From Micromonospora sp. 15K316 (GTDB lineage Bacteria > Actinomycetota > Actinomycetes > Mycobacteriales > Micromonosporaceae): a stretch of DNA of 64,000 bases. Below the pieces are notes generated by a model. The model did not search any database and had not been told where the DNA came from. It was given only the letters and a program-made list of their open reading frames with translations. Location: assembly GCF_004348525.1 (NCBI RefSeq), contig NZ_SMKG01000013.1, forward strand, positions 1-64,000. Direction: 5' to 3'. A program made the translations under genes and the position numbers. Below are positions 1-64,000 of this stretch, one piece after another (positions within the stretch are counted from its first letter, which is position 1; each line of letters starts with the position of its first letter).

Positions 1-59
1 GAGTTGACGTGCCGGGTGACCGCGTCGACGGCGGTGACGAAACCGGTCGAGTGTTCCAT
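1..59 (-). CDS. 5' end of an unidentified gene, cut by the left edge
   Basis: Only the first 19 codons of a minus-strand gene lie in the window, beginning MEHSTGFVTAVDAVTRHVN. The start is supported by a good ribosome binding site (GAGGAGC, about 6 nt upstream of the ATG). No family can be recognised from this fragment. It lies downstream of the XRE-DUF5753 gene on the same strand, but about 190 nt away, so it may have its own promoter. Confidence 0.55.
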   Translation of the reverse strand, partial: MEHSTGFVTAVDAVTRHVN

Positions 60-251
60 GGTCAGCTCCTCGGTACGGGTCGGGTGGAGGTACGCCCGAC
101 GAGTGCGGTGGGCAGGAGCACGTGCCCGGCCGTGGGGTCGGCGGGCGGGTCGAGCACCCCGAGGGCGAGCACGTCGGAGCAGGCCAGGACGGCGGTCGGC
201 GGATCGGTCCGGTCCAGGAGCCCGGCGGCCGAATGGGCCGGCGCTCGTCGG

Positions 252-1139
252 TCAGGCCGGATAGAGCTCGTCGCGTAGGCGCGTGAGCAGCTCCGGAGTG
301 CGCTCCGGGGGCTCGGCCTCGACGCAGAGCCGCTCCATGGCCAGCGCGTAGTGGTCCAGGTCGTCCCGCTTGTCGAGGTAGAGGGCGCTGGTGAGCTGTT
401 CGATGTAGACGATGTCGGGCAGATCCTGGTCGCCGAAGCGCAGGATGCTGAACGCCCCGCCGGCGGCCGCGTGCCCGCCGGCGGTGAACGGGACGATCTG
501 CAACCGGATGTTCGCCAACCGGGTCGCCTCGATGAGCGCGTCCAGCTGGCCCCGCATCACGTCCGGGCCGCCGAGCGGGCGGCGCAGCGCGGCCTCGTCC
601 AGCACCGCCCACAGCTGTGGCGGGTTCGCCCGGCGGAGCAGCTCCTGACGCCGCACGCGCAGCCCCACCCGCCGGTCGATCTCGTCGGGCGCCGCCGCGC
701 CGTGCCCGAGCAGCACCACCGCCCGGGCGTACGCGGGCGTCTGCAACAGCCCGGGGACGAACTGCACCTCGTAGGTGCGGATCAGCGCCGCCGCGGCCTC
801 CAGGCCGAGGTAGGACTGGAACCAGCTGGGCAACACGTCGCCGTACCGGTGCCACCAGCCGGGGCTGTTGGCGTCCCGGGCGAGCTTGAGCAGCACCTCG
901 CGCTCCTCGTCGTCCTTGACGCCGTAGAGGGTGAGCAGGTCGGCGACGTCCCGCTCCTTGAAGCCGACCCGGCCGAGCTCCATTCGGCTGATCTTCGACT
1001 CGGAGGCACGGATCTCCCACCCGGCACCCTCGCGGGTCACGCCGCTGGACTCGCGCAACCGGCGGAGCTGGGCACCGAGCAGCATACGCAGGACGGTCGG
1101 CCCGGTCGTCGGGCCGCCGTCGGCGGGAAGAGTGGTCAC
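252..1139 (-). CDS. XRE-family helix-turn-helix regulator with DUF5753 domain
   Basis: A 295-residue DNA-binding regulator. An N-terminal XRE helix-turn-helix (about residues 20-75, with LGAQLRRLRESSGVTREGAG and SESKISRMELGR) is followed by a DUF5753 domain (about 95-280; FVPGLLQTPAYARAV, the GGxFxILxF-like FSILRFGD and the DIVYIEQLTSALYLDK stretch). This architecture is the WhiJ-like class common in actinomycetes, usually paired with a small DUF397 protein, and one lies just upstream here (1252-1491). A longer frame opens at 1202, but the GTG at 1139 is preferred because GGAGG lies 7 nt ahead of it. Such pairs act in developmental or antibiotic control in Streptomyces; the target here is unknown. 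Confidence 0.9.
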   Translation of the reverse strand: MTTLPADGGPTTGPTVLRMLLGAQLRRLRESSGVTREGAGWEIRASESKISRMELGRVGFKERDVADLLTLYGVKDDEEREVLLKLARDANSPGWWHRYGDVLPSWFQSYLGLEAAAALIRTYEVQFVPGLLQTPAYARAVVLLGHGAAAPDEIDRRVGLRVRRQELLRRANPPQLWAVLDEAALRRPLGGPDVMRGQLDALIEATRLANIRLQIVPFTAGGHAAAGGAFSILRFGDQDLPDIVYIEQLTSALYLDKRDDLDHYALAMERLCVEAEPPERTPELLTRLRDELYPA

Positions 1140-1251
1140 GTGCCGACCTCCGGCTGCCAGCTCGGCTCGGCCGGGCACCCGGCCCGGCCGACCAGTAAGC
1201 ATGCCACGGACACGCGCGAAAGGTGTACCGGCCGCGCACCGGCGGTGACGG

Positions 1252-1491
1252 TCAGGCGATCAGGTGGTCGAAGTCGCCGTCGCGAGCGCCGAGAACGAAG
1301 GCCGCGATCTCGTCGATCGTGTAGATGAGCGCGGGCCCGTCCGGGTAGCGCGAGTTGCGGACGGCGACACCGCCCCCTCCGGGCAGCTCGGCCAGCTCGA
1401 CACAGTTGCCACTGGGGTTGCTCCGGCGGCTCTTCTGCCAGTTCAGCGGGGGGAGCTGGTCGGCGGGGACACCGTTCATCGGCTGCTGCAT
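1252..1491 (-). CDS. DUF397 domain small protein
   Basis: A 79-residue DUF397 (BldB-like) protein. It has the family core: LNWQKSRRSNPSGNCVELAE, then VAVRNSRYPDGPALIYT and a C-terminal EIAAFVLGARDGDFDHL. It has no catalytic motif. DUF397 proteins are partners or antagonists of adjacent XRE-DUF5753 regulators in actinomycetes. It sits upstream of such a regulator on the same strand with a 112-nt gap. Neither candidate start (ATG 1491 or the internal ATG four codons later) has a convincing Shine-Dalgarno sequence, so the start is uncertain by a few codons. Confidence 0.88.
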   Translation of the reverse strand: MQQPMNGVPADQLPPLNWQKSRRSNPSGNCVELAELPGGGGVAVRNSRYPDGPALIYTIDEIAAFVLGARDGDFDHLIA

Positions 1492-1630
1492 GAAGAGGGG
1501 TCTTTCTGTTCAGGAGCCGGCCGATGCCGTTGGGGAGGAGCGGTGGCGGCGCGGAGAGAGTCGACATCGGACGCTGCTGCACGTGCATCTGCTATTGCAT
1601 CTGCATCGGACCGCGAGCATGATAACCCAC

Positions 1631-1653
1631 GTGAACGGTACTTATCTGTTCAC
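1631..1653. promoter_or_regulatory. inverted repeat, likely operator between DUF397 and GGDEF genes
   Basis: The 254-nt gap between the divergent DUF397 and GGDEF genes is AT-richer than its surroundings. It contains GTGAAC (1631-1636) and GTTCAC (1648-1653), perfect 6-bp arms around an 11-nt AT-rich centre (GGTACTTATCT). The position upstream of the DUF397-XRE pair fits an autoregulatory site. Nearby, GCATCTGC occurs twice (about 1584-1608). The regulatory role is inference. Confidence 0.4.
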
Positions 1654-1744
1654 ATTGAGTTACCTAACCTGGGCCGTGACCAGGGATAACAGAGGGCAAC
1701 CCGGGCACGTCACGACCCGGGAGCCGGCGTGACGGGAGGATCGG

Positions 1745-2389
1745 GTGCCGGATCCGATGAGTGTGGCGTCCGGCATCTGCGCCGCGGGGGCTCTGCTCTC
1801 GTCCTGGCAACTGCGCCGCCGGGCGATGCGCGCGGAGGCGGAGCTCGAGCACCTGCAGGCGGAGCTCGCCGCCGAGCGGCATGCCGCCAGCCACGACCCG
1901 TTGACCGGCCTGCCCAACCGCCGCGCCTTCTACCGGCTGGCCGCGACGCTGCTCACCGACTCCTCCGGGCGGTCGCTGGTCGCCGTGGTGCTCGATCTGG
2001 ACGACTTCAAACAGATCAACGACCAGTACGGGCACGCGGCGGGTGACCAGGTGCTGATCAGCATGGCGCAGCGGCTCGCCGCCTTCGCGGGCGACAACCC
2101 CGTCGCCCGGCTCGGCGGCGACGAGTTCGCCGGCCTGCTCGTCACCCCCACGGTCGACCGGCGATGGATCGACCATGCCAGCCGGCGGCTCTACGAGATG
2201 CTCGCCGCACCCATCGCGATGGGCGGCTTCAGTCTGCGGGTCACGGCCTCGGTCGGTCTCGCCCCGGTCACCGGCCCGGCCCAGCTGACTGAGGCGTTGC
2301 GCCGGGCGGACGCCGAGATGTACCGGGCGAAGAGCCTGAGTCCGGGACGACAGGCCCGGCAACTCGTCGACACCGCCCACCTGGAGTGA
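1745..2389 (+). CDS. small diguanylate cyclase-type GGDEF protein
   Basis: A 214-residue protein ending in one GGDEF domain (about residues 48-205). A short hydrophobic N-terminus (SVASGICAAGALLSSW), perhaps one weak membrane helix, leads into a charged helix (RRRAMRAEAELEHLQAELAA) that looks like a coiled-coil dimeriser. The domain starts HDPLTGLPNRRAF, contains DLDDFKQINDQYGH and keeps an intact GGDEF active-site loop, so synthesis of cyclic-di-GMP from GTP is likely. The RxxD inhibitory site normally five residues before GGDEF is absent, so product inhibition is not expected. No sensory domain is visible. The GTG start has GGGAGGA 4 nt upstream. Confidence 0.9.
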   Translation: MPDPMSVASGICAAGALLSSWQLRRRAMRAEAELEHLQAELAAERHAASHDPLTGLPNRRAFYRLAATLLTDSSGRSLVAVVLDLDDFKQINDQYGHAAGDQVLISMAQRLAAFAGDNPVARLGGDEFAGLLVTPTVDRRWIDHASRRLYEMLAAPIAMGGFSLRVTASVGLAPVTGPAQLTEALRRADAEMYRAKSLSPGRQARQLVDTAHLE

Positions 2390-2483
2390 GCCGGTCCGCC
2401 GGGCACCGGTTGGCTGCTCCGGTTCGGATCCCGCGAAACGGCGACCGGCTCAGCGCCTGGGCTGCCGCCGAGGACCAGGCCGG

Positions 2484-2541
2484 AGTCGGGGCGTCCCGGC
2501 GTGCGGCACGCCCCGACTTCCGGGGACGTCGGGGCGTGCCG
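2484..2541. terminator. bidirectional hairpin terminator with two alternative stems
   Basis: It lies between the convergent GGDEF and SRPBCC genes. The arm around 2504-2517 (CGGCACGCCCCGAC) pairs perfectly over 14 bp with 2528-2541, leaving a 10-nt loop. Most of the same arm (2508-2518) can instead pair perfectly over 11 bp with 2484-2494. The two stems are mutually exclusive. No U tract follows, as is usual in high-GC actinomycetes. Confidence 0.7.
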
Positions 2542-2554
2542 GTCGTGCGGTGAC

Positions 2555-3028
2555 TCAGACCAGGGTCGCCAGGTGTCGCTCCAGGGCGGCGTACGACTCG
2601 GCCGCGCCCTGCGTCATGCCGGTGTCGAGCATGCCGTCGCGCTCCTGCTTCGTGTCGAACCGGCTGGTGCTGGCGACGACGGTCCGCCCGTCCTGCTCGG
2701 TGAAGGTGAGCGTCTCCTCCAGCACGTGCCCGGGCATGCCCTCGTACTCGAAGGTCTGCACGATGCGCTCCGGCGCCACGATCTCCCGGAACTCGCCGCG
2801 GAACGCGTAGGAGTTGCCGTCCTTCGCCTGCTCCACGAACCGGTAACGGCCGCCCTCCCGGAAGTCGATCTCGATGTCGAGCGGGTTGCCCCGCCCCCAC
2901 CAGTGCTTCAGGTGCTCCGCCTGCGAGTGCGCGGCGAAGACCAGGTCACGCGGCGCGTCGAAGGCGCGGGTGAGGGTGATCTCCAGGTCGGACGGAAGGT
3001 CGATCACGAGGTCACTGAGCTGGCTCAT
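2555..3028 (-). CDS. SRPBCC/AHSA1 family protein
   Basis: A 157-residue protein of the SRPBCC (START-like) fold, Aha1/AHSA1 subgroup. The typical features are in order: ITLTRAFDAPRDLVFAAHS near residue 20, KHWWGRG around 41, IDFREGGRYRF around 54, a beta-rich middle (PERIVQTFEYEGMPG) and a closing amphipathic helix (GAAESYAALERHLATLV). The fold binds hydrophobic ligands; the ligand is unknown. Its start overlaps the end of the ArsR gene by 17 nt, so the two are translationally coupled. ArsR-SRPBCC pairs of this kind are common in actinomycetes, but their physiological role is rarely known. Confidence 0.88.
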   Translation of the reverse strand: MSQLSDLVIDLPSDLEITLTRAFDAPRDLVFAAHSQAEHLKHWWGRGNPLDIEIDFREGGRYRFVEQAKDGNSYAFRGEFREIVAPERIVQTFEYEGMPGHVLEETLTFTEQDGRTVVASTSRFDTKQERDGMLDTGMTQGAAESYAALERHLATLV

Positions 3029-3356
3029 CGTCTTTCCCCTTCAGGCTGTCGAGGTATTCGTCCAACGTGTCGTAACGGTCGTCCCAGAGCCTTCGGTACT
3101 GGTCGACCCACTCGGCGAGGGTGCGCAGCGGGGCCGGCTCCAACCGGCACCGTCGCCACTGCGCCTCCCGGGTACGCACGATCAGACCGGCCCGCTCCAG
3201 CACGTTGAGGTGCTTGGAGATGGCCTGGACGCTGACCGGGAACGGCGCTGCCAGCTCGTTGACCGTCGCCTCGCCGGCGGCCAACCGGGCGAGGATCGCT
3301 CGGCGGGTCGGGTCCGCGAGGGCGGCGAACACGGTGCTGACCGGATCTACTGTCAT
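3012..3356 (-). CDS. ArsR-family winged-helix repressor
   Basis: A 114-residue ArsR/SmtB-type regulator. The winged helix spans about residues 8-90, with the hallmark start VFAALADPTRRAILARLAAG, the recognition-helix region VSVQAISKHLNVLERAGLI and the wing VRTREAQWRRCRLEP. No cysteine metal-sensing motif (CxC) is present, so it probably belongs to the non-metal subgroup that pairs with SRPBCC proteins. It is the first gene of a two-gene operon and is likely autoregulated through the inverted repeat at 3366-3381. AGAAGG lies just before the ATG. Confidence 0.93.
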   Translation of the reverse strand: MTVDPVSTVFAALADPTRRAILARLAAGEATVNELAAPFPVSVQAISKHLNVLERAGLIVRTREAQWRRCRLEPAPLRTLAEWVDQYRRLWDDRYDTLDEYLDSLKGKDDEPAQ

Positions 3357-3365
3357 CGCCTTCTC

Positions 3366-3424
3366 TCAACCAGGCGGTTGATAAACCGATGAGTTGAATA
3401 TACGCCGTCCGGACGCGCGGTCAA
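3366..3424 (-). promoter_or_regulatory. promoter and palindromic operator of the arsR-SRPBCC operon
   Basis: On the minus strand TTGACC (3419-3424) and TATATT (3397-3402) are separated by 16 nt, an unusually good sigma-70-type promoter for this DNA. Downstream, in the leader, TCAACC-AGGC-GGTTGA (3366-3381) is a perfect 6-bp inverted repeat, placed where a bound repressor would block transcription. The likely ligand protein is the adjacent ArsR. Confidence 0.65.
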
Positions 3425-3508
3425 GCGGAATCGCGCATCTCCGCACGGGTGTTCCGGACGGTGGGGCGGGTAACCGACAGAGAACGCGACACAGGCGGAG
3501 GAGCGAAC

Positions 3509-4159
3509 GTGGCAACGATCCGTGCCCTGGTCCTCAACTGCACGCTCAAGCGGTCACCCGCGCCCTCCAGTTCGGAGGTGCTCGGCCGCGAAGTCCTCGA
3601 TGCCCTGGCCGAACAGGACGTCGGCGGTGAGCTGATCCGGGTCGTCGACCACGACGTACGTTTCGGGGTCTCCACCGACGAGGGCGACGGCGACGGCTGG
3701 CCGGCGATCCGGGCCAAGCTGCTGGACGCCCAGATCCTCGTCATCGCCACCCCGATCTGGCTCGGGCAGCCCTCGGCCGTGACCAAGATGGTGCTGGAAC
3801 GCCTCGACGCGGAGCTCCCCGAGACCGACGACGAGGGGCGCCTGCTCACCTACGGGAAGGTGGCCGGCGTGGCGGTCGTCGGCAACGAGGACGGCGCCCA
3901 CCACAGCATCGCCGAGGTACAGCAGGCGTTGAACGAGGTCGGCTTCACCTGCCCCGCCGCCGGCGCCACCTACTGGGTGGGTGAGGCGCTGCACACGGTC
4001 GACTACATCGACGCGCGCCCGAAGCCGGACACCACCGACCGGACCACCAGGGCGCTCGCGCTCAACAGCGCGCACCTGGCCCGCCTGCTGGCCGAACAGC
4101 CGTACCCACCGCCGCAGGCCCGGTCCGCCGCCGTCGGGTCGAGCCGGGAGACCCCCTGA
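3509..4159 (+). CDS. flavodoxin-fold NAD(P)H-dependent FMN reductase family protein
   Basis: A 216-residue protein with a flavodoxin-like alpha/beta fold. The phosphate-binding start is ATIRALVLNCTLKRSPAPSS (strand then FMN-phosphate loop). Later elements are LLDAQILVIATPIWLGQPSA (family signature, flavin isoalloxazine loop) and a conserved GNEDGAHHSI stretch. It probably reduces FMN or a quinone-like substrate with NAD(P)H in the cytoplasm. A longer frame opens at 3449, but the GTG at 3509 has GGAGGA 7 nt upstream and starts at the first beta strand. It diverges from the arsR operon, 152 nt apart. Confidence 0.85.
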   Translation: MATIRALVLNCTLKRSPAPSSSEVLGREVLDALAEQDVGGELIRVVDHDVRFGVSTDEGDGDGWPAIRAKLLDAQILVIATPIWLGQPSAVTKMVLERLDAELPETDDEGRLLTYGKVAGVAVVGNEDGAHHSIAEVQQALNEVGFTCPAAGATYWVGEALHTVDYIDARPKPDTTDRTTRALALNSAHLARLLAEQPYPPPQARSAAVGSSRETP

Positions 4160-4170
4160 CCCGCACCGCC

Positions 4171-4274
4171 GCGGCGAGGCGGCGAGGCGGCGAGGCGGCG
4201 AGGCGGCGAGGCGGCGAGGCGGCGAGGCGGCGAGGCGGCGAGGCGGCGAGGCGGCGAGGCGGCGAGGCGGCGAG
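4171..4274. repeat. tandem repeat, 13 copies of an 8-bp unit
   Basis: The unit GCGGCGAG is repeated 13 times without a mismatch over 104 bp. It begins 12 bp after the reductase stop codon at 4159 and lies between that gene and a PemK-like gene. It could be read as Ala-Ser-Pro-Pro-Arg-Arg-Leu repeats on the minus strand, but nothing suggests it is translated. Copy number is likely variable between strains by slipped-strand mispairing. Confidence 0.97.
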
Positions 4275-4292
4275 GGCAGTATCCCTACCGGG

Positions 4293-4332
4293 TTGATACC
4301 TCAGAGTCATGAAGATGCCGCTGAGGTATCAA
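4293..4332. repeat. perfect 12-bp inverted repeat, possible repetitive palindromic element
   Basis: TTGATACCTCAG (4293-4304) and CTGAGGTATCAA (4321-4332) are perfect inverted copies around a 16-nt loop (AGTCATGAAGATGCCG). The element is AT-richer than the surrounding DNA and follows the 8-bp tandem array. It may be a terminator, a small miniature-transposon-like element or a protein site. The loop contains TCATGA, itself a palindrome. Confidence 0.75.
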
Positions 4333-4427
4333 GCTCGTGGCGATGCGGGACGCCAGAGCCCGAGGGGGCGATAGAGCCTACGGTGACACCGTGATCCGCC
4401 GCTGGGCCAGCGGCCGGGCGGCCAGGA

Positions 4428-4922
4428 TCAGCGCCAGCCGTAGCCGGCGCGCAACGCCCTGCCGATCCGCTCGAAGCGGGCCCGGTCCAGGATCGCGCCC
4501 TCGCGGCGGATGCTGTCCTCCCGCATGGTGAGCACCCGGTCCAGCCGGATCCAGCTGGGCCGCTTGTCCCGGTCCCAGTCGCCGGGGCCGAGCGCGAGCC
4601 AGTGCCGCTGACCGTCCCGGTCGCTCTGGCTGGAGAGCATCAGCCCGAACAGGGTCCGGCTCTTCCGGCCGACCACCAGCACCGGGCGGTCCTTACCCTG
4701 ACGCGGGTCGTCCTCGTACGGCACCCACGTCCACACGATCTCACCCGGGTCGGCCTGCCCGTCCAGCTCCGGGGCGTACGACAGCTCGCGGCGCTGCAGC
4801 GCGGCCACCTGACGCCGGCGTGCGACCTGGGCCGGCGTGGGCTCGGCGCGTCGCTGACGGGGAATGACCGCCCCGCCCGCCCGGCTGATGCGTGCCGCCA
4901 CGTTCCTCAACAGACCTGCCAC
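4428..4922 (-). CDS. PemK/MazF-family growth inhibitor-like protein
   Basis: A 164-residue protein whose C-terminal two-thirds match the PemK/MazF fold. It has GEIVWTWVPYEDDPRQGKDR (the conserved GEIxW...GxxRPVLVV start), PVLVVGRKSRTLFGLMLSS, then WIRLDRVLTMREDSIRREGA, which fits the usual S/TxxDR-V-t-l segment. The N-terminal 50 residues are basic (ARRRQVAALQRRELSY) and extra to the minimal family. The GTG at 4922 is chosen as the start of the conserved reading; upstream codons in this frame look non-coding. No antitoxin gene is adjacent, so mRNA-interferase toxin activity is uncertain; many actinomycete members are solitary. Confidence 0.8.
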   Translation of the reverse strand: MAGLLRNVAARISRAGGAVIPRQRRAEPTPAQVARRRQVAALQRRELSYAPELDGQADPGEIVWTWVPYEDDPRQGKDRPVLVVGRKSRTLFGLMLSSQSDRDGQRHWLALGPGDWDRDKRPSWIRLDRVLTMREDSIRREGAILDRARFERIGRALRAGYGWR

Positions 4923-5029
4923 GGCCAGGAAGCCTATCCGCCCGGCCCGCGCGCGCCGCGTCCAGGGACGCGCGACGGCGGACAGCGAGACGATCGGAGC
5001 TCGCCCCGACCTGGCTGATCGACTCGACC

Positions 5030-5078
5030 TCATTGAAATCGGGGTGATGCCGGGTCCGGGACGCCCCGACTTCAATGA
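5030..5078. repeat. imperfect 17-bp inverted repeat between the pemK-like gene and the serpin
   Basis: TCATTGAAATCGGGGTG (5030-5046) and CGCCCCGACTTCAATGA (5062-5078) pair at 15 of 17 positions around a 15-nt loop. It lies in the 244-nt gap between divergently transcribed genes, so an operator or repetitive palindrome is more likely than a terminator. The arm shares the 12-mer ACGCCCCGACTT with the terminator near 2508-2519. Nothing else is recognisable in this gap. Confidence 0.55.
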
Positions 5079-5166
5079 AGACGAGTTGACCTTCGCGAAC
5101 CTTGGCGGCGCGGGATACCGCGGCGGGGCTGACGCGAGGGCGGCCAGCGGGCACAGTGGGGCGGTG

Positions 5167-6414
5167 ATGTCTTCCAGCGGGCCCGTGGCCCGATACGCGG
5201 AACGGATGCACCGTCTGATCGGCGGCGAGCACCATGTCGCCTCCCCGCTCGGCGCCTGGCTGCTGCTCGCCCTGGTCGGCCCGGCCGCCGGCGACGGCAC
5301 CCGGGCGGAGCTGGAGGAGGTGCTCGGCGTCGACGCGGACCGGGCCGCAGCAACCGCCCGGGCGCTGCTGGACGCGCCGCACCCGCTGGTCGCCTCGGCC
5401 AGCGCACTGTGGGAGCGCACGGCGATCGACGCCCTGGCCGAGTGGCGGGCCGCGCTGCCGGAGAGCACCGAGACGGGCCCCCTGCCCGACCAGGCGGCGC
5501 TGGACGCATGGGCGCGGGAGCGCACCCTCGGCATGATCGAGAGGTTCCCGCTCACGGTGGGTCCGGAGACGCTCCTCGTCATGGCCACCGCCCTGGCCAC
5601 CCGAGTCGCCTGGGCCACCCCGTTCCAAGTGGCGCCCGCCGACGAGCTCGGCCCGGCCAGCGCCTGGGCGGGCCGGCTACGCCGGGTGCTGCGGACGCCG
5701 TCGAACGGGCACACCTGCTGGATCGCCGGCACCGGGCGGGCCGGTGACGTGGCCGTGCACGCCGCCGAGGCGAGGCCGGAGCGCGCCGACGGCCGGGAGT
5801 CGGGCCTCCTGGTCGTCTCGGTCGCCGCCGCGCCGGACGTACCCGCGCCGGACGTGCTGGCGGCCGCGCACGAGGTGGCGACGAACGCGACGACGTTCCC
5901 GGGGCGGGGGCGCCGCTCCCTCTACGACCTGCCGCTGGGTGACACTCCGCTCTGGACGGTCCGTGAGGAGCGCACCCGGTCCTTCGGGCGTGAGGAGCGG
6001 CTCAGCGCGCTGCTGCCGTGCTGGAAGGCGGAGAGTCGGCACGACCTGACGGCGAAGGGGTTCGGCTTCGACACGGCCGTGGGCGCCCTCGGTGAGCTGA
6101 TGGGGGCCGCGGGCATGGGCTACGAGGCGGCTCAGGCTGCGGTCGCCCGCTACGGCCGGTACGGCTTCGAAGCCGCCGCGGTGACCGCGTTCGCGGCGGT
6201 GGCCGGCCTGCCGCCGGAGGTCGTGGTCCGGGTCGCCGAGCTGCGCTTCGGCCACCCCTACGCCGTCGTGGCCGTCGCCACAGACACCCGCGACGGCGTG
6301 CCCGCCGGGCCGTGGCACGGCCTGCCGGTCTACTCGGCCTGGGTGGCCCGGCCGGAGGAGCTGCCCGAGGCGGACCTGGCCGAGGGACCGGCATGGATGG
6401 TCCGGCCGGAGTAA
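5167..6414 (+). CDS. serpin-family protein (serine protease inhibitor)
   Basis: A 415-residue protein resembling bacterial serpins. The N-terminal serpin helix pattern is HHVASPLGAWLLLALVGPAA followed by RAELEEVLGV. Near residue 330 a reactive-centre-loop hinge, FEAAAVTAFAAVAG, has the run of small residues needed for loop insertion in inhibitory serpins, and the end (FGHPYAVVAVATDTRDG) matches the closing strands. No signal peptide is seen, so it is probably cytoplasmic. Length is close to the family norm of 370-420. GTG 5164 is an equally possible start. It is divergent from the PemK-like gene and convergent with the NRPS operon. The target protease is unknown. Confidence 0.78.
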   Translation: MSSSGPVARYAERMHRLIGGEHHVASPLGAWLLLALVGPAAGDGTRAELEEVLGVDADRAAATARALLDAPHPLVASASALWERTAIDALAEWRAALPESTETGPLPDQAALDAWARERTLGMIERFPLTVGPETLLVMATALATRVAWATPFQVAPADELGPASAWAGRLRRVLRTPSNGHTCWIAGTGRAGDVAVHAAEARPERADGRESGLLVVSVAAAPDVPAPDVLAAAHEVATNATTFPGRGRRSLYDLPLGDTPLWTVREERTRSFGREERLSALLPCWKAESRHDLTAKGFGFDTAVGALGELMGAAGMGYEAAQAAVARYGRYGFEAAAVTAFAAVAGLPPEVVVRVAELRFGHPYAVVAVATDTRDGVPAGPWHGLPVYSAWVARPEELPEADLAEGPAWMVRPE

Positions 6415-6486
6415 ACGCACCCGGCAGACCTGTCCGAGCGATCTGAACTGCCCTGACCCGCCGTAGCCCGCGGGACAGGCGGTTCG

Positions 6487-6514
6487 GGGGCCTCCGGCCG
6501 GCGCCGGAGGCCCC
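6487..6514. terminator. bidirectional terminator between serpin gene and NRPS operon
   Basis: GGGGCCTCCGGC (6487-6498) and GCCGGAGGCCCC (6503-6514) form a perfect 12-bp stem with a 4-nt loop. It lies 6 nt past the NRPS stop and about 70 nt past the serpin stop, so it probably ends both convergent transcripts. Confidence 0.85.
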
Positions 6515-6519
6515 ACCGC

Positions 6520-12035
<5,516 letters not shown>

Positions 12036-12039
<4 letters not shown>

Positions 12040-15000
12040 GAGGGCTTGTCCTTCTCCGCCGCGAGCAGCGCGGCGACCTCGGTCTCGGAGAGCCCGTCGA
12101 GCTCGGCGGCGATCCGCTGCTCGATCTGGGCGGCCAGGTCGGCCACCACCGGGCTGGTGAACAGGGCCCGCATCGGGAGTTCCACCTCCACCTCGGCCCG
12201 GATGCGGGCCATGGCCCGCATTCCGCGCAGCGAGTTGCCACCGAGGGCGAAGAAGTCGTCCATCGCGCCGACCTTGTCCACCTGGAGGATCTCGGCGTAG
12301 ACCTCGGCGACCAGCGCCTCGGCCTCGGTGCGCGGGGCGACGAAATCGTCGGCGGTGCCGGTGGTCTGCGCGGCGGGCAGCGCCGCGACGTCCAGCTTGC
12401 CGTTCGGGGTGAGCGGCAACGCGGCCACCGCCACGAAGGCGGTCGGCACCAGATGCGCGGGCAGTTCCCGGGCCAGGTCCGCGGCGAGCGTCGCCGGGTC
12501 GGCGGTGCCGACGAGATAGCCGACCAACTCCGGCTCACCGGAGTCGGCACGCACCACCACCGCCGCCTCCCGCACGTCCGGCCGGGCGAGCAGGGCCGAC
12601 TCGATCTCGCCGAGTTCGATGCGCATGCCTCGGATCTTCACCTGGTTGTCGCGGCGGCCCAGGTACTCCAGCGTCCCGTCGGGCCGCCAGCGGGCCAGGT
12701 CGCCGGTGCGGTACATCCGCTGCCCCGGCGTCCCGTACGGGCAGGGCAGGAAGCGCTCCGCGGTGAGGCCGGGTCGTCCCAGGTAACCGCGGGCCAGCTG
12801 GTCGCCGGCGACGTACAGCTCGCCGACGACGCCCGGCGGGACCGGGTTGAGCACGGCGTCGAGCAGGTACACGCGGGTGTTCCAGGTGGGACGGCCGATC
12901 GGCACCGGGCCGGGCGGCACCGGCTCTCCCGGCGTGATCCGGGCCGCGACGCAGCCGACGGTCGCCTCGGTCGGGCCGTACTCGTTGATCACCGCGACGT
13001 CCTCGTGCCCGGCCCGCCAGCCGGCCAGCTGCTCCCCGGTGAGCGCCTCGCCGCCGATCACGAGGTCGGCGGTGGGCGACAGCTCCGCCGCCAGCAGCGG
13101 CAGGTGGCTCGGGGTGACCTTGAGGAACGTCGGGCGGCCGCCCGTGCGGGCGGCAGGGTCGTCGAACGCCGCCAGCCGCACCGTTCCGCCGGCGGTGAGG
13201 GTGCCGAGCAGGCCGGTGACGGTCAGGTCGAACGAGACGGGCGAGTGCAGCAGCGTGGTCCCGGCCAGCCCCGGATAGGTGTGCCGGGCCCAGGCGAGGT
13301 ACGCGGTCACCGCCCGGTGCTCGACCACCACACCCTTGGGCCGCCCCGTCGAACCCGAGGTGTAGAGCACGTACGCCGGGTGCTCGGGGCGCAGCGGGAC
13401 GCGGCGGTCGGCGTCGGTGAGGTCGCCGTCGGCCAGCTCCGCGCCGGTGCCGGCGTCGAGCACCAGCGCCCCGGCCGGGACGAGACCGGCGGTGGCGGGC
13501 GTGGCCAGCACCAGGGCCGCTTCGGCGTCCTCGATCAGGTACGCGATCCGGCCGGCCGGGTGGGTGGTGTCCACCGGCACGTAGGCGGCACCGGACTTGA
13601 GCACCGCGAGGATCCCCACCACCAGCTCCGCCGAGCGGGGCAGTGCGAGCGCCACCCGGGTCTCCGGGCCGGCGCCCCGCGCCACCAGCAGCCGCGCGAG
13701 CCGGTTGGCCCGACCGTTCAGCTCGGCGTACGACAGCGCGACGCCGTCGTGGACCAGCGCGGTCGCGTCCGGGGCGGCCGCCACCTGCCGCTGCACCTGG
13801 TCCACCACCGTGGACGCCGGCACCTCGTGCGCGGTGTCGTTCCAGCCGGCCAGCACCCGCTCCCGCTCGGCGTCGTCGAGCAGCGGCAGCGCCGAGACCC
13901 GCTGCCGCGGATCGGCGACGGCCGCCTCCAGCAGGCGGACGTAGCGGGCGACGACGGTCTCCGCGGTGGCCCGGTCGAAGAGCGCGGTCCGGTAGACCAA
14001 CCGGCTGGTCGTGGTGGTGATGTCGAAGGCCAGGTCGTCCTTCGTGGTGCCCAGCGCCACCGCGTCCAGGCCGGAGGCCGGAATGTAGTTCAGCGCGGTC
14101 TGGAAGATCGGCTGCACCGACGGGTCCCGCTGCGGTGCGACGGTCTCGACGAGCCGCTGGAACGGGGTCTGCCCGTGCTCCAGCGCGTCGACAAGTCCGT
14201 CGCGCACCCGGACGAGCAGGTCGGCGAAGGTCGGGTCGCCGGCCAGGTCGCAGCGGAGCGCGACCGGGTTGACGAACATGCCGATCAGCGGCGTCAGTTC
14301 GGGGTTGTCCCGGCCGGCGGTGGAGACACCCACGACCACGTCCTCGTCGCCGGAGATCCGGGACAGCAGCGCGGCGAACGCGGCCAGCAGCACCATGTAC
14401 GGGGTGGCCGACCTGCCGGCGCCGAGTGCCGTCGCCCGGTCGAGCAGCCCCTCGGGGAGCTCGAAGTGGACCTCGTCCCCGGCGAAGCCGAGCTGGGCGG
14501 GGCGGGGTCGGTCCAGCGGCAACCCGGTCGCGGCGGGTGCCCCGGCCAGCCGTTCCCGCCAGAACGTGAGCTGACGCTCCAGCTCCGCGCCGGTGAGCTG
14601 TTCGCGCTGCCAGACCGCGAAGTCGGCGTACTGGATGGGCAGCTCGGGCAGCTCGGCCGGCCCGCCGGTCAGCGCGGCCCGGCTGAGCGCGGCCAGTTCC
14701 GCGACGAAGAGCACCGACGAGTGGCTGTCGAAGAGCGCGTGGTGCACCACGAACAGCAGCGCCACCCGGTCGTCGGCGAGCCGGTGCAGCCGGGCCCGCC
14801 ACAGCGGCGGGGCGTCCAGCGGGATCGGCGTGCGCGCCAGTTCGGTCAGCTCGGCGTGGTACCGCTGCTCCTGCTCGGCGCCGCTCAGGCCACGGAGGTC
14901 GACGACGGGCAGCTCGAAACGCTCCGCCGCGCGGACCACCTGCACCAGCGTGCCGTCGTCGACCCGCAGGTGGGTGCGGAGCGTCTCGTGCCGGGCCACG

Positions 15001-15158
15001 AGCTGGTTGAGCACGTCGCCGGCCTGCTCCGGGGTGATGCCGTCGGGGAACCGCCACGGGTTGGAGATGTTGTAGACCGGCGAGGCCGGGTCGAGCTGGT
15101 TGGCGATCCAGATCCGTTCCTGGGCGAAGGAGGCCGGGAAGGTCCACTCCTGGGTCAT
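12036..15158 (-). CDS. NRPS module C-A(Asn)-T
   Basis: A 1040-residue single module. The C domain (about residues 5-430) has FAQERIW near the start and HHALFDS (~140), where the last Gly of HHxxxDG is Ser. The A domain has [12 protein letters not shown] (~600), [19 protein letters not shown] (~728) and YRTGDLARW. Specificity residues read D-L-T-K-V-G-E-V-G-K, matching the Asn code with one conservative change, so L-Asn is predicted. The carrier domain is at GGNSLRGM (~978). The ATG at 15158 is chosen because it overlaps the mbtH stop by 4 nt; the frame extends further upstream without coding character. The dioxygenase encoded two genes upstream probably hydroxylates the tethered Asn. Confidence 0.95.
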
Positions 15159-15346
15159 GACGCCGTCTCCCGTACGCTCCGCGGCCGCATGTCGGTCCAG
15201 ACGGTGTCGACGTGCGCCAGGCACTCCTCGCGGCTGCCGGTGAACCCGGCCTCGTGCCAGCCCGCGGGCAGTTCCCGGTCGGTCGACCAGATCGAGTACT
15301 GCTCCTCGTCGTTGCGGACGACGAGGAATCGGGGTTCGGCCATCAC
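15155..15346 (-). CDS. MbtH-like NRPS accessory protein
   Basis: A 63-residue MbtH-like protein. It keeps the family signature: [20 protein letters not shown], then [19 protein letters not shown] and WTDMRPRS, including the conserved Trp residues. These proteins bind NRPS adenylation domains and are needed for their solubility or activity. One copy probably serves all four A domains of the cluster. It overlaps both neighbours by 4 nt, so its translation is coupled to the dioxygenase and to the Asn module. The usual SxW-P motif reads SIWST here, a small departure. Confidence 0.97.
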
Positions 15347-16296
15347 TTCGCTCCGTTGCTCTCAGGGGTGTGCGGCTCGGCCATCGCGACGGCGATCTTG
15401 CGGGGGCCGGTGAACGGCTCACGGCCGTGCGCGGCGGTCATGTTGTCCACCACCAGCACGTCGTCGCGCTGGTAGTCGAAGCGGACGCTGGCGGCCCGGT
15501 ACGCGGCCCGCAGGTGGTCCATCACGTCGGCCGGGATCTCCCCGCCGTCGCCGTAGTAGGTGTTCGACGGCAGGTCCTCGGTGCCGAACATGGCGAGCAG
15601 CCCCTCCTGGTAGTCCTTCGGGAGGGTGCTGAGGTGGAAGAACGTCGCGTGGTTGAACCAGCGCGGGGTGTCCGACCCGGGACGCAGGTGCACGGCGTCG
15701 CGGACCGCCCGGGTACGCAGCCCGTCCTTGCCGCGCCACTCCAGCTGGATCCGGTTGGCCGCCGCGTACGCCTCGACCTCGGCCCGGTCGTCGGTGTCGA
15801 ACACGTGCCGCCACGAGGTGCCGAAGTCCTCGTGGAAGTTACGCACCAGCATCCAGCGACGCCTGATGAACTCCTCACGCACCTGCGGGTCGATCTCCCG
15901 GTACACCCGCCGCACGTCGGCGAGCGGGGTGGCGCCCTGCGTCTGCGGCGCGGTCACGCAGTAGAAGAACAACGTCAACGGCCAGCGGGCCTGGTACGAG
16001 TTCTCGTTGTGCAGGAAGATCTCCTCGTCCGGCGGGTAGTCGGTCGAGGTGTAGACCCGCCCCTTGATGGCGTGCCGGGGTGACGAGCGCTCGGTGTAGG
16101 TCAGCGGCTCGCCGGACAGGGCCCGGACGACCTGGTCGAATCCGTCCACCCCGCCGACGTCGAAGCCGCGGAAGAGCAGCCCGCCGTGCTCGACCAGGGC
16201 GGCGCGCAGCTCCACCCGCCGGTCGGCGATGAGTTCGGTGAGGGCTCGGCCGTCGTTCTCGACGACCACCGGCAGTGTGGCGATCGTGTCGCTCAT
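15343..16296 (-). CDS. SyrP-like TauD/TfdA Fe(II)/2-oxoglutarate dioxygenase
   Basis: A 317-residue non-heme iron, 2-oxoglutarate-dependent oxygenase. The iron ligands are visible as the HxE-type motif [12 protein letters not shown] (~residues 97-108) and a distal His in [15 protein letters not shown] near residue 295, where the Arg should bind 2-oxoglutarate. The pattern ([22 protein letters not shown]) is that of the SyrP subgroup, which hydroxylates amino acids tethered to NRPS carrier domains. Because the gene directly precedes mbtH and the Asn module, the inferred reaction is beta-hydroxylation of carrier-bound Asn. The ATG at 16296 is preferred over 16320 because of GGAG at good spacing. 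Chlorination is excluded: halogenases have Ala or Gly instead of the acidic ligand. Confidence 0.9.
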
Positions 16297-16322
16297 GGGT
16301 TCTCCAACTCCTGTTCTCATGG

Positions 16323-19300
16323 TCAGGCGCGCGGCAGTCGCGGGATGGCGGGGATGGCCGCGGCGGTCGGCGGCTCGTCGGTGGCGGGAGCGGCGGCGCG
16401 CAGCTCCTCGATCCGGGCGGCGAGGCCGCCCACGGTGGGAGTCTCGAAGAGGCTGCGCATCGGCAGCCGGACACCGGTGGCCTTACGCATCGCCGCGATC
16501 AGCTGCACCGCCACCAGCGAGTTGCCGCCGAGGGAGAAGAAGTCGTCGTCGACCCCCACCTCGGCCACCCCGAGGGCGTCCCGCCACACCTGGGCGAGGG
16601 CGATCTCCAGCTCGCTGCTCGGCGCGGCCGATCCGGCCCCGGACGCGGCCGGAAAGGCGGCGGCCTCCGACTCCACCTCGAGGTTCTCCGTGGTGACCCG
16701 GCCGGCCCGGTCGCGGATCTCGGCCACCGGGCGGGTGGCGATGACCACCTGCGCCCCGAGCCCGGCGGTGAGGCTGCGCCGGAACGCCTCCGCCCCGTCC
16801 ACCGGCCGGATGTCCTCAGCCGGCCCGGCCGGCGTCCCCTCGGCCGGCGTGGTCGCGGTCAACCCGCCGGTCACCGCGCCCTGATCGACCCGGCGCAGCA
16901 CGAAGTCGCTGATCGCGACCAGCTCGTGGCCGGCCTCGTCGCGCAGCCACAGGTCGGCGGAGACCACCTCGTCGGTGGCGGCGGCCCGGTGCCGCAGGTG
17001 GCTGGTGAAGCGCGCCGGCAGCGGCCCGCGCACCACGATCCGGCCGTACGACAACGGCAGGTAGGTGCCGGAGCCCTGGCCGCGACCGAACGCCGTGGCC
17101 ACGTCGAGCAGGGCCGGGTGCAGACCCCACGCGGACAGGTCGCCGGCCGCCTCGGCGGGTGCCTCGACGCGCGCCAGCTCCTCCCCCTCGCCGAGGTGGT
17201 GCTCCCGCAGCGCCTTCCACCGTGGACCGAACGTCAGCATGCTGGTACGACCGCGGCCGAACGAGGCGTCGTCGTCGACGCGGCGGCCGGAGACGGTCGC
17301 CTCCCGCGCGGGCGGGGCCGGCTCGGTGGTCCAGGCGGCGCTGCCGTGCACGTGCGTCCGCGACTGCCCGCCGGCGAGGCTGCGCACCGTGAAGTCGACG
17401 CCCTCCCCGGTGGGGGTGAGCTCGACCCGGTACTGCGCCAGCGTGCCGTCCGGCACCGCGAACGGTTCGAGGAAGACCACGTCGCGGAGCTCCACCACCG
17501 CCTCGGCGGCGGGGGCGGGCACGGCGGCGGCCACCGCGGCGCGTACCGACTCCAGGTGCGCGGTGCCCGGCACCACCGGCACTCCGCCGATGCGGTGCTC
17601 GTCGAGCAGCCAGTGGGTGGCGGCCGAGACCAGCCCGTGCAGGACGGTGCCGTCCGGTCCGGTGACCCGGGTGGTGAGCACCGGGTGGTCGACGCTGCTG
17701 GTCACCGTGTCCCGGCCGGCCGCGCGGAAGCCGGCCGGCACCTCGGTCTCGACGGCCATGCCGACCTCCGCCCAGCCGCCCCAGTTCTGGGACAGCACCG
17801 GGGCCTGCCAGCCCTGGCCGGAGCGGGCGTGCGCGTCCAGGAAGGCGTTGGCGGCGCAGTAGTCCACCTGCCCGAACCCGCCGATCACCGCGGTGATCGA
17901 CGAGCAGAGCACCACGAAGTCCAGCGGAAGGTCACCGAAGACCTGCGCCAGCGCGAGCGTCCCGGCGATCTTCGGCGCGAGCACCCGTTCCGCCTCTGCC
18001 CGCTGCTTCACCTCGGCCATGCCGCCGCCGGGCAGGCCGGCCGCGTGCACGATGCCGTCGATCCCGCCGTACGCCTCCTCCGCGGCGGCCCGCACCCGGC
18101 GCAGGGCGTCGGGGTCGGTGACGTCGGCGGCGAGCACCAGCACCTGGGCGCCGGCGGCCTCCATCCGGCGGATCGCCGCGATCGCCCGCCCGGACCGGTC
18201 GTCGCTGCCGTGCACGGCGAGGTGGTCGTCCCACTGGTCGCGCGGCGGCAGCCCGGAGCGGGCCAGCAGCACCAGCCGGGCCCGCGCCCGCCGGGCGAAG
18301 TCCTCGGCGAGGGTGATGCCGATGCCGCCCAGACCGCCCGTGATCACGTACCGGCCGCCGTCGCGTAGCGCGCCCGGCTCACCCTCGGCGTCCAGGGTTA
18401 CCTGCTCGTAGTCCGCCACCCAGCGGCGAGCGCCCCGCAGCGCCAGCTCGGCCCGGGCCGGGTCGTGCGGGCGGCGCACTTCGGCCACCAGGGCCTGGCC
18501 GCCGTCGTCGGTCGGGTCGGCGTCGACCAGCCGGACGGCGAGCCCGGGCAGCTCGGCGGGGAGCACCCGGGCCAGCCCCGCCAGGGTGGCGTGCTCCGGC
18601 CGGACCAGGTCGTCGCCGCGTACGTCGCCGACGCCGGCGGTGACCAGGTCCAGCGTGACGGTCTCCTCGGCGGCGGTCACGCCGGCGCCGGCGAGCGCCT
18701 GCACCAGGTGCAGCGCGCTGAAGAAGCCCCGTTCCTGCGCGGCCCAGGTCGCCGTGAGGTCGGTGCCGGTGGGCGCACCGTCCAGCGTGAACGCGTGCAC
18801 GATCCGGGTCGGTACGCCGTCGGCGGCGAGCGCGGCGACCAGCGCGTCGTGGTCCTCCCGTGCGCCGGGGCGCAGCCGGTAGCCGGTCGGAGTCGCGGCG
18901 AACCCGTCGCCGGGGCGTACCTCCACCGGGTCGGCGCCGGCGGCCCGCAGCCCGGCGAGCAGCGCCTCGCCGCGCGGACCGTCGACGAGCACCAGGCAGC
19001 GGCCCAGCGGCGCGGTGCCCGGCTGCGGGGCGGCCTGCCGCCAGACCGGCACGGCGAACCACTCCGGCAGCGGGCGCGGCCCGGTCTCCACCGCCGCCGT
19101 CACCTGCTGCTCCGGGTCCGGGTCGACCCAGTAGCGGCGCCGCTCGAACGGGTAGGTGGGCAGCGGCACCCGCCGGGCCTGCGGATCGGCGCCGAGCCGC
19201 AGCGGTGTGCCGGCGCACCAGAGCACGGCGGCGGCGCCGAGGAGGGTGGCCAGGTCGCCGGTGGTGTCGCCGGGGCCGGGGAGGCTGCCCAGCGGGGTGA

Positions 19301-21791
19301 GCCTCCGCTGCTCGGGCGAGGCCTTGGCGACCTGCATGCGGGCGAGGTTGGCCAGCTGTTTCCCGGGCCCGCACTCGACGAGCTGCCAGGTGCCCTCGCC
19401 GAGCAGGGTGGCCACGCAGTCCCCGAAGCGCACCGGCCGGCGCAGGTGCGACGCCCAGTACGCCGGGTCGGTGGCCTGCTCGTCGGTGATCCAGGTGCCG
19501 GTGACGTTGGAGAGGAACGGCACCGCGGGCGGGCGCAGGGTCACCGACGCCATCAGCGCGGTGAACTCGCCGAGGATGGGCTCCATCATGGGTGAGTGGA
19601 AGGCGTGCGAGGTGCGCAGCAGCTTGCTCTTGCCCTTGAGCTGCTCGGCGAAGGCGGCGACGGCCGCGGTGTCGCCGGCCACCACGCAGGTGCCGGGGCC
19701 GTTGACGGTGGCGACGGCCAACCCTTCGGGTAGCCGCTCGGCGATCGCCGACTCGTCCAGCGAGACGGCGAGCATCGCGCCGGCCGGGAGGGACTGCATG
19801 AGCCGGCCGCGGGCGGCCACCACCCGCAGCGCGTCGGGGAGGCTGAGCACCCCGGCCACGGTCGCGGCGACGTACTCGCCGATGGAGTGCCCGATCATCG
19901 CCGCCGGCCGCGCACCGGCCTCCTGCCAGAGCCGGGCCAGCGCGTACTCGATCACGAAGAGGGCGGGCTGCGTGTAGCGGGTCTGCGTCAGCTTCTCGCC
20001 CGCCTCCGGCTCGCGGTCCAGGATCAGGTCGCGGAGGTCCAACCCCAGCTCGGGGCGGAGCAGCTCGGCGCACTCGTCGACGGTCGCCGCGAAGGCGGGC
20101 TCCTCGGCGTAGAGCTGCGCGCCCATGCCGGCGTACTGGGCGCCCTGGCCGGAGAAGAGGAACGCCAGCCGGGGTGCGCTCCCCTCGGCCACGCCGCGCT
20201 GCACCCGTCGCGGGTTGCCGAGAGCGGCGACCGCGTCGGTCAGGTCGGTGACGGCCACGGCCGCCCGGTGCGGGTACTCCCGCCGGCCCACCCGCAGCGT
20301 GTGCGCCACGTCGGCGAGGTACTCCGGACCGGCGTCGGCGGCCTCGACGAGGCGTGCGGTGAGCCGCCGCACCGCGTCGTCGAGTGCGCCGGCGGTCTGC
20401 GCCGAGACGTGCAGCAGCTGCGCCGGACGCACCCGGCGCGGGCTGCGGTACGCCGCCGGCGCCTGCTCCAGCACCACGTGGGCGTTCGTGCCGCCGATGC
20501 CGAACGAGCTGACGCCGGCGCGGCGCGGAGCGTGCTCGGTGTCCCACTTGGTGAGGGTGTTCGCCACGTAGAACGGGGTGTCGGCGAAGTCGATCGCCGG
20601 GTTCGGCGTCTCGTAGTTGATCGTCGGCGGGATCAGGCCGTGCTCCATCGCGAGCACGGTCTTGATGACGCTCACGATGCCGGAGGGCTGGCTGAGGTGG
20701 CCGATGTTGGACTTCACCGAGCCGATGCCGCACCAGCCCCGGTCGTCGGTCTCCCCGCCGTACACCGCGGAGAGCGCGGTCACCTCGATCGGGTCACCCA
20801 GGGCGGTGCCGGTGCCGTGCGCCTCGACGTAGCTGATGGTGCGCGGGTCGACGCCGGCCATCGCGACGGCCTGGGCGATCGCCTCCGTCTGGCCGTCGAT
20901 GCTCGGGGCGGTGAAACCGACCTTGCCGGCGCCGTCGTTGTTGATCGCGTTGCCGAGTACGACCGCCCGGATCGCGTCGCCGTCGGCGATCGCGTCGGAG
21001 AGCCGCTTGAGCAGGGTGACCCCGGCCCCGCTGCCCCACACGGTGCCGTTCGCGCCGGCGTCGAAGGGCCGGCACCGCCCGTCGGGCGAGGTGAAGCCGT
21101 CCATGCCGAGGTAGCCGACGTGCGGCAGTTCGATGTTCACGCCGCCGGCGAGCGCCATGTCGCACTCGCCGTTGCGCAGCGCCTCGCAGGCCAGGTGGAA
21201 CGCGACAAGCGAGGTCGAGCAGGCGGTGTGCACGGTGAGGCTCGGGCCGCGCAGGTCCAGCCGGTACGACACGTTGGTCGCCACGTAGTTCGGCGAGTTG
21301 CCGGTGGCGATGGAGACGGCGCTGTGCGGGCTGCCGCCGACGCGCTTGTTGCGCAGCACGTTCCGGTGCAGGTACATGTTGCCGCCGGTGCCCGCGTACA
21401 CGCCGACCGCGCCGTCGTAGCGGGACGGGTCGTAGCCGGCGTCCTCCAGCGCCGCGTGGCAGGACTCCAGGAAGAGCCGGTGCTGCGGATCGGTCATCGC
21501 CGCTTCCCGCTCGGTCATCCCGAACAGCGCGGCGTCGAACTCGTCGTACCCGTCGACGAGTGGGGCGCGATTGACCCAGCCGGGGTCGTCCACCTCCTCG
21601 ACGGAGGCGCCCCGGGCCAGCTGCTCCTCGCGGGTGAGCTCGGTGACCGACTCCACCCCGTCGACCAGGTTGCGCCAGAACTCGTGCACGTCCGCCGCGC
21701 CGGGCAGGCGGGCGGCCATCCCGACGATCGCGATCGGCTCGATGCCGTCGCCGTCGCCGGACAGGTCGGTTGCGGTCGGAACGTCCATCAC
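16323..21791 (-). CDS. type I PKS, KS-AT(malonyl)-KR-DH-ACP
   Basis: An 1822-residue single-module polyketide synthase. KS: active Cys in HTACSTS (~192), His in EAHGTGT (~324) and NIGHL (~364). AT: GHSIGEY (~635) and HAFH (~730), the malonyl-CoA signature. [10 protein letters not shown] (~1150) with the [15 protein letters not shown]...AAN catalytic stretch (~1295), so active. [12 protein letters not shown] (~1400), a full HxxxGxxxxP motif, but the second motif reads [10 protein letters not shown], without the usual Gln/His four residues after Asp. Carrier: GGNSLVAV (~1755). KR lies before DH, the reverse of the standard order. It should add one malonate and leave a beta-hydroxy or alpha,beta-unsaturated unit. 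It starts 8 nt after the A-T-C-T gene; the first codon may be GTG 21791 or ATG 21788. Confidence 0.95.
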
Positions 21792-21799
21792 GGTGTCCT

Positions 21800-24700
21800 T
21801 CAGTGCGTGGTGCCGCCGGGGCGGCGGGGTGGATTACGACGGGTACGGCTGCGCCGGGCGGCGGCCCGCAGGGCAGCGCGGGCCAGCTCCGGCCGGTCGG
21901 CGGCGCCGTCCAGGCCGGCGGCGAGCGCCCGGATCGTGGGATGGCGGAACAGGTCGAGCATCTTGATCGAGCGACCGGTGGCCGCGGTCAGCCGGGCGTG
22001 CACCTCGGCCAGGGCGAGCGAGTGCCCGCCGATGTCGAAGAAGTTGTCGGTGACGCTCACCCGGTCGCGCTCCAGCACCTCCCGCCAGATGCCGGCGACG
22101 AGCTCCTCGGTCTCGGTGAGCCCGTCGGGGCCGGTCGGTGGGACGACCCGCGGCGGCTCGGTGGCGGCCACGGTCATGGCGCCGAGCTGCGCCACCCGGA
22201 CGGTCGGGCGGGGCAGCTCGGCGGCCACCTCGCGGGCCGGCGCGTCGGGGTTGGCGGCCAGCACGCCGAGCAGGACGGCCAGGTCGGCGAGGAGCGCCTC
22301 GATCCGCTCCCCGTCGAAGAGGTCGGGGTTGTGCACCACCTCGACACCGACCCGGCCGGCGCGCTCGACCACGTAGACGGTGAGGTCGAAGGGCGAGCCG
22401 GGCTTCGGCACCGGTGCCGGCTCGCCGACGAGGCCGGTCAGCGCCAGCCGGGGCGGCGCGAAGTTGAGCACGTTGAAGAGCACCTGCACCAGCGGCGCGC
22501 GGGCGGTGTCCCGGCCGACGCCGAGCGCCTCGACGATCCGCTCCAGCGGCGCGCCCGGGTGCGCGGTCACCTCGTGCAGCTCGGCGGCGCACCGCTCGAC
22601 CAGCTCGGCGAAGCTCGCGCCGCCGGTGCGTACCCGGACCGGCACGGTGTCGATGAAGAAGCCGACCACGTCGTCGAAGGCGGCCAACCGCCGGTCGGCG
22701 ACGATCGCGCCGAGCACGTGGTCGTCCCCGCCGGTGAGCCGGGCGAGCAGCTCGCCGAAGCCGGCCAGCAACACCGCGGCGACAGTGGTGCCCAACCGTT
22801 CGGCCAGGGTCCGTACCGCCCGATCAGTCGCCTCGGGCAACCGTACGGCGGCCTCGGCCCCGACGTAGGTCTGCACGGCGGGTCGCGGGCGGTCCCGGGG
22901 CAGGTCCAGCACAGTCGGCGCGCCCTCGAGGTGCGCCGTCCACCAGGCCAGATCCGTCTCTCCCCGGCGCCGGTCCCGCTCCGCCCGCCACACCGCGTAG
23001 TCCGCGTAGCCGGCGCTCAGGGCGGGCAGCCGAGGCGTACGCCCCGCCACCGCCTGCGCGTACGCGGCTTCGAGGTCGTCGTAGAGGACCGCCTCGGACC
23101 AGCCGTCGAAGACCGCGTGGTGCAGGGTGATCGCCAGCACGTGCTCGGCCGGGCCGAGCCGGTAGACGGTCACCTGCCAGGGCGGCCCGGTGGCCAGGTC
23201 GAACGCGTGCCCGGCCCCGGCGGCGAGCATCCCCGCCAGCTCCCGTTCCTGGTCGGCGCCGCCGGTCAGGTCGACCACCGGCACCGGCACGTCGGTCGGC
23301 TCCGCACGGACGGCGTAGGGCACGCCACCGGTCTGCGGGATCCGCCAGCGCAGCACGTCGTGCCGCTCCGCCACCGCCCGCAGCGCCGCCCCGAGCGCCG
23401 TGACGTCGAGCGGACCGTGCAGCCGGTGCGCCACCGCGATGTTGTACGGCGCGCTGGACGGGGCGAGCTGGTCGACGAACCAGAGCCGCCGCTGCGGCGC
23501 GGAGAGGGTAGGCGGGTTGCCGGTGGTGAGCCCGTCCCCGTCGGTCGCCGCGGCGGCGGCGACCCGCTCGAGCAGGCCGGCGAAGGTCCGGCCGGCGAGG
23601 ACGTCCCGCGTGTCGACGTGCCGGCCCAACTCGGCCCGCAACGCGGCGACCAGCCGCATCGCCGCGATCGAGTTCCCACCGGCGGCGAGGAAGTCGGTCT
23701 CCTCAGTGGGAGCGGCACCGAGCAGCCGCGACCAGATGCGCCGCACCGCCGCGTCGAGCGGCTCGTCCGGGTCGACCGCCGACCGCGCCGGATCGTCGGC
23801 CCGGCCGGCGGTGGCGAGCGCACGCAGCGCCGCCCGGTCCACCTTGCCGCTGGTAGCGCTGACCGGCAGGTCGGCCAGGCGCAGCACCCGCGCCGGCAGC
23901 ATCGCGGCGGTCAACCGGGACCCGGCGTGGCTACGCAGCCGCTCGTCGTCGGGCCCGTCCATCGGGGTGACGAACGCGACCAGCTCCGTGCCGCCCGGCC
24001 CCGGCACCGCCTCGACCACCACCCGGTCCACCCCGGGCAGCTCGGCCAGCACCGTCTCCACCTCGCCCAGCTCGATCCGCTGGCCACGGATCTTGACCTG
24101 CCGGTCGGCTCGGCCGAAGTAGACGATCCGGCCGTCCGCCGCCTGACGGACGAGGTCACCGGTGCGGTACAGCCGCGCCCCCGGCTCGCTGGAGAACGGG
24201 TCCGGGACGAACCGTTCGGCGGTCAGCCCCGGGCGGTTGAGGTAGCCGTCGGCCAGGCCGGGGCCGCCGATCAGCAGCTCGCCGGTCTCCCCCGGCGGCA
24301 CCGGACGCAGGTCGGGGTCGACCACGTAGGCGCGGTGGTTGGGCAGCGGCCGGCCGATCGGCACCGGATCGGTCACGTCCGCGGTCAGCGGGCCGCTCAC
24401 CGCCAGTACCGTGGTCTCGGTCGGCCCGTACCCGTTGAGGAACGTACGCCCCGGCGCCCATCGGGCGGCCAGCTCGGCCGGCACCGCCTCGCCGCCGCAG
24501 AACACCACCTTCCAGTCGGGCAGCTCGGCCGGGTCCAACATGGAGAGCACGGTGGGCGTGATGAAGCCCCAGTTGACCTGGTGTGCGGCGATGAACCGGG
24601 CGAGCCGGACCGGGTCGGCTCGGTCGTCCGCGCCGATCAGCTGCACCGAGCCGCCCAGCAGCAGCGGAACGAAGAGGTCCATCGTGACCGCGTCGAAGCC

Positions 24701-25315
24701 CAGCGACGCGACGCCGAGGCTGCGCACCCCCGCGTCCGCGCCGCTGATCGCCGCCACCCCGTGCACGAACTCGACCACGTTCCGGTGGGTGGTGAGCACC
24801 CCCTTCGGACGTCCGGTCGAGCCCGAGGTGAAGAGCACGTACGCCGGGTCGCCGGGCCGCGCAGGGCAGGGCGCGAGAGGTGCGGGGCCGGGCAGCCCGA
24901 GCGCCTCGATTCCCGGCGCGCCGGCGAACTCGACCTCGGCGGCGTCGCCGATCACCACGGTCACGCCCGCGTCCGCCGCGATCTCCCGCAGCCGGCGGCG
25001 CGGGCCACCCGGTTCCAGCGGCACGTAACACGCCCCCGCCAGCAGCACGCCGAGCACCGTGGCGACCAGCTCCGGCCGGCGCTGCCCGCAGATCCCGACC
25101 CGGCTCTGCCGGCCGGCTCCGCGTGCCCGCAGCGCCGCCGCGACCCCGGCGGCCCGCTCCAGCAGCTCCCGGTAACTGAGCCGGTCGTTCCACTGGCGCA
25201 CCGCCACCGCGTCTGGGGTACGGGCGGCCTGCGCGACGACCAGCTCGGCCAGCGTCGCGTCCGGCCAGGGCATCGGCTCCCCCTGCACCGCGCTGATGGA
25301 CAGGATGTCGGTCAC
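21800..25315 (-). CDS. NRPS A-T-C-T (second carrier domain without its own A domain)
   Basis: An 1171-residue NRPS. A domain first: [11 protein letters not shown] (~162), GFDAVTMDLF, NGYGPTETT (~297), YRTGDLVR. Specificity residues read D-A-M-F-F-G-G-V-L-K, which I cannot assign; the pattern suggests a hydrophobic residue. First carrier at GGNSIAAM (~549). C domain with catalytic HHAVFDGW (~733). Second carrier at GGHSLALA (~1096), near the end, with no A domain before it. A leading A-T without C resembles a loading module. The GTG at 25315 overlaps the upstream stop by 4 nt and has GGGGAGAG 5 nt before it; the frame extends further upstream but is non-coding there. How the last carrier is charged is an open question. 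Confidence 0.93.
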   Translation of the reverse strand: MTDILSISAVQGEPMPWPDATLAELVVAQAARTPDAVAVRQWNDRLSYRELLERAAGVAAALRARGAGRQSRVGICGQRRPELVATVLGVLLAGACYVPLEPGGPRRRLREIAADAGVTVVIGDAAEVEFAGAPGIEALGLPGPAPLAPCPARPGDPAYVLFTSGSTGRPKGVLTTHRNVVEFVHGVAAISGADAGVRSLGVASLGFDAVTMDLFVPLLLGGSVQLIGADDRADPVRLARFIAAHQVNWGFITPTVLSMLDPAELPDWKVVFCGGEAVPAELAARWAPGRTFLNGYGPTETTVLAVSGPLTADVTDPVPIGRPLPNHRAYVVDPDLRPVPPGETGELLIGGPGLADGYLNRPGLTAERFVPDPFSSEPGARLYRTGDLVRQAADGRIVYFGRADRQVKIRGQRIELGEVETVLAELPGVDRVVVEAVPGPGGTELVAFVTPMDGPDDERLRSHAGSRLTAAMLPARVLRLADLPVSATSGKVDRAALRALATAGRADDPARSAVDPDEPLDAAVRRIWSRLLGAAPTEETDFLAAGGNSIAAMRLVAALRAELGRHVDTRDVLAGRTFAGLLERVAAAAATDGDGLTTGNPPTLSAPQRRLWFVDQLAPSSAPYNIAVAHRLHGPLDVTALGAALRAVAERHDVLRWRIPQTGGVPYAVRAEPTDVPVPVVDLTGGADQERELAGMLAAGAGHAFDLATGPPWQVTVYRLGPAEHVLAITLHHAVFDGWSEAVLYDDLEAAYAQAVAGRTPRLPALSAGYADYAVWRAERDRRRGETDLAWWTAHLEGAPTVLDLPRDRPRPAVQTYVGAEAAVRLPEATDRAVRTLAERLGTTVAAVLLAGFGELLARLTGGDDHVLGAIVADRRLAAFDDVVGFFIDTVPVRVRTGGASFAELVERCAAELHEVTAHPGAPLERIVEALGVGRDTARAPLVQVLFNVLNFAPPRLALTGLVGEPAPVPKPGSPFDLTVYVVERAGRVGVEVVHNPDLFDGERIEALLADLAVLLGVLAANPDAPAREVAAELPRPTVRVAQLGAMTVAATEPPRVVPPTGPDGLTETEELVAGIWREVLERDRVSVTDNFFDIGGHSLALAEVHARLTAATGRSIKMLDLFRHPTIRALAAGLDGAADRPELARAALRAAARRSRTRRNPPRRPGGTTH

Positions 25316-27621
25316 CCGTTCTCTCCCCGGTAGCTCATCGGATCGGTGATCTGCAGACGCAGCTCGCTCACGTGGCCCCGCCCGCGCGCATCGCGCACCC
25401 AGGCGTCGGCCGGCTCCGGGAGCAGCTCGCTCACCACCACGGACACGTCCGGTCCGCTCTTCGCCGCGGCGTCGACCATGGCGCAGAGCGACTGGGCGTG
25501 CAGCGGGGCGGTCAGGTCGGCGTAGCACGGCTTGACCTCGGTGCCGACCTTGACGAAGACCCGCTCGGGCAGGCCGTGCCGCTGCCGCCAGCGCCGGACC
25601 GCGAGGAACCGCTCGGCGTCGCCGGCCACGCCGGCCAGGCCGCTCTCCCCGGCCGTGGTGCGCCAGGTGCGCCGCGCCACCACCAGCCGGTCGATGGTGA
25701 TCCGGGGCGTGTGCGGGGCGGGCGCGACGAGCTTGAAGCTGTCCAGCAGCAGCGCGCCGAGCAGGTGCCCGAAGATCTCCACCAGGGGCCAGCGCCCCCC
25801 GTCCGGCAGCACGGCGACCAGCTCGACCCCGTCGGGTTCGACCCGCACCTCGGTGGCGGCGACGAGCCGCTCGACGTCCGCACCACGCGCGGTGTCGATG
25901 CCGAGCTGCCGGTCGGCCGGTCCGACGGAGGCGTACGTGGTGCGTGTGGTGATCCGGGGGAAGCCCTCGGGGTAGAGCACCCGCGCCCGGGCCGGCCCGA
26001 GGTCGGTGTCGAACCCGGCGCGCAGCGCCGACGGGTCGGGATGGAACGGGGTGAAGACCGCGCTGTCGAACGGCGTGTACGCCGGGTGCAGCTCGCCGAG
26101 CACCAGCAGGAACTCACCGCGGTTGATCGCGGCCACGTCGGCGGCGCCGATCGTCACGTCGGGGCTGTGGATCCGGGCCGACGGCCAGCCGGGGCCGGAC
26201 GCCGCGAAGACCCGGGCCACCCGCTCGGCCAGATCCGCGCTGCGCAGCCGCAGCTCCGGCTCGCCGGGAGCCACCGAGTCGAGGTCGAACAGCTCCGCCC
26301 AGCGGGCGGTGAACTGGGTGCTGACCGCGGTGAGCGGGCCGTCCGGCGCGAGCAGCAGCCCCTGGGCCAGCGACCAGACGTCGGCCAGCCGCACCGGACC
26401 GTCGCCGCGCAGCTCGGCGTACAGCTCGTCCAGCAGCCGCCGCAGCGCCGCGCCGATCTCGGCGGTGAGCCAGCGTGCGGCCTGCAACACGATCGCCAGC
26501 GGCGCGGCGAGCGCGTCCAGGACCGCCGCGCCGACGGTGACCTCCAGGTCCCGGGCGGTCTCCTCGTAGACGACCGTGCGCCCCGCGTACATCTGCCCGC
26601 TCTGCCGAACGGCCGGTCGACCGGTGACGGCGGTGAACTCCGAGTTCAGCGCGGCGAGCGCGGCGCGGAGCCGGTCCGGGTCGCCGGCCGCGTCGGCGAC
26701 CGCGTCCCGGGCCGCGCAGAGCCGGTCGAAGCCGGCGGTCACCTCGGCCCGCACCGCCGGTTCCCCGATGGCGGCCAACCGGTCGCGCAGCACCTGCTCG
26801 GCGCGCGGGCTGATCGGCAGCCCGGCGTCCCAGGTCAGCAGGGACCGCTCCACCAGCCGCTCCAGCAGCAGGAACCCGTCGGCCGCCGAGCGCAGCGGGA
26901 GCTCGGCGTCGTGGCGGGCCCGGTCGACCACCGCGGTGGCCGGAGTCCGCCCGTCGCAGTACGCCAGCAGCCGCGCCTCCGCGGCGTTGAGCTGCACCGG
27001 CGGGTGCAGCGGCCGGCGCAGCTGCCGCCCCGAAACGCTCAGGTGCGGGGGGAGCGCCGGCGCCCACCACCGCCGCACCGCCAGGTCCTCGGCGAGCCGG
27101 TCGGCGTACGCGATCAGCGCCCACGCCTCGAAGTGGACCGCCCGGCGGGACACCAGCCCCGGCCCGGGCCGCAGCCGGGTGGCCGGCTCGTCGGGGTCGA
27201 CGTGTCCCCAGCAGACCGGGCCGAAGAAGCCGATGGTCTCCGCCTTGCCGCAGTAGCGCTGCCAGTACCGCAGCAGGCTGGACTCGCGCTCGCGCCGTCG
27301 CCAGTTGCGGGCGGCCGGGTCGGTGCGCAGCAGCCCGTCCAGCGCGACCAGCATGTCCGGGTTCTGCCAGGTGACCGCCTCCCGCAGTTGCGGGTCCGCG
27401 GCGATCGCGTCGGCCTGCGTGGACGAGTCGAGCTGGGCCTTCTGGAACTCCTTGTCGAACAGCTCGCGGCTGCCCCGGCCGGCCAGCAGTCCGTCGGCGG
27501 CGGCGGCCGCCTCCGGCGCGGCGAAGGCGGCGAGCCCCGCGGCCGGGAAACCGGCGGTACGCAGCACGACGTCGCGCCACACCCACCAGCCGGTGTCGCC
27601 GAGCGGGACGCGGTGGCTCAC
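25312..27621 (-). CDS. LanB-like protein (lantibiotic dehydratase N-terminal domain), stand-alone
   Basis: A 769-residue protein of the lantibiotic dehydratase N-domain family, the part of LanB enzymes that transfers glutamate from Glu-tRNA to Ser/Thr. Family landmarks include HRVPLGDTGWWVWRDVVLR at the start, RYWQRYCGKAETIGFFGP (~122-139, the equivalent of the canonical RxTPFG region), GQMYAGRTVVYEETARDL (~345), ARIHSPDV, VLGELHPAY, TPRITIDRLVVARRTWR and a closing VSVVVSELLP. It ends there: the elimination domain (SpaB_C) of full LanBs is absent, as in small LanBs and peptide aminoacyl-tRNA ligases (PEARLs). No lanthipeptide precursor is nearby. It is a close paralogue of the LanB half of the upstream protein. 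Function is inferred to be tRNA-dependent acylation of a carrier-bound substrate. Confidence 0.88.
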   Translation of the reverse strand: MSHRVPLGDTGWWVWRDVVLRTAGFPAAGLAAFAAPEAAAAADGLLAGRGSRELFDKEFQKAQLDSSTQADAIAADPQLREAVTWQNPDMLVALDGLLRTDPAARNWRRRERESSLLRYWQRYCGKAETIGFFGPVCWGHVDPDEPATRLRPGPGLVSRRAVHFEAWALIAYADRLAEDLAVRRWWAPALPPHLSVSGRQLRRPLHPPVQLNAAEARLLAYCDGRTPATAVVDRARHDAELPLRSAADGFLLLERLVERSLLTWDAGLPISPRAEQVLRDRLAAIGEPAVRAEVTAGFDRLCAARDAVADAAGDPDRLRAALAALNSEFTAVTGRPAVRQSGQMYAGRTVVYEETARDLEVTVGAAVLDALAAPLAIVLQAARWLTAEIGAALRRLLDELYAELRGDGPVRLADVWSLAQGLLLAPDGPLTAVSTQFTARWAELFDLDSVAPGEPELRLRSADLAERVARVFAASGPGWPSARIHSPDVTIGAADVAAINRGEFLLVLGELHPAYTPFDSAVFTPFHPDPSALRAGFDTDLGPARARVLYPEGFPRITTRTTYASVGPADRQLGIDTARGADVERLVAATEVRVEPDGVELVAVLPDGGRWPLVEIFGHLLGALLLDSFKLVAPAPHTPRITIDRLVVARRTWRTTAGESGLAGVAGDAERFLAVRRWRQRHGLPERVFVKVGTEVKPCYADLTAPLHAQSLCAMVDAAAKSGPDVSVVVSELLPEPADAWVRDARGRGHVSELRLQITDPMSYRGENG

Positions 27622-30600
27622 CGGGCCACCTCCATGGCGTCGTCCACGATGTGCAGCCGCAGCTCGCTGAAGTAGCGCCGGCCGTGCGTGTCGGGCACCC
27701 AGGCGTCGTCCGGTGTCGGCAGCATCTCGCTGACCACCAGGGACACGTCGTCGCCGCCGTCGCCGCGGGCGGCCCGCACCATCGCGCAGAACATGGTGGC
27801 GAACGCCGGGCTGCTCAGGTCCACGAAGCAGGGCTTGGTCTCGGTGCCGAGCTTGACGTACACCTGCTCGGGCAGGTCGAGCCGCCGTCGCCAGGCACGG
27901 ACGGCCAGGAAGCGGTCCCGCTCGCCGGTGACCGTGCCCAGCCCGCTCTCGCCGACAGTGGTCCGCCAGGTCTGCCGGGCCACCACGAGCCGGTCCAGCG
28001 TGATCCGTGGCGTGTACGGCGCGGCGGCCACCAGCTTGAACCCGTCGACGGCGTGCGCGGCGAGCAGACCCGCGAAGATCTCGGTCAGCGGCCAGCGCGC
28101 GCCGTCCGGCGCGGTCGCGACCAGCCGGCCCGCCTCCTCGGCGACGGTCACCGCCACCGTCGGCAGCACCCGCTCCGGCTCGGCGCCGGGCGCCGGCAGG
28201 AAGGCCAACTGCCGGTCGGTCGGGCCGGTCAGCGCCTCGGCGACCCGGCTGGTGCGCCGGGGCCAGTCGGTGGGGAAGAGCAGCCTGATCCGCCGCTCGC
28301 CCAGGTCCTCGGCGAGCGCCGCGCGCAGCCGCTCCACGTCCGGGTGCGCCGGGGTGAAGACCTCGCAGTCGAACGACGGCCAGGCGGCGTGCAGCTCACC
28401 GAGGACCACGGTGAAGTCGCCACGGCCGAGCGCCTCCGCGTCGGCCGCGCAGATCTGCAGGTCGGGGCTGTGCAACCGGGCGTTGCTCCACTCCGGCCAG
28501 ACGGTCGGGAAGGCCTCGGCGACCCGCGCGGCCAGCTCCGCCACGCGCAATCGGACCTCTGTCGTCCCCGGCGGAAGCGCGTCCAGCCCGAAGAGTCCCG
28601 CCCACCGGCCGGCGAACTCGGTGGCCACCGTGTCGACCGGGCGCTCCCCCTCACCCCAGAACAGCCCCTGGGCGAGGAACCACAGGTCGGAGAGGGCCAC
28701 GGGCGCGTCCCCGGCCTCGGCGCGCAACTCCTCGTAGAGCTCGCGGAACACCGCTCCGTACGCCTCCTCGAGGGCGCCGGCGAGCCAGCGCGCGGCCTGG
28801 AGCAGCACGCCGAGCGGCCCGGAGATCACCTCCAGCAGCGGCCCGCCGAACACGACGTCGAGCTCGCGGCTGGTGTCCTCGTAGCAGAGCGTCCGCCCGG
28901 CGTACATCTGGCCGTCGCGCCGGCGCGGTGGCAGGCCGGTGAGCACGGTGAACGTCTCGTCGAGCGCGTCCAGCGCGACCCGCAGCCGGTCCGGGTCGCC
29001 GGCGGCCGCGGCGACCTCGTCCCGGGCCGCGCGGAGCTGGTCGAAGCCGTCCCGGGCGGCCTCCCGGGCCGCCACGTCGCCGATGCCGTCGATCCGCTCC
29101 CGGAGCACGCCCTCGGCGGCGGGGCTGACCGGCAGCCCCGCGTCCCAGCTGACCAGTTCCCGCTCCACGAGGCGGTCCAGCAGGGCGTAGCCGTCCTCGG
29201 GGCGGCGCAGCCCGAGCGCCGGGTCGGCGACCAGGTCCCGCGCCGGGCGGTGGCCGTCGGCGGCGGCGAGCAGCGCCGCCTCGACCGGGGTGACCGGCAC
29301 CGGCGGGCGGCCGGGCCGCTGCACCGCGCGGTCGACGAGGCGCAGGTGCGCGGCGAGGCGCGGGGGCCACCAGGCCCGTACGGCGAGGTCCTGGCCGATC
29401 CGGTCGGCGTACGCGGCCAGTGTCCACGCCTCGAAGAGCACCCAGCGGCGGCGGGTGAGCGTCGGGCCGGGACGGACCTCGGCGGTCACCGGCCGGGCCG
29501 GGTCCAGGGTGGCCCAGCAGCTCGGGCCGAAGAAGCCGACTGTCTCGTTCTTGCCGCAGTAGCGCTGCCAGTACTTGAGCAGGGCACGTTCCCGGTCCCG
29601 CCGGCGTACGTTGCGGGGCGCGTCCGGTGCGGCCCGGTGCAGCCCGTCGAGGGCGGGGAGCATGTTGCGGTTCTGCCAGGTGACCGCCTCGCGGAACAGC
29701 GGGTCGCCGGCCAGCTCGGTGATCCGTCGGGCCCCGGCCGCCACGGCCTCGGCGAACTCCTTGTCGAACTGCTCGCCGCCGGTCCCGGTGGCGAGCAGTT
29801 CGTCGGCGGCGGCCGCGGCCTGCGGGGCGGAGAGCATGGTGAGCCCGTCGGCCGGGAAGCCGGTGCTGCGCAGGATGGCGTCCCGCCAGACCGACCAGCC
29901 GGTGTCGCCCAGCGGCACCCGGTGCCCGCCGGTCGCCGGGGCCGCACCGCCGGAGGCGGTGGTTCCGCTCGGCCCGCCGGTGGGCCGGTCCCGCGTGGCC
30001 TGATCGGTGGCCCCGGCCGGCTCGGCGGCGAGCGCCGCGTCCAGGTCGGCGCGGATCGCGGCGAACAGCTCCTCGGCCGCGTCGTGCAGGAAGAAGTGCC
30101 CGCCGGCGATCTCGTGCAGCGTGAAGCCGGCGGCGCTGTGCCGGGCCCAGGCCGTGCTCTGCTCACGGGTCACCGCCCGGTCATGCCGGCCGGTGAAGGC
30201 CACGATGGGCACCGGCAGCGGCTCGCCCGGCACGTACCGGTAGCCGTCGACCCGGCCGAAGTCGGCGCGCAGCAGCGGCAGCAGCAGCTCCACCAGCTCG
30301 GGGTGCTCGAGGACCTCGGCGGGGAGGCCGCCGCCGTCGCCGAGGCGGCGCAGCAGCTCGTCGTCGTCCACCGTGGAGAGCCCGTCGAAGAGGCTGGGCG
30401 CCGTCACGTGCGGGGCGCGGGCACCGCCGACGTAGAGCCGCAGCGGCAGCGGGCGTCCCCCGCGGCGCAGCTCCCGGACCACCTCGAAACCGAGCCGGCC
30501 CCCCATCGAGTGGCCGTACAGGGCGTAGGGGCCGGTGGCCCGCTCGGCGACGGCCCGCGCGACGTCCGCCACCTGGAACCGGGGATCCTCGGTGATCCGG

Positions 30601-30758
30601 TTCTCCCGGCCCGGCAGCTGCACCGGCAGCACCTCCACGCCAGGGCCGAGACCGGCCGACCAGTGCCGGAACGCGCTGGCCCCGGCACCGGCGTAGGGCA
30701 GGCAGAAGAGCTGCACCGGGGCCACGCGACGGCCACCGGCGGAGACGAACCAGTTCAC
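27618..30758 (-). CDS. type II thioesterase fused to a LanB-like protein
   Basis: A 1046-residue fusion. Residues ~1-255 are a type II (editing) thioesterase: FCLPYAGAGAS at the oxyanion-loop region, the nucleophile elbow GHSMGG (~84) and His in GGHFFLHD (~221). After a Gly/Pro/Thr-rich linker (~255-280) comes a full LanB N-domain-like region beginning HRVPLGDTGWSVWRD, with RYWQRYCGKNETVGFFGP (~395), GQMYAGRTLCYEDTSREL and TPRITLDRLVVARQTWR, ending with VSLVVSEMLP. There is no elimination domain. The GTG at 30758 overlaps the upstream stop by 4 nt and has GAGAGG about 8 nt before it. The thioesterase could clear mischarged carriers or free the LanB product. Fusion of these two domains is unusual. 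Confidence 0.87.
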   Translation of the reverse strand: MNWFVSAGGRRVAPVQLFCLPYAGAGASAFRHWSAGLGPGVEVLPVQLPGRENRITEDPRFQVADVARAVAERATGPYALYGHSMGGRLGFEVVRELRRGGRPLPLRLYVGGARAPHVTAPSLFDGLSTVDDDELLRRLGDGGGLPAEVLEHPELVELLLPLLRADFGRVDGYRYVPGEPLPVPIVAFTGRHDRAVTREQSTAWARHSAAGFTLHEIAGGHFFLHDAAEELFAAIRADLDAALAAEPAGATDQATRDRPTGGPSGTTASGGAAPATGGHRVPLGDTGWSVWRDAILRSTGFPADGLTMLSAPQAAAAADELLATGTGGEQFDKEFAEAVAAGARRITELAGDPLFREAVTWQNRNMLPALDGLHRAAPDAPRNVRRRDRERALLKYWQRYCGKNETVGFFGPSCWATLDPARPVTAEVRPGPTLTRRRWVLFEAWTLAAYADRIGQDLAVRAWWPPRLAAHLRLVDRAVQRPGRPPVPVTPVEAALLAAADGHRPARDLVADPALGLRRPEDGYALLDRLVERELVSWDAGLPVSPAAEGVLRERIDGIGDVAAREAARDGFDQLRAARDEVAAAAGDPDRLRVALDALDETFTVLTGLPPRRRDGQMYAGRTLCYEDTSRELDVVFGGPLLEVISGPLGVLLQAARWLAGALEEAYGAVFRELYEELRAEAGDAPVALSDLWFLAQGLFWGEGERPVDTVATEFAGRWAGLFGLDALPPGTTEVRLRVAELAARVAEAFPTVWPEWSNARLHSPDLQICAADAEALGRGDFTVVLGELHAAWPSFDCEVFTPAHPDVERLRAALAEDLGERRIRLLFPTDWPRRTSRVAEALTGPTDRQLAFLPAPGAEPERVLPTVAVTVAEEAGRLVATAPDGARWPLTEIFAGLLAAHAVDGFKLVAAAPYTPRITLDRLVVARQTWRTTVGESGLGTVTGERDRFLAVRAWRRRLDLPEQVYVKLGTETKPCFVDLSSPAFATMFCAMVRAARGDGGDDVSLVVSEMLPTPDDAWVPDTHGRRYFSELRLHIVDDAMEVAR

Positions 30759-33700
30759 CGCATGCCTCTCTGAGGGGGATCGATCCAGTACCGCTGCCGC
30801 TGGAAGGGGTAGGTCGGCAGGCCGGTACGGCGTACCGCGCCCTCGGGGTGCAGCGCCGCCCACTCCACGTCCTGCCCCGCCACCCAGGCGGTGGCGAGTT
30901 CACGCAGCTCGCCGGGCTCGCCCGCGACCCGGGCGCCGCTCTCCAGCAGGTCGTCGAGGGCGGCGACCGCGCCCGCCAGGTCGGTGACCACCACCGCCGC
31001 CCGGCACGCGAAGACCCGCCGGCCGAGCGCCAGCGTGGCGGCGACCTCGGCCAGCGCCGGCGCGACGCCGGAGAGGTGCCCCCGCAGCCGGGTCAGCGCG
31101 TCCCGCAGCGCGGCCGGCGTACGCGCGGAGACCGGCAGCAGGTACGCCCCGGGGGACGGCGGCCCGTCGACCGGTTCGACCGGGGGCGGCTGCTCGACCA
31201 CGACGTGCGCGTTGGTGCCGCCCAACCCGAACGAGCTGACCCCGGCGACCCGGCGCGGCGCCTCCGGCCAGTCCCGCACCTTGGTCGGTACGTAGAACGG
31301 GCCGGCGGCCAGGTCGATCTCCGGGTGCGGGCGCGTGTAGTGCAGGTTCGGCGGGATGGTTCCGTGCTGGACGGCGAGCACCGCCTTGATCAGGCCGGCG
31401 ATCCCGGCGCCGGCGTCCAGGTGCCCGATGTTGGTCTTCACCGAACCGAGCGCGCAGCTCTCGGCGGGGCTGCCCGCGTAGACCTCGTGCAGCGCGGCGA
31501 CCTCGATGGCGTCGCCGAGCGGGGTGCCGCTGCCGTGCGCCTCGATGAACCGGACCTCGCCGGGGGCCACCTCGGCGGCGGCGAGCGCGTTCGCCACCGC
31601 GGCGGTCTGCCCGGCCGGGCCCGGTACCGCGTAGCCGGCCCGGTCCGGGCCGTCGTTGGTGACCGCCCAGCCGGGCAGGATCGCGTAGATCCGGTCGCCG
31701 TCGGCCTGGGCGTCGGCGAGCCGGCGCAGCGCGACCACTCCGACTCCGGAGCCGAACCCGGAGCCGTTGGCGGCCTCGTCGAAGGCGCGGCACCGCCCGT
31801 CGGGTGAGGCGAGCCCGCCGGCCGTGTGCCGGTAGCGGGGCCCGGTGACGTTGACCCCGCCGGCGAGCGCGATGTCGCACTGGTAGTCGGCGAGGCTCTG
31901 CGCGGCGAGGCAGACCGCGACCAGGGAGCTGGAGCAGGCGCTCTGCACGGCCACCGCCGGCCCGGTCAGCCCCAGCCGGTAGGCCACCTGCCCGGGCAGG
32001 TGGTCGGTGAACTGCCGGCCGAGCAGCCGGGCCTCCCAGTCGTCCGGGTCCACGTCGCCGACCACGGCCGGGTTGTCCATCAGGTGGAACAGGAAGTAAC
32101 GGTTGGCGGAGGTGGCCGAGAAGACGCCGACCAGGCCGGGGAAGCGGCTCGTGTCGTGCCCGGCGTCCTCCAGCGCCTCCCACGCGGTCTCCAGGAAGAG
32201 CCGGTGCTGCGGGTCGGTCCGGGCCGCCTCCTGCGCGCCGAAGGAGAAGAACTCCGCGTCGAAGTCGGCGACGCCGTCGAGCCGGCCGGCGGCCCGTACG
32301 TGGCGGGGGTCGGCGCGCAGCGTCGGCCCGATGCCGAGCGCGACCAGTTCCGCGTCGGTGTGATCGTGGATCGAGTCCACCCCGGCGCAGAGGTTCCACC
32401 AGAAGGTGGCCACGTCGGGCGCGCCGGGGAAGCGGCCGGCGAGGCCCACCACGGCGATCTCGTCGCCGGTGTACTCGCGGGCGGCCACCGGCGGCGCGGG
32501 TGGGGTGGCCAGCGCGGGGGCCGGTGCCCGGTCGGCGGGCGGATCGTCGAGCAGCCGGGCCTGCGCGGCGACGGTGGGGTGCTCGAAGAGACGCAGCATG
32601 GGCAGCCGCACCCCGAACCGTTCGGCGATGCGCTGCTGCACCTGGCCGAGGAGCAGGGACTGGCCGCCGACGTCGAAGAAGCTGTCGGTGCGGCCGACGG
32701 CCTCGCGCCCGAGCACCACGCGCCAGATGTCGTGCACGGCCCGCTCGGTCGGCGTGGCCGGGCCGGCGCCGGGCGACACCGTGTGCTCCGGGTCCGGCAG
32801 CGCCCGCTCGTCGACCTTGCCGGTGACGGTGAGCGGGAACTCGTCGACCGGCACCACGGCCCGGGGCAGCGCGTACTCGGGCAGCTGGCGGGCGAGCGCG
32901 GCGCGCAGGGCGGCCGGGTCGAGCGGGCCGGCGACCGGCCGGACGTACGCCAGCAGCTCGCCGTCGCGGGCGACGGCCCGTACGCCCCCGACACCCGGTT
33001 CGGCGGCGAGCAGCGCCTCGATCTCGGTCAGCTCGATCCGGTGGCCGCGCACCTTGACCTGCCGGTCCAGCCGGCCGAGGCAGCGCAGCTCGCCGGTGGG
33101 CAGCCGCTCGCCGAGGTCTCCGGTTCGGTACGCCGCCACCCCGTCCGCGTCGGTGAAGAACCGGTCGCTGTCCCGGTCGAGGTATCCGGGGGCCAGGTGG
33201 GCGCCGCGTACCACGATCTCGCCGTCCTCGGCCAGCCGCAGCTGGTAGCCGGGGAGCGCGGTGCCGATCGGCAGCGGCCCGGTGGCGGCCGGGTCGGCCT
33301 CCGCCAGCGGCGTCGCGTACCGGGCGGCGAAGGTCATCTCGGTGGCGCCGTAGCCGTTGACCAGCAGGCATCCCGGGGCGAACCGCCCCCGCCCGCGGGA
33401 GGCGTCGCCGTGGGTGGCCTGTTCCCCGCCGAGCAGCACCACCCGCACCCGGTCGAGCCGCTCGACGCCGGGCGTGTCCAGCAGGAACCGGTAGACGGTG
33501 GGCGTCGAGTGGTAGACGGTCACGCCGTGTCGGGCGAGCTGCTCGACGGCGTGCGCCAGCCCGTGGCGGCGCAGGTCGACCGGGATGACCGCGGCGCCGG
33601 TGAGCAGCGCCGGGTAGAGGTCGGGGATGGCGGCGTCGAAGCTGAACGAGGCGAGCAGGCTGAGCCGGTCGGCGGGGCCGATGTGGAGGGTGTCGATCTG

Positions 33701-34231
33701 GTTGCGCACCACGTGCAGCAGGTTGCGGTGGGTCTGCCCGACCGCTTTGGGCACGCCGGTGGAGCCCGAGGTGAAGAGCACGTAGGCCAGCGCGTCCGCG
33801 TCGACCCGCACCGGGCGCAGCGGGGCGGGGCGCGGGTCGTCGAGCACGAGGACGCGGGTGTCCGGCCGGTCGGCGACGAGGGCCCGCGCGAGCTCCTCGT
33901 GTTCGGCCGCGCAGAGGACGGTCGTCACCGCGGCGCCGGTGAGCATGTGCCGCAGTCGGAGGCGCGGGAAGCCCGGGTCGAGCGGCACGTACGCGCAGCC
34001 GGCGGCGAGCGTGCCGAGGATGGCGGCGATGGTGCGCGTCCCGTGCGCGGTGAGCAGCGCGACGCGCTCGTCGGTCCGGACCCCGCCCGTGACCAGCGCC
34101 TCGGCGTACCCGCCGGCGAGGCCGGCCAGCTCGGCGTAGCTGAGCCGGCGGGTCTCGGCGAGGACGGCCGGATGGTCGGGACGGGTGGCGGCGACATCGC
34201 CGAAGCGATGGATCAGCGTCTCGTTCGTCAT
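30755..34231 (-). CDS. NRPS-PKS hybrid A-T-KS with an AT-deletion scar
   Basis: An 1158-residue protein, first gene of the operon. A domain: TSGSTGVPKAV (~152), SFDAAIPDLY, NGYGATEM (~293, with Ala replacing Pro of YGPTE), YRTGDLGE. Specificity residues read D-A-P-H-L-G-G-F-A-K, which I cannot assign. Carrier at GGQSLLLG (~524). KS with Cys in SACSSS (~765), EAHGSGT (~897) and NIGHLD (~935), all catalytic residues present. After the KS come a KS-AT linker (SARTPAALRDALTRLRGHL) and then directly a post-AT linker (WVAGQDVEWAALHPEG, LPTYPFQRQRYW); the ~300-residue AT is missing, and no ACP follows. The ATG at 34231 lacks a good Shine-Dalgarno, but the conserved A domain begins at once. Confidence 0.93.
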   Translation of the reverse strand: MTNETLIHRFGDVAATRPDHPAVLAETRRLSYAELAGLAGGYAEALVTGGVRTDERVALLTAHGTRTIAAILGTLAAGCAYVPLDPGFPRLRLRHMLTGAAVTTVLCAAEHEELARALVADRPDTRVLVLDDPRPAPLRPVRVDADALAYVLFTSGSTGVPKAVGQTHRNLLHVVRNQIDTLHIGPADRLSLLASFSFDAAIPDLYPALLTGAAVIPVDLRRHGLAHAVEQLARHGVTVYHSTPTVYRFLLDTPGVERLDRVRVVLLGGEQATHGDASRGRGRFAPGCLLVNGYGATEMTFAARYATPLAEADPAATGPLPIGTALPGYQLRLAEDGEIVVRGAHLAPGYLDRDSDRFFTDADGVAAYRTGDLGERLPTGELRCLGRLDRQVKVRGHRIELTEIEALLAAEPGVGGVRAVARDGELLAYVRPVAGPLDPAALRAALARQLPEYALPRAVVPVDEFPLTVTGKVDERALPDPEHTVSPGAGPATPTERAVHDIWRVVLGREAVGRTDSFFDVGGQSLLLGQVQQRIAERFGVRLPMLRLFEHPTVAAQARLLDDPPADRAPAPALATPPAPPVAAREYTGDEIAVVGLAGRFPGAPDVATFWWNLCAGVDSIHDHTDAELVALGIGPTLRADPRHVRAAGRLDGVADFDAEFFSFGAQEAARTDPQHRLFLETAWEALEDAGHDTSRFPGLVGVFSATSANRYFLFHLMDNPAVVGDVDPDDWEARLLGRQFTDHLPGQVAYRLGLTGPAVAVQSACSSSLVAVCLAAQSLADYQCDIALAGGVNVTGPRYRHTAGGLASPDGRCRAFDEAANGSGFGSGVGVVALRRLADAQADGDRIYAILPGWAVTNDGPDRAGYAVPGPAGQTAAVANALAAAEVAPGEVRFIEAHGSGTPLGDAIEVAALHEVYAGSPAESCALGSVKTNIGHLDAGAGIAGLIKAVLAVQHGTIPPNLHYTRPHPEIDLAAGPFYVPTKVRDWPEAPRRVAGVSSFGLGGTNAHVVVEQPPPVEPVDGPPSPGAYLLPVSARTPAALRDALTRLRGHLSGVAPALAEVAATLALGRRVFACRAAVVVTDLAGAVAALDDLLESGARVAGEPGELRELATAWVAGQDVEWAALHPEGAVRRTGLPTYPFQRQRYWIDPPQRGMR

Positions 34232-34559
34232 CGTGGAAGGTCGGATTCATCCACAATGGACGGACGCGCGACGGCACACGGCAATGATCATGATCCCCCC
34301 CAGGACTTCACATTGACAGCAGCATAAGTCTCAATACCTGGGAGAAAAGTTCGTCGATGAGAGTCCGCCCGAAGAGCCGACCGGGGCCTCAGACGAGGGG
34401 CGGGGGAAACAGACCGATCATCCCCCTGACACCTAGAGTAGTTGTCGCATAGGGGGCTACCGGCGGTTAATCTTCCGGTCAACGCTCCTGGTCACCGGCA
34501 AATTTCCGGAACTTCGCGGGATGTCGGACCTTGGACAGGAACGTGCGGGTGATCCGGGC
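34232..34559 (-). promoter_or_regulatory. upstream region of the biosynthetic operon
   Basis: This 328-nt gap must hold the promoter of the 27.7-kb operon unless it reads through from the DUF2267 gene. CCCCCT (34422-34427) and AGGGGG (34451-34456) form inverted arms around a 23-nt spacer that holds a -10-like TACTCT on the minus strand (34435-34440). This could be a regulator site. A second AT-rich patch (34305-34350) and a short palindrome TGATCATGATCA lie closer to the gene. No strong -35 is seen, so an activator encoded elsewhere is likely. Confidence 0.4.
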
Positions 34560-34961
34560 TCAGCCATCGTACGACGGCGGGCGCGGCTCCGCCGCACCGT
34601 CGGCACGCAACGGCAGACCCGCCACCATCTCCCGGAACTCGGCGACGGTGACCGCCTCCCGCAGGGTCGCGAAGACCGCGCCGGTGCCCAGCCGGGCGGT
34701 CGCCTCGTCCACCCCGGCCCGCTCCCCGACCCGGCGCAGGAACTCGGCGGGCCCGGCCGGCCGCCCCGGCCCCGCGTCGACCCCCGATCCGGAGAGGTAG
34801 CCGTCCAGCTCGTCCGGGAGCTGCCCGGCCAGATCGTCCGCCGGCTGTCCGGTGACCCGCTCCGCCATCGTCTGCAGCACCGCACGGGCGAGGTCGGCGG
34901 CCTGCTCCGGCGCGAGCCCCGAGCGCCGGGACACCGCGTCGATGAAGCGGGGGAATCGCAC
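34560..34961 (-). CDS. DUF2267 domain protein
   Basis: A 133-residue protein with the DUF2267 pattern: FPRFIDAVSRRSGLAPEQAADLARAVLQTMAERV, GQPADDLAGQLPDELDGYL, then a second half (FLRRVGERAGVDEATARLG...AVFATLREAV) repeating the same helical motif. It has no catalytic residues, and its function is unknown in the family. GTG 34961 has AAGGAGG 7 nt upstream. It reads toward the NRPS operon, 328 nt ahead of it. A role in the pathway is not suggested. Confidence 0.85.
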   Translation of the reverse strand: MRFPRFIDAVSRRSGLAPEQAADLARAVLQTMAERVTGQPADDLAGQLPDELDGYLSGSGVDAGPGRPAGPAEFLRRVGERAGVDEATARLGTGAVFATLREAVTVAEFREMVAGLPLRADGAAEPRPPSYDG

Positions 34962-35026
34962 GCCGCGCCTCCTTCGTCACCGGCCCGGCGCATACCCGGA
35001 CCCGACGGGGGCAAACCGGCGCCGGA

Positions 35027-35425
35027 TCAGCGCAGCAGCGCCTCGGCGCGCAGGTGGTCGAAGATGATCCGATCCACCGGCGAGACCCGCTCGCGGTCCG
35101 CGTACCCGAGCCAGGCCAGCTCGGCGATCTCACCGGCCGCCCGCAAGGTGCCCCGGTGGTCGGCGGTGTAACAGGTCATCCGCACCTCGACACCCGCCGG
35201 GTGACCGTGCGCCTGCGCGCGGAACGTCCCGACGTGCCCGGCGCTCGCCACGTCCACCTCGACGCCGAGCTCCTCGGCGACCTCGCGGCGCAGCGTGTCC
35301 CGGTCGCTCTCCCCCGGCTCCCGCTTACCCCCGGGCAGGTACCACACGTCCCGGCCCCGGGTACGGGTGCTCAGGATCCGCCCCTCCGCCAGCAGGATCC
35401 AGGCGACCTTGTCGATCCACGTCAT
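35027..35425 (-). CDS. NUDIX hydrolase
   Basis: A 132-residue NUDIX protein. The full Nudix box is present at about residues 32-54: GGKREPGESDRDTLRREVAE then ELGV, fitting Gx5Ex7REUxEExGU, so it should hydrolyse a nucleoside diphosphate linked to another group using Mg2+. The start TWIDKVAWILLAEGRILSTR and the C-terminal EIAELAWLGYADRERVSP are typical of the MutT-like subgroup. The substrate cannot be told from sequence. It precedes the DUF2267 gene on the same strand with a 65-nt gap. Confidence 0.93.
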   Translation of the reverse strand: MTWIDKVAWILLAEGRILSTRTRGRDVWYLPGGKREPGESDRDTLRREVAEELGVEVDVASAGHVGTFRAQAHGHPAGVEVRMTCYTADHRGTLRAAGEIAELAWLGYADRERVSPVDRIIFDHLRAEALLR

Positions 35426-35688
35426 GACACGCCTCCCTCAGCCGGAACCCCACCGGGTCGCCCACCGGAGCATGCACCGCCCCGGGACCCGTGCCCCGAC
35501 CGGCCCCGGCGTCACGAGCCGGGCACCGCCGACCACCCGTGCCCACCGCCGCGCGTCCGGTCTGCGCCATGGCACAGACCGGCCACCATCGACCGCCCGA
35601 CCCAGCCGGTCGATGCTCGATGCTCCGTTGGTACCACCGCGATCGACCGGACCGGCCCCCGGACGCGCGGTCCGCGGTGGGACCCACG

Positions 35689-35723
35689 GGGCGGGCGCGG
35701 GCGCTGGGGGTCCGCGCCCGCCC
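35689..35723. terminator. hairpin terminator of the sugar catabolic operon
   Basis: GGGCGGGCGCGG (35689-35700) and CCGCGCCCGCCC (35712-35723) form a perfect 12-bp stem with an 11-nt loop, about 100 nt past the stop of the minus-strand glycosidase gene. The rest of the 394-nt gap (35426-35819) holds no gene that I can support. Confidence 0.7.
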
Positions 35724-35819
35724 GGTGTGCCGGACCACCCGTCAGCCGTCCGCCCTGATCACCTCGCCATGGGCCTCCGGTTCCGCGTACCGGCCCCGGC
35801 CGCGACGTCGGTCGGCCGC

Positions 35820-37250
35820 TCAGACCGCGGAGGCCGGCTCGCGCGCCTCGGCCAGCAGGTCGAGCAGGAGCGCGGCGGTCCAGCCGAACGCCGGCGAACC
35901 CAGCCCCGCCCCCGTGTCCGGATGGAAGTACTCGTGGCAGCCGGCGGTCGCCACCAGCTCCGCCATGGAGCGCCCCAGCCCCTCGGCCAGGTCGGCCCGG
36001 CCGTGGCCGAGCAGACCACGGCGGACCAGCCAGTTGATGTTCATCCAGCTCGGACCGCGCCAGTAACGCAGCGGCTCGAAGTCCGGCGCGGTCCGGTCGT
36101 GGCTGGGCAGCGGTCGCGCCATCCGCCGCGCCACCCCGAAGCGGGCCGAGCACGCCTCGGCGATGACCGTCTGGGCCTGCCGTGCCGGCAGGTCGGGCAG
36201 GATCAGCGGCGCCAGGCCGAGCACCGTCCGCGCCGCTAACAGCCGCCCGGTCCGCAGGTCCCGAGGCTGGAACGTCCCGGTCGCCGGGTCGTACAGCCGG
36301 CGCACGAGGGCCTCGGTGATCCGGGCCGCGCGCTCCCGGTGCGGGCCCGGGTCGGCGCCGGCCAGCGGCGCGATCCGGGCCAGCGCGTGCTCGGCCGCCC
36401 CGGCCGCCGCGTTGAACAGCGGGCACTCCACCAGGAACGGATGCCGGTCCGCCAGGCCCTCGTCCCGGTAGCCGCCGTCGCGGTAGGAGGCGACGATCGC
36501 CACGTACCGCGCGTAGTCCAGGTCCGTGGGGCGGTGCGCGGCGGGCGCGTGCGCGGTGTCGTGCCGGTGGTACGCCCGCATCACGGCCGCGTCGGCCGGT
36601 ACCGCCGCCATCGGGGCGTCCCAGGCGGGGCTGTTGTCCAGACCGGACTCCCACGGGTGCACCACGCAGGCCAGCCCGGCGCCGCCCACGTCCCGGCGGG
36701 TGGCGAGGTAGCGCTGCTGCGCCACCAGCCGGGGATAGAGCCGGCGCAGTGCCGCGCGGCTCGCGTCCGAGGGGGCCCGCCGGTACGCGAGCCAGGCCGC
36801 GAGGGCGTGCACAGGAGGCTGGACCAGCCCGGAGGTGGCGGTGACCGGCGCGCTCTCGACCCGGCCCGATGCCCAGAACTCGGGCCCGGGGAAGTACGCC
36901 CCGACCGGCAGCCGCGGGTTGAACACGATGTGCGGCACCCGTCCGTCGGCCCACTGGGCGCGGAACAGGCTCTCCAGCTCCCGCCAGGCGCGCTCGGGAC
37001 GGAGGTGGGCCCACCCGATCGCGATGAACGCCGAGTCCCAGCTCCACTGGTGCGGGTAGAGGGTGCGCGAGGGCACCGTGTGGTCGTGTTCCCAGTTCGC
37101 CCCCAGGGTCGCCACGGCGAGCCTGCGCAGCCGCTCGGCCTCCGCGTGCGGCCCGTCGACGGCGCCGGTCTCCCCGGTCGACCCGCCACGAGTGGGCCGA
37201 CCCGGTGCCGCGTCGAGTGCGTCATCGGGCCGGACGCCGCCGGCGCTCAC
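35820..37250 (-). CDS. GH63/trehalase-like (alpha/alpha)6 glycoside hydrolase, MGH1-type
   Basis: A 476-residue cytoplasmic glycosidase-like protein. After a disordered N-terminal ~40 residues it has TLYPHQWSWDSAFIAIGWAH (~85), the conserved substrate pocket of mannosylglycerate-hydrolase and GH63-type enzymes, then VPHIVFNP, HPWESGLDNSPAWDAPM (~200, the conserved WESGxDNSP motif), FEPLRYWRGPSWMNINWLV (~415) and a final FGWTAALLLDLL. It probably cleaves an alpha-glucoside or mannoside delivered by the adjacent ABC importer. The GTG at 37250 overlaps the isomerase stop by 4 nt and is preferred over an upstream in-frame start. Last gene of a three-gene minus-strand operon. Confidence 0.85.
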   Translation of the reverse strand: MSAGGVRPDDALDAAPGRPTRGGSTGETGAVDGPHAEAERLRRLAVATLGANWEHDHTVPSRTLYPHQWSWDSAFIAIGWAHLRPERAWRELESLFRAQWADGRVPHIVFNPRLPVGAYFPGPEFWASGRVESAPVTATSGLVQPPVHALAAWLAYRRAPSDASRAALRRLYPRLVAQQRYLATRRDVGGAGLACVVHPWESGLDNSPAWDAPMAAVPADAAVMRAYHRHDTAHAPAAHRPTDLDYARYVAIVASYRDGGYRDEGLADRHPFLVECPLFNAAAGAAEHALARIAPLAGADPGPHRERAARITEALVRRLYDPATGTFQPRDLRTGRLLAARTVLGLAPLILPDLPARQAQTVIAEACSARFGVARRMARPLPSHDRTAPDFEPLRYWRGPSWMNINWLVRRGLLGHGRADLAEGLGRSMAELVATAGCHEYFHPDTGAGLGSPAFGWTAALLLDLLAEAREPASAV

Positions 37251-38065
37251 GCCGCCGCCCGGCGCGGCTCGGCGTGCCGCAGCACCGTCGCGGCCTGCTG
37301 CAACGCCCGCACGGGATCGCCGCGGAGCCGGCACTCCAGGGCGAGCCAGCCCCGGTAGTCGAGTTCGAGCAGGGTACGGACCAGCGCCGGCCAGTCGAGG
37401 TGACCCGATCCCGGCTGGTAGCGGTTGGAGTCGCTGACCTGGACGTGCCCGAGGTACGGAGCGGCGGCGCGCAGCGCCCGGTGCACGTCGTCCTCCTCGA
37501 TGTTCATGTGGAAGGTGTCGGCGACCACCCGCACCGAGGGCAGCCCGACGGCCGCGCAGAGCGCCACCGCCTCGTCGAGCCGGTTGACCATGTGGTCCTC
37601 GTACCGGTTCAGCGGTTCGAGGAAGAGCACCACCCCCTCGCGGCGGGCGTGCTCGCCGAGGTCGCCGAGCGCGTCCACGAGCACCTGCCGGTCACCGGCC
37701 GGCGACCGGGGCGGCTCGAACGGCGGCAGCCGTCGGGAGAACATCCCCCAGGAGGCGGGGGTCATCACACCGACGCCGCCCAGCTCGGCGACGACCGAGA
37801 GCTGCGAGCGCAGGTTGCGTACGGCGTCGGCGGAGCGTGCCGGGTCGAAGTCGCCGATGAAGTGGTCCATCTCGACGCAGACGGTCGGCATCACCACGCC
37901 GGCGGCACGGGCCCGGCGTAGTTCGGGCAGCCGGCGGGCGAACGCCAGCTCACCGCGGCCGCGCAGCTCGATCCCGTGGTAGCCGAGCGCGGTCGCCAGC
38001 GCGTACTTCTGGATCAGGTCGGTGCCCGGCAGCAGCTGCTCCTGGCAGGCGATGGGGATGGTCAT
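37247..38065 (-). CDS. sugar phosphate isomerase/epimerase family TIM barrel protein
   Basis: A 272-residue xylose-isomerase-like TIM barrel (AP endonuclease 2 family). The expected metal ligands are visible: Glu in LFLEPLNRYEDH (~150), Asp and His in VVADTFHMNIEEDD (~190), His in HVQVSDSNRYQPG (~220) and Glu in GWLALECRLRG near the end. It probably interconverts a keto and aldo sugar or an inositol-type intermediate; the exact substrate is unknown. Both ends overlap neighbouring genes by 4 nt, so it is translated together with the dehydrogenase upstream and the glycosidase downstream. Confidence 0.88.
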   Translation of the reverse strand: MTIPIACQEQLLPGTDLIQKYALATALGYHGIELRGRGELAFARRLPELRRARAAGVVMPTVCVEMDHFIGDFDPARSADAVRNLRSQLSVVAELGGVGVMTPASWGMFSRRLPPFEPPRSPAGDRQVLVDALGDLGEHARREGVVLFLEPLNRYEDHMVNRLDEAVALCAAVGLPSVRVVADTFHMNIEEDDVHRALRAAAPYLGHVQVSDSNRYQPGSGHLDWPALVRTLLELDYRGWLALECRLRGDPVRALQQAATVLRHAEPRRAAA

Positions 38066-39102
38066 GGGAACCTCAACACGACTTGGAGGACGTCACCGTC
38101 ACCGTGGTCGAGCAACGCCAGCGCATCAGCCACCGCGCCGGCGTCGACGACGTGACTCACCAGTGGCAGCGGGTCCACGTCGCCCTCGGTCACCAGCTCC
38201 ATGAAGGTCTGGGCGACCCGGGCCCCGGTCCACCGGCCGGCCATGCCGGGCGCCGGGGTGGGCCCGGAGACCTGGGCCGCCACCAGCTGGATCCGGTTGT
38301 GGTGGAACTCCTCGCCGAGGCCGAGGCCGTCGGCCTGCCCCTGGTAGAAGCCGGCGGCCACGACGCGGCCGGCGTGGGTGGTGGCCCGGATCGCCTCGTG
38401 CAGCGCCGGGTAGGCCCCGGCCAGTTCGAGGCAGACGTCGGCGCCCCGGCCACCGGTGGCGCCGCGGAGCACGGCCGCGGCCGATTCGACGCCCGCGTCG
38501 ACGGTCGCCCGGGCCCCGTAGCGACCGGCGTGGACGAGCCGGTTGGCGACCCGGTCCACGGCCACGACGCGGGCCCCGGAGAGCACCGCGAGGCGGGTGG
38601 CGAGCAGCCCGATGACGCCCTGGCCGAAGACGCCGACCCAGTCCCCGAGGTGCAGGTCGCCGGCGAGTACGGCGGTGAGCGCGATGGCGCCGGGGCGGGC
38701 GAAGACGCCGGCCAGCGGGTCGAGCCCGGGCGCCAGGGGCTGGACCGCGTCAGCGGCGAGCACCGCCTCGGCCCGGTGGCCCCAGATGCCCCAGACGAGC
38801 TGTCCCGGGTGCCGGTCGGTCACCTCGGGGGCGACCTCGACGATCTCGCCGACCTCTTCGTAGCCGAAGCCGACGAGCGGGTAGGGCACCGGGGTCTGGC
38901 GCGGTACGAACATCCGGGAGATGTCGTCCCAGTCCTTGCTGAGCCGGGGGTTGCTGCCCCGATAGAGGGTGAGCTCGGTGCCGGCGGAGATGCCGGAGTA
39001 GCGGGTGCGGACGCGGACCTGGCCCGGACCGAGTGGGTCCACGGGGCAGGGCTCCAGGCTGATCCGTCGGGGCCCGGCGAGAGAGACAACCCAATTGACC
39101 AT
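38062..39102 (-). CDS. MDR-family (zinc-type) dehydrogenase
   Basis: A 346-residue medium-chain dehydrogenase/reductase. The N-terminal GroES-like domain carries RTRYSGISAGTELTLYRG (the subgroup in which the catalytic Cys is replaced by Ser/Gly), and the Rossmann domain has GVFGQGVIGLLATRLA (~165, NAD(P)-binding) and GADVCLELAGAYPALHEAI. The structural-zinc cysteines are missing, so it resembles sugar or cyclitol dehydrogenases of the L-threonine-type group without structural zinc. It is the first gene of the catabolic operon and diverges from the ABC importer. It should oxidise the imported sugar or its product. Confidence 0.88.
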   Translation of the reverse strand: MVNWVVSLAGPRRISLEPCPVDPLGPGQVRVRTRYSGISAGTELTLYRGSNPRLSKDWDDISRMFVPRQTPVPYPLVGFGYEEVGEIVEVAPEVTDRHPGQLVWGIWGHRAEAVLAADAVQPLAPGLDPLAGVFARPGAIALTAVLAGDLHLGDWVGVFGQGVIGLLATRLAVLSGARVVAVDRVANRLVHAGRYGARATVDAGVESAAAVLRGATGGRGADVCLELAGAYPALHEAIRATTHAGRVVAAGFYQGQADGLGLGEEFHHNRIQLVAAQVSGPTPAPGMAGRWTGARVAQTFMELVTEGDVDPLPLVSHVVDAGAVADALALLDHGDGDVLQVVLRFP

Positions 39103-39163
39103 GAGTCACATCCCGGTAGCGCCGGGTTCCATCGTAGAACAAAAAATCGGCATATGTCTTGTA

Positions 39164-39173
39164 ATTGATCAAT
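39164..39173. promoter_or_regulatory. palindromic operator between sugar operon and ABC importer
   Basis: ATTGATCAAT is a perfect 10-bp palindrome in the middle of a notably AT-rich 50-bp tract (39130-39180), within the 117-nt gap between the divergent dehydrogenase and lipoprotein genes. The position suits one regulator (LacI, GntR or ROK type) controlling both directions. No regulator gene is adjacent. Confidence 0.5.
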
Positions 39174-39219
39174 CGAAGGCGTTGAATCCCTCATGTACCC
39201 TTCGAGAGGAGTGCCGTCG

Positions 39220-40614
39220 ATGTCATTCACTCCGATGCGGACGCTCGCCGCCACCCTGATCATGGCACTGGCCGGGACCACCCTGCTGGCCTGCGGCGAC
39301 GACGAGCCCGAGAGCAACGACAAGAAGATCACCGTGTGGAGCCTGGAGGACGTCGCCGACCGGGTGACCGCCACCAGGGCGATCATCGCCGACTTCACCG
39401 CGGCGACCGGGATCCAGGTCGAGCTGGTCACCGTCAACGAGGACCAGTTCCCGGCCCTCATCGCCTCCAGCGCCGCCGCCGGAGAGCTGCCCGACGTGGT
39501 CGGTTCCGTCTCGCTGGCCGGCATCCGCACCCTCGCCGGCAACGAGCTACTGCACCCCGACGCCAACGGCGAGATCGTCGAGACGCTCGGCCGGCAGACG
39601 TTCTCCCCCCGAGCCCTGGAGCTGACCGCCGAGGAGGGCCGCCAACTCGCCGTTCCCAGCGACGGTTGGGGCCAGCTGCTCGTCTACCGCAAGGACCTCT
39701 TCGACGCGGCCGGGCTTCCCGCGCCCGACACCTACGAGCGGATCGCCGCCGCCGCGGCCCGGCTGAACACCGGCGGGATCGCCGGCATCACGGCGGCGAC
39801 CGCACCCGGCGACGTCTTCACCCAGCAGACGTTCGAACACCTCGCGCTCGCCAACGGCTGCCAACTCACCGACGACTCCGGCGCGGTGACGCTCGACTCG
39901 CCGCAGTGCGTCGAGGCGTTCCGCTTCTACGGCGACCTGATGCGCGACCACTCGGTCAAGGGCGCGCAGGACGTGGACACCACCCGGGCCACCTACTTCG
40001 CCGGCAGGGCGGCCATGGTGATCTGGTCGCCGTTCATCCTCGACGAGCTGGCCGGGCTCCGCAACGACGCCAAGCCGACCTGCCCGCAGTGCGCGGCCGA
40101 CCCCGCCTTCCTGGCGAAGAACAGCGGCTTCGTCACCGCCATCAAGGGCCCGAACGGCGCCGCGCCGGCCCAGTACGGCGAGATCAGCTCGTGGGCGGTG
40201 CTCGACGGCGCCGCCGCCACCCCGGCGAAGACCTTCATCGAGCACCTGCTCGACGACGCCTACCCACGCTGGTTCGGCATGTCCCCCGAGGGCCGGTTCC
40301 CCGCCCGCAAGGGCACCGCGGAGCAGCCGGAGAAGTTCCTCACCGCTTGGAACGGCAGCCCGGCCGGGGTGGACGCCAAGAAGCCGCTCGCCGAGGTGTA
40401 CGGCGATCCGGTCCTCGACGACCTGCGAACCAGCCCCGACACCTTCCAACGCTGGGGGCTCACCCAGGGGCAGGGGAAACTCGTCGGCGCGATCCTCGGT
40501 GAGCTGCCGGTACCGAAGGCCCTGAGCGACGTCATCGCCGGCAAGTCCGACGCCGCGGCCGCCGTCGGCCGCGCGAAGAAGGACGTGGAGGCGATCAAGG
40601 CGGGCGTCAATTGA
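39220..40614 (+). CDS. ABC sugar importer, extracellular solute-binding lipoprotein
   Basis: A 464-residue solute-binding protein of ABC importers (family 1). It has a lipoprotein signal: MRTLAATLIMALAGTTLLAC with the lipobox LLAC, so Cys at about residue 23 is lipidated and anchors it outside the membrane. The mature part starts KKITVWSLEDVADRV and has typical motifs (ITAATAPGDVFTQQTFEHLA, AMVIWSPFI). A paired Cys motif (CPQC) in the middle may form a disulfide. ATG 39220 has GGAG 8 nt upstream; an earlier in-frame ATG (39193) would add nine residues. It is first in a three-gene operon with two permeases. The ligand is probably an oligosaccharide or glycoside. Confidence 0.93.
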   Translation: MSFTPMRTLAATLIMALAGTTLLACGDDEPESNDKKITVWSLEDVADRVTATRAIIADFTAATGIQVELVTVNEDQFPALIASSAAAGELPDVVGSVSLAGIRTLAGNELLHPDANGEIVETLGRQTFSPRALELTAEEGRQLAVPSDGWGQLLVYRKDLFDAAGLPAPDTYERIAAAAARLNTGGIAGITAATAPGDVFTQQTFEHLALANGCQLTDDSGAVTLDSPQCVEAFRFYGDLMRDHSVKGAQDVDTTRATYFAGRAAMVIWSPFILDELAGLRNDAKPTCPQCAADPAFLAKNSGFVTAIKGPNGAAPAQYGEISSWAVLDGAAATPAKTFIEHLLDDAYPRWFGMSPEGRFPARKGTAEQPEKFLTAWNGSPAGVDAKKPLAEVYGDPVLDDLRTSPDTFQRWGLTQGQGKLVGAILGELPVPKALSDVIAGKSDAAAAVGRAKKDVEAIKAGVN

Positions 40615-41570
40615 CCACCACCGCGCCGGGCACCGGCCGCTCCCCCGTCCGGGAGCGGCCACCCGGCCGGCCGCGCCGCAGACCGTTGACCCTGCGCAGG
40701 CGCGAGTCCCGGGCCGGGCTCGCGCTGGTCGCGCCGACCCTGCTCGTCGTCGTCGCCGTGATCGGCATCCCGATCGTCTGGACGGTGGTGCTCGCCTTCC
40801 AGCGGGTCCGGCTCGCCACGCTGCGCCGCACCGGGCTCTTCGGCGAGTTCACCCTGGACAACATCGACCGGGTGCTGCACACCCCCGGCTTCACCGACAC
40901 CCTGGTCACCACACTGGTCTACAGCGTCGGCAGCACGGCCGGGTCGATCGTGCTCGGACTGGTGGCGGCGCTGGTCGTCCGCCGCCCGTTCCGGGGCCGC
41001 ACCCTGGTCCGGGCGTCGATGCTGCTGCCGTACGTGGCGCCGGTGGTCGCCATGACCTTCGTCTGGCAGGTGATGCTCGACCCGCAACTCGGGATCGTCA
41101 ACCACTGGGGTCAGCGGCTGCTCGGCTGGGACGCCCCCGTGCCGTTCCTGTCCCAGCAGTCCACCGCGCTCGCCACCGTGATCGCCTTCGAGACGTGGCG
41201 CTACTTCCCGTTCGCGTTCCTCTTCCTGCTGGCCCGCCTCCAGGCGGTGCCGGGCGACCTGGAGGAGGCCGCCCGGGTCGACGGCGCCACCCCCACGCAG
41301 CGGTTCCGGCACATCCTGCTTCCACAGCTGATGCCGGTGATCGCGCTGCTCGGCGTGCTGCGGTTCATCATGACGTTCAACAAGTTCGACGACGTCTACC
41401 TGCTGACCGGGGGCGCGGCCGGCACCGAGGTCGTCAGCGTCCGGGTCTACGAGTTCCTCACGGCGCGTACCGACATCGGCGCGGCGGCGGCGCAGGCGGT
41501 CGTCCTGGCCGTGGTACTCGTCGTGTTCGTCCTGATCTACCTGCGCTTCTTCGGCCGGAGGGTGGAGTGA
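40611..41570 (+). CDS. ABC sugar importer permease, MalF-type
   Basis: A 319-residue inner-membrane permease with about six hydrophobic helices, the first at LALVAPTLLVVVAVIGIPIV (~37-56). The EAA loop that contacts the ATPase is EEAARVDGATPTQRFRHILL (~222). A TTG start at 40611 overlaps the stop of the binding-protein gene (TTGA), which implies translational coupling; no other start gives a complete first helix. The N-terminal 35 residues are basic and Pro/Arg-rich, probably cytoplasmic. Confidence 0.92.
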   Translation: MTTTAPGTGRSPVRERPPGRPRRRPLTLRRRESRAGLALVAPTLLVVVAVIGIPIVWTVVLAFQRVRLATLRRTGLFGEFTLDNIDRVLHTPGFTDTLVTTLVYSVGSTAGSIVLGLVAALVVRRPFRGRTLVRASMLLPYVAPVVAMTFVWQVMLDPQLGIVNHWGQRLLGWDAPVPFLSQQSTALATVIAFETWRYFPFAFLFLLARLQAVPGDLEEAARVDGATPTQRFRHILLPQLMPVIALLGVLRFIMTFNKFDDVYLLTGGAAGTEVVSVRVYEFLTARTDIGAAAAQAVVLAVVLVVFVLIYLRFFGRRVE

Positions 41571-42436
41571 TGGACCGCGACCGGGTCGAGACGGTGGGGC
41601 TGCGCTGGCTGCGGCGGCTGGTGATCGCCGCGTTCCTGCTGGTCACCGCCTTCCCCTTCTACTACATGCTGGTGCTCTCGGTACGCCCCATCGAGCGGCT
41701 GCTGCTCGACCCGGGCGCGCTGGCGGTCGGCCTCGGCGAGCTGACCGTGAGCACCTACGCCGAGGTGCTCAAGGCCAGCGAGGACGGCGGACAGGGTTTC
41801 CTCGCCTTCATCGGCAACAGCGGTCTCGTCGCCGTCGCCGCGACCCTGCTCACGTTGATCGTGGCGATCCCCGGCGCGTACGCGGTGTCCCGGCTGCGCT
41901 TCTTCGGCCGCCGTCAGGTCGACTTCCTCTTCCTGGCGGTCTACCTCTTCCCCTCCATCGTGATCGCCATCCCGCTCTTCGTGGTCTTCACCCGGGCGGG
42001 ACTGCGCGGCTCCCTGCTCGGGCTGGTCCTGGTCTACATCTCGCAGACCCTGCCGGTCTCGGTCTACATGCTCAAGAACTACTTCGAGACCATCCCGGTC
42101 AGCCTGGAGGAGTCCGCCGCGATCGACGGCGCGGGCCGGATCGGCATCATCCGCCGGATCAGCCTCCCCCTCGCCGCCCCGTCGATCATGGCGGTCGCCC
42201 TCTACGACTTCATGATCGCCTGGAACGAGTTCCTCTTCGCGCTGCTCTTCCTCGTCGACAAGCCGCACCGCTGGACGGTGTCGCTGGGGCTCGCGCAGCT
42301 CGCCGACGGCGTGGAGGTGCCGAAGACGGTGCTGATGGCCGGCTCGGTGGTCCTCACCCTCCCGATCGTGCTGCTCTTCTTCGCCAGCGAACGCCTCCTC
42401 ACCGAGGGTCTCACCAGCGGCGCCGAGAAGGGCTGA
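41570..42436 (+). CDS. ABC sugar importer permease, MalG-type
   Basis: A 288-residue membrane permease, partner of the preceding MalF-type protein. The first helix is RRLVIAAFLLVTAFPFYYML; about six helices follow. The EAA loop reads LEESAAIDGAGRIGIIRRIS (~185). A family motif, YDFMIAWNEFLFALLFL, lies near residue 220. Its ATG overlaps the previous stop codon by one base (TGATG) and follows GGAGGGTGGAG. No ATP-binding subunit follows, so a shared ATPase of the MsiK type encoded elsewhere is expected, as is normal for actinomycete sugar importers. Confidence 0.93.
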   Translation: MDRDRVETVGLRWLRRLVIAAFLLVTAFPFYYMLVLSVRPIERLLLDPGALAVGLGELTVSTYAEVLKASEDGGQGFLAFIGNSGLVAVAATLLTLIVAIPGAYAVSRLRFFGRRQVDFLFLAVYLFPSIVIAIPLFVVFTRAGLRGSLLGLVLVYISQTLPVSVYMLKNYFETIPVSLEESAAIDGAGRIGIIRRISLPLAAPSIMAVALYDFMIAWNEFLFALLFLVDKPHRWTVSLGLAQLADGVEVPKTVLMAGSVVLTLPIVLLFFASERLLTEGLTSGAEKG

Positions 42437-42443
42437 CCCACTG

Positions 42444-42499
42444 GCGCTCCCCCGGAAACAGCGCCGTTCCGCGCGGGTGGGCCACTCTTTCCGGGGGAG
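42444..42499 (+). terminator. terminator of the ABC importer operon, with two alternative hairpins
   Basis: CTCCCCCGGAAA (42447-42458) and TTTCCGGGGGAG (42488-42499) are perfect 12-bp arms with a 29-nt loop, just past the last importer gene. GGCGCT (42444-42449) and AGCGCC (42459-42465 region) can form a smaller competing stem inside the same segment. Confidence 0.65.
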
Positions 42500-42550
42500 A
42501 GAGCCCGGAGCCCGCGAGGGGCCGGTAACCGGCCTGACTACGGTGGGGGC

Positions 42551-43156
42551 ATGCGAAACCCGACCCGCTGGGAGACCGACACCGGCCCCGAGCACTCGCA
42601 GTGGTACATCGACCGGTTCCGCCGGCTCGCGGCCGAGGGGGCGGACCTCACCGGCGAGGCTCGGCTGGTCGACGCGCTGGTGACGCCCGGGTCGCGGATC
42701 CTCGACGCCGGCTCGGGCACCGGCCGGGTGGGCGCCGCGCTGGCCGCCAGAGGTCACACAGTGGTCGGGGTCGACGCCGATCCGGCGCTGGTCGAGGCCG
42801 CCCGCGCCGATCATCCCGGGCCGCGCTGGCTCGTCGGTGACCTGGCCGAGCTGGACCTGCCCGCGCACGGCGAGGCCGAGCCGTTCGACGCGGCGGTGCT
42901 GGTCGGGAACGTGCTGACCTTCGTCGCGCCGGGCACGGAGCAGGAGGTGCTGCGCCGGGTCGCCGGGCACCTGCGCCCGGACGGCGTGCTGGCGGTCGGT
43001 TTCGGCACCGGCCGCGGCTATCCGCTGCCCGACTTCGACGCGGACGCGGTCGCCGCCGGCCTGCGCCTGGAGCATCGCTTCGCGACCTTTGACCTGCGCC
43101 CCTGGCGGGACGACGCGGACTTCGCCGTCACCCTGCTGCGCCGCCCCGCCGACTGA
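42551..43156 (+). CDS. class I SAM-dependent methyltransferase
   Basis: A 201-residue protein with a Rossmann-type methyltransferase fold. Motif I is ILDAGSGTGRVGAALAARGH (~56), followed by the acidic loop VVGVDADPALVEAARAD and motif II region FDAAVLVGNVLTFVAPG. The substrate is unknown. There is no Shine-Dalgarno before the ATG; instead a -10-like TACGGT lies 6 nt upstream (42539-42544), which suggests a leaderless mRNA. It is separated from the importer operon by a terminator and is probably an independent gene. Confidence 0.88.
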   Translation: MRNPTRWETDTGPEHSQWYIDRFRRLAAEGADLTGEARLVDALVTPGSRILDAGSGTGRVGAALAARGHTVVGVDADPALVEAARADHPGPRWLVGDLAELDLPAHGEAEPFDAAVLVGNVLTFVAPGTEQEVLRRVAGHLRPDGVLAVGFGTGRGYPLPDFDADAVAAGLRLEHRFATFDLRPWRDDADFAVTLLRRPAD

Positions 43157-43288
43157 GCGGGCCCCGCCCGATCGAGCCGAGCGGCAGCCAGCGCGAGCCG
43201 GAGCGGACGTTCGCCACGCTGCGCGGGCCCCCGCCGACCGAACCCGGCGAAGCCCGACAACTGGGCCGGGCCGCTCCGCGCCGGCCGG

Positions 43289-44671
43289 TCAGCCCGGCGT
43301 GGCGGCGGCCCGCGCCACCGCCGGGTCGAGCGTGGCGCCGGCCGGCACCAGGCTCACCAGGCCAGCCGGCAGCCGGGCGGGACGCACGTCGCGGTAGCCG
43401 AGCACGGCCAGCACCCCACGATCGGCCACCACATGCCGCCGGCCGAGGTCGGTGACGACCGAGAGCGACCCGCCGGAGGCGCCGGGCGCCGCCACCGCCT
43501 CGACGACGGCGCCCCGGCCCGGCTCCACCACGACCTGGTCGACGCGCGCTCCGCCGCCCGTCCCGCCGGGTCGGGGTGCGGCGGCCGGCTCCGGCAGCCG
43601 CGCCCCGACCCGGATCTCCGCCCCCGCCTCGTCGCCCACCCGAGCACAGAGCCCGCCGCCGTCGACGGCCGCCAGCCGTGGCGGCGTCGCCGGCGGGGCG
43701 GCCGGGCCCGACGGGGTCAGGTCGGCAACCTCGGGCAGCGCGGCGAACCGACCGAGGGTCATCGGCTCGGGCGCGCGCTGGCCGGTGCGCGCCAGGAGCA
43801 GGCTCGCCTGCAGTTCGGTGATCCCGGCCAACCCGTCCCGGACGGCGACCGCGAACTGCCTGCCGCCACCGGAGTTGCGTACCAGGTAGACGTCGCCGAC
43901 CTCCGCGCCCGGCACCCGGACGGATCTCCGGCCCAGGTCGGGCAGCTCGGGCGGCGCGAGATCGGCCCCGGCCGGGAGTGTGTTGAGCAGCGCCGGAGCC
44001 ACCGGGACGGCCCGCGCCCGGGTGGTGGCCAACGCGGCGAGCACCCGGGCGGTGTCGCGGATCAGGTAGCGGCGCTCACGCCACACCAGGTGCAGCCCGC
44101 CGTCGGGATCGCGCAGCAGCAGCGCCTCGTCGCCGAGCCGCCGGCCGCCGCCCGCGTCCCCGCCGATCAGCAGCACCGAACGCGGGACGGCAGGGTCGGC
44201 GCTGCCGGGCGCGCCCGAGCAGACCGTCCAGGGGGCGTTCGACAGCCGGGCCGGGGCGGGCAGCGAGTCCGGGGCGTCGGCGATGCCCAGCGGCAGGCCA
44301 CGCGGCACCCCCTCGATGGACCGGCGGGACACCAGCACCGTCCTGGGCCGCTCGGCGCCGACGATCAGCAGCGCCGAGGCGTAGTTCAGCACGGGATGCA
44401 GCCTCTCCTCCCGGTAGACGTACCGGGCGCCGGACTCCTTCTCCACGATCACCGCGCCGCTGTCCCGCCAGTCGCGGCCACCACCGGCGAAGAGCCCGTA
44501 GAGCGCGAAGCCTCCCAGCCCGATCGCGGCGACCAGCACGCCGGCCAGCGCGGCGCCGGCGAGCCGCCGCAACGGCGACTGCGCCGGGTCGGTGTCCCGC
44601 ATGACCAGCGCGGCGACCGCCCGCTGGACGGTGAACTGGTACGAGTGCAGCTGGTCCTGCCGCGACGGCAT
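43289..44671 (-). CDS. eccB: type VII secretion protein EccB
   Basis: A 460-residue EccB-type membrane protein. It begins with the family start PSRQDQLHSYQFTVQRAVAALVMRD, then a single membrane helix (about residues 40-62, ALAGVLVAAIGLGGFALYGLF), and an extracytoplasmic domain with repeats of beta structure (RDSGAVIVEKESGARYVY, PVLNYASALLIVG). In ESX/type VII systems EccB is the periplasmic core subunit. Here it stands alone: no EccC, EccD, MycP or WXG100 gene is in the window. The ATG at 44671 has GAGAGG upstream and the frame is coding from there. A TATCCT -10-like box lies near 44702-44707. Confidence 0.93.
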   Translation of the reverse strand: MPSRQDQLHSYQFTVQRAVAALVMRDTDPAQSPLRRLAGAALAGVLVAAIGLGGFALYGLFAGGGRDWRDSGAVIVEKESGARYVYREERLHPVLNYASALLIVGAERPRTVLVSRRSIEGVPRGLPLGIADAPDSLPAPARLSNAPWTVCSGAPGSADPAVPRSVLLIGGDAGGGRRLGDEALLLRDPDGGLHLVWRERRYLIRDTARVLAALATTRARAVPVAPALLNTLPAGADLAPPELPDLGRRSVRVPGAEVGDVYLVRNSGGGRQFAVAVRDGLAGITELQASLLLARTGQRAPEPMTLGRFAALPEVADLTPSGPAAPPATPPRLAAVDGGGLCARVGDEAGAEIRVGARLPEPAAAPRPGGTGGGARVDQVVVEPGRGAVVEAVAAPGASGGSLSVVTDLGRRHVVADRGVLAVLGYRDVRPARLPAGLVSLVPAGATLDPAVARAAATPG

Positions 44672-44794
44672 GACATCCTCTCCGATGCTCGATCGGGGCA
44701 CAGGATATGCGCTGCGTCGATCCTTCGTGGACCCTCGGTAGCCGCGGGTGGCCGCTCCGGTCCCGGCGTCGCGGCGTGCCGTACCGTCACCGCC

Positions 44795-45136
44795 GTGAAT
44801 CCCCCGGACGGTGGACGCCCGTGGCAGCGGCCCGACCGCGCTGACCCGGTGATCCCCGGGCCGCCGCACGGCGCCGCGGTGCTGGCCCTGCTCTGCGCGG
44901 TCGTCGCCCCGCCGGCCTGGCTGGCGGTGGCCGGCGGGGTCGCGGCGCTGGACGACCCGGAGGCACCGCGGGTCGCCGGTTACCTCTGGGTGGCCACCGT
45001 GGCGGCGTTCGCGTCGCTGGCCACCGGCGCCCTGCTGGTCGTGCTGCGGCGGCAGGCGCCGCTGCGTCGCCCGGTCACCCTCGTCGCGGTCGCGGTGGCG
45101 GCCGTGGTGCTGACGTGCGCGCTCGGCCTGGGCTGA
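44795..45136 (+). CDS. small membrane protein of unknown function
   Basis: A 113-residue protein with a Pro-rich N-terminus and three hydrophobic helices (AAVLALLCAVVAPPAWLAVA, VAGYLWVATVAAFASLATGALLVVL and a C-terminal VTLVAVAVAAVVLTCALGL). No family is recognised. The GTG start has no Shine-Dalgarno; a -10-like TACCGT lies 7 nt upstream (44782-44787), fitting leaderless transcription. It diverges from eccB by 123 nt, so a link to secretion is possible but unproven. Confidence 0.65.
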   Translation: MNPPDGGRPWQRPDRADPVIPGPPHGAAVLALLCAVVAPPAWLAVAGGVAALDDPEAPRVAGYLWVATVAAFASLATGALLVVLRRQAPLRRPVTLVAVAVAAVVLTCALGLG

Positions 45137-45185
45137 CCTCGGCGACGGGTAGCATCCGGCACGGAACCGACGAGATGAGGACCGG

Positions 45186-45902
45186 GTGGGCGCACGCTTC
45201 GAGGAACTGGCCTGGCGGGAGACGCCGATCGGCCTGATCAGCCTGCGCCGGCGCCGCGACCCGGCGCTTCAGGCCGAGGTGTACGAGGTCAAGCTCGACG
45301 ACGAGTTCCTCATGTCCAGCCTCTTCCCGGTCGCGGAGATCGAGCTGGCCCGCCTCGGGCTGGCCCCGCTGGCCGACACCGAACTGGACGTGGTCGTCGG
45401 TGGTCTCGGTCTCGGCTACACCGCGCGCACCGCGCTCGCCGACGACCGGGTGCGGTCGCTGCACGTGATCGAGGCGATCGAGGACGTCATCGACTGGCAC
45501 CGGCGCGGGCTGCTGCCGTTCGCCGCCGGTCTGGCCGACGACCCGCGGACCCGCCTCGTCCGGGCCGACTTCTTCGCCGCCGTCGACGGCGACGGGTTCG
45601 ACCCCGACCGTCCCGCGCGCCGCTTCCACGCGGTACTGCTCGACATCGACCACTCGCCACGGCACGTGCTGCACCCGCGGAACGCGGCGTTCTACACGCC
45701 GGCCGGGCTGCGTCGGCTCGCCGGTCACCTGCACCCGGGCGGGGTGTTCGCGCTCTGGTCGGACGATCCGCCCGACCCGACGTTCGGGCAGGCCCTCGCC
45801 GAGGTCTTCGCCACCGCGCGGGCGCACGTCGTGCCGTTCGCCAACCCGCTGACCGGGGGCGAGTCGGCGAACACGGTCTACGTGGCCCGCCGCGCCGACT
45901 GA
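45186..45902 (+). CDS. spermidine synthase-like protein
   Basis: A 238-residue protein resembling polyamine aminopropyltransferases (Rossmann fold). It has VVVGGLGLGYTARTALADD (~68, the nucleotide loop), LHVIEAIEDVIDWHRRGLL (acidic residue that would bind the ribose) and FHAVLLDIDHSPRH (~142, near the catalytic Asp position). The N-terminal beta domain is short, and the usual gate-keeping motifs of SpeE are not clear, so it may be a family member with another substrate. GTG start with GAGGACCGG upstream; a TAGCAT -10-like box lies about 30 nt before it. Confidence 0.75.
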   Translation: MGARFEELAWRETPIGLISLRRRRDPALQAEVYEVKLDDEFLMSSLFPVAEIELARLGLAPLADTELDVVVGGLGLGYTARTALADDRVRSLHVIEAIEDVIDWHRRGLLPFAAGLADDPRTRLVRADFFAAVDGDGFDPDRPARRFHAVLLDIDHSPRHVLHPRNAAFYTPAGLRRLAGHLHPGGVFALWSDDPPDPTFGQALAEVFATARAHVVPFANPLTGGESANTVYVARRAD

Positions 45903-45923
45903 CCGGCGAAGGACCCGGAGGCC

Positions 45924-45946
45924 GAGCACCCCGGCGGGGCGTGCTC
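45924..45946. terminator. hairpin between convergent genes
   Basis: GAGCACCCC and GGGGCGTGCTC form a stem with one bulged base and a 3-nt loop. It lies between the spermidine-synthase-like gene and the convergent acyl-CoA dehydrogenase, overlapping the latter's stop codon. Confidence 0.5.
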
Positions 45947-47756
45947 AGAACCAGGCGTCACGCATCTCCAGGGTGGTCCGGTCCAGGCTGGCCAGCAGGT
46001 CGAACTGTGGGCCGGTGCGGGGCAACTCGTACCGGTAGAACCAGCGCGCGGCGTGCCGCTTGCCGGCGTACAGGTCCGCGTCCGGTGCGGCGACGCCGGC
46101 CGTCTCGACGACCAGCAGCTGCTCCAGCCACATCCAGGCGATCACCACGTGGCCGGCCGCCTCCAGGTAGACGCTGGCGTTGGCGAGCGCGAGCTGCGGG
46201 TCACCGGCGCTCCACAACCGGCGGGTGACGTCGGTGAGCCGCCGCACCGCGGTGGCGAGCCGCTCAGCCGGCTCGGCGCACTCCCCACCGGCCTTGCCGG
46301 CCCGCTCGACGGTCGCGCCGATCGTCTCGACAAGCGTGGCCAGCCCCGCCCCGTCGCGCATGGTGACCTTACGGCCCAGCAGGTCCAGCGCCTGGATGCC
46401 GTGGGTGCCCTCGTGGATCGGGTTGAGCCGGTTGTCCCGCCAGTGCTGTTCGACGTCGTGGTCGCGGGTGTAGCCGGCCCCGCCGTGCACCTGGATGGCG
46501 AGGTCGTTGGCGGCGAGGCACCACTGCGCCGGCCAGCTCTTCACGATCGGGGTGAGTACGTCGAGCAGCAGGTGGGCGCGGGCGCGGTCGGCCGGCTCGG
46601 CGGCGCTCTTCGCCTCGTCGAGCAGCCGCCCGCAGTAGAGCACCAGCGCCAGCGCGCCCTCCACGTAGCTCTTCTGCGCGAGGAGCATCCGCTTCACGTC
46701 GGGGTGGGCGACGATCGGCACCTGCGGTGTCGCCGGGTCCTTGGCGGCCGGCGGTCGTCCCTGCGGCCGCTGACGGGCGTACTCCAGGGACTTCAGGTAA
46801 CCGGTGTAGCCGAGCGCGGTCGCGCCGGCGCCCACCCCGATGCGCGCTTCGTTCATCATGTGGAACATCTGCGCCAGCCCCTGGTGCGGCTCACCCACCA
46901 GGTAGCCGACCGCGCCAGCCCGGCCGGCCGGGCGGTGCGCGCCGTCGCCGAAGCCGAGCAGGGCGTTGGTCGTCCCCCGGTAGCCCATCTTGTGGTTCAG
47001 GCCGACCAGCACGACGTCGTTGCGGTCGCCGGGTGCGCCGTCCGGGCCGAGGAGCAGCTTCGGCACGATGAACAGCGAGATGCCCTTCACTCCCGGCGGA
47101 GCCCCGGGCAGCCGGGCCAGCACCAGGTGAACGATGTTCTCGCCCAGCTCGTGCTCCCCGCCGGAGATCCACATCTTGGTGCCGTACAGCCGGTAGGCGC
47201 CGTCGGCCTGCGGCTCGGCCCGGGTGGTGATGTCCGCCAGTGAGCTGCCGGCGTGCGGCTCGGAGAGGCACATGGTGCCGTGGAACCGCCCCTCGATCAT
47301 CGGGCGCGCCCAGGTGTCGATCTGCTCCGGGCTGCCGTGGGCGAGCAGCAGGTTGACGTTGCCGAGAGTGAGCATCGGGTACGCCGAGGTGGCGACGTTC
47401 GCGGCCTGGCACCAGGCGAAGCAGGCGGCGGCCACGACGTGCGGTAGCTGCAGGCCGCCGACCGCCTCGTCCAGCGTGGACGCCAGCAGCCCGGTCTCCG
47501 CGAAGACGTCCAGCGCGGCCTTGACCTCCGGGATCAGGTGTACCCGTCGACCGTCGAAGGTGGGCTCGTCGAGGTCGGCCGCCCGGTTGTGCGGGGCGAA
47601 GTGCTCGGTGGCCACCCGCTCCGCCAGTTCGAGCACCGCGTCGAAGGTCTCCCGGGTGTGCTCCGCGTAGCGGGGACGCTCGGTCAGCCGGGTCACCTCC
47701 AGCCAGTCGTGGAGCAGGAACCGCAGGTCACGTCGGGACAGCAGGGTGGACGACAC
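45945..47756 (-). CDS. acyl-CoA dehydrogenase family protein (long form)
   Basis: A 603-residue flavoprotein of the acyl-CoA dehydrogenase superfamily, the ~600-residue form with a C-terminal extension (like FadE5-type and AidB-like enzymes). Signature parts are TMCLSEPHAGSSLADI-like loop (~160), the FAD/substrate region LYGTKMWISGGEHELGENIV (~192), and VHGGAGYTRDHDVEQHWRDN (~440), followed by PIHEGTHGIQALDLLGRK. It should oxidise an acyl-CoA to the 2-enoyl form, passing electrons to ETF. GTG start with GAGAGGAGATCC directly upstream. Chain-length specificity cannot be judged. No ETF or thiolase genes are adjacent. Confidence 0.92.
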   Translation of the reverse strand: MSSTLLSRRDLRFLLHDWLEVTRLTERPRYAEHTRETFDAVLELAERVATEHFAPHNRAADLDEPTFDGRRVHLIPEVKAALDVFAETGLLASTLDEAVGGLQLPHVVAAACFAWCQAANVATSAYPMLTLGNVNLLLAHGSPEQIDTWARPMIEGRFHGTMCLSEPHAGSSLADITTRAEPQADGAYRLYGTKMWISGGEHELGENIVHLVLARLPGAPPGVKGISLFIVPKLLLGPDGAPGDRNDVVLVGLNHKMGYRGTTNALLGFGDGAHRPAGRAGAVGYLVGEPHQGLAQMFHMMNEARIGVGAGATALGYTGYLKSLEYARQRPQGRPPAAKDPATPQVPIVAHPDVKRMLLAQKSYVEGALALVLYCGRLLDEAKSAAEPADRARAHLLLDVLTPIVKSWPAQWCLAANDLAIQVHGGAGYTRDHDVEQHWRDNRLNPIHEGTHGIQALDLLGRKVTMRDGAGLATLVETIGATVERAGKAGGECAEPAERLATAVRRLTDVTRRLWSAGDPQLALANASVYLEAAGHVVIAWMWLEQLLVVETAGVAAPDADLYAGKRHAARWFYRYELPRTGPQFDLLASLDRTTLEMRDAWF

Positions 47757-47974
47757 GGATCTCCTCTCACCGTCCGCCCCCCGACGAGACGGGTCGCCGG
47801 GGGCGGCTGCGCGGCGCTTCGCGTCCCGTCATCCTGTCCGATCGGCGCGCCGGGCGCACCACCGCGTCGGCGGAGCACCGCCGCACGTCCGCACCGCGGT
47901 GAGCCCGGCACCTGCGCGTCGCTCGGCACGGAGGCGCCGGGCGCACCACGATGGTTCTCACGTACGACGGGCGG

Positions 47975-49123
47975 TCAGCGCCGGCGCAGCTCCTCCACCA
48001 GGGTCGTACGCAGCTCGGCGGTTCCCGCGCCGGTCAGCGCGGAGACCGGCACGGCCTGCGGGTGGGCCCGGCACAGGCAGTCCACCCACTCCGGCGGCGC
48101 GACATCGATCTTGTTGAGGACGAGCAGCTCCGGTACGTCGCCCGCGCCGATCTCGTGCAGCACCCCGTGCACGGTGGTGATCTGGTCCAGCGCGTCGGGC
48201 GCGGACGCGTCGACCACGTGCAGCGCCAGATCGCTGCCGCTGACCTCCTCCAACGTCGACCGGAACGCATCCACGAGCTGGTGCGGCAGATGCCGTACGA
48301 ACCCGACCGTGTCGGTGACGGTGAAGGTCAGGCCGCCCGCGTTCAGCCGACGTACCGTCGGGTCCAGGGTTGCGAAGAGCACGTCCTGCACCTGAGCGTC
48401 CGCGCCGGTCAGCCGGTTGAGCAGGGCCGACTTGCCGGCGTTCGTGTACCCGGTGATCGACACCGACGGCACCTGGTTGCGGGCCCGGCGGTTGCGTGTC
48501 CGCTCCCGCCGCCGCGCCAGTTCCGCGGCGTTGCGGCGTAGCCGGGTCGCGCGCTGCCGCAACCGCCGGCGCTGCGTCTCCAGCCGCATCTCACCCGGAC
48601 CACGCACACCCATGCCGGCGCCACCCGCGGTCCGGCCACCGCCGACCCGGGACAACGAGCGCCCGTCGCCACGCAGCCGGGGCAGCTGGTAGGCGATCTG
48701 CGCCAGTTCGACCTGCAACCGGCCCTCGCCGGTGCGGGCGTGCTCGGCGAATATGTCGAGGATCAGCGCGCTCCGGTCGACCACCCGCACCCCGACCCGT
48801 TCCTCCAGGTTACGGATCTGGCCGGGGGACAACTCCCCGTCCGCGATGACCACATCGGCGCCCGTACGTTCGGCCAGCGCGGCCAGCTCGTCCACCTTTC
48901 CCGATCCGAGAAACGTCGCCGGGTCCGGCCGGGTCCGGTTCTGCACCACCGCGTCCGCCACCTCGAGACCGTCGGTGTCGGCCAGCCGCCGCAACTCCTC
49001 CAGCGAGGTCGCGGTGCCCGCACCCGTGTCGCCGGCGCCCTCGTCGCGTACCCCGGCCAGCAACGCCGTGGGTCGCCTCCCCGGCACACCCCACCCCTCG
49101 CCCAGCAACCACGAACCGGCCAT
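47975..49123 (-). CDS. hflX: GTPase HflX
   Basis: A 382-residue HflX-family ribosome-associated GTPase. The N-terminal domain has FLGSGKVDEL (~70) and VRVVDRSALILDIFAEHA, the linker holds GxGExxLExxRR-like GPGEMRLETQRRRLRQRA (~165), and the G domain has Walker A GYTNAGKSALLNRL (~220), switch TLDPTVR, DTVGFVRHLP, and NKID (~335). HflX splits stalled ribosomes. The ATG at 49123 has GAGGTGG upstream; the longer reading to 49180 lacks family homology. Length matches small actinobacterial HflX proteins, which lack a long N-terminal extension. Confidence 0.95.
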   Translation of the reverse strand: MAGSWLLGEGWGVPGRRPTALLAGVRDEGAGDTGAGTATSLEELRRLADTDGLEVADAVVQNRTRPDPATFLGSGKVDELAALAERTGADVVIADGELSPGQIRNLEERVGVRVVDRSALILDIFAEHARTGEGRLQVELAQIAYQLPRLRGDGRSLSRVGGGRTAGGAGMGVRGPGEMRLETQRRRLRQRATRLRRNAAELARRRERTRNRRARNQVPSVSITGYTNAGKSALLNRLTGADAQVQDVLFATLDPTVRRLNAGGLTFTVTDTVGFVRHLPHQLVDAFRSTLEEVSGSDLALHVVDASAPDALDQITTVHGVLHEIGAGDVPELLVLNKIDVAPPEWVDCLCRAHPQAVPVSALTGAGTAELRTTLVEELRRR

Positions 49124-49227
49124 CCGCCACCTCACCTCGTCGCACCGACGCTGCGAGCTACCCGCCTGACGGGCCGCCATGCCGGGGCCCGGTGGTGTGC
49201 CGGGGCGCTGAGCGGGTAGAGGGTGGC

Positions 49228-49749
49228 ATGCTGCTCCGCGCGGTACCGCAGGGTCTCCTCGCCGGCCTGGCCGGCGTCGCCGTCATGACCGCCGGGGAGA
49301 AGCTGGAGCAGCGGTTGACCGGCCGGCCCGACTCGTACATGCCGGCTCGCACCCTGCAACGTCTGATCGGCCTGCCCGAGCGTCGCCGCGAGCAGTCCCG
49401 GACGCTGAACCTCGGGATGCACTACGGGCTCGGCGCGGCGGCCGGAATCGTGCGCGCCGTGATGGCGAACGCCGGCCTGCGGGGCCCGATGGCCTCCGCG
49501 ATGTTCACGGTGATCCGGCTGACCAGCGACCAGATGCTGGAGAACGGCACCGGCGCGGGAAGTCCTCCGCAGACCTGGCCCCGCCGGGAGCTCGCCGTCG
49601 ACCTGCTGCACAAGGGCGTGTACGCCTTCGCGACGGGCGCGGTGGCCGACGTGTTCGCCGCCCGCCGCGGGCCCTCCCCGGGGCAGCGGCACGCCGCCGT
49701 GCGCCCCGGTCGACACAGCGACGTCGGCCCGCCACCCGGGACCACCTGA
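49228..49749 (+). CDS. conserved hypothetical protein with a hydrophobic N-terminus
   Basis: A 173-residue protein. The N-terminus has a hydrophobic helix (AVPQGLLAGLAGVAVMTAGE), followed by a charged stretch (KLEQRLTGRPDSYMPARTLQ) and a second helical region (GMHYGLGAAAGIVRAVMANAG). The C-terminal 30 residues are low-complexity, Arg- and Pro-rich. It resembles uncharacterised actinomycete membrane proteins; no named domain can be assigned. The start at 49228 is preferred because GTAGAGGG lies about 5 nt upstream and the hydrophobic segment begins right after it. Confidence 0.65.
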   Translation: MLLRAVPQGLLAGLAGVAVMTAGEKLEQRLTGRPDSYMPARTLQRLIGLPERRREQSRTLNLGMHYGLGAAAGIVRAVMANAGLRGPMASAMFTVIRLTSDQMLENGTGAGSPPQTWPRRELAVDLLHKGVYAFATGAVADVFAARRGPSPGQRHAAVRPGRHSDVGPPPGTT

Positions 49750-49754
49750 GCACG

Positions 49755-49784
49755 ACGCCGGGCCCGATCGGTCGGGCCCGGCGT
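49755..49784. terminator. bidirectional terminator
   Basis: ACGCCGGGCCCGA (49755-49767) and TCGGGCCCGGCGT (49772-49784) form a perfect 13-bp stem with a 4-nt loop (TCGG), between the convergent genes ending at 49749 and 49797. Confidence 0.88.
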
Positions 49785-49796
49785 ACACGTCGTGGC

Positions 49797-50549
49797 TCAG
49801 CGGCCGAACGTACGCTCGAAGAGCTCGAACATGGCCGTCCAGTGCCGCTTCTCGGCCGCCTCGTCGTACGCGGCCGTGTCGGACATGGTGAACCCGTGGG
49901 TCGCGCCCTCGTACACCTCGGAGCGGTACCGGACACCGGCGGCGTCGAGCGTCCGCTCCAGGGTGGCGATCTGCTCGGCGTTCATCGAGTGGTCGTGGTC
50001 GGCGTGGGCGAAGTAGAGCTCACCGGTGACCGAGCCGACCCCCAGGTGGGGGCTGTCGGCGGCGTCGGTGACCACCCGTCCCGCGTGGAAGCTGCCCAGC
50101 GCGGCGATCCGGTCCGGGTACGCCTCGATGGCCCGCAGCGCGTTCATGGCGCCCATGCAGTAGCCGACGATGGCGACCGGGCCGTCCGCCACGTCGTCGC
50201 GGGCGGCCAGGAAGTCCAGGTAGGCCCCGGTGTCGCGGGTGACCACCTCCGGGGTCAACGCGATCACGTACGGCCCGATCTTGTCGAAGATGGCGTCCCG
50301 CTGCGCCGCGTCGCCGAGCATCGAGAGGTCGAACAGTGGTGCCCGGCCGGCCCGGTAGAAGAGGTTCGGCATCAGCACCGCGTACCCGCGGCCGGCGATC
50401 CGCTCAGCCATCTCGACCATGCGGGGCCGCAGCCCGAACGCATCCATGAAGACCAGCACGGCCGGGAAGGGGCCCTCCCCGTCCGGAAGTACGAGGTAGG
50501 CGTCGGCCACCCCGTCGCTGGTCTTGACGTCGACCGTCGTCGTCCGCAC
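49797..50549 (-). CDS. dienelactone hydrolase family protein
   Basis: A 250-residue alpha/beta hydrolase of the dienelactone hydrolase family. The nucleophile is Cys in VGYCMGAMNAL (~125), the family hallmark; the later His is in GATHGFTM (~215) with an acidic residue in AHADHDHSMN (~180). A cap-free core starts TVDVKTSDGVADAYLVLPDG. It probably hydrolyses a lactone or ester in aromatic or secondary metabolite breakdown. GTG 50549 has GAGGAGG 7 nt upstream; the frame upstream of it is not coding. It is a single gene, bounded by terminators. Confidence 0.9.
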   Translation of the reverse strand: MRTTTVDVKTSDGVADAYLVLPDGEGPFPAVLVFMDAFGLRPRMVEMAERIAGRGYAVLMPNLFYRAGRAPLFDLSMLGDAAQRDAIFDKIGPYVIALTPEVVTRDTGAYLDFLAARDDVADGPVAIVGYCMGAMNALRAIEAYPDRIAALGSFHAGRVVTDAADSPHLGVGSVTGELYFAHADHDHSMNAEQIATLERTLDAAGVRYRSEVYEGATHGFTMSDTAAYDEAAEKRHWTAMFELFERTFGR

Positions 50550-50719
50550 CGCAGCCTCCTCGCGCGCAACAAGTTCCGCCGCAGACGCTACCCCCCGGGT
50601 CGTTGCCCCTCGCAACGAATCCCGCTGTTGAGATGCTGACGCGAACGGGGCGAACGGTGGCCCCGGGGGACCGCCCCACGCCCCCGCAATCGGCGACCGG
50701 GTGACGTACTGTGGCACGG

Positions 50720-50758
50720 GTACGCGTCCGGCCGCTCGCACCGCGGCCGGACGCGTAC
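50720..50758. terminator. strong 16-bp hairpin terminator
   Basis: GTACGCGTCCGGCCGC (50720-50735) and GCGGCCGGACGCGTAC (50743-50758) are perfect over 16 bp with a 7-nt loop, the strongest hairpin seen here. It lies 170 nt upstream of the dienelactone hydrolase start and ~360 nt past the secreted lectin gene, which has its own terminator. So it ends another transcript, or insulates the hydrolase promoter. Confidence 0.8.
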
Positions 50759-51060
50759 TTCTCACCTTCCCGGCCGGCCGGCGAGACCGGTCACCCTGCC
50801 CGACGACGAGGACTCCGAGCGCCCGCAGCCGAGGGGCGTGACGCGCGGTAGCCGGCGAACCCGGCAGGTCGGACGGTCCCGTCCGACGCGGCGGACGAGC
50901 CCGAGCAGACGCAGACTAGCTCCCGCCCCGGCAGGGACGGCCCGATCCGGGCGCGAATAGTGACCCTGTTTACATCGATGAACCGTCTCGTCTCGGAGAC
51001 CGCACGACAAGGCGACCCGGACCGGGCCACCTCCCGCGGGCAGCCGACGCGCCACCGGCG
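50759..51060 (-). other. gene-free stretch between two terminators; possible small RNA
   Basis: No credible protein gene is present between the lectin-gene terminator (51070-51101) and the hairpin at 50720-50758. On the minus strand, TTCATC and TATTCG are 17 nt apart (about 50954-50982), a weak promoter-like pair, followed by ~200 nt that can form stems (for example GTCGGACGG/CCGTCCGAC at 50868-50887) and the 16-bp terminator. This layout would fit a small RNA; the evidence is weak. Confidence 0.25.
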
Positions 51061-51069
51061 ACCGGACGC

Positions 51070-51101
51070 GCAGGGGCGCGGCCGATAGGCCGCGCCCCTG
51101 C
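51070..51101 (-). terminator. terminator of the secreted lectin gene
   Basis: GCAGGGGCGCGGCC (51070-51083) and GGCCGCGCCCCTGC (51088-51101) form a perfect 14-bp stem with a GATA-type 4-nt loop, 16 nt past the stop codon at 51117. Confidence 0.88.
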
Positions 51102-51116
51102 CCACGTCGGACCGGC

Positions 51117-52922
51117 TCAGCGGTGCCACTTCTGGTTGGAGGTGCCGCCGCAGGACCACAGCTGCAACCGCGTGCCGCTGCCGGTCTGCATGTCGGTGGC
51201 GTCCACGCACTTGTCCGCCCGCTTGTTGACCAGGTCGTGCGCGTTGTTCAGGGTGAACTTCTGCGAGGAACTGCCGGTGCAGGAGCTCAGCAGGATCCGC
51301 GCGCCGTCCGCGGTCGAGCCGCCCGCCACCGTCATGCACCGTCCGAACGCCCGGACCGTCCCGTCGCTGTAGATCGTCCACTGCTGGTTCGGGCCACCGT
51401 TGCACGTCCAGATCTGCAGCTGCGGGTTGCTCTGGTACGCGCCGTCGGTCACGTCGATGCACCGCCCGCTGCCGTACCCGATGATCGCGCCGGCTCCGCC
51501 CACCGGCTTCGGCCCCGGATTCGCCGGTGCCGTACTGGTCCGCGGCGGCGGCGGGGGCGCGGCCGATTTCGTCCCACCAGGCTGGACCGGTCCGCCGGTG
51601 GCCGTACCGCCAGTCGGGGCGCCGCCCGTGGTCGGGCCGCCGGTCGCCGGACCGCCCTGGGCCGGCCGGCCCGGCGCGGTGCCGCCCGGCCCGACGGGCG
51701 CACGCGACGGACCAGCACCGGCCGGCTTGCCGGGGCGCGGCCCCGGCAGCCGCGGATCGCCCTGATAGCTCGCGGTGTACGCCTCGGTCAGGGCGATGAG
51801 CCTGCGCACGGCCGGCGAGTCCGGCACCCCACCGGCCCGCTGCACCGCCTCCGGTCCCCACTGGAACGCGGCGAGCGCCTTCTGGTACGAGTCGCCCTGC
51901 CCGGAGCGGCCCACCTCGTCGACCAGCCGGCACATCACCGCGCCGAGCGCCGCGATCGCCTGGTGCGGGTCCCACGGCGACGCGGCCGTGGCGTTCGGAA
52001 CGTACCGCGCCCAGACCTCGGGGCTGAACTGGGCGATGCCCTGCGCGCCGGACGAGCCGAGCAGGTTCGGGTTGAACGCCGAGGCCGCCATCAACTGGGC
52101 GGCGATCCGCGTCGACGGCACCGCCGAGCAGGCCTTCCCGGCGGCCACGATCGCCGGCAGGTACGCCTCGGGCACGGGCGTCGCCGGGGTACCGCTGCTC
52201 GGCTCCACCCCGCCGACCGGCCCCGGGGACCGGGTCGGACCGCTGCGGGTGAACTCCGGCTGCCGCGCGTACCAGCTCGCGTAGCCGGTCACCACGCCGA
52301 CGTACCCCTCGGCGGCGTCCGGCACGCGGCCGGCGTCGCGGACGGCGGGCAGCCCGGAGTGGTACGCCGCCAACGCCAGCCGCCACCGGTCACCGTCCAG
52401 TTCGGTCTGCCGGACCCGCCCGGCGAGGTCGCACATGTAGTGCGCGAGCGCGACGATGTTCGCCTCGGGGTCCTCCCGCCGCGCGTCCGCACCCGGCTTC
52501 CACTCGTCCCACACCCGGTCGCTCAGGCCGGCGACCCCGGCGCCGCCCTCCGTACGGGCGGCCGGGTCGAAGCCCGACTCGGCCATCACCTGCCCGGCGA
52601 GGCGCGCCGGGGTGAGCGCCGGACAGGCCAGCGCGGCGGCGGAGATGACCTGCACCTGGCTGGCCGGCACCGGCCGGCCCGTGTGCACGTCCTCGGCGGT
52701 GGCCGCGCCGAACCCCGACGCGGCCGCCACGCCGGCCGCGGCGGCCAGGGAGAAGACGGCGCCTGCCGCCACGCCCCGACGCACCGGCGTGTCCAGGCGC
52801 GCCCCGCCGCGGCGCAGCGCCCGCGCGACCGGGGGCGGCAGGCCGCGTCGGACCCGACGGGACACGTCGGTGAGCAGGCCACGGAGCTTCGACGAGCCAC
52901 CGGCGCCGGGCGTGGGTCGCAT
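51117..52922 (-). CDS. secreted protein with two transglycosylase-like domains and a ricin-type lectin domain
   Basis: A 601-residue exported protein. A basic N-terminus and one hydrophobic helix (GVAAGAVFSLAAAAGVAAAS, ~48-67) form a signal or anchor. Two related lysozyme-like (SLT) domains follow, about 90-230 (QVMAESGFDPAARTEGGAGV) and 255-390 (AAQLMAASAFNPNLLGSSGA, GIAQFSPEVWARY); in the second, the usual catalytic Glu of ES is replaced (MAASAF). A Pro/Gly/Thr-rich linker (~400-470) leads to a ricin-B (CBM13) domain with QxW repeats (LQIWTCNGGPNQQW, LQLWSCGGTSNQKW). It likely binds and perhaps cleaves peptidoglycan. ATG 52922 has GGGAGG ~9 nt upstream. Confidence 0.85.
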   Translation of the reverse strand: MRPTPGAGGSSKLRGLLTDVSRRVRRGLPPPVARALRRGGARLDTPVRRGVAAGAVFSLAAAAGVAAASGFGAATAEDVHTGRPVPASQVQVISAAALACPALTPARLAGQVMAESGFDPAARTEGGAGVAGLSDRVWDEWKPGADARREDPEANIVALAHYMCDLAGRVRQTELDGDRWRLALAAYHSGLPAVRDAGRVPDAAEGYVGVVTGYASWYARQPEFTRSGPTRSPGPVGGVEPSSGTPATPVPEAYLPAIVAAGKACSAVPSTRIAAQLMAASAFNPNLLGSSGAQGIAQFSPEVWARYVPNATAASPWDPHQAIAALGAVMCRLVDEVGRSGQGDSYQKALAAFQWGPEAVQRAGGVPDSPAVRRLIALTEAYTASYQGDPRLPGPRPGKPAGAGPSRAPVGPGGTAPGRPAQGGPATGGPTTGGAPTGGTATGGPVQPGGTKSAAPPPPPRTSTAPANPGPKPVGGAGAIIGYGSGRCIDVTDGAYQSNPQLQIWTCNGGPNQQWTIYSDGTVRAFGRCMTVAGGSTADGARILLSSCTGSSSQKFTLNNAHDLVNKRADKCVDATDMQTGSGTRLQLWSCGGTSNQKWHR

Positions 52923-53076
52923 TCTGTTGTTCCTCCCTGCGTACCGTCTCCGCATGCACGACGGCGCGCCGGCCCGGCTGGTTCACCCACCGCCCGATCT
53001 GTTTGCGCCGCCCGCCCACGGCGGCGACACCGCCATCACCGCCGCCGGCCCCCAAGGCGGGCGGCGGGCCGGCGGG

Positions 53077-53916
53077 TCAGGCGTGCAGCTCGGCGGCGTC
53101 CACGGTCTGCGCCAGCAGCGTCGCGATGGTCATCGGCCCCACCCCGCCCGGCACGGGGGTGATCAGGCTCGCCCGGGCGGCCGCGGCGGTGAACTCGACG
53201 TCGCCCACGTTGCCGGGGTTGTAGCCGGCGTCCACCACCACCGCGCCCGGCTTGATCCACTCGCCGCGCACCAGCTCCGGCACGCCCGCCGCGGCGACCA
53301 CCACGTCGGCCTCAGCCACGTGGGAAGCCAGGTCGACGGTGCGGGAGTGGCAGTACGTCACCGTCGCGTCCCGGGCCAGCAGCAGCATCCCCGCCGGCTT
53401 GCCGAGGATCGCGCTGCGCCCCACCACGACCGCTCGGCGCCCGCGCAGCGGCACGTCGTACGCGTCCAGCAGCCGCATGATGCCCCCCGGTGTGCAGGAC
53501 ACGAAACCACGCTCCCCGAACGCCGTCGCCGCGAACGACGCCCCGGTCACCCCGTCGACGTCCTTCTCCGCGGCGATCGCCTCGAACGCGGCGCGCTCGT
53601 CGACGTGCCCCGGCACCGGGTGCTGCAACAGGATGCCGTCCACCGCGCGGTCCGCGGAGAGTTCCCGCAGCACCGTCACGAGCTCGTCGGTGCTGGTCGA
53701 GGCCGGCAGGTCCACCCGCCGCGACTCGATCCCCACCGCCGCGCAGCGGTTCACCTTCATCCGCACGTACGTGTGCGAGGCGGGATCGTCGCCGACGAGG
53801 ACCGTCGCCAGGCAGGGCCGGCGCCCGTGGGTACGCGCGAACGCCGCGGCGCGCTCCGCGGTCTGGTCGAGCAGCGTCCGGGCCAGGGTCTGCCCGTCCA
53901 TCAACGTCGCGGTCAT
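53077..53916 (-). CDS. folD: bifunctional methylene-THF dehydrogenase/cyclohydrolase, FolD
   Basis: A 279-residue FolD. The catalytic Lys lies in SHTYVRMKVNRCAAVGI (~56), the dinucleotide and folate motifs are ILLQHPVPGHVDE, CTPGGIMRLLDAY, VVVGRSAILGKPAGMLLLAR and ITPVPGGVGPMTIATLLAQT near the end. It interconverts 5,10-methylene-, methenyl- and 10-formyl-tetrahydrofolate with NADP in the cytoplasm, supplying one-carbon units to purine synthesis. The ATG at 53916 has GAGG/GGAG just upstream, and that Shine-Dalgarno is part of a hairpin controlled by the ZTP riboswitch upstream. Longer frames upstream overlap the riboswitch and are not coding. Confidence 0.95.
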   Translation of the reverse strand: MTATLMDGQTLARTLLDQTAERAAAFARTHGRRPCLATVLVGDDPASHTYVRMKVNRCAAVGIESRRVDLPASTSTDELVTVLRELSADRAVDGILLQHPVPGHVDERAAFEAIAAEKDVDGVTGASFAATAFGERGFVSCTPGGIMRLLDAYDVPLRGRRAVVVGRSAILGKPAGMLLLARDATVTYCHSRTVDLASHVAEADVVVAAAGVPELVRGEWIKPGAVVVDAGYNPGNVGDVEFTAAAARASLITPVPGGVGPMTIATLLAQTVDAAELHA

Positions 53917-53921
53917 GTGCG

Positions 53922-54013
53922 GCTCCTCACCTCGTGGTGAGGAGCACCCAGGCGGACGATGCTCCAGCAGACAGCGCTCCCCGGTGGTGGACCACCCTCG
54001 CCAGTCGCGCGCC
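53922..54013 (-). promoter_or_regulatory. ZTP (pfl) riboswitch with a Shine-Dalgarno-sequestering hairpin
   Basis: On the minus strand the folD leader contains the ZTP-aptamer landmarks in order: GCGCGACTGGCG (54010-53999), ACCGGGGAGCG (~53984-53974) and CCGCCTGGGTG (53955-53945). The last bases continue into GCTCCTCACC-ACGA-GGTGAGGAGC (53945-53922), a perfect 10-bp stem whose 3' arm is the folD ribosome binding site. The aptamer senses ZMP/ZTP, which build up when 10-formyl-THF is short; ligand binding should free the binding site and raise FolD. Translational control is inferred from the hairpin; transcription attenuation is less likely with no U tract. Confidence 0.88.
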
Positions 54014-54061
54014 ATCCAGGCTACCAACGGACCGGCGCGCGGGCCACGCGACGGCCCCCGG

Positions 54062-54673
54062 CTAGCCGAGCTGCCGCCCCGTCTCCGCGTAGAAGGACAC
54101 CAGCTCGCGCAACGCGACGGCCCTGCGGGACACCGCGGCGAGATCCCTGCCCTCCGCGGTGAAGGGCGGCGGCACGGCACTGATCCCCTCGTCAAGGGCG
54201 AGGGCCGCGACCTCCCGCTCCCACCCCGGCCAGCGCAGGTTCTCGTAGAACGCGGTCAGCGCGCCGCCGAGCACCGCGCCGAGCCACTCGCCGTACCCCC
54301 GCTCCAGATCCAGCCAACCGAGCTCGTCCGGGCCGAAGTAGTGCACGCTCGGCCGGACGTCCGGCCGGGTGCGCAGCCACGCGTACCGGCCGCCCAGCAC
54401 GTCGTGGCCGACGACGAGCAGCCCGGTGGACGGGTCGGACTCGGCGACCACGTCGGGCAGCAGGCCGTGCCCACCGCCCAGCACCCGCAGCCACCCGTGG
54501 TCCACCAGCAGCCCACCGCTGTTGGCCACCACCCCGCCCAGCCACGACCCGGCGGTGATGCCGAGCGCCGCCAGGCAGGACGCCGCCCGCCGCGGGTCGG
54601 CCGGCAGCACCTCGACCGGGTACGGGGCCTCAGCGACCGCCGCCGACACCTCGTGCCACGTAGACAGCTCCAC
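54062..54673 (-). CDS. DUF2625 family protein
   Basis: A 203-residue protein of the DUF2625 family. Recognisable stretches are YPVEVLPADPRRAASCLAAL, GSWLGGVVANSGGLLVDHGW (~48), LRVLGGGHGLLPDVV and YFGPDELGWLDLERGYGEW, with a C-terminal helical part. The function is unknown; members are cytoplasmic, and no catalytic site is established. The GTG at 54673 has a -10-like CAGGCT 6 nt upstream and no Shine-Dalgarno, so it may be leaderless. It lies upstream of folD on the same strand, but the riboswitch suggests folD has its own promoter. Confidence 0.85.
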   Translation of the reverse strand: MELSTWHEVSAAVAEAPYPVEVLPADPRRAASCLAALGITAGSWLGGVVANSGGLLVDHGWLRVLGGGHGLLPDVVAESDPSTGLLVVGHDVLGGRYAWLRTRPDVRPSVHYFGPDELGWLDLERGYGEWLGAVLGGALTAFYENLRWPGWEREVAALALDEGISAVPPPFTAEGRDLAAVSRRAVALRELVSFYAETGRQLG

Positions 54674-54742
54674 CCGGTCAGCCTGCCACGCCCCATCCGA
54701 CCCCTCGGCGACGGCACGGTGGCGTCCGGCGAGCCACCCGGT

Positions 54743-54775
54743 TTGACCTTGACACTGGTGTCAGGCCCCTACCGT
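54743..54775 (+). promoter_or_regulatory. MerR-type promoter of the SDR gene
   Basis: TTGACC (54743-54748) and a -10-like TACCGT (54770-54775) are separated by 21 nt, longer than normal. Between them lies the dyad TGACAC-TG-GTGTCA (54750-54763), perfect 6-bp arms. An overlong spacer with a central dyad is the hallmark of MerR-activated promoters, and a MerR gene lies just past the SDR gene (55576-55926). Confidence 0.6.
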
Positions 54776-54821
54776 TGCCGAGTTCTGGCGGTGATCCCGC
54801 ACCAGGAGAGGGGACAGGCAG

Positions 54822-55574
54822 ATGCCATCGGAGTGGGACGGACGGGTTGTCGTGGTGACGGGCGGCAGCGCCGGTATCGGTAGGGCGACCGCCCACCTCT
54901 TCGCCGAACGCGGAGCCCAGGTCGTCGTCACGGGACGCCGACCCGACCGCTTGGCCGAGGCGACCGAGGGGCAGCCGCGGTTGACGTCGCTGGTGAGCGA
55001 CGCCCGGAACCCCGAGGACGCGGAGCGGATCGTCACGACGATCACGTCACGGTTCGGCCGGCTCGACGTACTGGTCAACAATGCCGGCATGTTCGCGGCG
55101 CTCCCCCTCGCCGAGTCCGACGCGACGGCGGTGGCGGACCTGTTCGCGGTGAACGTGATCGGTCCCACGGTGCTGACCCGGGCCGCGTTGCCGCACCTGC
55201 GGGCGAGCCGCGGCTCGGTGGTGAACGTCTCGAGCGCGTTCGGGACGCTGCCGGCCCCGGGTTTCGCCCACTACGGGGCGAGCAAGACGGCAATCGATTC
55301 GCTGACCCGCAGTTGGGCGCTGGAGCTGGCCGCCGACGGGATCCGGGTCAACGCGGTCGCACCCGGGCCGGTCTACAGCGACGCGCTGGCCGCCGCGGGA
55401 CTCCCGGCCGCCGTGATCGAGCAGATCCACCGCGACGAGGCGGCGCGCGTACCGCTGGGGCGGCGGGGCCAGCCGGCGGAGATCGCCGACTGGATCGCGG
55501 CGCTGGCCGACCCCAGGGCGGCCTGGGTGACCGGTCAGGTGGTCGCGATCGACGGCGGGCTGACCCTGACCTGA
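54822..55574 (+). CDS. short-chain dehydrogenase/reductase (SDR)
   Basis: A 250-residue classical SDR. The cofactor motif is VVVTGGSAGIGRATAHLF (TGxxxGIG, ~12), NNAG is in VLVNNAGMFAALP (~87), and the catalytic Ser-Tyr-Lys are in VVNVSSAFGTLPAPGFAHYG and ASKTAID (~137-155). The closing AWVTGQVVAIDGGLTLT is standard. The Arg in GRRPDR after the second strand favours NADP(H). The substrate is unknown. ATG with GAGAGGGG upstream. The promoter has a MerR-type dyad, so expression is likely switched by the neighbouring MerR protein. Confidence 0.95.
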   Translation: MPSEWDGRVVVVTGGSAGIGRATAHLFAERGAQVVVTGRRPDRLAEATEGQPRLTSLVSDARNPEDAERIVTTITSRFGRLDVLVNNAGMFAALPLAESDATAVADLFAVNVIGPTVLTRAALPHLRASRGSVVNVSSAFGTLPAPGFAHYGASKTAIDSLTRSWALELAADGIRVNAVAPGPVYSDALAAAGLPAAVIEQIHRDEAARVPLGRRGQPAEIADWIAALADPRAAWVTGQVVAIDGGLTLT

Positions 55575-55575
55575 C

Positions 55576-55926
55576 TCAGCCGCCCCAGTGGCGCAGCTGC
55601 CGGGTCAGCCGCGTGTGCACCTGGTCGAGGTCGGCGCGGCGTCGCCGCACGGTCGCCAGCCGCCGCTGGTAGACCTCGACGGCGGGCGGGCAGGCGGGCT
55701 CCTGGGCCAGGTCGCGGTCGAGGCAGGGCAGGAACGTTCGCACGTCGTCGACGGTCAGCCCGTCCGCGAGGAGGCGGCGCACGTTGTCGACCCGCAGGAC
55801 CGCGTCCTCGGCGTAGTCGCGGTAGCCGCTGGCGGTGCGGCCGGCGTGCAGCAGCCCCTGCTGCTCGTAGTAGCGAAGGGAACGCTGGCTGGCGCCCGTA
55901 CGCGATGACAGCTCACCGATGCGCAC
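55576..55926 (-). CDS. MerR-family regulator
   Basis: A 116-residue MerR-type activator. The winged helix-turn-helix is at the N-terminus: RIGELSSRTGASQRSLRYYE then QQGLLHAGRTASGYRDYAED, with a long dimerisation helix after (VYQRRLATVRRRRADLDQVH). It has one Cys near residue 68 (FLPCLDRD) and another at 79 (EPACPPAV), but no mercury-type triad. It belongs to the short class that senses small organic molecules or redox change. It is convergent with the SDR gene, one base apart, and probably acts on the long-spacer promoter at 54743-54775. Confidence 0.92.
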   Translation of the reverse strand: MRIGELSSRTGASQRSLRYYEQQGLLHAGRTASGYRDYAEDAVLRVDNVRRLLADGLTVDDVRTFLPCLDRDLAQEPACPPAVEVYQRRLATVRRRRADLDQVHTRLTRQLRHWGG

Positions 55927-56049
55927 CCGGAGCTCCTCGTTCGTCCCACCTGCCGCTGGTCGCCACCCAGAATATCCGCCGGCACCGGCGACGCGCCGCG
56001 CCGAACGTGATCACCCGGTCACACTCCGGGCAGGTCGGGTACGAGTCGC

Positions 56050-56577
56050 TCAGCCGGCCGCGGGCGTGAGGTCGGCGCGGGTGAGCAGCGCACGCAGCGC
56101 GATGCCCTCGGCCGCCAACGCCTCGGCGCCGCCCTCCTGACGGTCGATGACGCAGACGGCGGCGTCGACGCGGGCGCCGAGCTGCCGCAGCTCCCGGGTC
56201 GAGGCCACGACCTGCCCGCCGGAGGTCACCACGTCCTCGACCACGAGCACCTGCCGCCCGGCCACCTCGGCGCCCTCGGCCAGCCGGGCCGTGCCGTACG
56301 GTTTCGCAGCCTTCCGGACGAACGCGCACGGCAGCCCGGTGTGCCGGCCGAGCGCCGTCACGACGGCGATCCCGCCCATCTCCAGACCGGCGAGCACCTC
56401 CGTGCCGGCGGGCACCAGGGCGACCAGCTGCCCGGCGAGGGCGTCCAGCAGCACCGGGTCCGCCTCGAACTGGTACTTGTCGAAGTACTCGGTGGCCACC
56501 CGCCCGGAACGCAGCACGAACTCTCCGGTGAGCCGGGACCGGCTGTTGACCTGACGGGCGAGATCATCGAGATTCAC
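56050..56577 (-). CDS. pyrE: orotate phosphoribosyltransferase
   Basis: A 175-residue PyrE. It starts VNLDDLARQVNSRSRLTGEF, has the family FVLRSGRVATEYFDKYQFEADP (~21), GLEMGGIAVVTAL (~66), FVRKAAKPYGTARLAEG (~88, catalytic loop Lys) and the PRPP-binding motif VLVVEDVVTSGGQVV (~112). It converts orotate and PRPP to OMP in pyrimidine synthesis. The GTG at 56577 is preferred: a -10-like CAAGAT lies 7 nt upstream (56585-56590), which fits a leaderless transcript, and the frame beyond is not coding. Other pyrimidine genes are not in the window. Confidence 0.93.
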   Translation of the reverse strand: MNLDDLARQVNSRSRLTGEFVLRSGRVATEYFDKYQFEADPVLLDALAGQLVALVPAGTEVLAGLEMGGIAVVTALGRHTGLPCAFVRKAAKPYGTARLAEGAEVAGRQVLVVEDVVTSGGQVVASTRELRQLGARVDAAVCVIDRQEGGAEALAAEGIALRALLTRADLTPAAG

Positions 56578-56750
56578 GGCACGGATCTTGGCACGGCGGC
56601 CCCGGGGCGACAAACCCGCGGCGGTGCGCCGCCCGCCGCTACCGGTCCTCGTGCTGACGGCGGTGGCGCGGCTACCGGACACCGCCCGCGCGCCGACCCG
56701 CCGCCACCCCGGCAGGCAGACGAACCTGCCGGGGTCGCCGCGGAGCCCGC

Positions 56751-57395
56751 TCAGGAGGAGCAGGTGTTCAGCATGCTCTGCAACGCCGACTTCTCCGCGC
56801 TCTGCAGCTTCAGGTTCCAGTTGAACTTCGTGCGGATCCACATCTTCGCGTACGTGCAGCGGTAGGCGGCGCGCGACGGCGTCCACGTCGACGGGTCCTG
56901 GTCACCCTTGGCCTGATTGACGTTGTCGGTGACCGCGATGAGCTGTGGGCCGCTCAGGTCGTTGGCGAAGGACTGCCGGCGGGAGGTCGTCCACGAGTTC
57001 GCCCCGGAGCGCCACGCCTCCGCCAGCGGCACCACGTGGTCGATGTCGACGTCCGCCGGGTTGCTCCACGTCGCACCGTCGTACGGGCTGTACCAGCTGC
57101 CCGAGGTCGCCGCGCAGGCGCCGTCGACCTGCACGCCGCTGCCGTCGCGCCGCAGCACCGTCTCCCGGGTGTTGCAGCTTCCCGAGATCGTGATCCAGTG
57201 CGGGAACGCCTCCCGGCTGTAGCCGCTCATGCTGCCCTCGGCGGCGACGGTGAGGCTGTTCAGGTTGCTCTGCGCGGTCGCCTTGCTCGGGATGCCGGGC
57301 GGGGCCGCGGCGGCCGGTCCGGCGAGAAGGGTCGTCGTGGCTGCCGCAGCGGCGGCGGCGATGGTTGCGGCGAGGAGCCGGGTACGGCGTCGCAC
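56751..57395 (-). CDS. secreted HNH-family nuclease (GmrSD C-terminal/DUF1524-like)
   Basis: A 214-residue exported protein. A Sec signal is clear: VRRRTRLLAATIAAAAAAAT then TTLLAGPAAAAPPG with AxA cleavage near residue 32. The mature domain has an HNH-like core, VDIDHVVPLAEAWRSGANSW (~125, His-Asp metal/catalytic site) and NQAKGDQDPSTWTPSRAAY (~165, Asn/Lys partner). Two Cys pairs (GSCNTRE, GACAAT, YRCTY, LNTCSS) suit an extracellular disulfide-stabilised enzyme. It likely degrades extracellular DNA. The GTG at 57395 has GGGAGG 5 nt upstream. Confidence 0.88.
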   Translation of the reverse strand: MRRRTRLLAATIAAAAAAATTTLLAGPAAAAPPGIPSKATAQSNLNSLTVAAEGSMSGYSREAFPHWITISGSCNTRETVLRRDGSGVQVDGACAATSGSWYSPYDGATWSNPADVDIDHVVPLAEAWRSGANSWTTSRRQSFANDLSGPQLIAVTDNVNQAKGDQDPSTWTPSRAAYRCTYAKMWIRTKFNWNLKLQSAEKSALQSMLNTCSS

Positions 57396-57560
57396 AGGTG
57401 CCTCCCGAGGCGTTGGGTACGGGACACTCAACGTCGTCGATCGGTGTGATCGCGCCGCAACGGGCAGGTGGCCGGGCTTCTACGCGCACCCGAAGCTCCG
57501 GGGTCGGCGCCGGCGCGTCGGCCTCCCCACCGGCGCCCGGTCCGCGGTTAGCCTGGTCGC

Positions 57561-57902
57561 ATGGCCGTCGACCTCTTCGCCGGGATCCCCGTCACCGACT
57601 ACGACGCGGCGCTGAGCTGGTACGAGACGCTGCTCGGCTCCCCGCCGGCGTTCCTCCCGAACGACACCGAAGCGGTGTGGGAGCTCGCCGAACACCGGTA
57701 CGTCTACATCGAACTGCTCCCCGAGCGCGCCGGCCACGCCATGCACACCGTCTTCGTCGGCGACCTCGACGCCCGGGTCGCCGCCGCCGCCGAGCGCGGG
57801 CTGGAGCCGGCGAAACGGGAGACGTACGACAACGGCGTACGGAAGATCACCTACGTCGACCCCGACGGGAACGAGATCGGCTTCGGCGGAGAGCCGCTCT
57901 GA
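57561..57902 (+). CDS. VOC-superfamily (glyoxalase/bleomycin-resistance-like) protein
   Basis: A 113-residue single VOC unit. The beta-alpha-beta-beta-beta pattern is visible: VDLFAGIPVTDYDAALSWYE, LLGSPPAFLPND, RYVYIELLPERAGH, and a second half ending RKITYVDPDGNEIGFGGEPL, where Asp-Pro-Asp-Gly-Asn is the conserved end with a Glu-like metal-ligand position. It probably acts as a dimer; substrate or ligand unknown. No Shine-Dalgarno precedes the ATG; TAGCCT (57549-57554) lies 6 nt upstream, fitting a leaderless mRNA. Confidence 0.88.
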   Translation: MAVDLFAGIPVTDYDAALSWYETLLGSPPAFLPNDTEAVWELAEHRYVYIELLPERAGHAMHTVFVGDLDARVAAAAERGLEPAKRETYDNGVRKITYVDPDGNEIGFGGEPL

Positions 57903-58014
57903 ACCGGAGGGCGGCCGATACCCGCCCCGCCACCCGCCGGTCCGTCGGCCACACGCCTTCCCCGCGTGAGCCGCGGCTAGACTCGCCGCCGCCCCCGCGG
58001 GAAGGACCGGTGCG

Positions 58015-58428
58015 GTGATCGAGATCCGACAGTTCCGCTGGCCCGACTACGACGCCGTGGTCGGGCTCTGGCAGTCGGCCGGCCGCGACGTCGTACCCCG
58101 CGACGAGCTGGCGGCGAAGCTGCTGCGCGACCCGCAGCTCTTCCTCGTGGCCGTGGCCGCCGAGACGGTCGTGGGCGTGGTGCTGGGCACCTACGACGGC
58201 CGGCGCGGCTGGATCCTGCGCCTGGCGGTCGACCCGACGTGCCGCCGGCAAGGCATCGCCACCAGCCTGATCGGCGAGCTCGAGGCGCGGTTCGCGGCCC
58301 TGGGCTGCCCCCGAGTGAACCTGCTGGTCCTGCCGGAGGACACCGGCGCGCTGCGGTTCTGGCAGGCCCTCGGCTACCTACCCGCCCCGGACGTGCTCTG
58401 CTCCAAGCCGATGCCCGCGCCGCGGTAG
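58015..58428 (+). CDS. GNAT-family N-acetyltransferase
   Basis: A 137-residue GNAT protein. Motif A with the acetyl-CoA pyrophosphate loop is ILRLAVDPTCRRQGIATSLI (~65-84, R/QxxGxA), preceded by strand VAVAAETVVGVVLGTYDG and followed by VNLLVLPEDTGALRFWQALG (motif B), the usual end of the fold. It resembles RimI-like small-molecule or protein acetyltransferases. The substrate is unknown. GTG start with GAAGGACC about 6 nt upstream. Confidence 0.9.
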   Translation: MIEIRQFRWPDYDAVVGLWQSAGRDVVPRDELAAKLLRDPQLFLVAVAAETVVGVVLGTYDGRRGWILRLAVDPTCRRQGIATSLIGELEARFAALGCPRVNLLVLPEDTGALRFWQALGYLPAPDVLCSKPMPAPR

Positions 58429-58511
58429 ACCGCGTCCAGAGCCCTGTCAGCGACTGTGATCCGCGGCATTTCGCCTACCGCATCGCGAGCCGAAGCCGTT
58501 TGATCAGGCCC

Positions 58512-59243
58512 ATGGCCCGAATCGCGTACGACAGCGAGGACGCGGCGGCGTTCGCGGCGACCCGACATCTCACCGGCGAGGGACTCAGCGCCTGGCGCGA
58601 GGCGATCACCCGGCACATCGACCCCCGCCCCGGGATGCGCCTTCTCGACCTGGGCTCCGGCACCGGCAGTTGGGCGCGGAACTTCACCCTCTGGTTCAAC
58701 GGCGTAACGGCCATCGCTGTGGAACCCGCCGCCGCGATGCGGGCGCGAGCGGTGCATCAGCCCGTGCTGGCCGGCGACGCCACGCACATTCCGCTCGGCG
58801 ACGACACCGTGGACGCGGCGTGGATGTCCACTGTCGTCCACCACCTGCCCGACCTCACTGCCGCAGCTCACGACGTGCGCCGCGTCCTGCGTCCGGGCGC
58901 CCCGCTGCTGATCCGCTCCGCGTTCGCGGGACGGCACCAGGGGATCACCCTCTTCCGGTACTTCCCGGAAGCCGTCCGTGTGCTCGACACATATCCCAGT
59001 GTGGCCGCTGTCGAGACCGCCTTCGCCGCCGCCGGTTTCCACACCGCCGCCTTCGAAGCGGTACCTCAGGTCACCGCCGCGTCCCTGCACGAGGCGGCCA
59101 CGACGCTACGCCGCAAGGCACACACTCCCCTGCAATTGATCACCGACGACGAGTACGACGCCGGGCTCGGGCGGATGACGGCGGCAGCGAAGATCACCGC
59201 CGGGCCGGTCGTCGACGCCCTCGACCTGCTCGTGCTGCGCTGA
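58512..59243 (+). CDS. class I SAM-dependent methyltransferase (methyltransferase domain 11/25 type)
   Basis: A 243-residue methyltransferase. Motif I is RLLDLGSGTGSWARNFTLWF (~45), followed by AIAVEPAAAMRARA (acidic residue binding the ribose), then LAGDATHIPLGDDTVDAAWM and VVHHLPDLTAAAHDVRRVLR, the standard motif II/III region, and a C-terminal domain (TYPSVAAVETAFAAAGFHTA). It looks like UbiE/COQ5-type small-molecule methyltransferases. The ATG at 58512 has no convincing Shine-Dalgarno; an upstream in-frame reading is non-coding. The substrate is unknown. Confidence 0.87.
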   Translation: MARIAYDSEDAAAFAATRHLTGEGLSAWREAITRHIDPRPGMRLLDLGSGTGSWARNFTLWFNGVTAIAVEPAAAMRARAVHQPVLAGDATHIPLGDDTVDAAWMSTVVHHLPDLTAAAHDVRRVLRPGAPLLIRSAFAGRHQGITLFRYFPEAVRVLDTYPSVAAVETAFAAAGFHTAAFEAVPQVTAASLHEAATTLRRKAHTPLQLITDDEYDAGLGRMTAAAKITAGPVVDALDLLVLR

Positions 59244-59350
59244 CCGCGACCTGCCCGGCACGAACCATCCGGCGTCGACCGGCTGGCCATCCTTGCGCTG
59301 GTACCCGTCGATCCGACCCACCATCCGTTCCCCCGGCCCCACGGGGCGCA

Positions 59351-59368
59351 CTGATCTCTGGAGATCAG
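59351..59368. promoter_or_regulatory. perfect 8-bp palindrome upstream of the DUF3592 gene
   Basis: CTGATCTC-TG-GAGATCAG (59351-59368) is an inverted repeat with perfect 8-bp arms, followed by TTGACG (59375-59380). It lies ~90 nt before the DUF3592 start and could be an operator. The rest of the 217-nt gap shows nothing else. Confidence 0.4.
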
Positions 59369-59460
59369 GATCACTTGACGGCGACCGGCCGAACCGGCGC
59401 CCGTCCTCCCCACGTGGATGCGGTGACAACACCGCACCCCACGACCGGAGGACGACCGAC

Positions 59461-60042
59461 ATGGCCAACCAGATCTTCAGAACGGTGGCCGGGATCCTGA
59501 CCGGCCGGGCAGCGCGTACCGCCGCCGGCGCGACGCTGGTCGCCGACGGGCTGGTCGGCATCGACGTTCCGGGCGGACGCAAACGCACCGGCATCATCGG
59601 TTCCCTCGTCGTGCTCGCCGTCGGCCTGCTCTTCGTCGGGCTCGGCTGGTGGTGGCACGGCCAGCACCAGCCCTACCCGGACGGCACGTCGGCGACCGCC
59701 ACCGTCACCCGGATCACGACCTCGCGCGACAGCGACGGCCGGACCATGTACTCCCGGGTGCTCACCTTCACCGCCTCGAACAACCAGCCGGTCGAGTTCA
59801 CCGAGCCGGAGAGCAGCACCAACCGCCCGACGATCGGCTCCACCGCCACGATCTCCTACCGCCCGCAGGACCCCGGCTCCGCGCGCGTCATCCCGGAGAC
59901 CGACTGGATCCCGTACGGCATGATCGCGCTCGGTGCCCTGGCCGCGCTCATCGGCGCGGTGACCTTCCTCGTCCGCCTCGTCACCCTCATCGCCGGCGTC
60001 TACCTGCTGGCCAGCGCCGCCCGCCGTCGGGTCGCCGGATGA
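59461..60042 (+). CDS. DUF3592 membrane protein
   Basis: A 193-residue protein with two or three membrane helices: one at TGIIGSLVVLAVGLLFVGLGWW (~42-63), and two close together near the C-terminus (YGMIALGALAALIGAVTFLV, LVTLIAGVYLLASAA). Between them is an extracytoplasmic beta domain typical of DUF3592 (ATATVTRITTSRDSDGRTMY, STATISYRPQDPGSARVI). The function is unknown. ATG with GGAGGAC 7 nt upstream. Confidence 0.8.
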   Translation: MANQIFRTVAGILTGRAARTAAGATLVADGLVGIDVPGGRKRTGIIGSLVVLAVGLLFVGLGWWWHGQHQPYPDGTSATATVTRITTSRDSDGRTMYSRVLTFTASNNQPVEFTEPESSTNRPTIGSTATISYRPQDPGSARVIPETDWIPYGMIALGALAALIGAVTFLVRLVTLIAGVYLLASAARRRVAG

Positions 60043-60164
60043 GACGAACCTGATCCGGTAGGGCCGACGTCACGCACGTCACTCGAACCCTCCCCTCGGA
60101 TCTCCCGTGCTAGAGGTGCGCCCGACCGCCCCGGGCCCGACAGCACAGATGGAGGAGAAGCCCG

Positions 60165-61415
60165 ATGGCGAAGGTGATAGTTGCCGCCACCCCCTTCCAG
60201 GGACACGTGAACCCCGTCCTCACGGTCGCCGCGGACCTGGTCGGGCGGGGACACGAGGTGGTCGTCTACACCGGGTCGCGGTTCGAGGAGCGCGTACGGG
60301 CGCTCGGCGCGCGGTTCCGGGCGCTGCCGCCGGAGGCCGACCTCGACGATCGGGAGTTCGACCGGGTCTTCCCGGCGCGGGCCGCCCTGCCACCGGGGCC
60401 GGACCAGCTCGCGTTCGACTTCGAGAACGTCTTCGTCGGCCACCTGCCCGCCCAGCTACGCGGGTTGCGCGCGCTGCTGACCGAATTCCCCGCAGACGTG
60501 ATCATCGGTGAGCTCGGGTTCCTGTCGATCCCGCTGCTCAGCCTCTCCACGGCTGCCGAGGACCGACCCACGCTCGTCACGCTGGGCAGCATCCCCCTGC
60601 TGCTGCCGCACGGAGATTCCGGCGCGCCCGACGCCGCCTTCGAGCCGCCGCCCGTCCTCGTCGCGCTGCAGAAGTTCAGCGAGGCGACGTTCGAGTCGTT
60701 GGGCGCGACGCTCGCCGAGCCGCTCTTCCACGCCCCGATCCACCGCACCGACCACTACCTGCAGTTGACCGTGCCCGGCTTCGAGTACCCCCGCAGCGAC
60801 CTCCCGGCGAACCTCCGCTTCGTCGGCACGCTGCCCCCCGCCCCCGGCGGCGACCACGTGGAGCCCGCCTGGTGGCCGGAGCTCTCCGGCGACCGGCCGG
60901 TGGTCGTCGTCACCCAGGGCACCGTCGCCAACGGCGACCTGAACGAACTGGTCATCCCCACCGTGCGCGCTCTCGCCGACCTCGACGTCCTCGTGGTGGC
61001 GGCCACCGTCCGCGAGGACGGGCCGGAGCTGGTGCGCCAGGCGTTGACCGAGGTGCCGGAGAACGTCCGGCTGGCCGGCTTCGTACCCTTCGACCGGCTG
61101 CTGCCGCACGCCGACGTGCTGGTCACCAACGGCGGTTACGGCGGCGTGCAGACCGCCCTGTACCACGCCGTGCCGATGGTCGTCGCCGGCGCCAGCGAGG
61201 ACAAGCCGGAGGTCGCCGCCCGGGTCGAGTGGAGCGGCACCGGTATCGACCTGCACACCGGCACTCCGCAGGTGGCGGAGCTGCGCGCCGCCGTGCGGAC
61301 CGTCCTCGACCAGCCCGGCTACCGGTCCCGCGCCGAGGTCCTCGCCAAGGAGATCAGCGGGTACGACCCGTTCCAGGCGATCGCCGAGATCGTCGAGGAG
61401 GCCGCCCGCCGCTGA
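60165..61415 (+). CDS. macrolide-type glycosyltransferase (MGT/GT1 family)
   Basis: A 416-residue GT1 glycosyltransferase. The N-terminal domain starts VIVAATPFQGHVNPVLTVAA, the acceptor-side signature; the C-terminal nucleotide-sugar domain has VVVVTQGTVAN (~245), RLAGFVPFDRLLPHADVLV and TNGGYGGVQTALYHAVPMVV (~325), matching the MGT motif. It transfers a sugar from UDP- or dTDP-sugar to a hydrophobic acceptor; in actinomycetes such enzymes often inactivate macrolides or flavonoids. No deoxysugar genes are nearby, so a resistance or detoxification role is more likely than tailoring. ATG with GGAGGAG upstream. The NRPS cluster is too distant to be linked. Confidence 0.92.
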   Translation: MAKVIVAATPFQGHVNPVLTVAADLVGRGHEVVVYTGSRFEERVRALGARFRALPPEADLDDREFDRVFPARAALPPGPDQLAFDFENVFVGHLPAQLRGLRALLTEFPADVIIGELGFLSIPLLSLSTAAEDRPTLVTLGSIPLLLPHGDSGAPDAAFEPPPVLVALQKFSEATFESLGATLAEPLFHAPIHRTDHYLQLTVPGFEYPRSDLPANLRFVGTLPPAPGGDHVEPAWWPELSGDRPVVVVTQGTVANGDLNELVIPTVRALADLDVLVVAATVREDGPELVRQALTEVPENVRLAGFVPFDRLLPHADVLVTNGGYGGVQTALYHAVPMVVAGASEDKPEVAARVEWSGTGIDLHTGTPQVAELRAAVRTVLDQPGYRSRAEVLAKEISGYDPFQAIAEIVEEAARR

Positions 61416-61574
61416 GCGGGGGCAGGTGGCGAGGAACCGGCGACCGGCCGGGTTCGGGTCACGCCACGCCGTCCGGGCGATGCAGGAGCGTGGCGACGGC
61501 CACCGCTGCGATCTCCGCGTCCCCGCGCGGGACCATCGGGCGGTGGCCGTCCGCCGGCGTCACCCTCGTCGCCC

Positions 61575-61605
61575 TTGACCTGAACCAAACTTGAATTCCT
61601 AGCCT
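61575..61605 (+). promoter_or_regulatory. promoter of the questin-oxidase-like gene
   Basis: TTGACC (61575-61580) and TAGCCT (61600-61605) are separated by 19 nt, and the ATG follows 7 nt after the -10, so the mRNA should be leaderless. The 19-nt spacer is longer than normal, which is typical of MerR-controlled promoters, but no clear dyad is seen in it. Confidence 0.55.
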
Positions 61606-61612
61606 CGTGCCC

Positions 61613-62647
61613 ATGACAGGCTCCATGCTCGACGAAGCGTACGAACGCGTGCGGCACACCGGCCCGGAGCGGGACGGCTGGCTCTCCAACCACGCCCCCA
61701 TGGCGGTAGAGGCACTGACCCACCGCGGCCACGGAGAAACCGTCCACCGCTGGCTCGACTCCTACCTGTCCCGACTCGAAGAACGGCCGCGCGGCATCTC
61801 GACGATCCCCCGAGAGCAGTGGCGTGACCCGCTCGGCGACCCGGTACGCACCGGCGACTGGCTGAACTACTTCGACCGCGAACTCGCCGACGAACCCTGG
61901 CGCGACGTACTCGCCCGATGGTGGCCACGCCTGCTCCCCGGCATCGCCGCCGGCGCCACCCACGGCGTCATCCGGGTCGGCCACGCCGCACGCGCGCTAC
62001 TCGACCAGGAGACCCGCCCGCGCGTCACCGAACTCGGCCAAGGACTCGCCTACTGGGCCGCCCGATGGCAACCGCTCGCCCCACCCGGCACCGGGCCGTA
62101 CCCCATCACCGACCCACGCTCCGCGCTCGACGCGGTGCCCCGCGTGCCCGACCAGCGCGCCGGCATCCGCGCCCGCCTCGCCCAACTGGCCGACCTGCCC
62201 GCATGGCCGGCAGCCGCCGGCGCGGTACCCGGCAGCGACCACGACGACGTCCCGACGCGACTGGCCGCGATCGTCGACGCCGCCGTCGCCCGGCACGGCA
62301 CCCACGGACACGGCAATCCCGTCATGCTCGTACACGCCGCCACCGCACCCAACGCGGTCCTGCGCGCCCTGCCCGCCCTGCCGGAAACCCTTTGGGCGCC
62401 GAGCCTCGCCGCCGCCTGGGCCGCGACGGCCGCCGTCACCGCCGCCTACTCGCCGCCCGTGGGGCGTCCCGCGCCGGACGTCCGCACCGGCCTGACCGTC
62501 GACGGGGTCCTGCGGCGGGCGACGGCCACCGGCGACGCCCACGCCATCAAATTCGCCGACACCGCGGCCGACACGTACGCCCGCAGCGGTGACCCCGTGG
62601 TCCTCGCCACCGTCGACCGATCGACGACGCAGATCGCCGACGACTGA
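61613..62647 (+). CDS. questin oxidase family (DUF4243-like) protein
   Basis: A 344-residue all-helical protein. It begins MLDEAYERVRHTGPERDGWL then SNHAPMAVEALTHRGHGETV, the conserved H(A/S)PMxxEAL pattern of the questin-oxidase-like family. Later HGVIRVGHAARAL (~120) has two conserved His residues, and further His residues occur near the end (VMLVHAATAPNAVL). Fungal relatives oxidise anthraquinones; bacterial members have unknown substrates. A GTG at 61607 is in frame, but the ATG at 61613 sits 7 nt after a -10 box and is preferred for a leaderless mRNA. Confidence 0.82.
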   Translation: MTGSMLDEAYERVRHTGPERDGWLSNHAPMAVEALTHRGHGETVHRWLDSYLSRLEERPRGISTIPREQWRDPLGDPVRTGDWLNYFDRELADEPWRDVLARWWPRLLPGIAAGATHGVIRVGHAARALLDQETRPRVTELGQGLAYWAARWQPLAPPGTGPYPITDPRSALDAVPRVPDQRAGIRARLAQLADLPAWPAAAGAVPGSDHDDVPTRLAAIVDAAVARHGTHGHGNPVMLVHAATAPNAVLRALPALPETLWAPSLAAAWAATAAVTAAYSPPVGRPAPDVRTGLTVDGVLRRATATGDAHAIKFADTAADTYARSGDPVVLATVDRSTTQIADD

Positions 62648-62743
62648 CGACTCCCGGGGCCGGGTGAGCTCACACCCGGCCCCGCCTGCCGACGTCACCG
62701 CCACACCACTCGACCGGTTGCCCATCCCTCCTAGCCTGCGGCC

Positions 62744-63190
62744 ATGGCCTACGAACCGATCATGGTGCCGCCGAAGAACCCGCAGAGAAGGCGGACGCTG
62801 CTCGTCGTCATCGGAGTCGTCCTCTCCCTCTGCTGCCTCGGCGGGGTCGTCGGCGGCTTCGTCCTCCGAGACGTGTTCCAGGAGGCCGTCGGACCCGCGC
62901 GTGACAGTGTGGACGCCTTCGCCGCAGCGATGGTCGAGAAGGACTTCCCGACGGCGTACGGCCAGCTCTGCGGCCGGCTACGAGACCGGCAGAACGAAAC
63001 CGACTTCGCCCGCCAGCAGACCGAGAGCTTCACCGCCACCGGCTACGACATCGTCAACGTGAACGTCGTCAACACGAACGGCCGGCTGCACGGCCGCGCC
63101 GACGTGCGCTGGACCCTGCCGAACGGATCCGGTGGGACCCAGGTGCTCACCCTGGTCAAGGAGGACGGCGACTGGCGGATCTGCGACTGA
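62744..63190 (+). CDS. small anchored protein of unknown function (DUF4878-like)
   Basis: A 148-residue protein. A short cytoplasmic Pro-rich start leads to one membrane helix (TLLVVIGVVLSLCCLGGVVG, ~18-37), then an external alpha+beta domain: DSVDAFAAAMVEKDFPTAYG with a conserved-looking Cys (QLCGRLRD), and strands VRWTLPNGSGGTQVLTLVK, GDWRICD. This is the pattern of NTF2-like, DUF4878-type anchored proteins. No Shine-Dalgarno; TAGCCT (62732-62737) lies 6 nt before the ATG, so leaderless. Function not known. Confidence 0.72.
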   Translation: MAYEPIMVPPKNPQRRRTLLVVIGVVLSLCCLGGVVGGFVLRDVFQEAVGPARDSVDAFAAAMVEKDFPTAYGQLCGRLRDRQNETDFARQQTESFTATGYDIVNVNVVNTNGRLHGRADVRWTLPNGSGGTQVLTLVKEDGDWRICD

Positions 63191-63290
63191 CAGCCCGCGT
63201 CAAGAGCGAACACGTCGGGAACGGAAAGGGCCAGCCGAACAGCCCTCAGCCGCCGGCCTCGGCGCCGAAGAGCCGGAATCGACCGGCAAC

Positions 63291-63491
63291 TCAGCGAAAG
63301 TGCCGCTCGCCGGCCAAGACCGCGTCCAACCACCTCTCGTACCAGGAGAGGAAGTCTGCATCCTCAGTGAAGCGCGGCCCCCGTCTGCCCGGGCGGGTCT
63401 CGACAACCCGCCCGCGGGCAGCGCCACTGAGAACGAGAAGGGACAGGTCGCCGCAGCCCTGATGGCTGAGCGCCAACGTCCCGGGCTCCGG
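63291..63491 (-). pseudogene. C-terminal remnant of a SMI1/KNR4-type protein
   Basis: On the minus strand this frame reads PGTLALSHQGCGDLSLLVLS then GAARGRVVETRPGRRGPRFT and ends DFLSWYERWLDAVLAGERHFR, which resembles the last ~65 residues of SMI1/KNR4-family (immunity-type) proteins. I see no matching N-terminal half or start codon with a ribosome binding site upstream, so it is probably a truncated remnant. The rest of the 553-nt gap (63191-63743) holds no gene I can support. Confidence 0.4.
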
Positions 63492-63743
63492 TCGTCGGGC
63501 GCGCGGTCGTCGTGGGCCGTCGCGCCCGGTGTCCCGAGCCGCCGGTCACCTCGGATACGGGAGGCCGGTGTCCACGTCACGCCATGCCCGAGGGGGCACA
63601 ACGGAGTGGAACCACCACCGACGGCAATGGCTCCACTCGGTTGTCAATGCGCCTCGCGCCCTGGCGGCCGCTGCCCCGAGTGGAGGCATCCTGCCACCGC
63701 GCATGCCCGCCCGTGCGCGCGCTGAACTACCGGTTCACAGGCG

Positions 63744-64000
63744 TCACACGATGGAGATCGACCGCACCTGGGTGTTTCCCTTGGTGTCGACGAACACCTT
63801 GTAATCGCCGACGGCGTACGTGCCCGCAGCGTTGTTGTTGATGGTGAACGTGGCCGTCACAGGCGACTCGCTGCCGTCGATGTGGGTCTGCTTCACCGTG
63901 ATGGTCAACTCGTTCTTGTTGCCGTTCAACTTCTTCACCACCGCCGACGGCTTCGCATCGACGACCGCGTTGGCGACCGTCACGTACACCGCGTCGGGCG
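63744..64000 (-). CDS. C-terminal end of a secreted/cell-surface protein, cut by the right edge
   Basis: The last ~84 residues of a minus-strand gene that continues past the window. The visible part is beta-rich and Asn/Thr/Lys-rich: KLNGNKNELTITVKQTHIDG, ATFTINNNAAGTYAVGDYKV, FVDTKGNTQVRSISIV. This composition and strand pattern resemble a bacterial Ig-like or other extracellular beta-sandwich domain. No catalytic motif is visible. The start is outside the window, so the GTG near 63989 is probably not the true start. Confidence 0.65.
   Translation of the reverse strand, partial: PDAVYVTVANAVVDAKPSAVVKKLNGNKNELTITVKQTHIDGSESPVTATFTINNNAAGTYAVGDYKVFVDTKGNTQVRSISIV

Follow-up and report, generated by a model that had tools for sequence, protein, structure and literature searches.

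The 64,000-nucleotide window analysed here (positions 1 to 64,000 of contig NZ_SMKG01000013.1 of Micromonospora sp. 15K316) contains an operon of eight genes on the minus strand, encoding A-T-KS, TE-LanB1, LanB2, A-T-C-T, KS-AT-KR-DH-T, TauD, C-A-T and C-A-T-TE-MFS proteins, with domains assigned by Pfam. The first gene (30755-34231) encodes the A-T-KS protein, whose A domain (A1) has the code DAPHLGGFAK, with no assigned specificity, and whose KS is followed by a linker with YPFQRQRYW at its end and by no AT. It precedes TE-LanB1 (27618-30758, 1046 aa; PF00975 1.3e-33, PF04738 7.5e-27) and LanB2 (25312-27621, 769 aa; PF04738 2.2e-32, without PF14028), a stand-alone PEARL-like LanB N-domain protein. 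The A-T-C-T protein (21800-25315) has a final T without an A domain, the C motif LHHAVFDG and an A code (A2, DAMFFGGVLK) that matches no nameable specificity.

Downstream of it lie a PKS module (16323-21791), in which the KR precedes the DH, and a TauD-family dioxygenase (15343-16320; PF02668 4.3e-46). The C-A-T module that follows (12036-15422) has the C motif VHHALFDS and the A code DLTKVGEVGK, which reads as Asn by code tables; its real start, judged by eye, is probably further in, near 15158. Finally, the C-A-T-TE-MFS protein (6520-12039) combines the A code DVWHISLIDK, which reads as Ser by the same tables, with a TE whose elbow reads GHCGVG and a fused MFS transporter. The last of the three C-domain motifs in the window reads KHHIVGDG.

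The genes are tightly packed. GTGA overlaps of 4 nt occur at the A-T-KS/TE-LanB1, TE-LanB1/LanB2 and LanB2/A-T-C-T junctions; the first-pass annotation of this DNA had described the pair as translationally coupled to NRPS/PKS genes. The downstream part of the cluster begins with two gaps of 8 and 2 nt after A-T-C-T. Across the operon the intergenic gaps range from -4 to 8 nt, and the open frames at the TauD/C-A-T junction overlap by 80 nt. These 4-nt overlaps and 8- and 2-nt gaps leave too little space between genes for a small gene, and no LanA precursor or PLALA-like scaffold peptide gene was found between the operon genes, so that the earlier claim that the operon encodes no precursor peptide stands. 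No tRNA gene was found in the window.

The two LanB genes are paralogous, as the first-pass annotation had proposed. PF04738 scores 94.2 bits in LanB1 and 112.5 bits in LanB2 (cut-off 28), their LanB regions are 56-57% identical, and both sequences contain the common HRVPLGDTGW stretch and YWQRYCGK...GFFGP block that had been pointed out before. The reported lack of an elimination domain was borne out by comparing PF04738 with PF14028, the latter matching neither protein at E <= 0.01. In a search of the whole genome, PF14028 was found only on contigs C233 and C424, with none on the window's contig, and the PF14028 proteins there come with LanBs of their own. A search of NCBIfam matched LanB2 to no model; for the TE part of LanB1 it gave just a BchO hydrolase match far below the cut-off.

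Residues 16-238 of the LanB1 protein form a type II-like thioesterase joined to the LanB part by a flexible linker, and the protein is therefore a TE-LanB fusion. This N-terminal domain is absent from the first-pass account. Its elbow reads GHSMGG and is kept in relatives: all 28 fused TEs compared (at least one genome being counted twice) have GHS, and 26 carry the His motif GGH[FLM]F. Judged by these motifs, the fused TE is intact-looking. In the predicted structure of LanB1, the LanB part is modeled at a pLDDT mostly above 90, and the TE part (mostly 40-80) and the linker are poorly modeled.

The predicted structure of LanB2 (pLDDT 93.5, pTM 0.92) was compared with solved structures. The fold comparison returned MibB (E 9e-24), TbtB (1e-21) and NisB (3e-17), matches to these three spanning E 9e-24 to 4e-16, and TbtB 6ec8 aligned with a Z of 20.4 across 650 residues. 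A sequence search of solved structures, using LanB2 alone or a profile, did not find NisB, MibB or TbtB, which were recovered by fold comparison alone. The kinship of the LanB2 model with the LanB glutamylation-domain fold exceeds chance. Lower matches were to ATP-grasp ligases, namely Cp1B and trypanosome glutathione synthetase (Z 6.8) and RimK (Z 5.6, residues 649-734), at Z values below 8 that, per the tool, may reflect a mere common arrangement. Too weak alone, these matches to the model are nevertheless in line with the ATP-grasp-like site stated for PEARLs in the sections of PMC11962472 used here. LanB2 also appears to keep a possible RRE-like winged helix (weak match to 8t19, Z 5.7, 73 residues); that this part might dock the carrier (T) is only a thought.

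The glutamylation-domain fold of NisB, MibB and TbtB would be compatible with a split dehydration step, in which the LanBs would use Glu-tRNA to glutamylate Ser/Thr on a carrier, and glutamate would then be eliminated by a PF14028 protein encoded at another place. To weigh this against amide ligation, we built an alignment of both window LanBs, a further 129 homologues, five sequences standing in for PEARLs (the PEARL stand-ins) and, from the same genome, two more LanBs as controls. For some of the homologues, L135, L157 and L164 among them, the DNA covered shows no NRPS genes. Two genomes supplied the stand-ins, and one of their loci (L180) encodes an 86-aa peptide with APLALA, PLALA being the end of known PEARL substrates in the consulted text of PMC11962472. 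Of the two control LanBs, one (C233) is fused to PF14028 and the other (C424) adjoins a PF14028 gene. Residues of BhaB7 and TglB were placed through their spacing and the stand-ins rather than through alignment of those proteins.

The comparison covered 17 positions, given here as numbered in LanB2: R21, Y119, R122, K126, Y345, R348, D488, E510, H512, R640, R650, F689, E695, K697, D702, E753 and R755. LanB1 equals LanB2 at all of them but 689, where LanB2 has F and LanB1 has Y. The five PEARL stand-ins agree as well, except one with H510 and E640 and two with D510. Among the 129 homologues, R122, D488, E510 and H512 are present in every sequence; position 345 is Y in 86 and T in 42, and position 697 is K in 87 and R in 42. 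Twenty-four LanB1-type sequences (one genome appearing twice), 15 LanB2-type sequences and five outgroup sequences keep all 17 save for F/Y at 689 and one D702N.

These positions include the putative ATP site. D558, E575, H577, E813 and R815 of BhaB7 correspond to D488, E510, H512, E753 and R755 in both window LanBs, and the spacings match those of BhaB7 at Y205/R208, Y426/R429, E575/H577, F755/K763 and E813/R815. The controls differ. The passages of PMC12945691 considered name ten residues at the ATP site of BhaB7; five of these are missing and five retained in C424, and eight are missing in C233, whose placement in these columns is uncertain because the protein is distant. D488, E510 and H512 are missing in both, of the five residues listed above C233 keeps R755 only and C424 E753 only, and H-x-R or E-x-A stands in place of E-x-R. 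The PEARL ATP-site residues are thus kept in the pair, against eight and five of ten missing in the two control LanBs, which points to ATP-driven amide ligation over glutamylation.

Part of the surface that would contact tRNA is retained too; the first-pass annotation had named its loss in both proteins as a counter-argument. For BhaBC-Trp, the relevant part of PMC11962472 names five tRNA-contact residues, of which R208, Y205 and R429 cut activity when mutated; these three correspond to R122, Y119 and R348, kept in LanB1 and LanB2. The counterpart of Q201 (position 115), a contact that is predicted only in that text, has been replaced by S (LanB2) or A (LanB1), and R197 is not placeable with certainty. 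In the two dehydratase-type LanBs of the same genome, the tRNA-helix Y..R pair is present as well.

On this residue pattern, LanB1 and LanB2 are better read as ATP-dependent, tRNA-fed amide ligases than as a split dehydratase. We consider split dehydration very improbable: the line does have a Ser-type module by its A code, and the genome does encode PF14028 proteins elsewhere, but these lie on other contigs beside LanBs of their own, and D488, E510 and H512, universal among the 129 homologues, are missing in both dehydratase-type LanBs. Compared with class I LanB dehydratases such as NisB, MibB and TbtB, the pair shares the fold and differs in having neither an elimination domain nor a substrate peptide in the operon; it also has the ATP-site residues, of which C233 lacks eight and C424 five out of ten.

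By position and spacing of the ATP-site residues and of three residues in contact with tRNA, and by the lack of PF14028, the window LanBs resemble the scaffold-peptide PEARLs TglB, BhaB7/BhaBC-Trp and AmmB2, as far as these are described in the portions of PMC11962472 and PMC12945691 examined. Unlike the pair, with no such peptide in its operon, those enzymes are described there as extending a co-encoded ribosomal peptide. The residue set, being near that of PEARLs from a PLALA-type peptide locus, would also suit PEARLs of the usual kind, acting on a scaffold peptide from another part of the genome. However, the L180 peptide used as a query found nothing in the genome better than E 0.32 (a weak test with so short a query), and the pair adjoins A-T-KS and A-T-C-T in every relative with an orthologous pair whose surroundings were read, save L168, a short contig ending after A-T. 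We regard this explanation as very improbable.

A direct precedent for such an enzyme in an assembly line was described in 2024. According to the parts of PMC11212132 drawn on here, SnaE of threopeptin biosynthesis in Stackebrandtia nassauensis is annotated as a "lantibiotic dehydratase" in an NRPS-PKS cluster and is needed to add Thr through an amide bond; its deletion led to the loss of Thr-containing products, and its reaction was proposed to be ATP- and tRNA-dependent. The same parts count about two thousand such clusters and note fusions to TE or thiolation domains (PMC11212132). The class is therefore already described, the idea of tRNA feeding an assembly line is not new, and the first-pass designation of the locus as a poorly described system has to be withdrawn to that extent. 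Our literature searches, whose reach into subscription papers was small, returned one enzyme of the class with a demonstrated role, SnaE, and did not name the pair or its cluster.

The pair was set apart from SnaE by the published description of the latter; neither two samples spanning the order nor the top 80 among 414 hits of a contig scan contained a sequence recognised as SnaE. By that description, as far as the text used here goes, both systems lack an elimination domain and a precursor, lie in an NRPS-PKS cluster and have a TE encoded in the cluster. They differ in that there are two ligases here and one there, LanB1 is fused to a TE whereas SnaE stands alone, the PKS and NRPS layout is not the same, and no ureido-forming C domain is present in the window. 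The last point matters for the chemistry, since the SnaE mechanism, in the passages cited, needs a carboxylate left inert by chain reversal at a ureido-forming C domain with the motif EHHxxHDG (PMC11212132). This motif is absent from the three C domains of the window and from three relatives read whole, so that SnaE's source of free carboxylate is absent here.

To place the pair in a wider family, we examined 77 loci that account for the best 80 of 414 matches, the query having been built for the most part from LanBs linked to NRPS genes; because of this seeding, the context counts that follow lean to NRPS and are not population figures. Several of the loci are on the same contigs as the genus genomes surveyed, and each spans 10-kb flanks or reaches up to the contig ends, such that a ureido domain farther out would escape. 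A, C, T or KS domains occur in 74 of the 77 loci, and at least two LanB reading frames in 32. A C domain is found in 53 loci and the ureido motif in four, which leaves the source of free carboxylate unexplained for much of the class; the four homologues adjoining ureido-type C domains carry all 17 residues of LanB2. A TE is fused to the LanB in 11 loci, and a T in 15, with no TE seen at those 15 within the flanks. In many Streptomyces loci, two LanBs occur together with a single free A and a single free T.

These counts bear on two further proposals of the first-pass annotation. It had suggested that the enzymes act on carrier-bound intermediates, by tRNA-dependent acylation or as a split dehydration step. 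Probable use of aminoacyl-tRNA for an assembly line is consistent with the three mutation-tested residues and with the NRPS/KS context of the wider family; the dehydration half is disfavored by the ATP-site residues. It had also suggested surveying related operons for LanB-carrier linkage, which does exist in the family in the form of the T fusions; LanB1 carries a fusion to a TE.

Through its T-LanB fusions, the family is evidently able to work beside carriers. A SnaE-like side extension would place an ATP- and tRNA-dependent ligase on an inert carboxylate of a still carrier-bound chain, such as one in the side chain or head group of its first unit, and the fused TE would serve for editing only. 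One option drawn for SnaE in the excerpts of PMC11212132 does use T-bound intermediates. The Streptomyces loci with two LanBs, a free A and a free T would fit such a reaction, as would the possible winged helix of LanB2, weak as its match is, which is kept though there is no leader peptide and could bind a carrier. Nevertheless, the window's C motifs, not being EHHxxHDG, deprive this reading of the carboxylate source used by SnaE, and loading of a diacid by A1 (DAPHLGGFAK) would be hypothetical. We hold a side extension of this kind to be a serious though doubtful alternative.

We then followed the two genes across relatives. Homologues of LanB2 at E <= 0.001 are present in at least 104 of 160 genus genomes, 137 of 300 genomes in a family sample and eight of 396 in a phylum sample. 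Among the matches listed, LanB1 orthologues occur in 65 of the 160 Micromonospora genomes, the match covering the TE in 57 and not in eight, and LanB2 orthologues in 57, which in three of them (G069, G098 and G101) are fragmentary or have broken frames; no listed genome has LanB2 without LanB1, and fragments ranking lower may be missed. In the eight genomes with LanB1 only, LanB2 is missing between TE-LanB1 and A-T-C-T in seven and reduced to a remnant of ~200 codons in one (G027). The LanB2 proteins form one clade in the tree, with losses at about five places, some nodes under this count being weak. Single TE-LanB clusters branch outside the LanB1/LanB2 pair, and the LanB1 of G875, a genome of another family, branches outside the LanB1 and LanB2 clades. 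Values of dN/dS in four comparisons each were 0.20-0.36 for LanB1 and 0.25-0.52 for LanB2, indicating purifying selection on both sequences that is looser on LanB2. An obligate LanB1/LanB2 pair does not fit the distribution of the two sequences.

The gene order, A-T-KS, TE-LanB1, LanB2, A-T-C-T, would fit a mid-line step, and one may imagine an off-line detour in which an early intermediate, set free by the TE, is extended by the ligases and then reactivated by A2 to rejoin the line. That the A2 codes match no nameable specificity would agree with such an unusual substrate. Yet the A2 code does not follow the loss of LanB2, DAMFLGGVLK being found both with the remnant (G027) and with LanB2 (L042 and L044). 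Moreover, A2 keeps Asp235, the residue that holds the free alpha-amine in A domains. We find a detour quite unlikely.

The reading we prefer, and to which we give about an even chance of being right, is that an NRPS-PKS line has recruited LanB1 and LanB2 as amide ligases of the PEARL type, and that the TE frees an acid to which ligase 1 and then ligase 2 add residues. The TE fused to LanB1 would hydrolyse an assembly-line thioester, yielding a free carboxylate that LanB1 or LanB2 would phosphorylate with ATP. The amine of an aminoacyl-tRNA would attack the activated carboxylate and the tRNA would then be hydrolysed off, leaving the chain one residue longer. The first residue taken from tRNA would be added by LanB1, and another, which the product can do without, by LanB2. 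What speaks for the ligase chemistry is sequence, in the form of the conserved residues of the two proteins; that the reaction takes place, and with which carboxylate, order of steps and amino acids, we infer. The placement of LanB2 after LanB1 derives from the loss pattern alone. A TE kept fused to the core ligase and a second ligase that comes and goes fit release, first addition and an optional second addition, and the TE fusion favors a released acid as the substrate here. Successive PEARLs can add residues in turn in the Bha pathway, as outlined in the sections of PMC11962472 and PMC12945691 consulted.

Against this mechanism, the terminal NRPS already has a TE of its own, the TE on LanB1 may be no more than a type II editing enzyme that became fused by chance, and the 15 T-LanB fusions show the family beside carriers.

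Charged tRNA also feeds NRPS products through the livipeptin L/F transferase (PMC10548850) and PacB of pacidamycin (PMC12945691), as these are presented in the extracts used. Unlike the pair, the former belongs to the L/F transferase family and the latter has a GNAT fold, and by our reading both transfer onto an amine rather than activating a carboxylate.

New here are the paired ligases, one of them TE-fused and the second optional, without chain reversal. More broadly, and with somewhat less than even confidence, we propose that TE-PEARL is a release-and-extend module by which one or two product residues would come straight from charged tRNA, without A, C or T domains or chain reversal, the second ligase acting as a switch with which evolution turns an additional residue on or off. 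The explanation given for SnaE leans on ureido chain reversal, and the pair described here offers a case without it. With ligase 1 present in 65 of 160 Micromonospora genomes among the matches listed, the genus provides a natural experiment: if this release-and-extend reading is true, relatives with and without LanB2 would make products differing by one residue.

Residues 181-266 of LanB2, the second of the two paralogous PEARL-like proteins (window positions about 26824-27081, minus strand), form a winged-helix part with a weak likeness to RiPP recognition elements (structural match to 8t19, Z 5.7; match to the PqqD-like 5sxy, E 0.028). The operon contains no leader peptide that this part could bind. 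A trace of LanB2 was also found in G027, a genome with LanB1 only, where a remnant of about 200 codons lies between TE-LanB1 and A-T-C-T (L190, 10472-11066).

The LanB pair lies between the A-T-KS and A-T-C-T genes. The KS of the A-T-KS protein (30755-34231) is not accompanied by an AT, and its C-terminal end reads YPFQRQRYW, the sequence of a post-AT linker; it looks as if the AT had been deleted. On the other side, the A-T-C-T protein (21800-25315) ends in a T domain without an A domain of its own, a domain layout kept in relatives.

The terminal NRPS protein, a C-A-T-TE fused to an MFS transporter (6520-12039, minus strand), has a TE with the elbow GHCGVG, in which Cys replaces the usual Ser. 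The same elbow occurs in L041, L043, L045 and L189, and L046 has GHCVGG. A gene adjoining the operon (4864-6414, plus strand) gave a weak serpin-like match just below the Pfam cut-off.

Among the 77 loci drawn from the best 80 of 414 matches, fifteen (L103-L117; seven from Saccharothrix, five from Micromonospora) encode NRPS proteins with a T-LanB C-terminal end. Both of the two tested by Pfam were C-A-T-LanB, with the C motif FHHAILDG. Small Streptomyces clusters combine two LanB homologues with a single A domain and a single T domain, both free-standing (L102, 9566-17127, which additionally encodes a PALP enzyme; L133, L140, L144, L159 and L166), one of them being carried by plasmid p1 of S. 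fungicidicus. No multimodular NRPS was seen at these six loci, unlike L153, L154 and L175, where one lies close by.

Finally, the tandem LanB layout of the window is present in L185, from a genome of another family within the order (G875), and the cluster is therefore not confined to Micromonospora.
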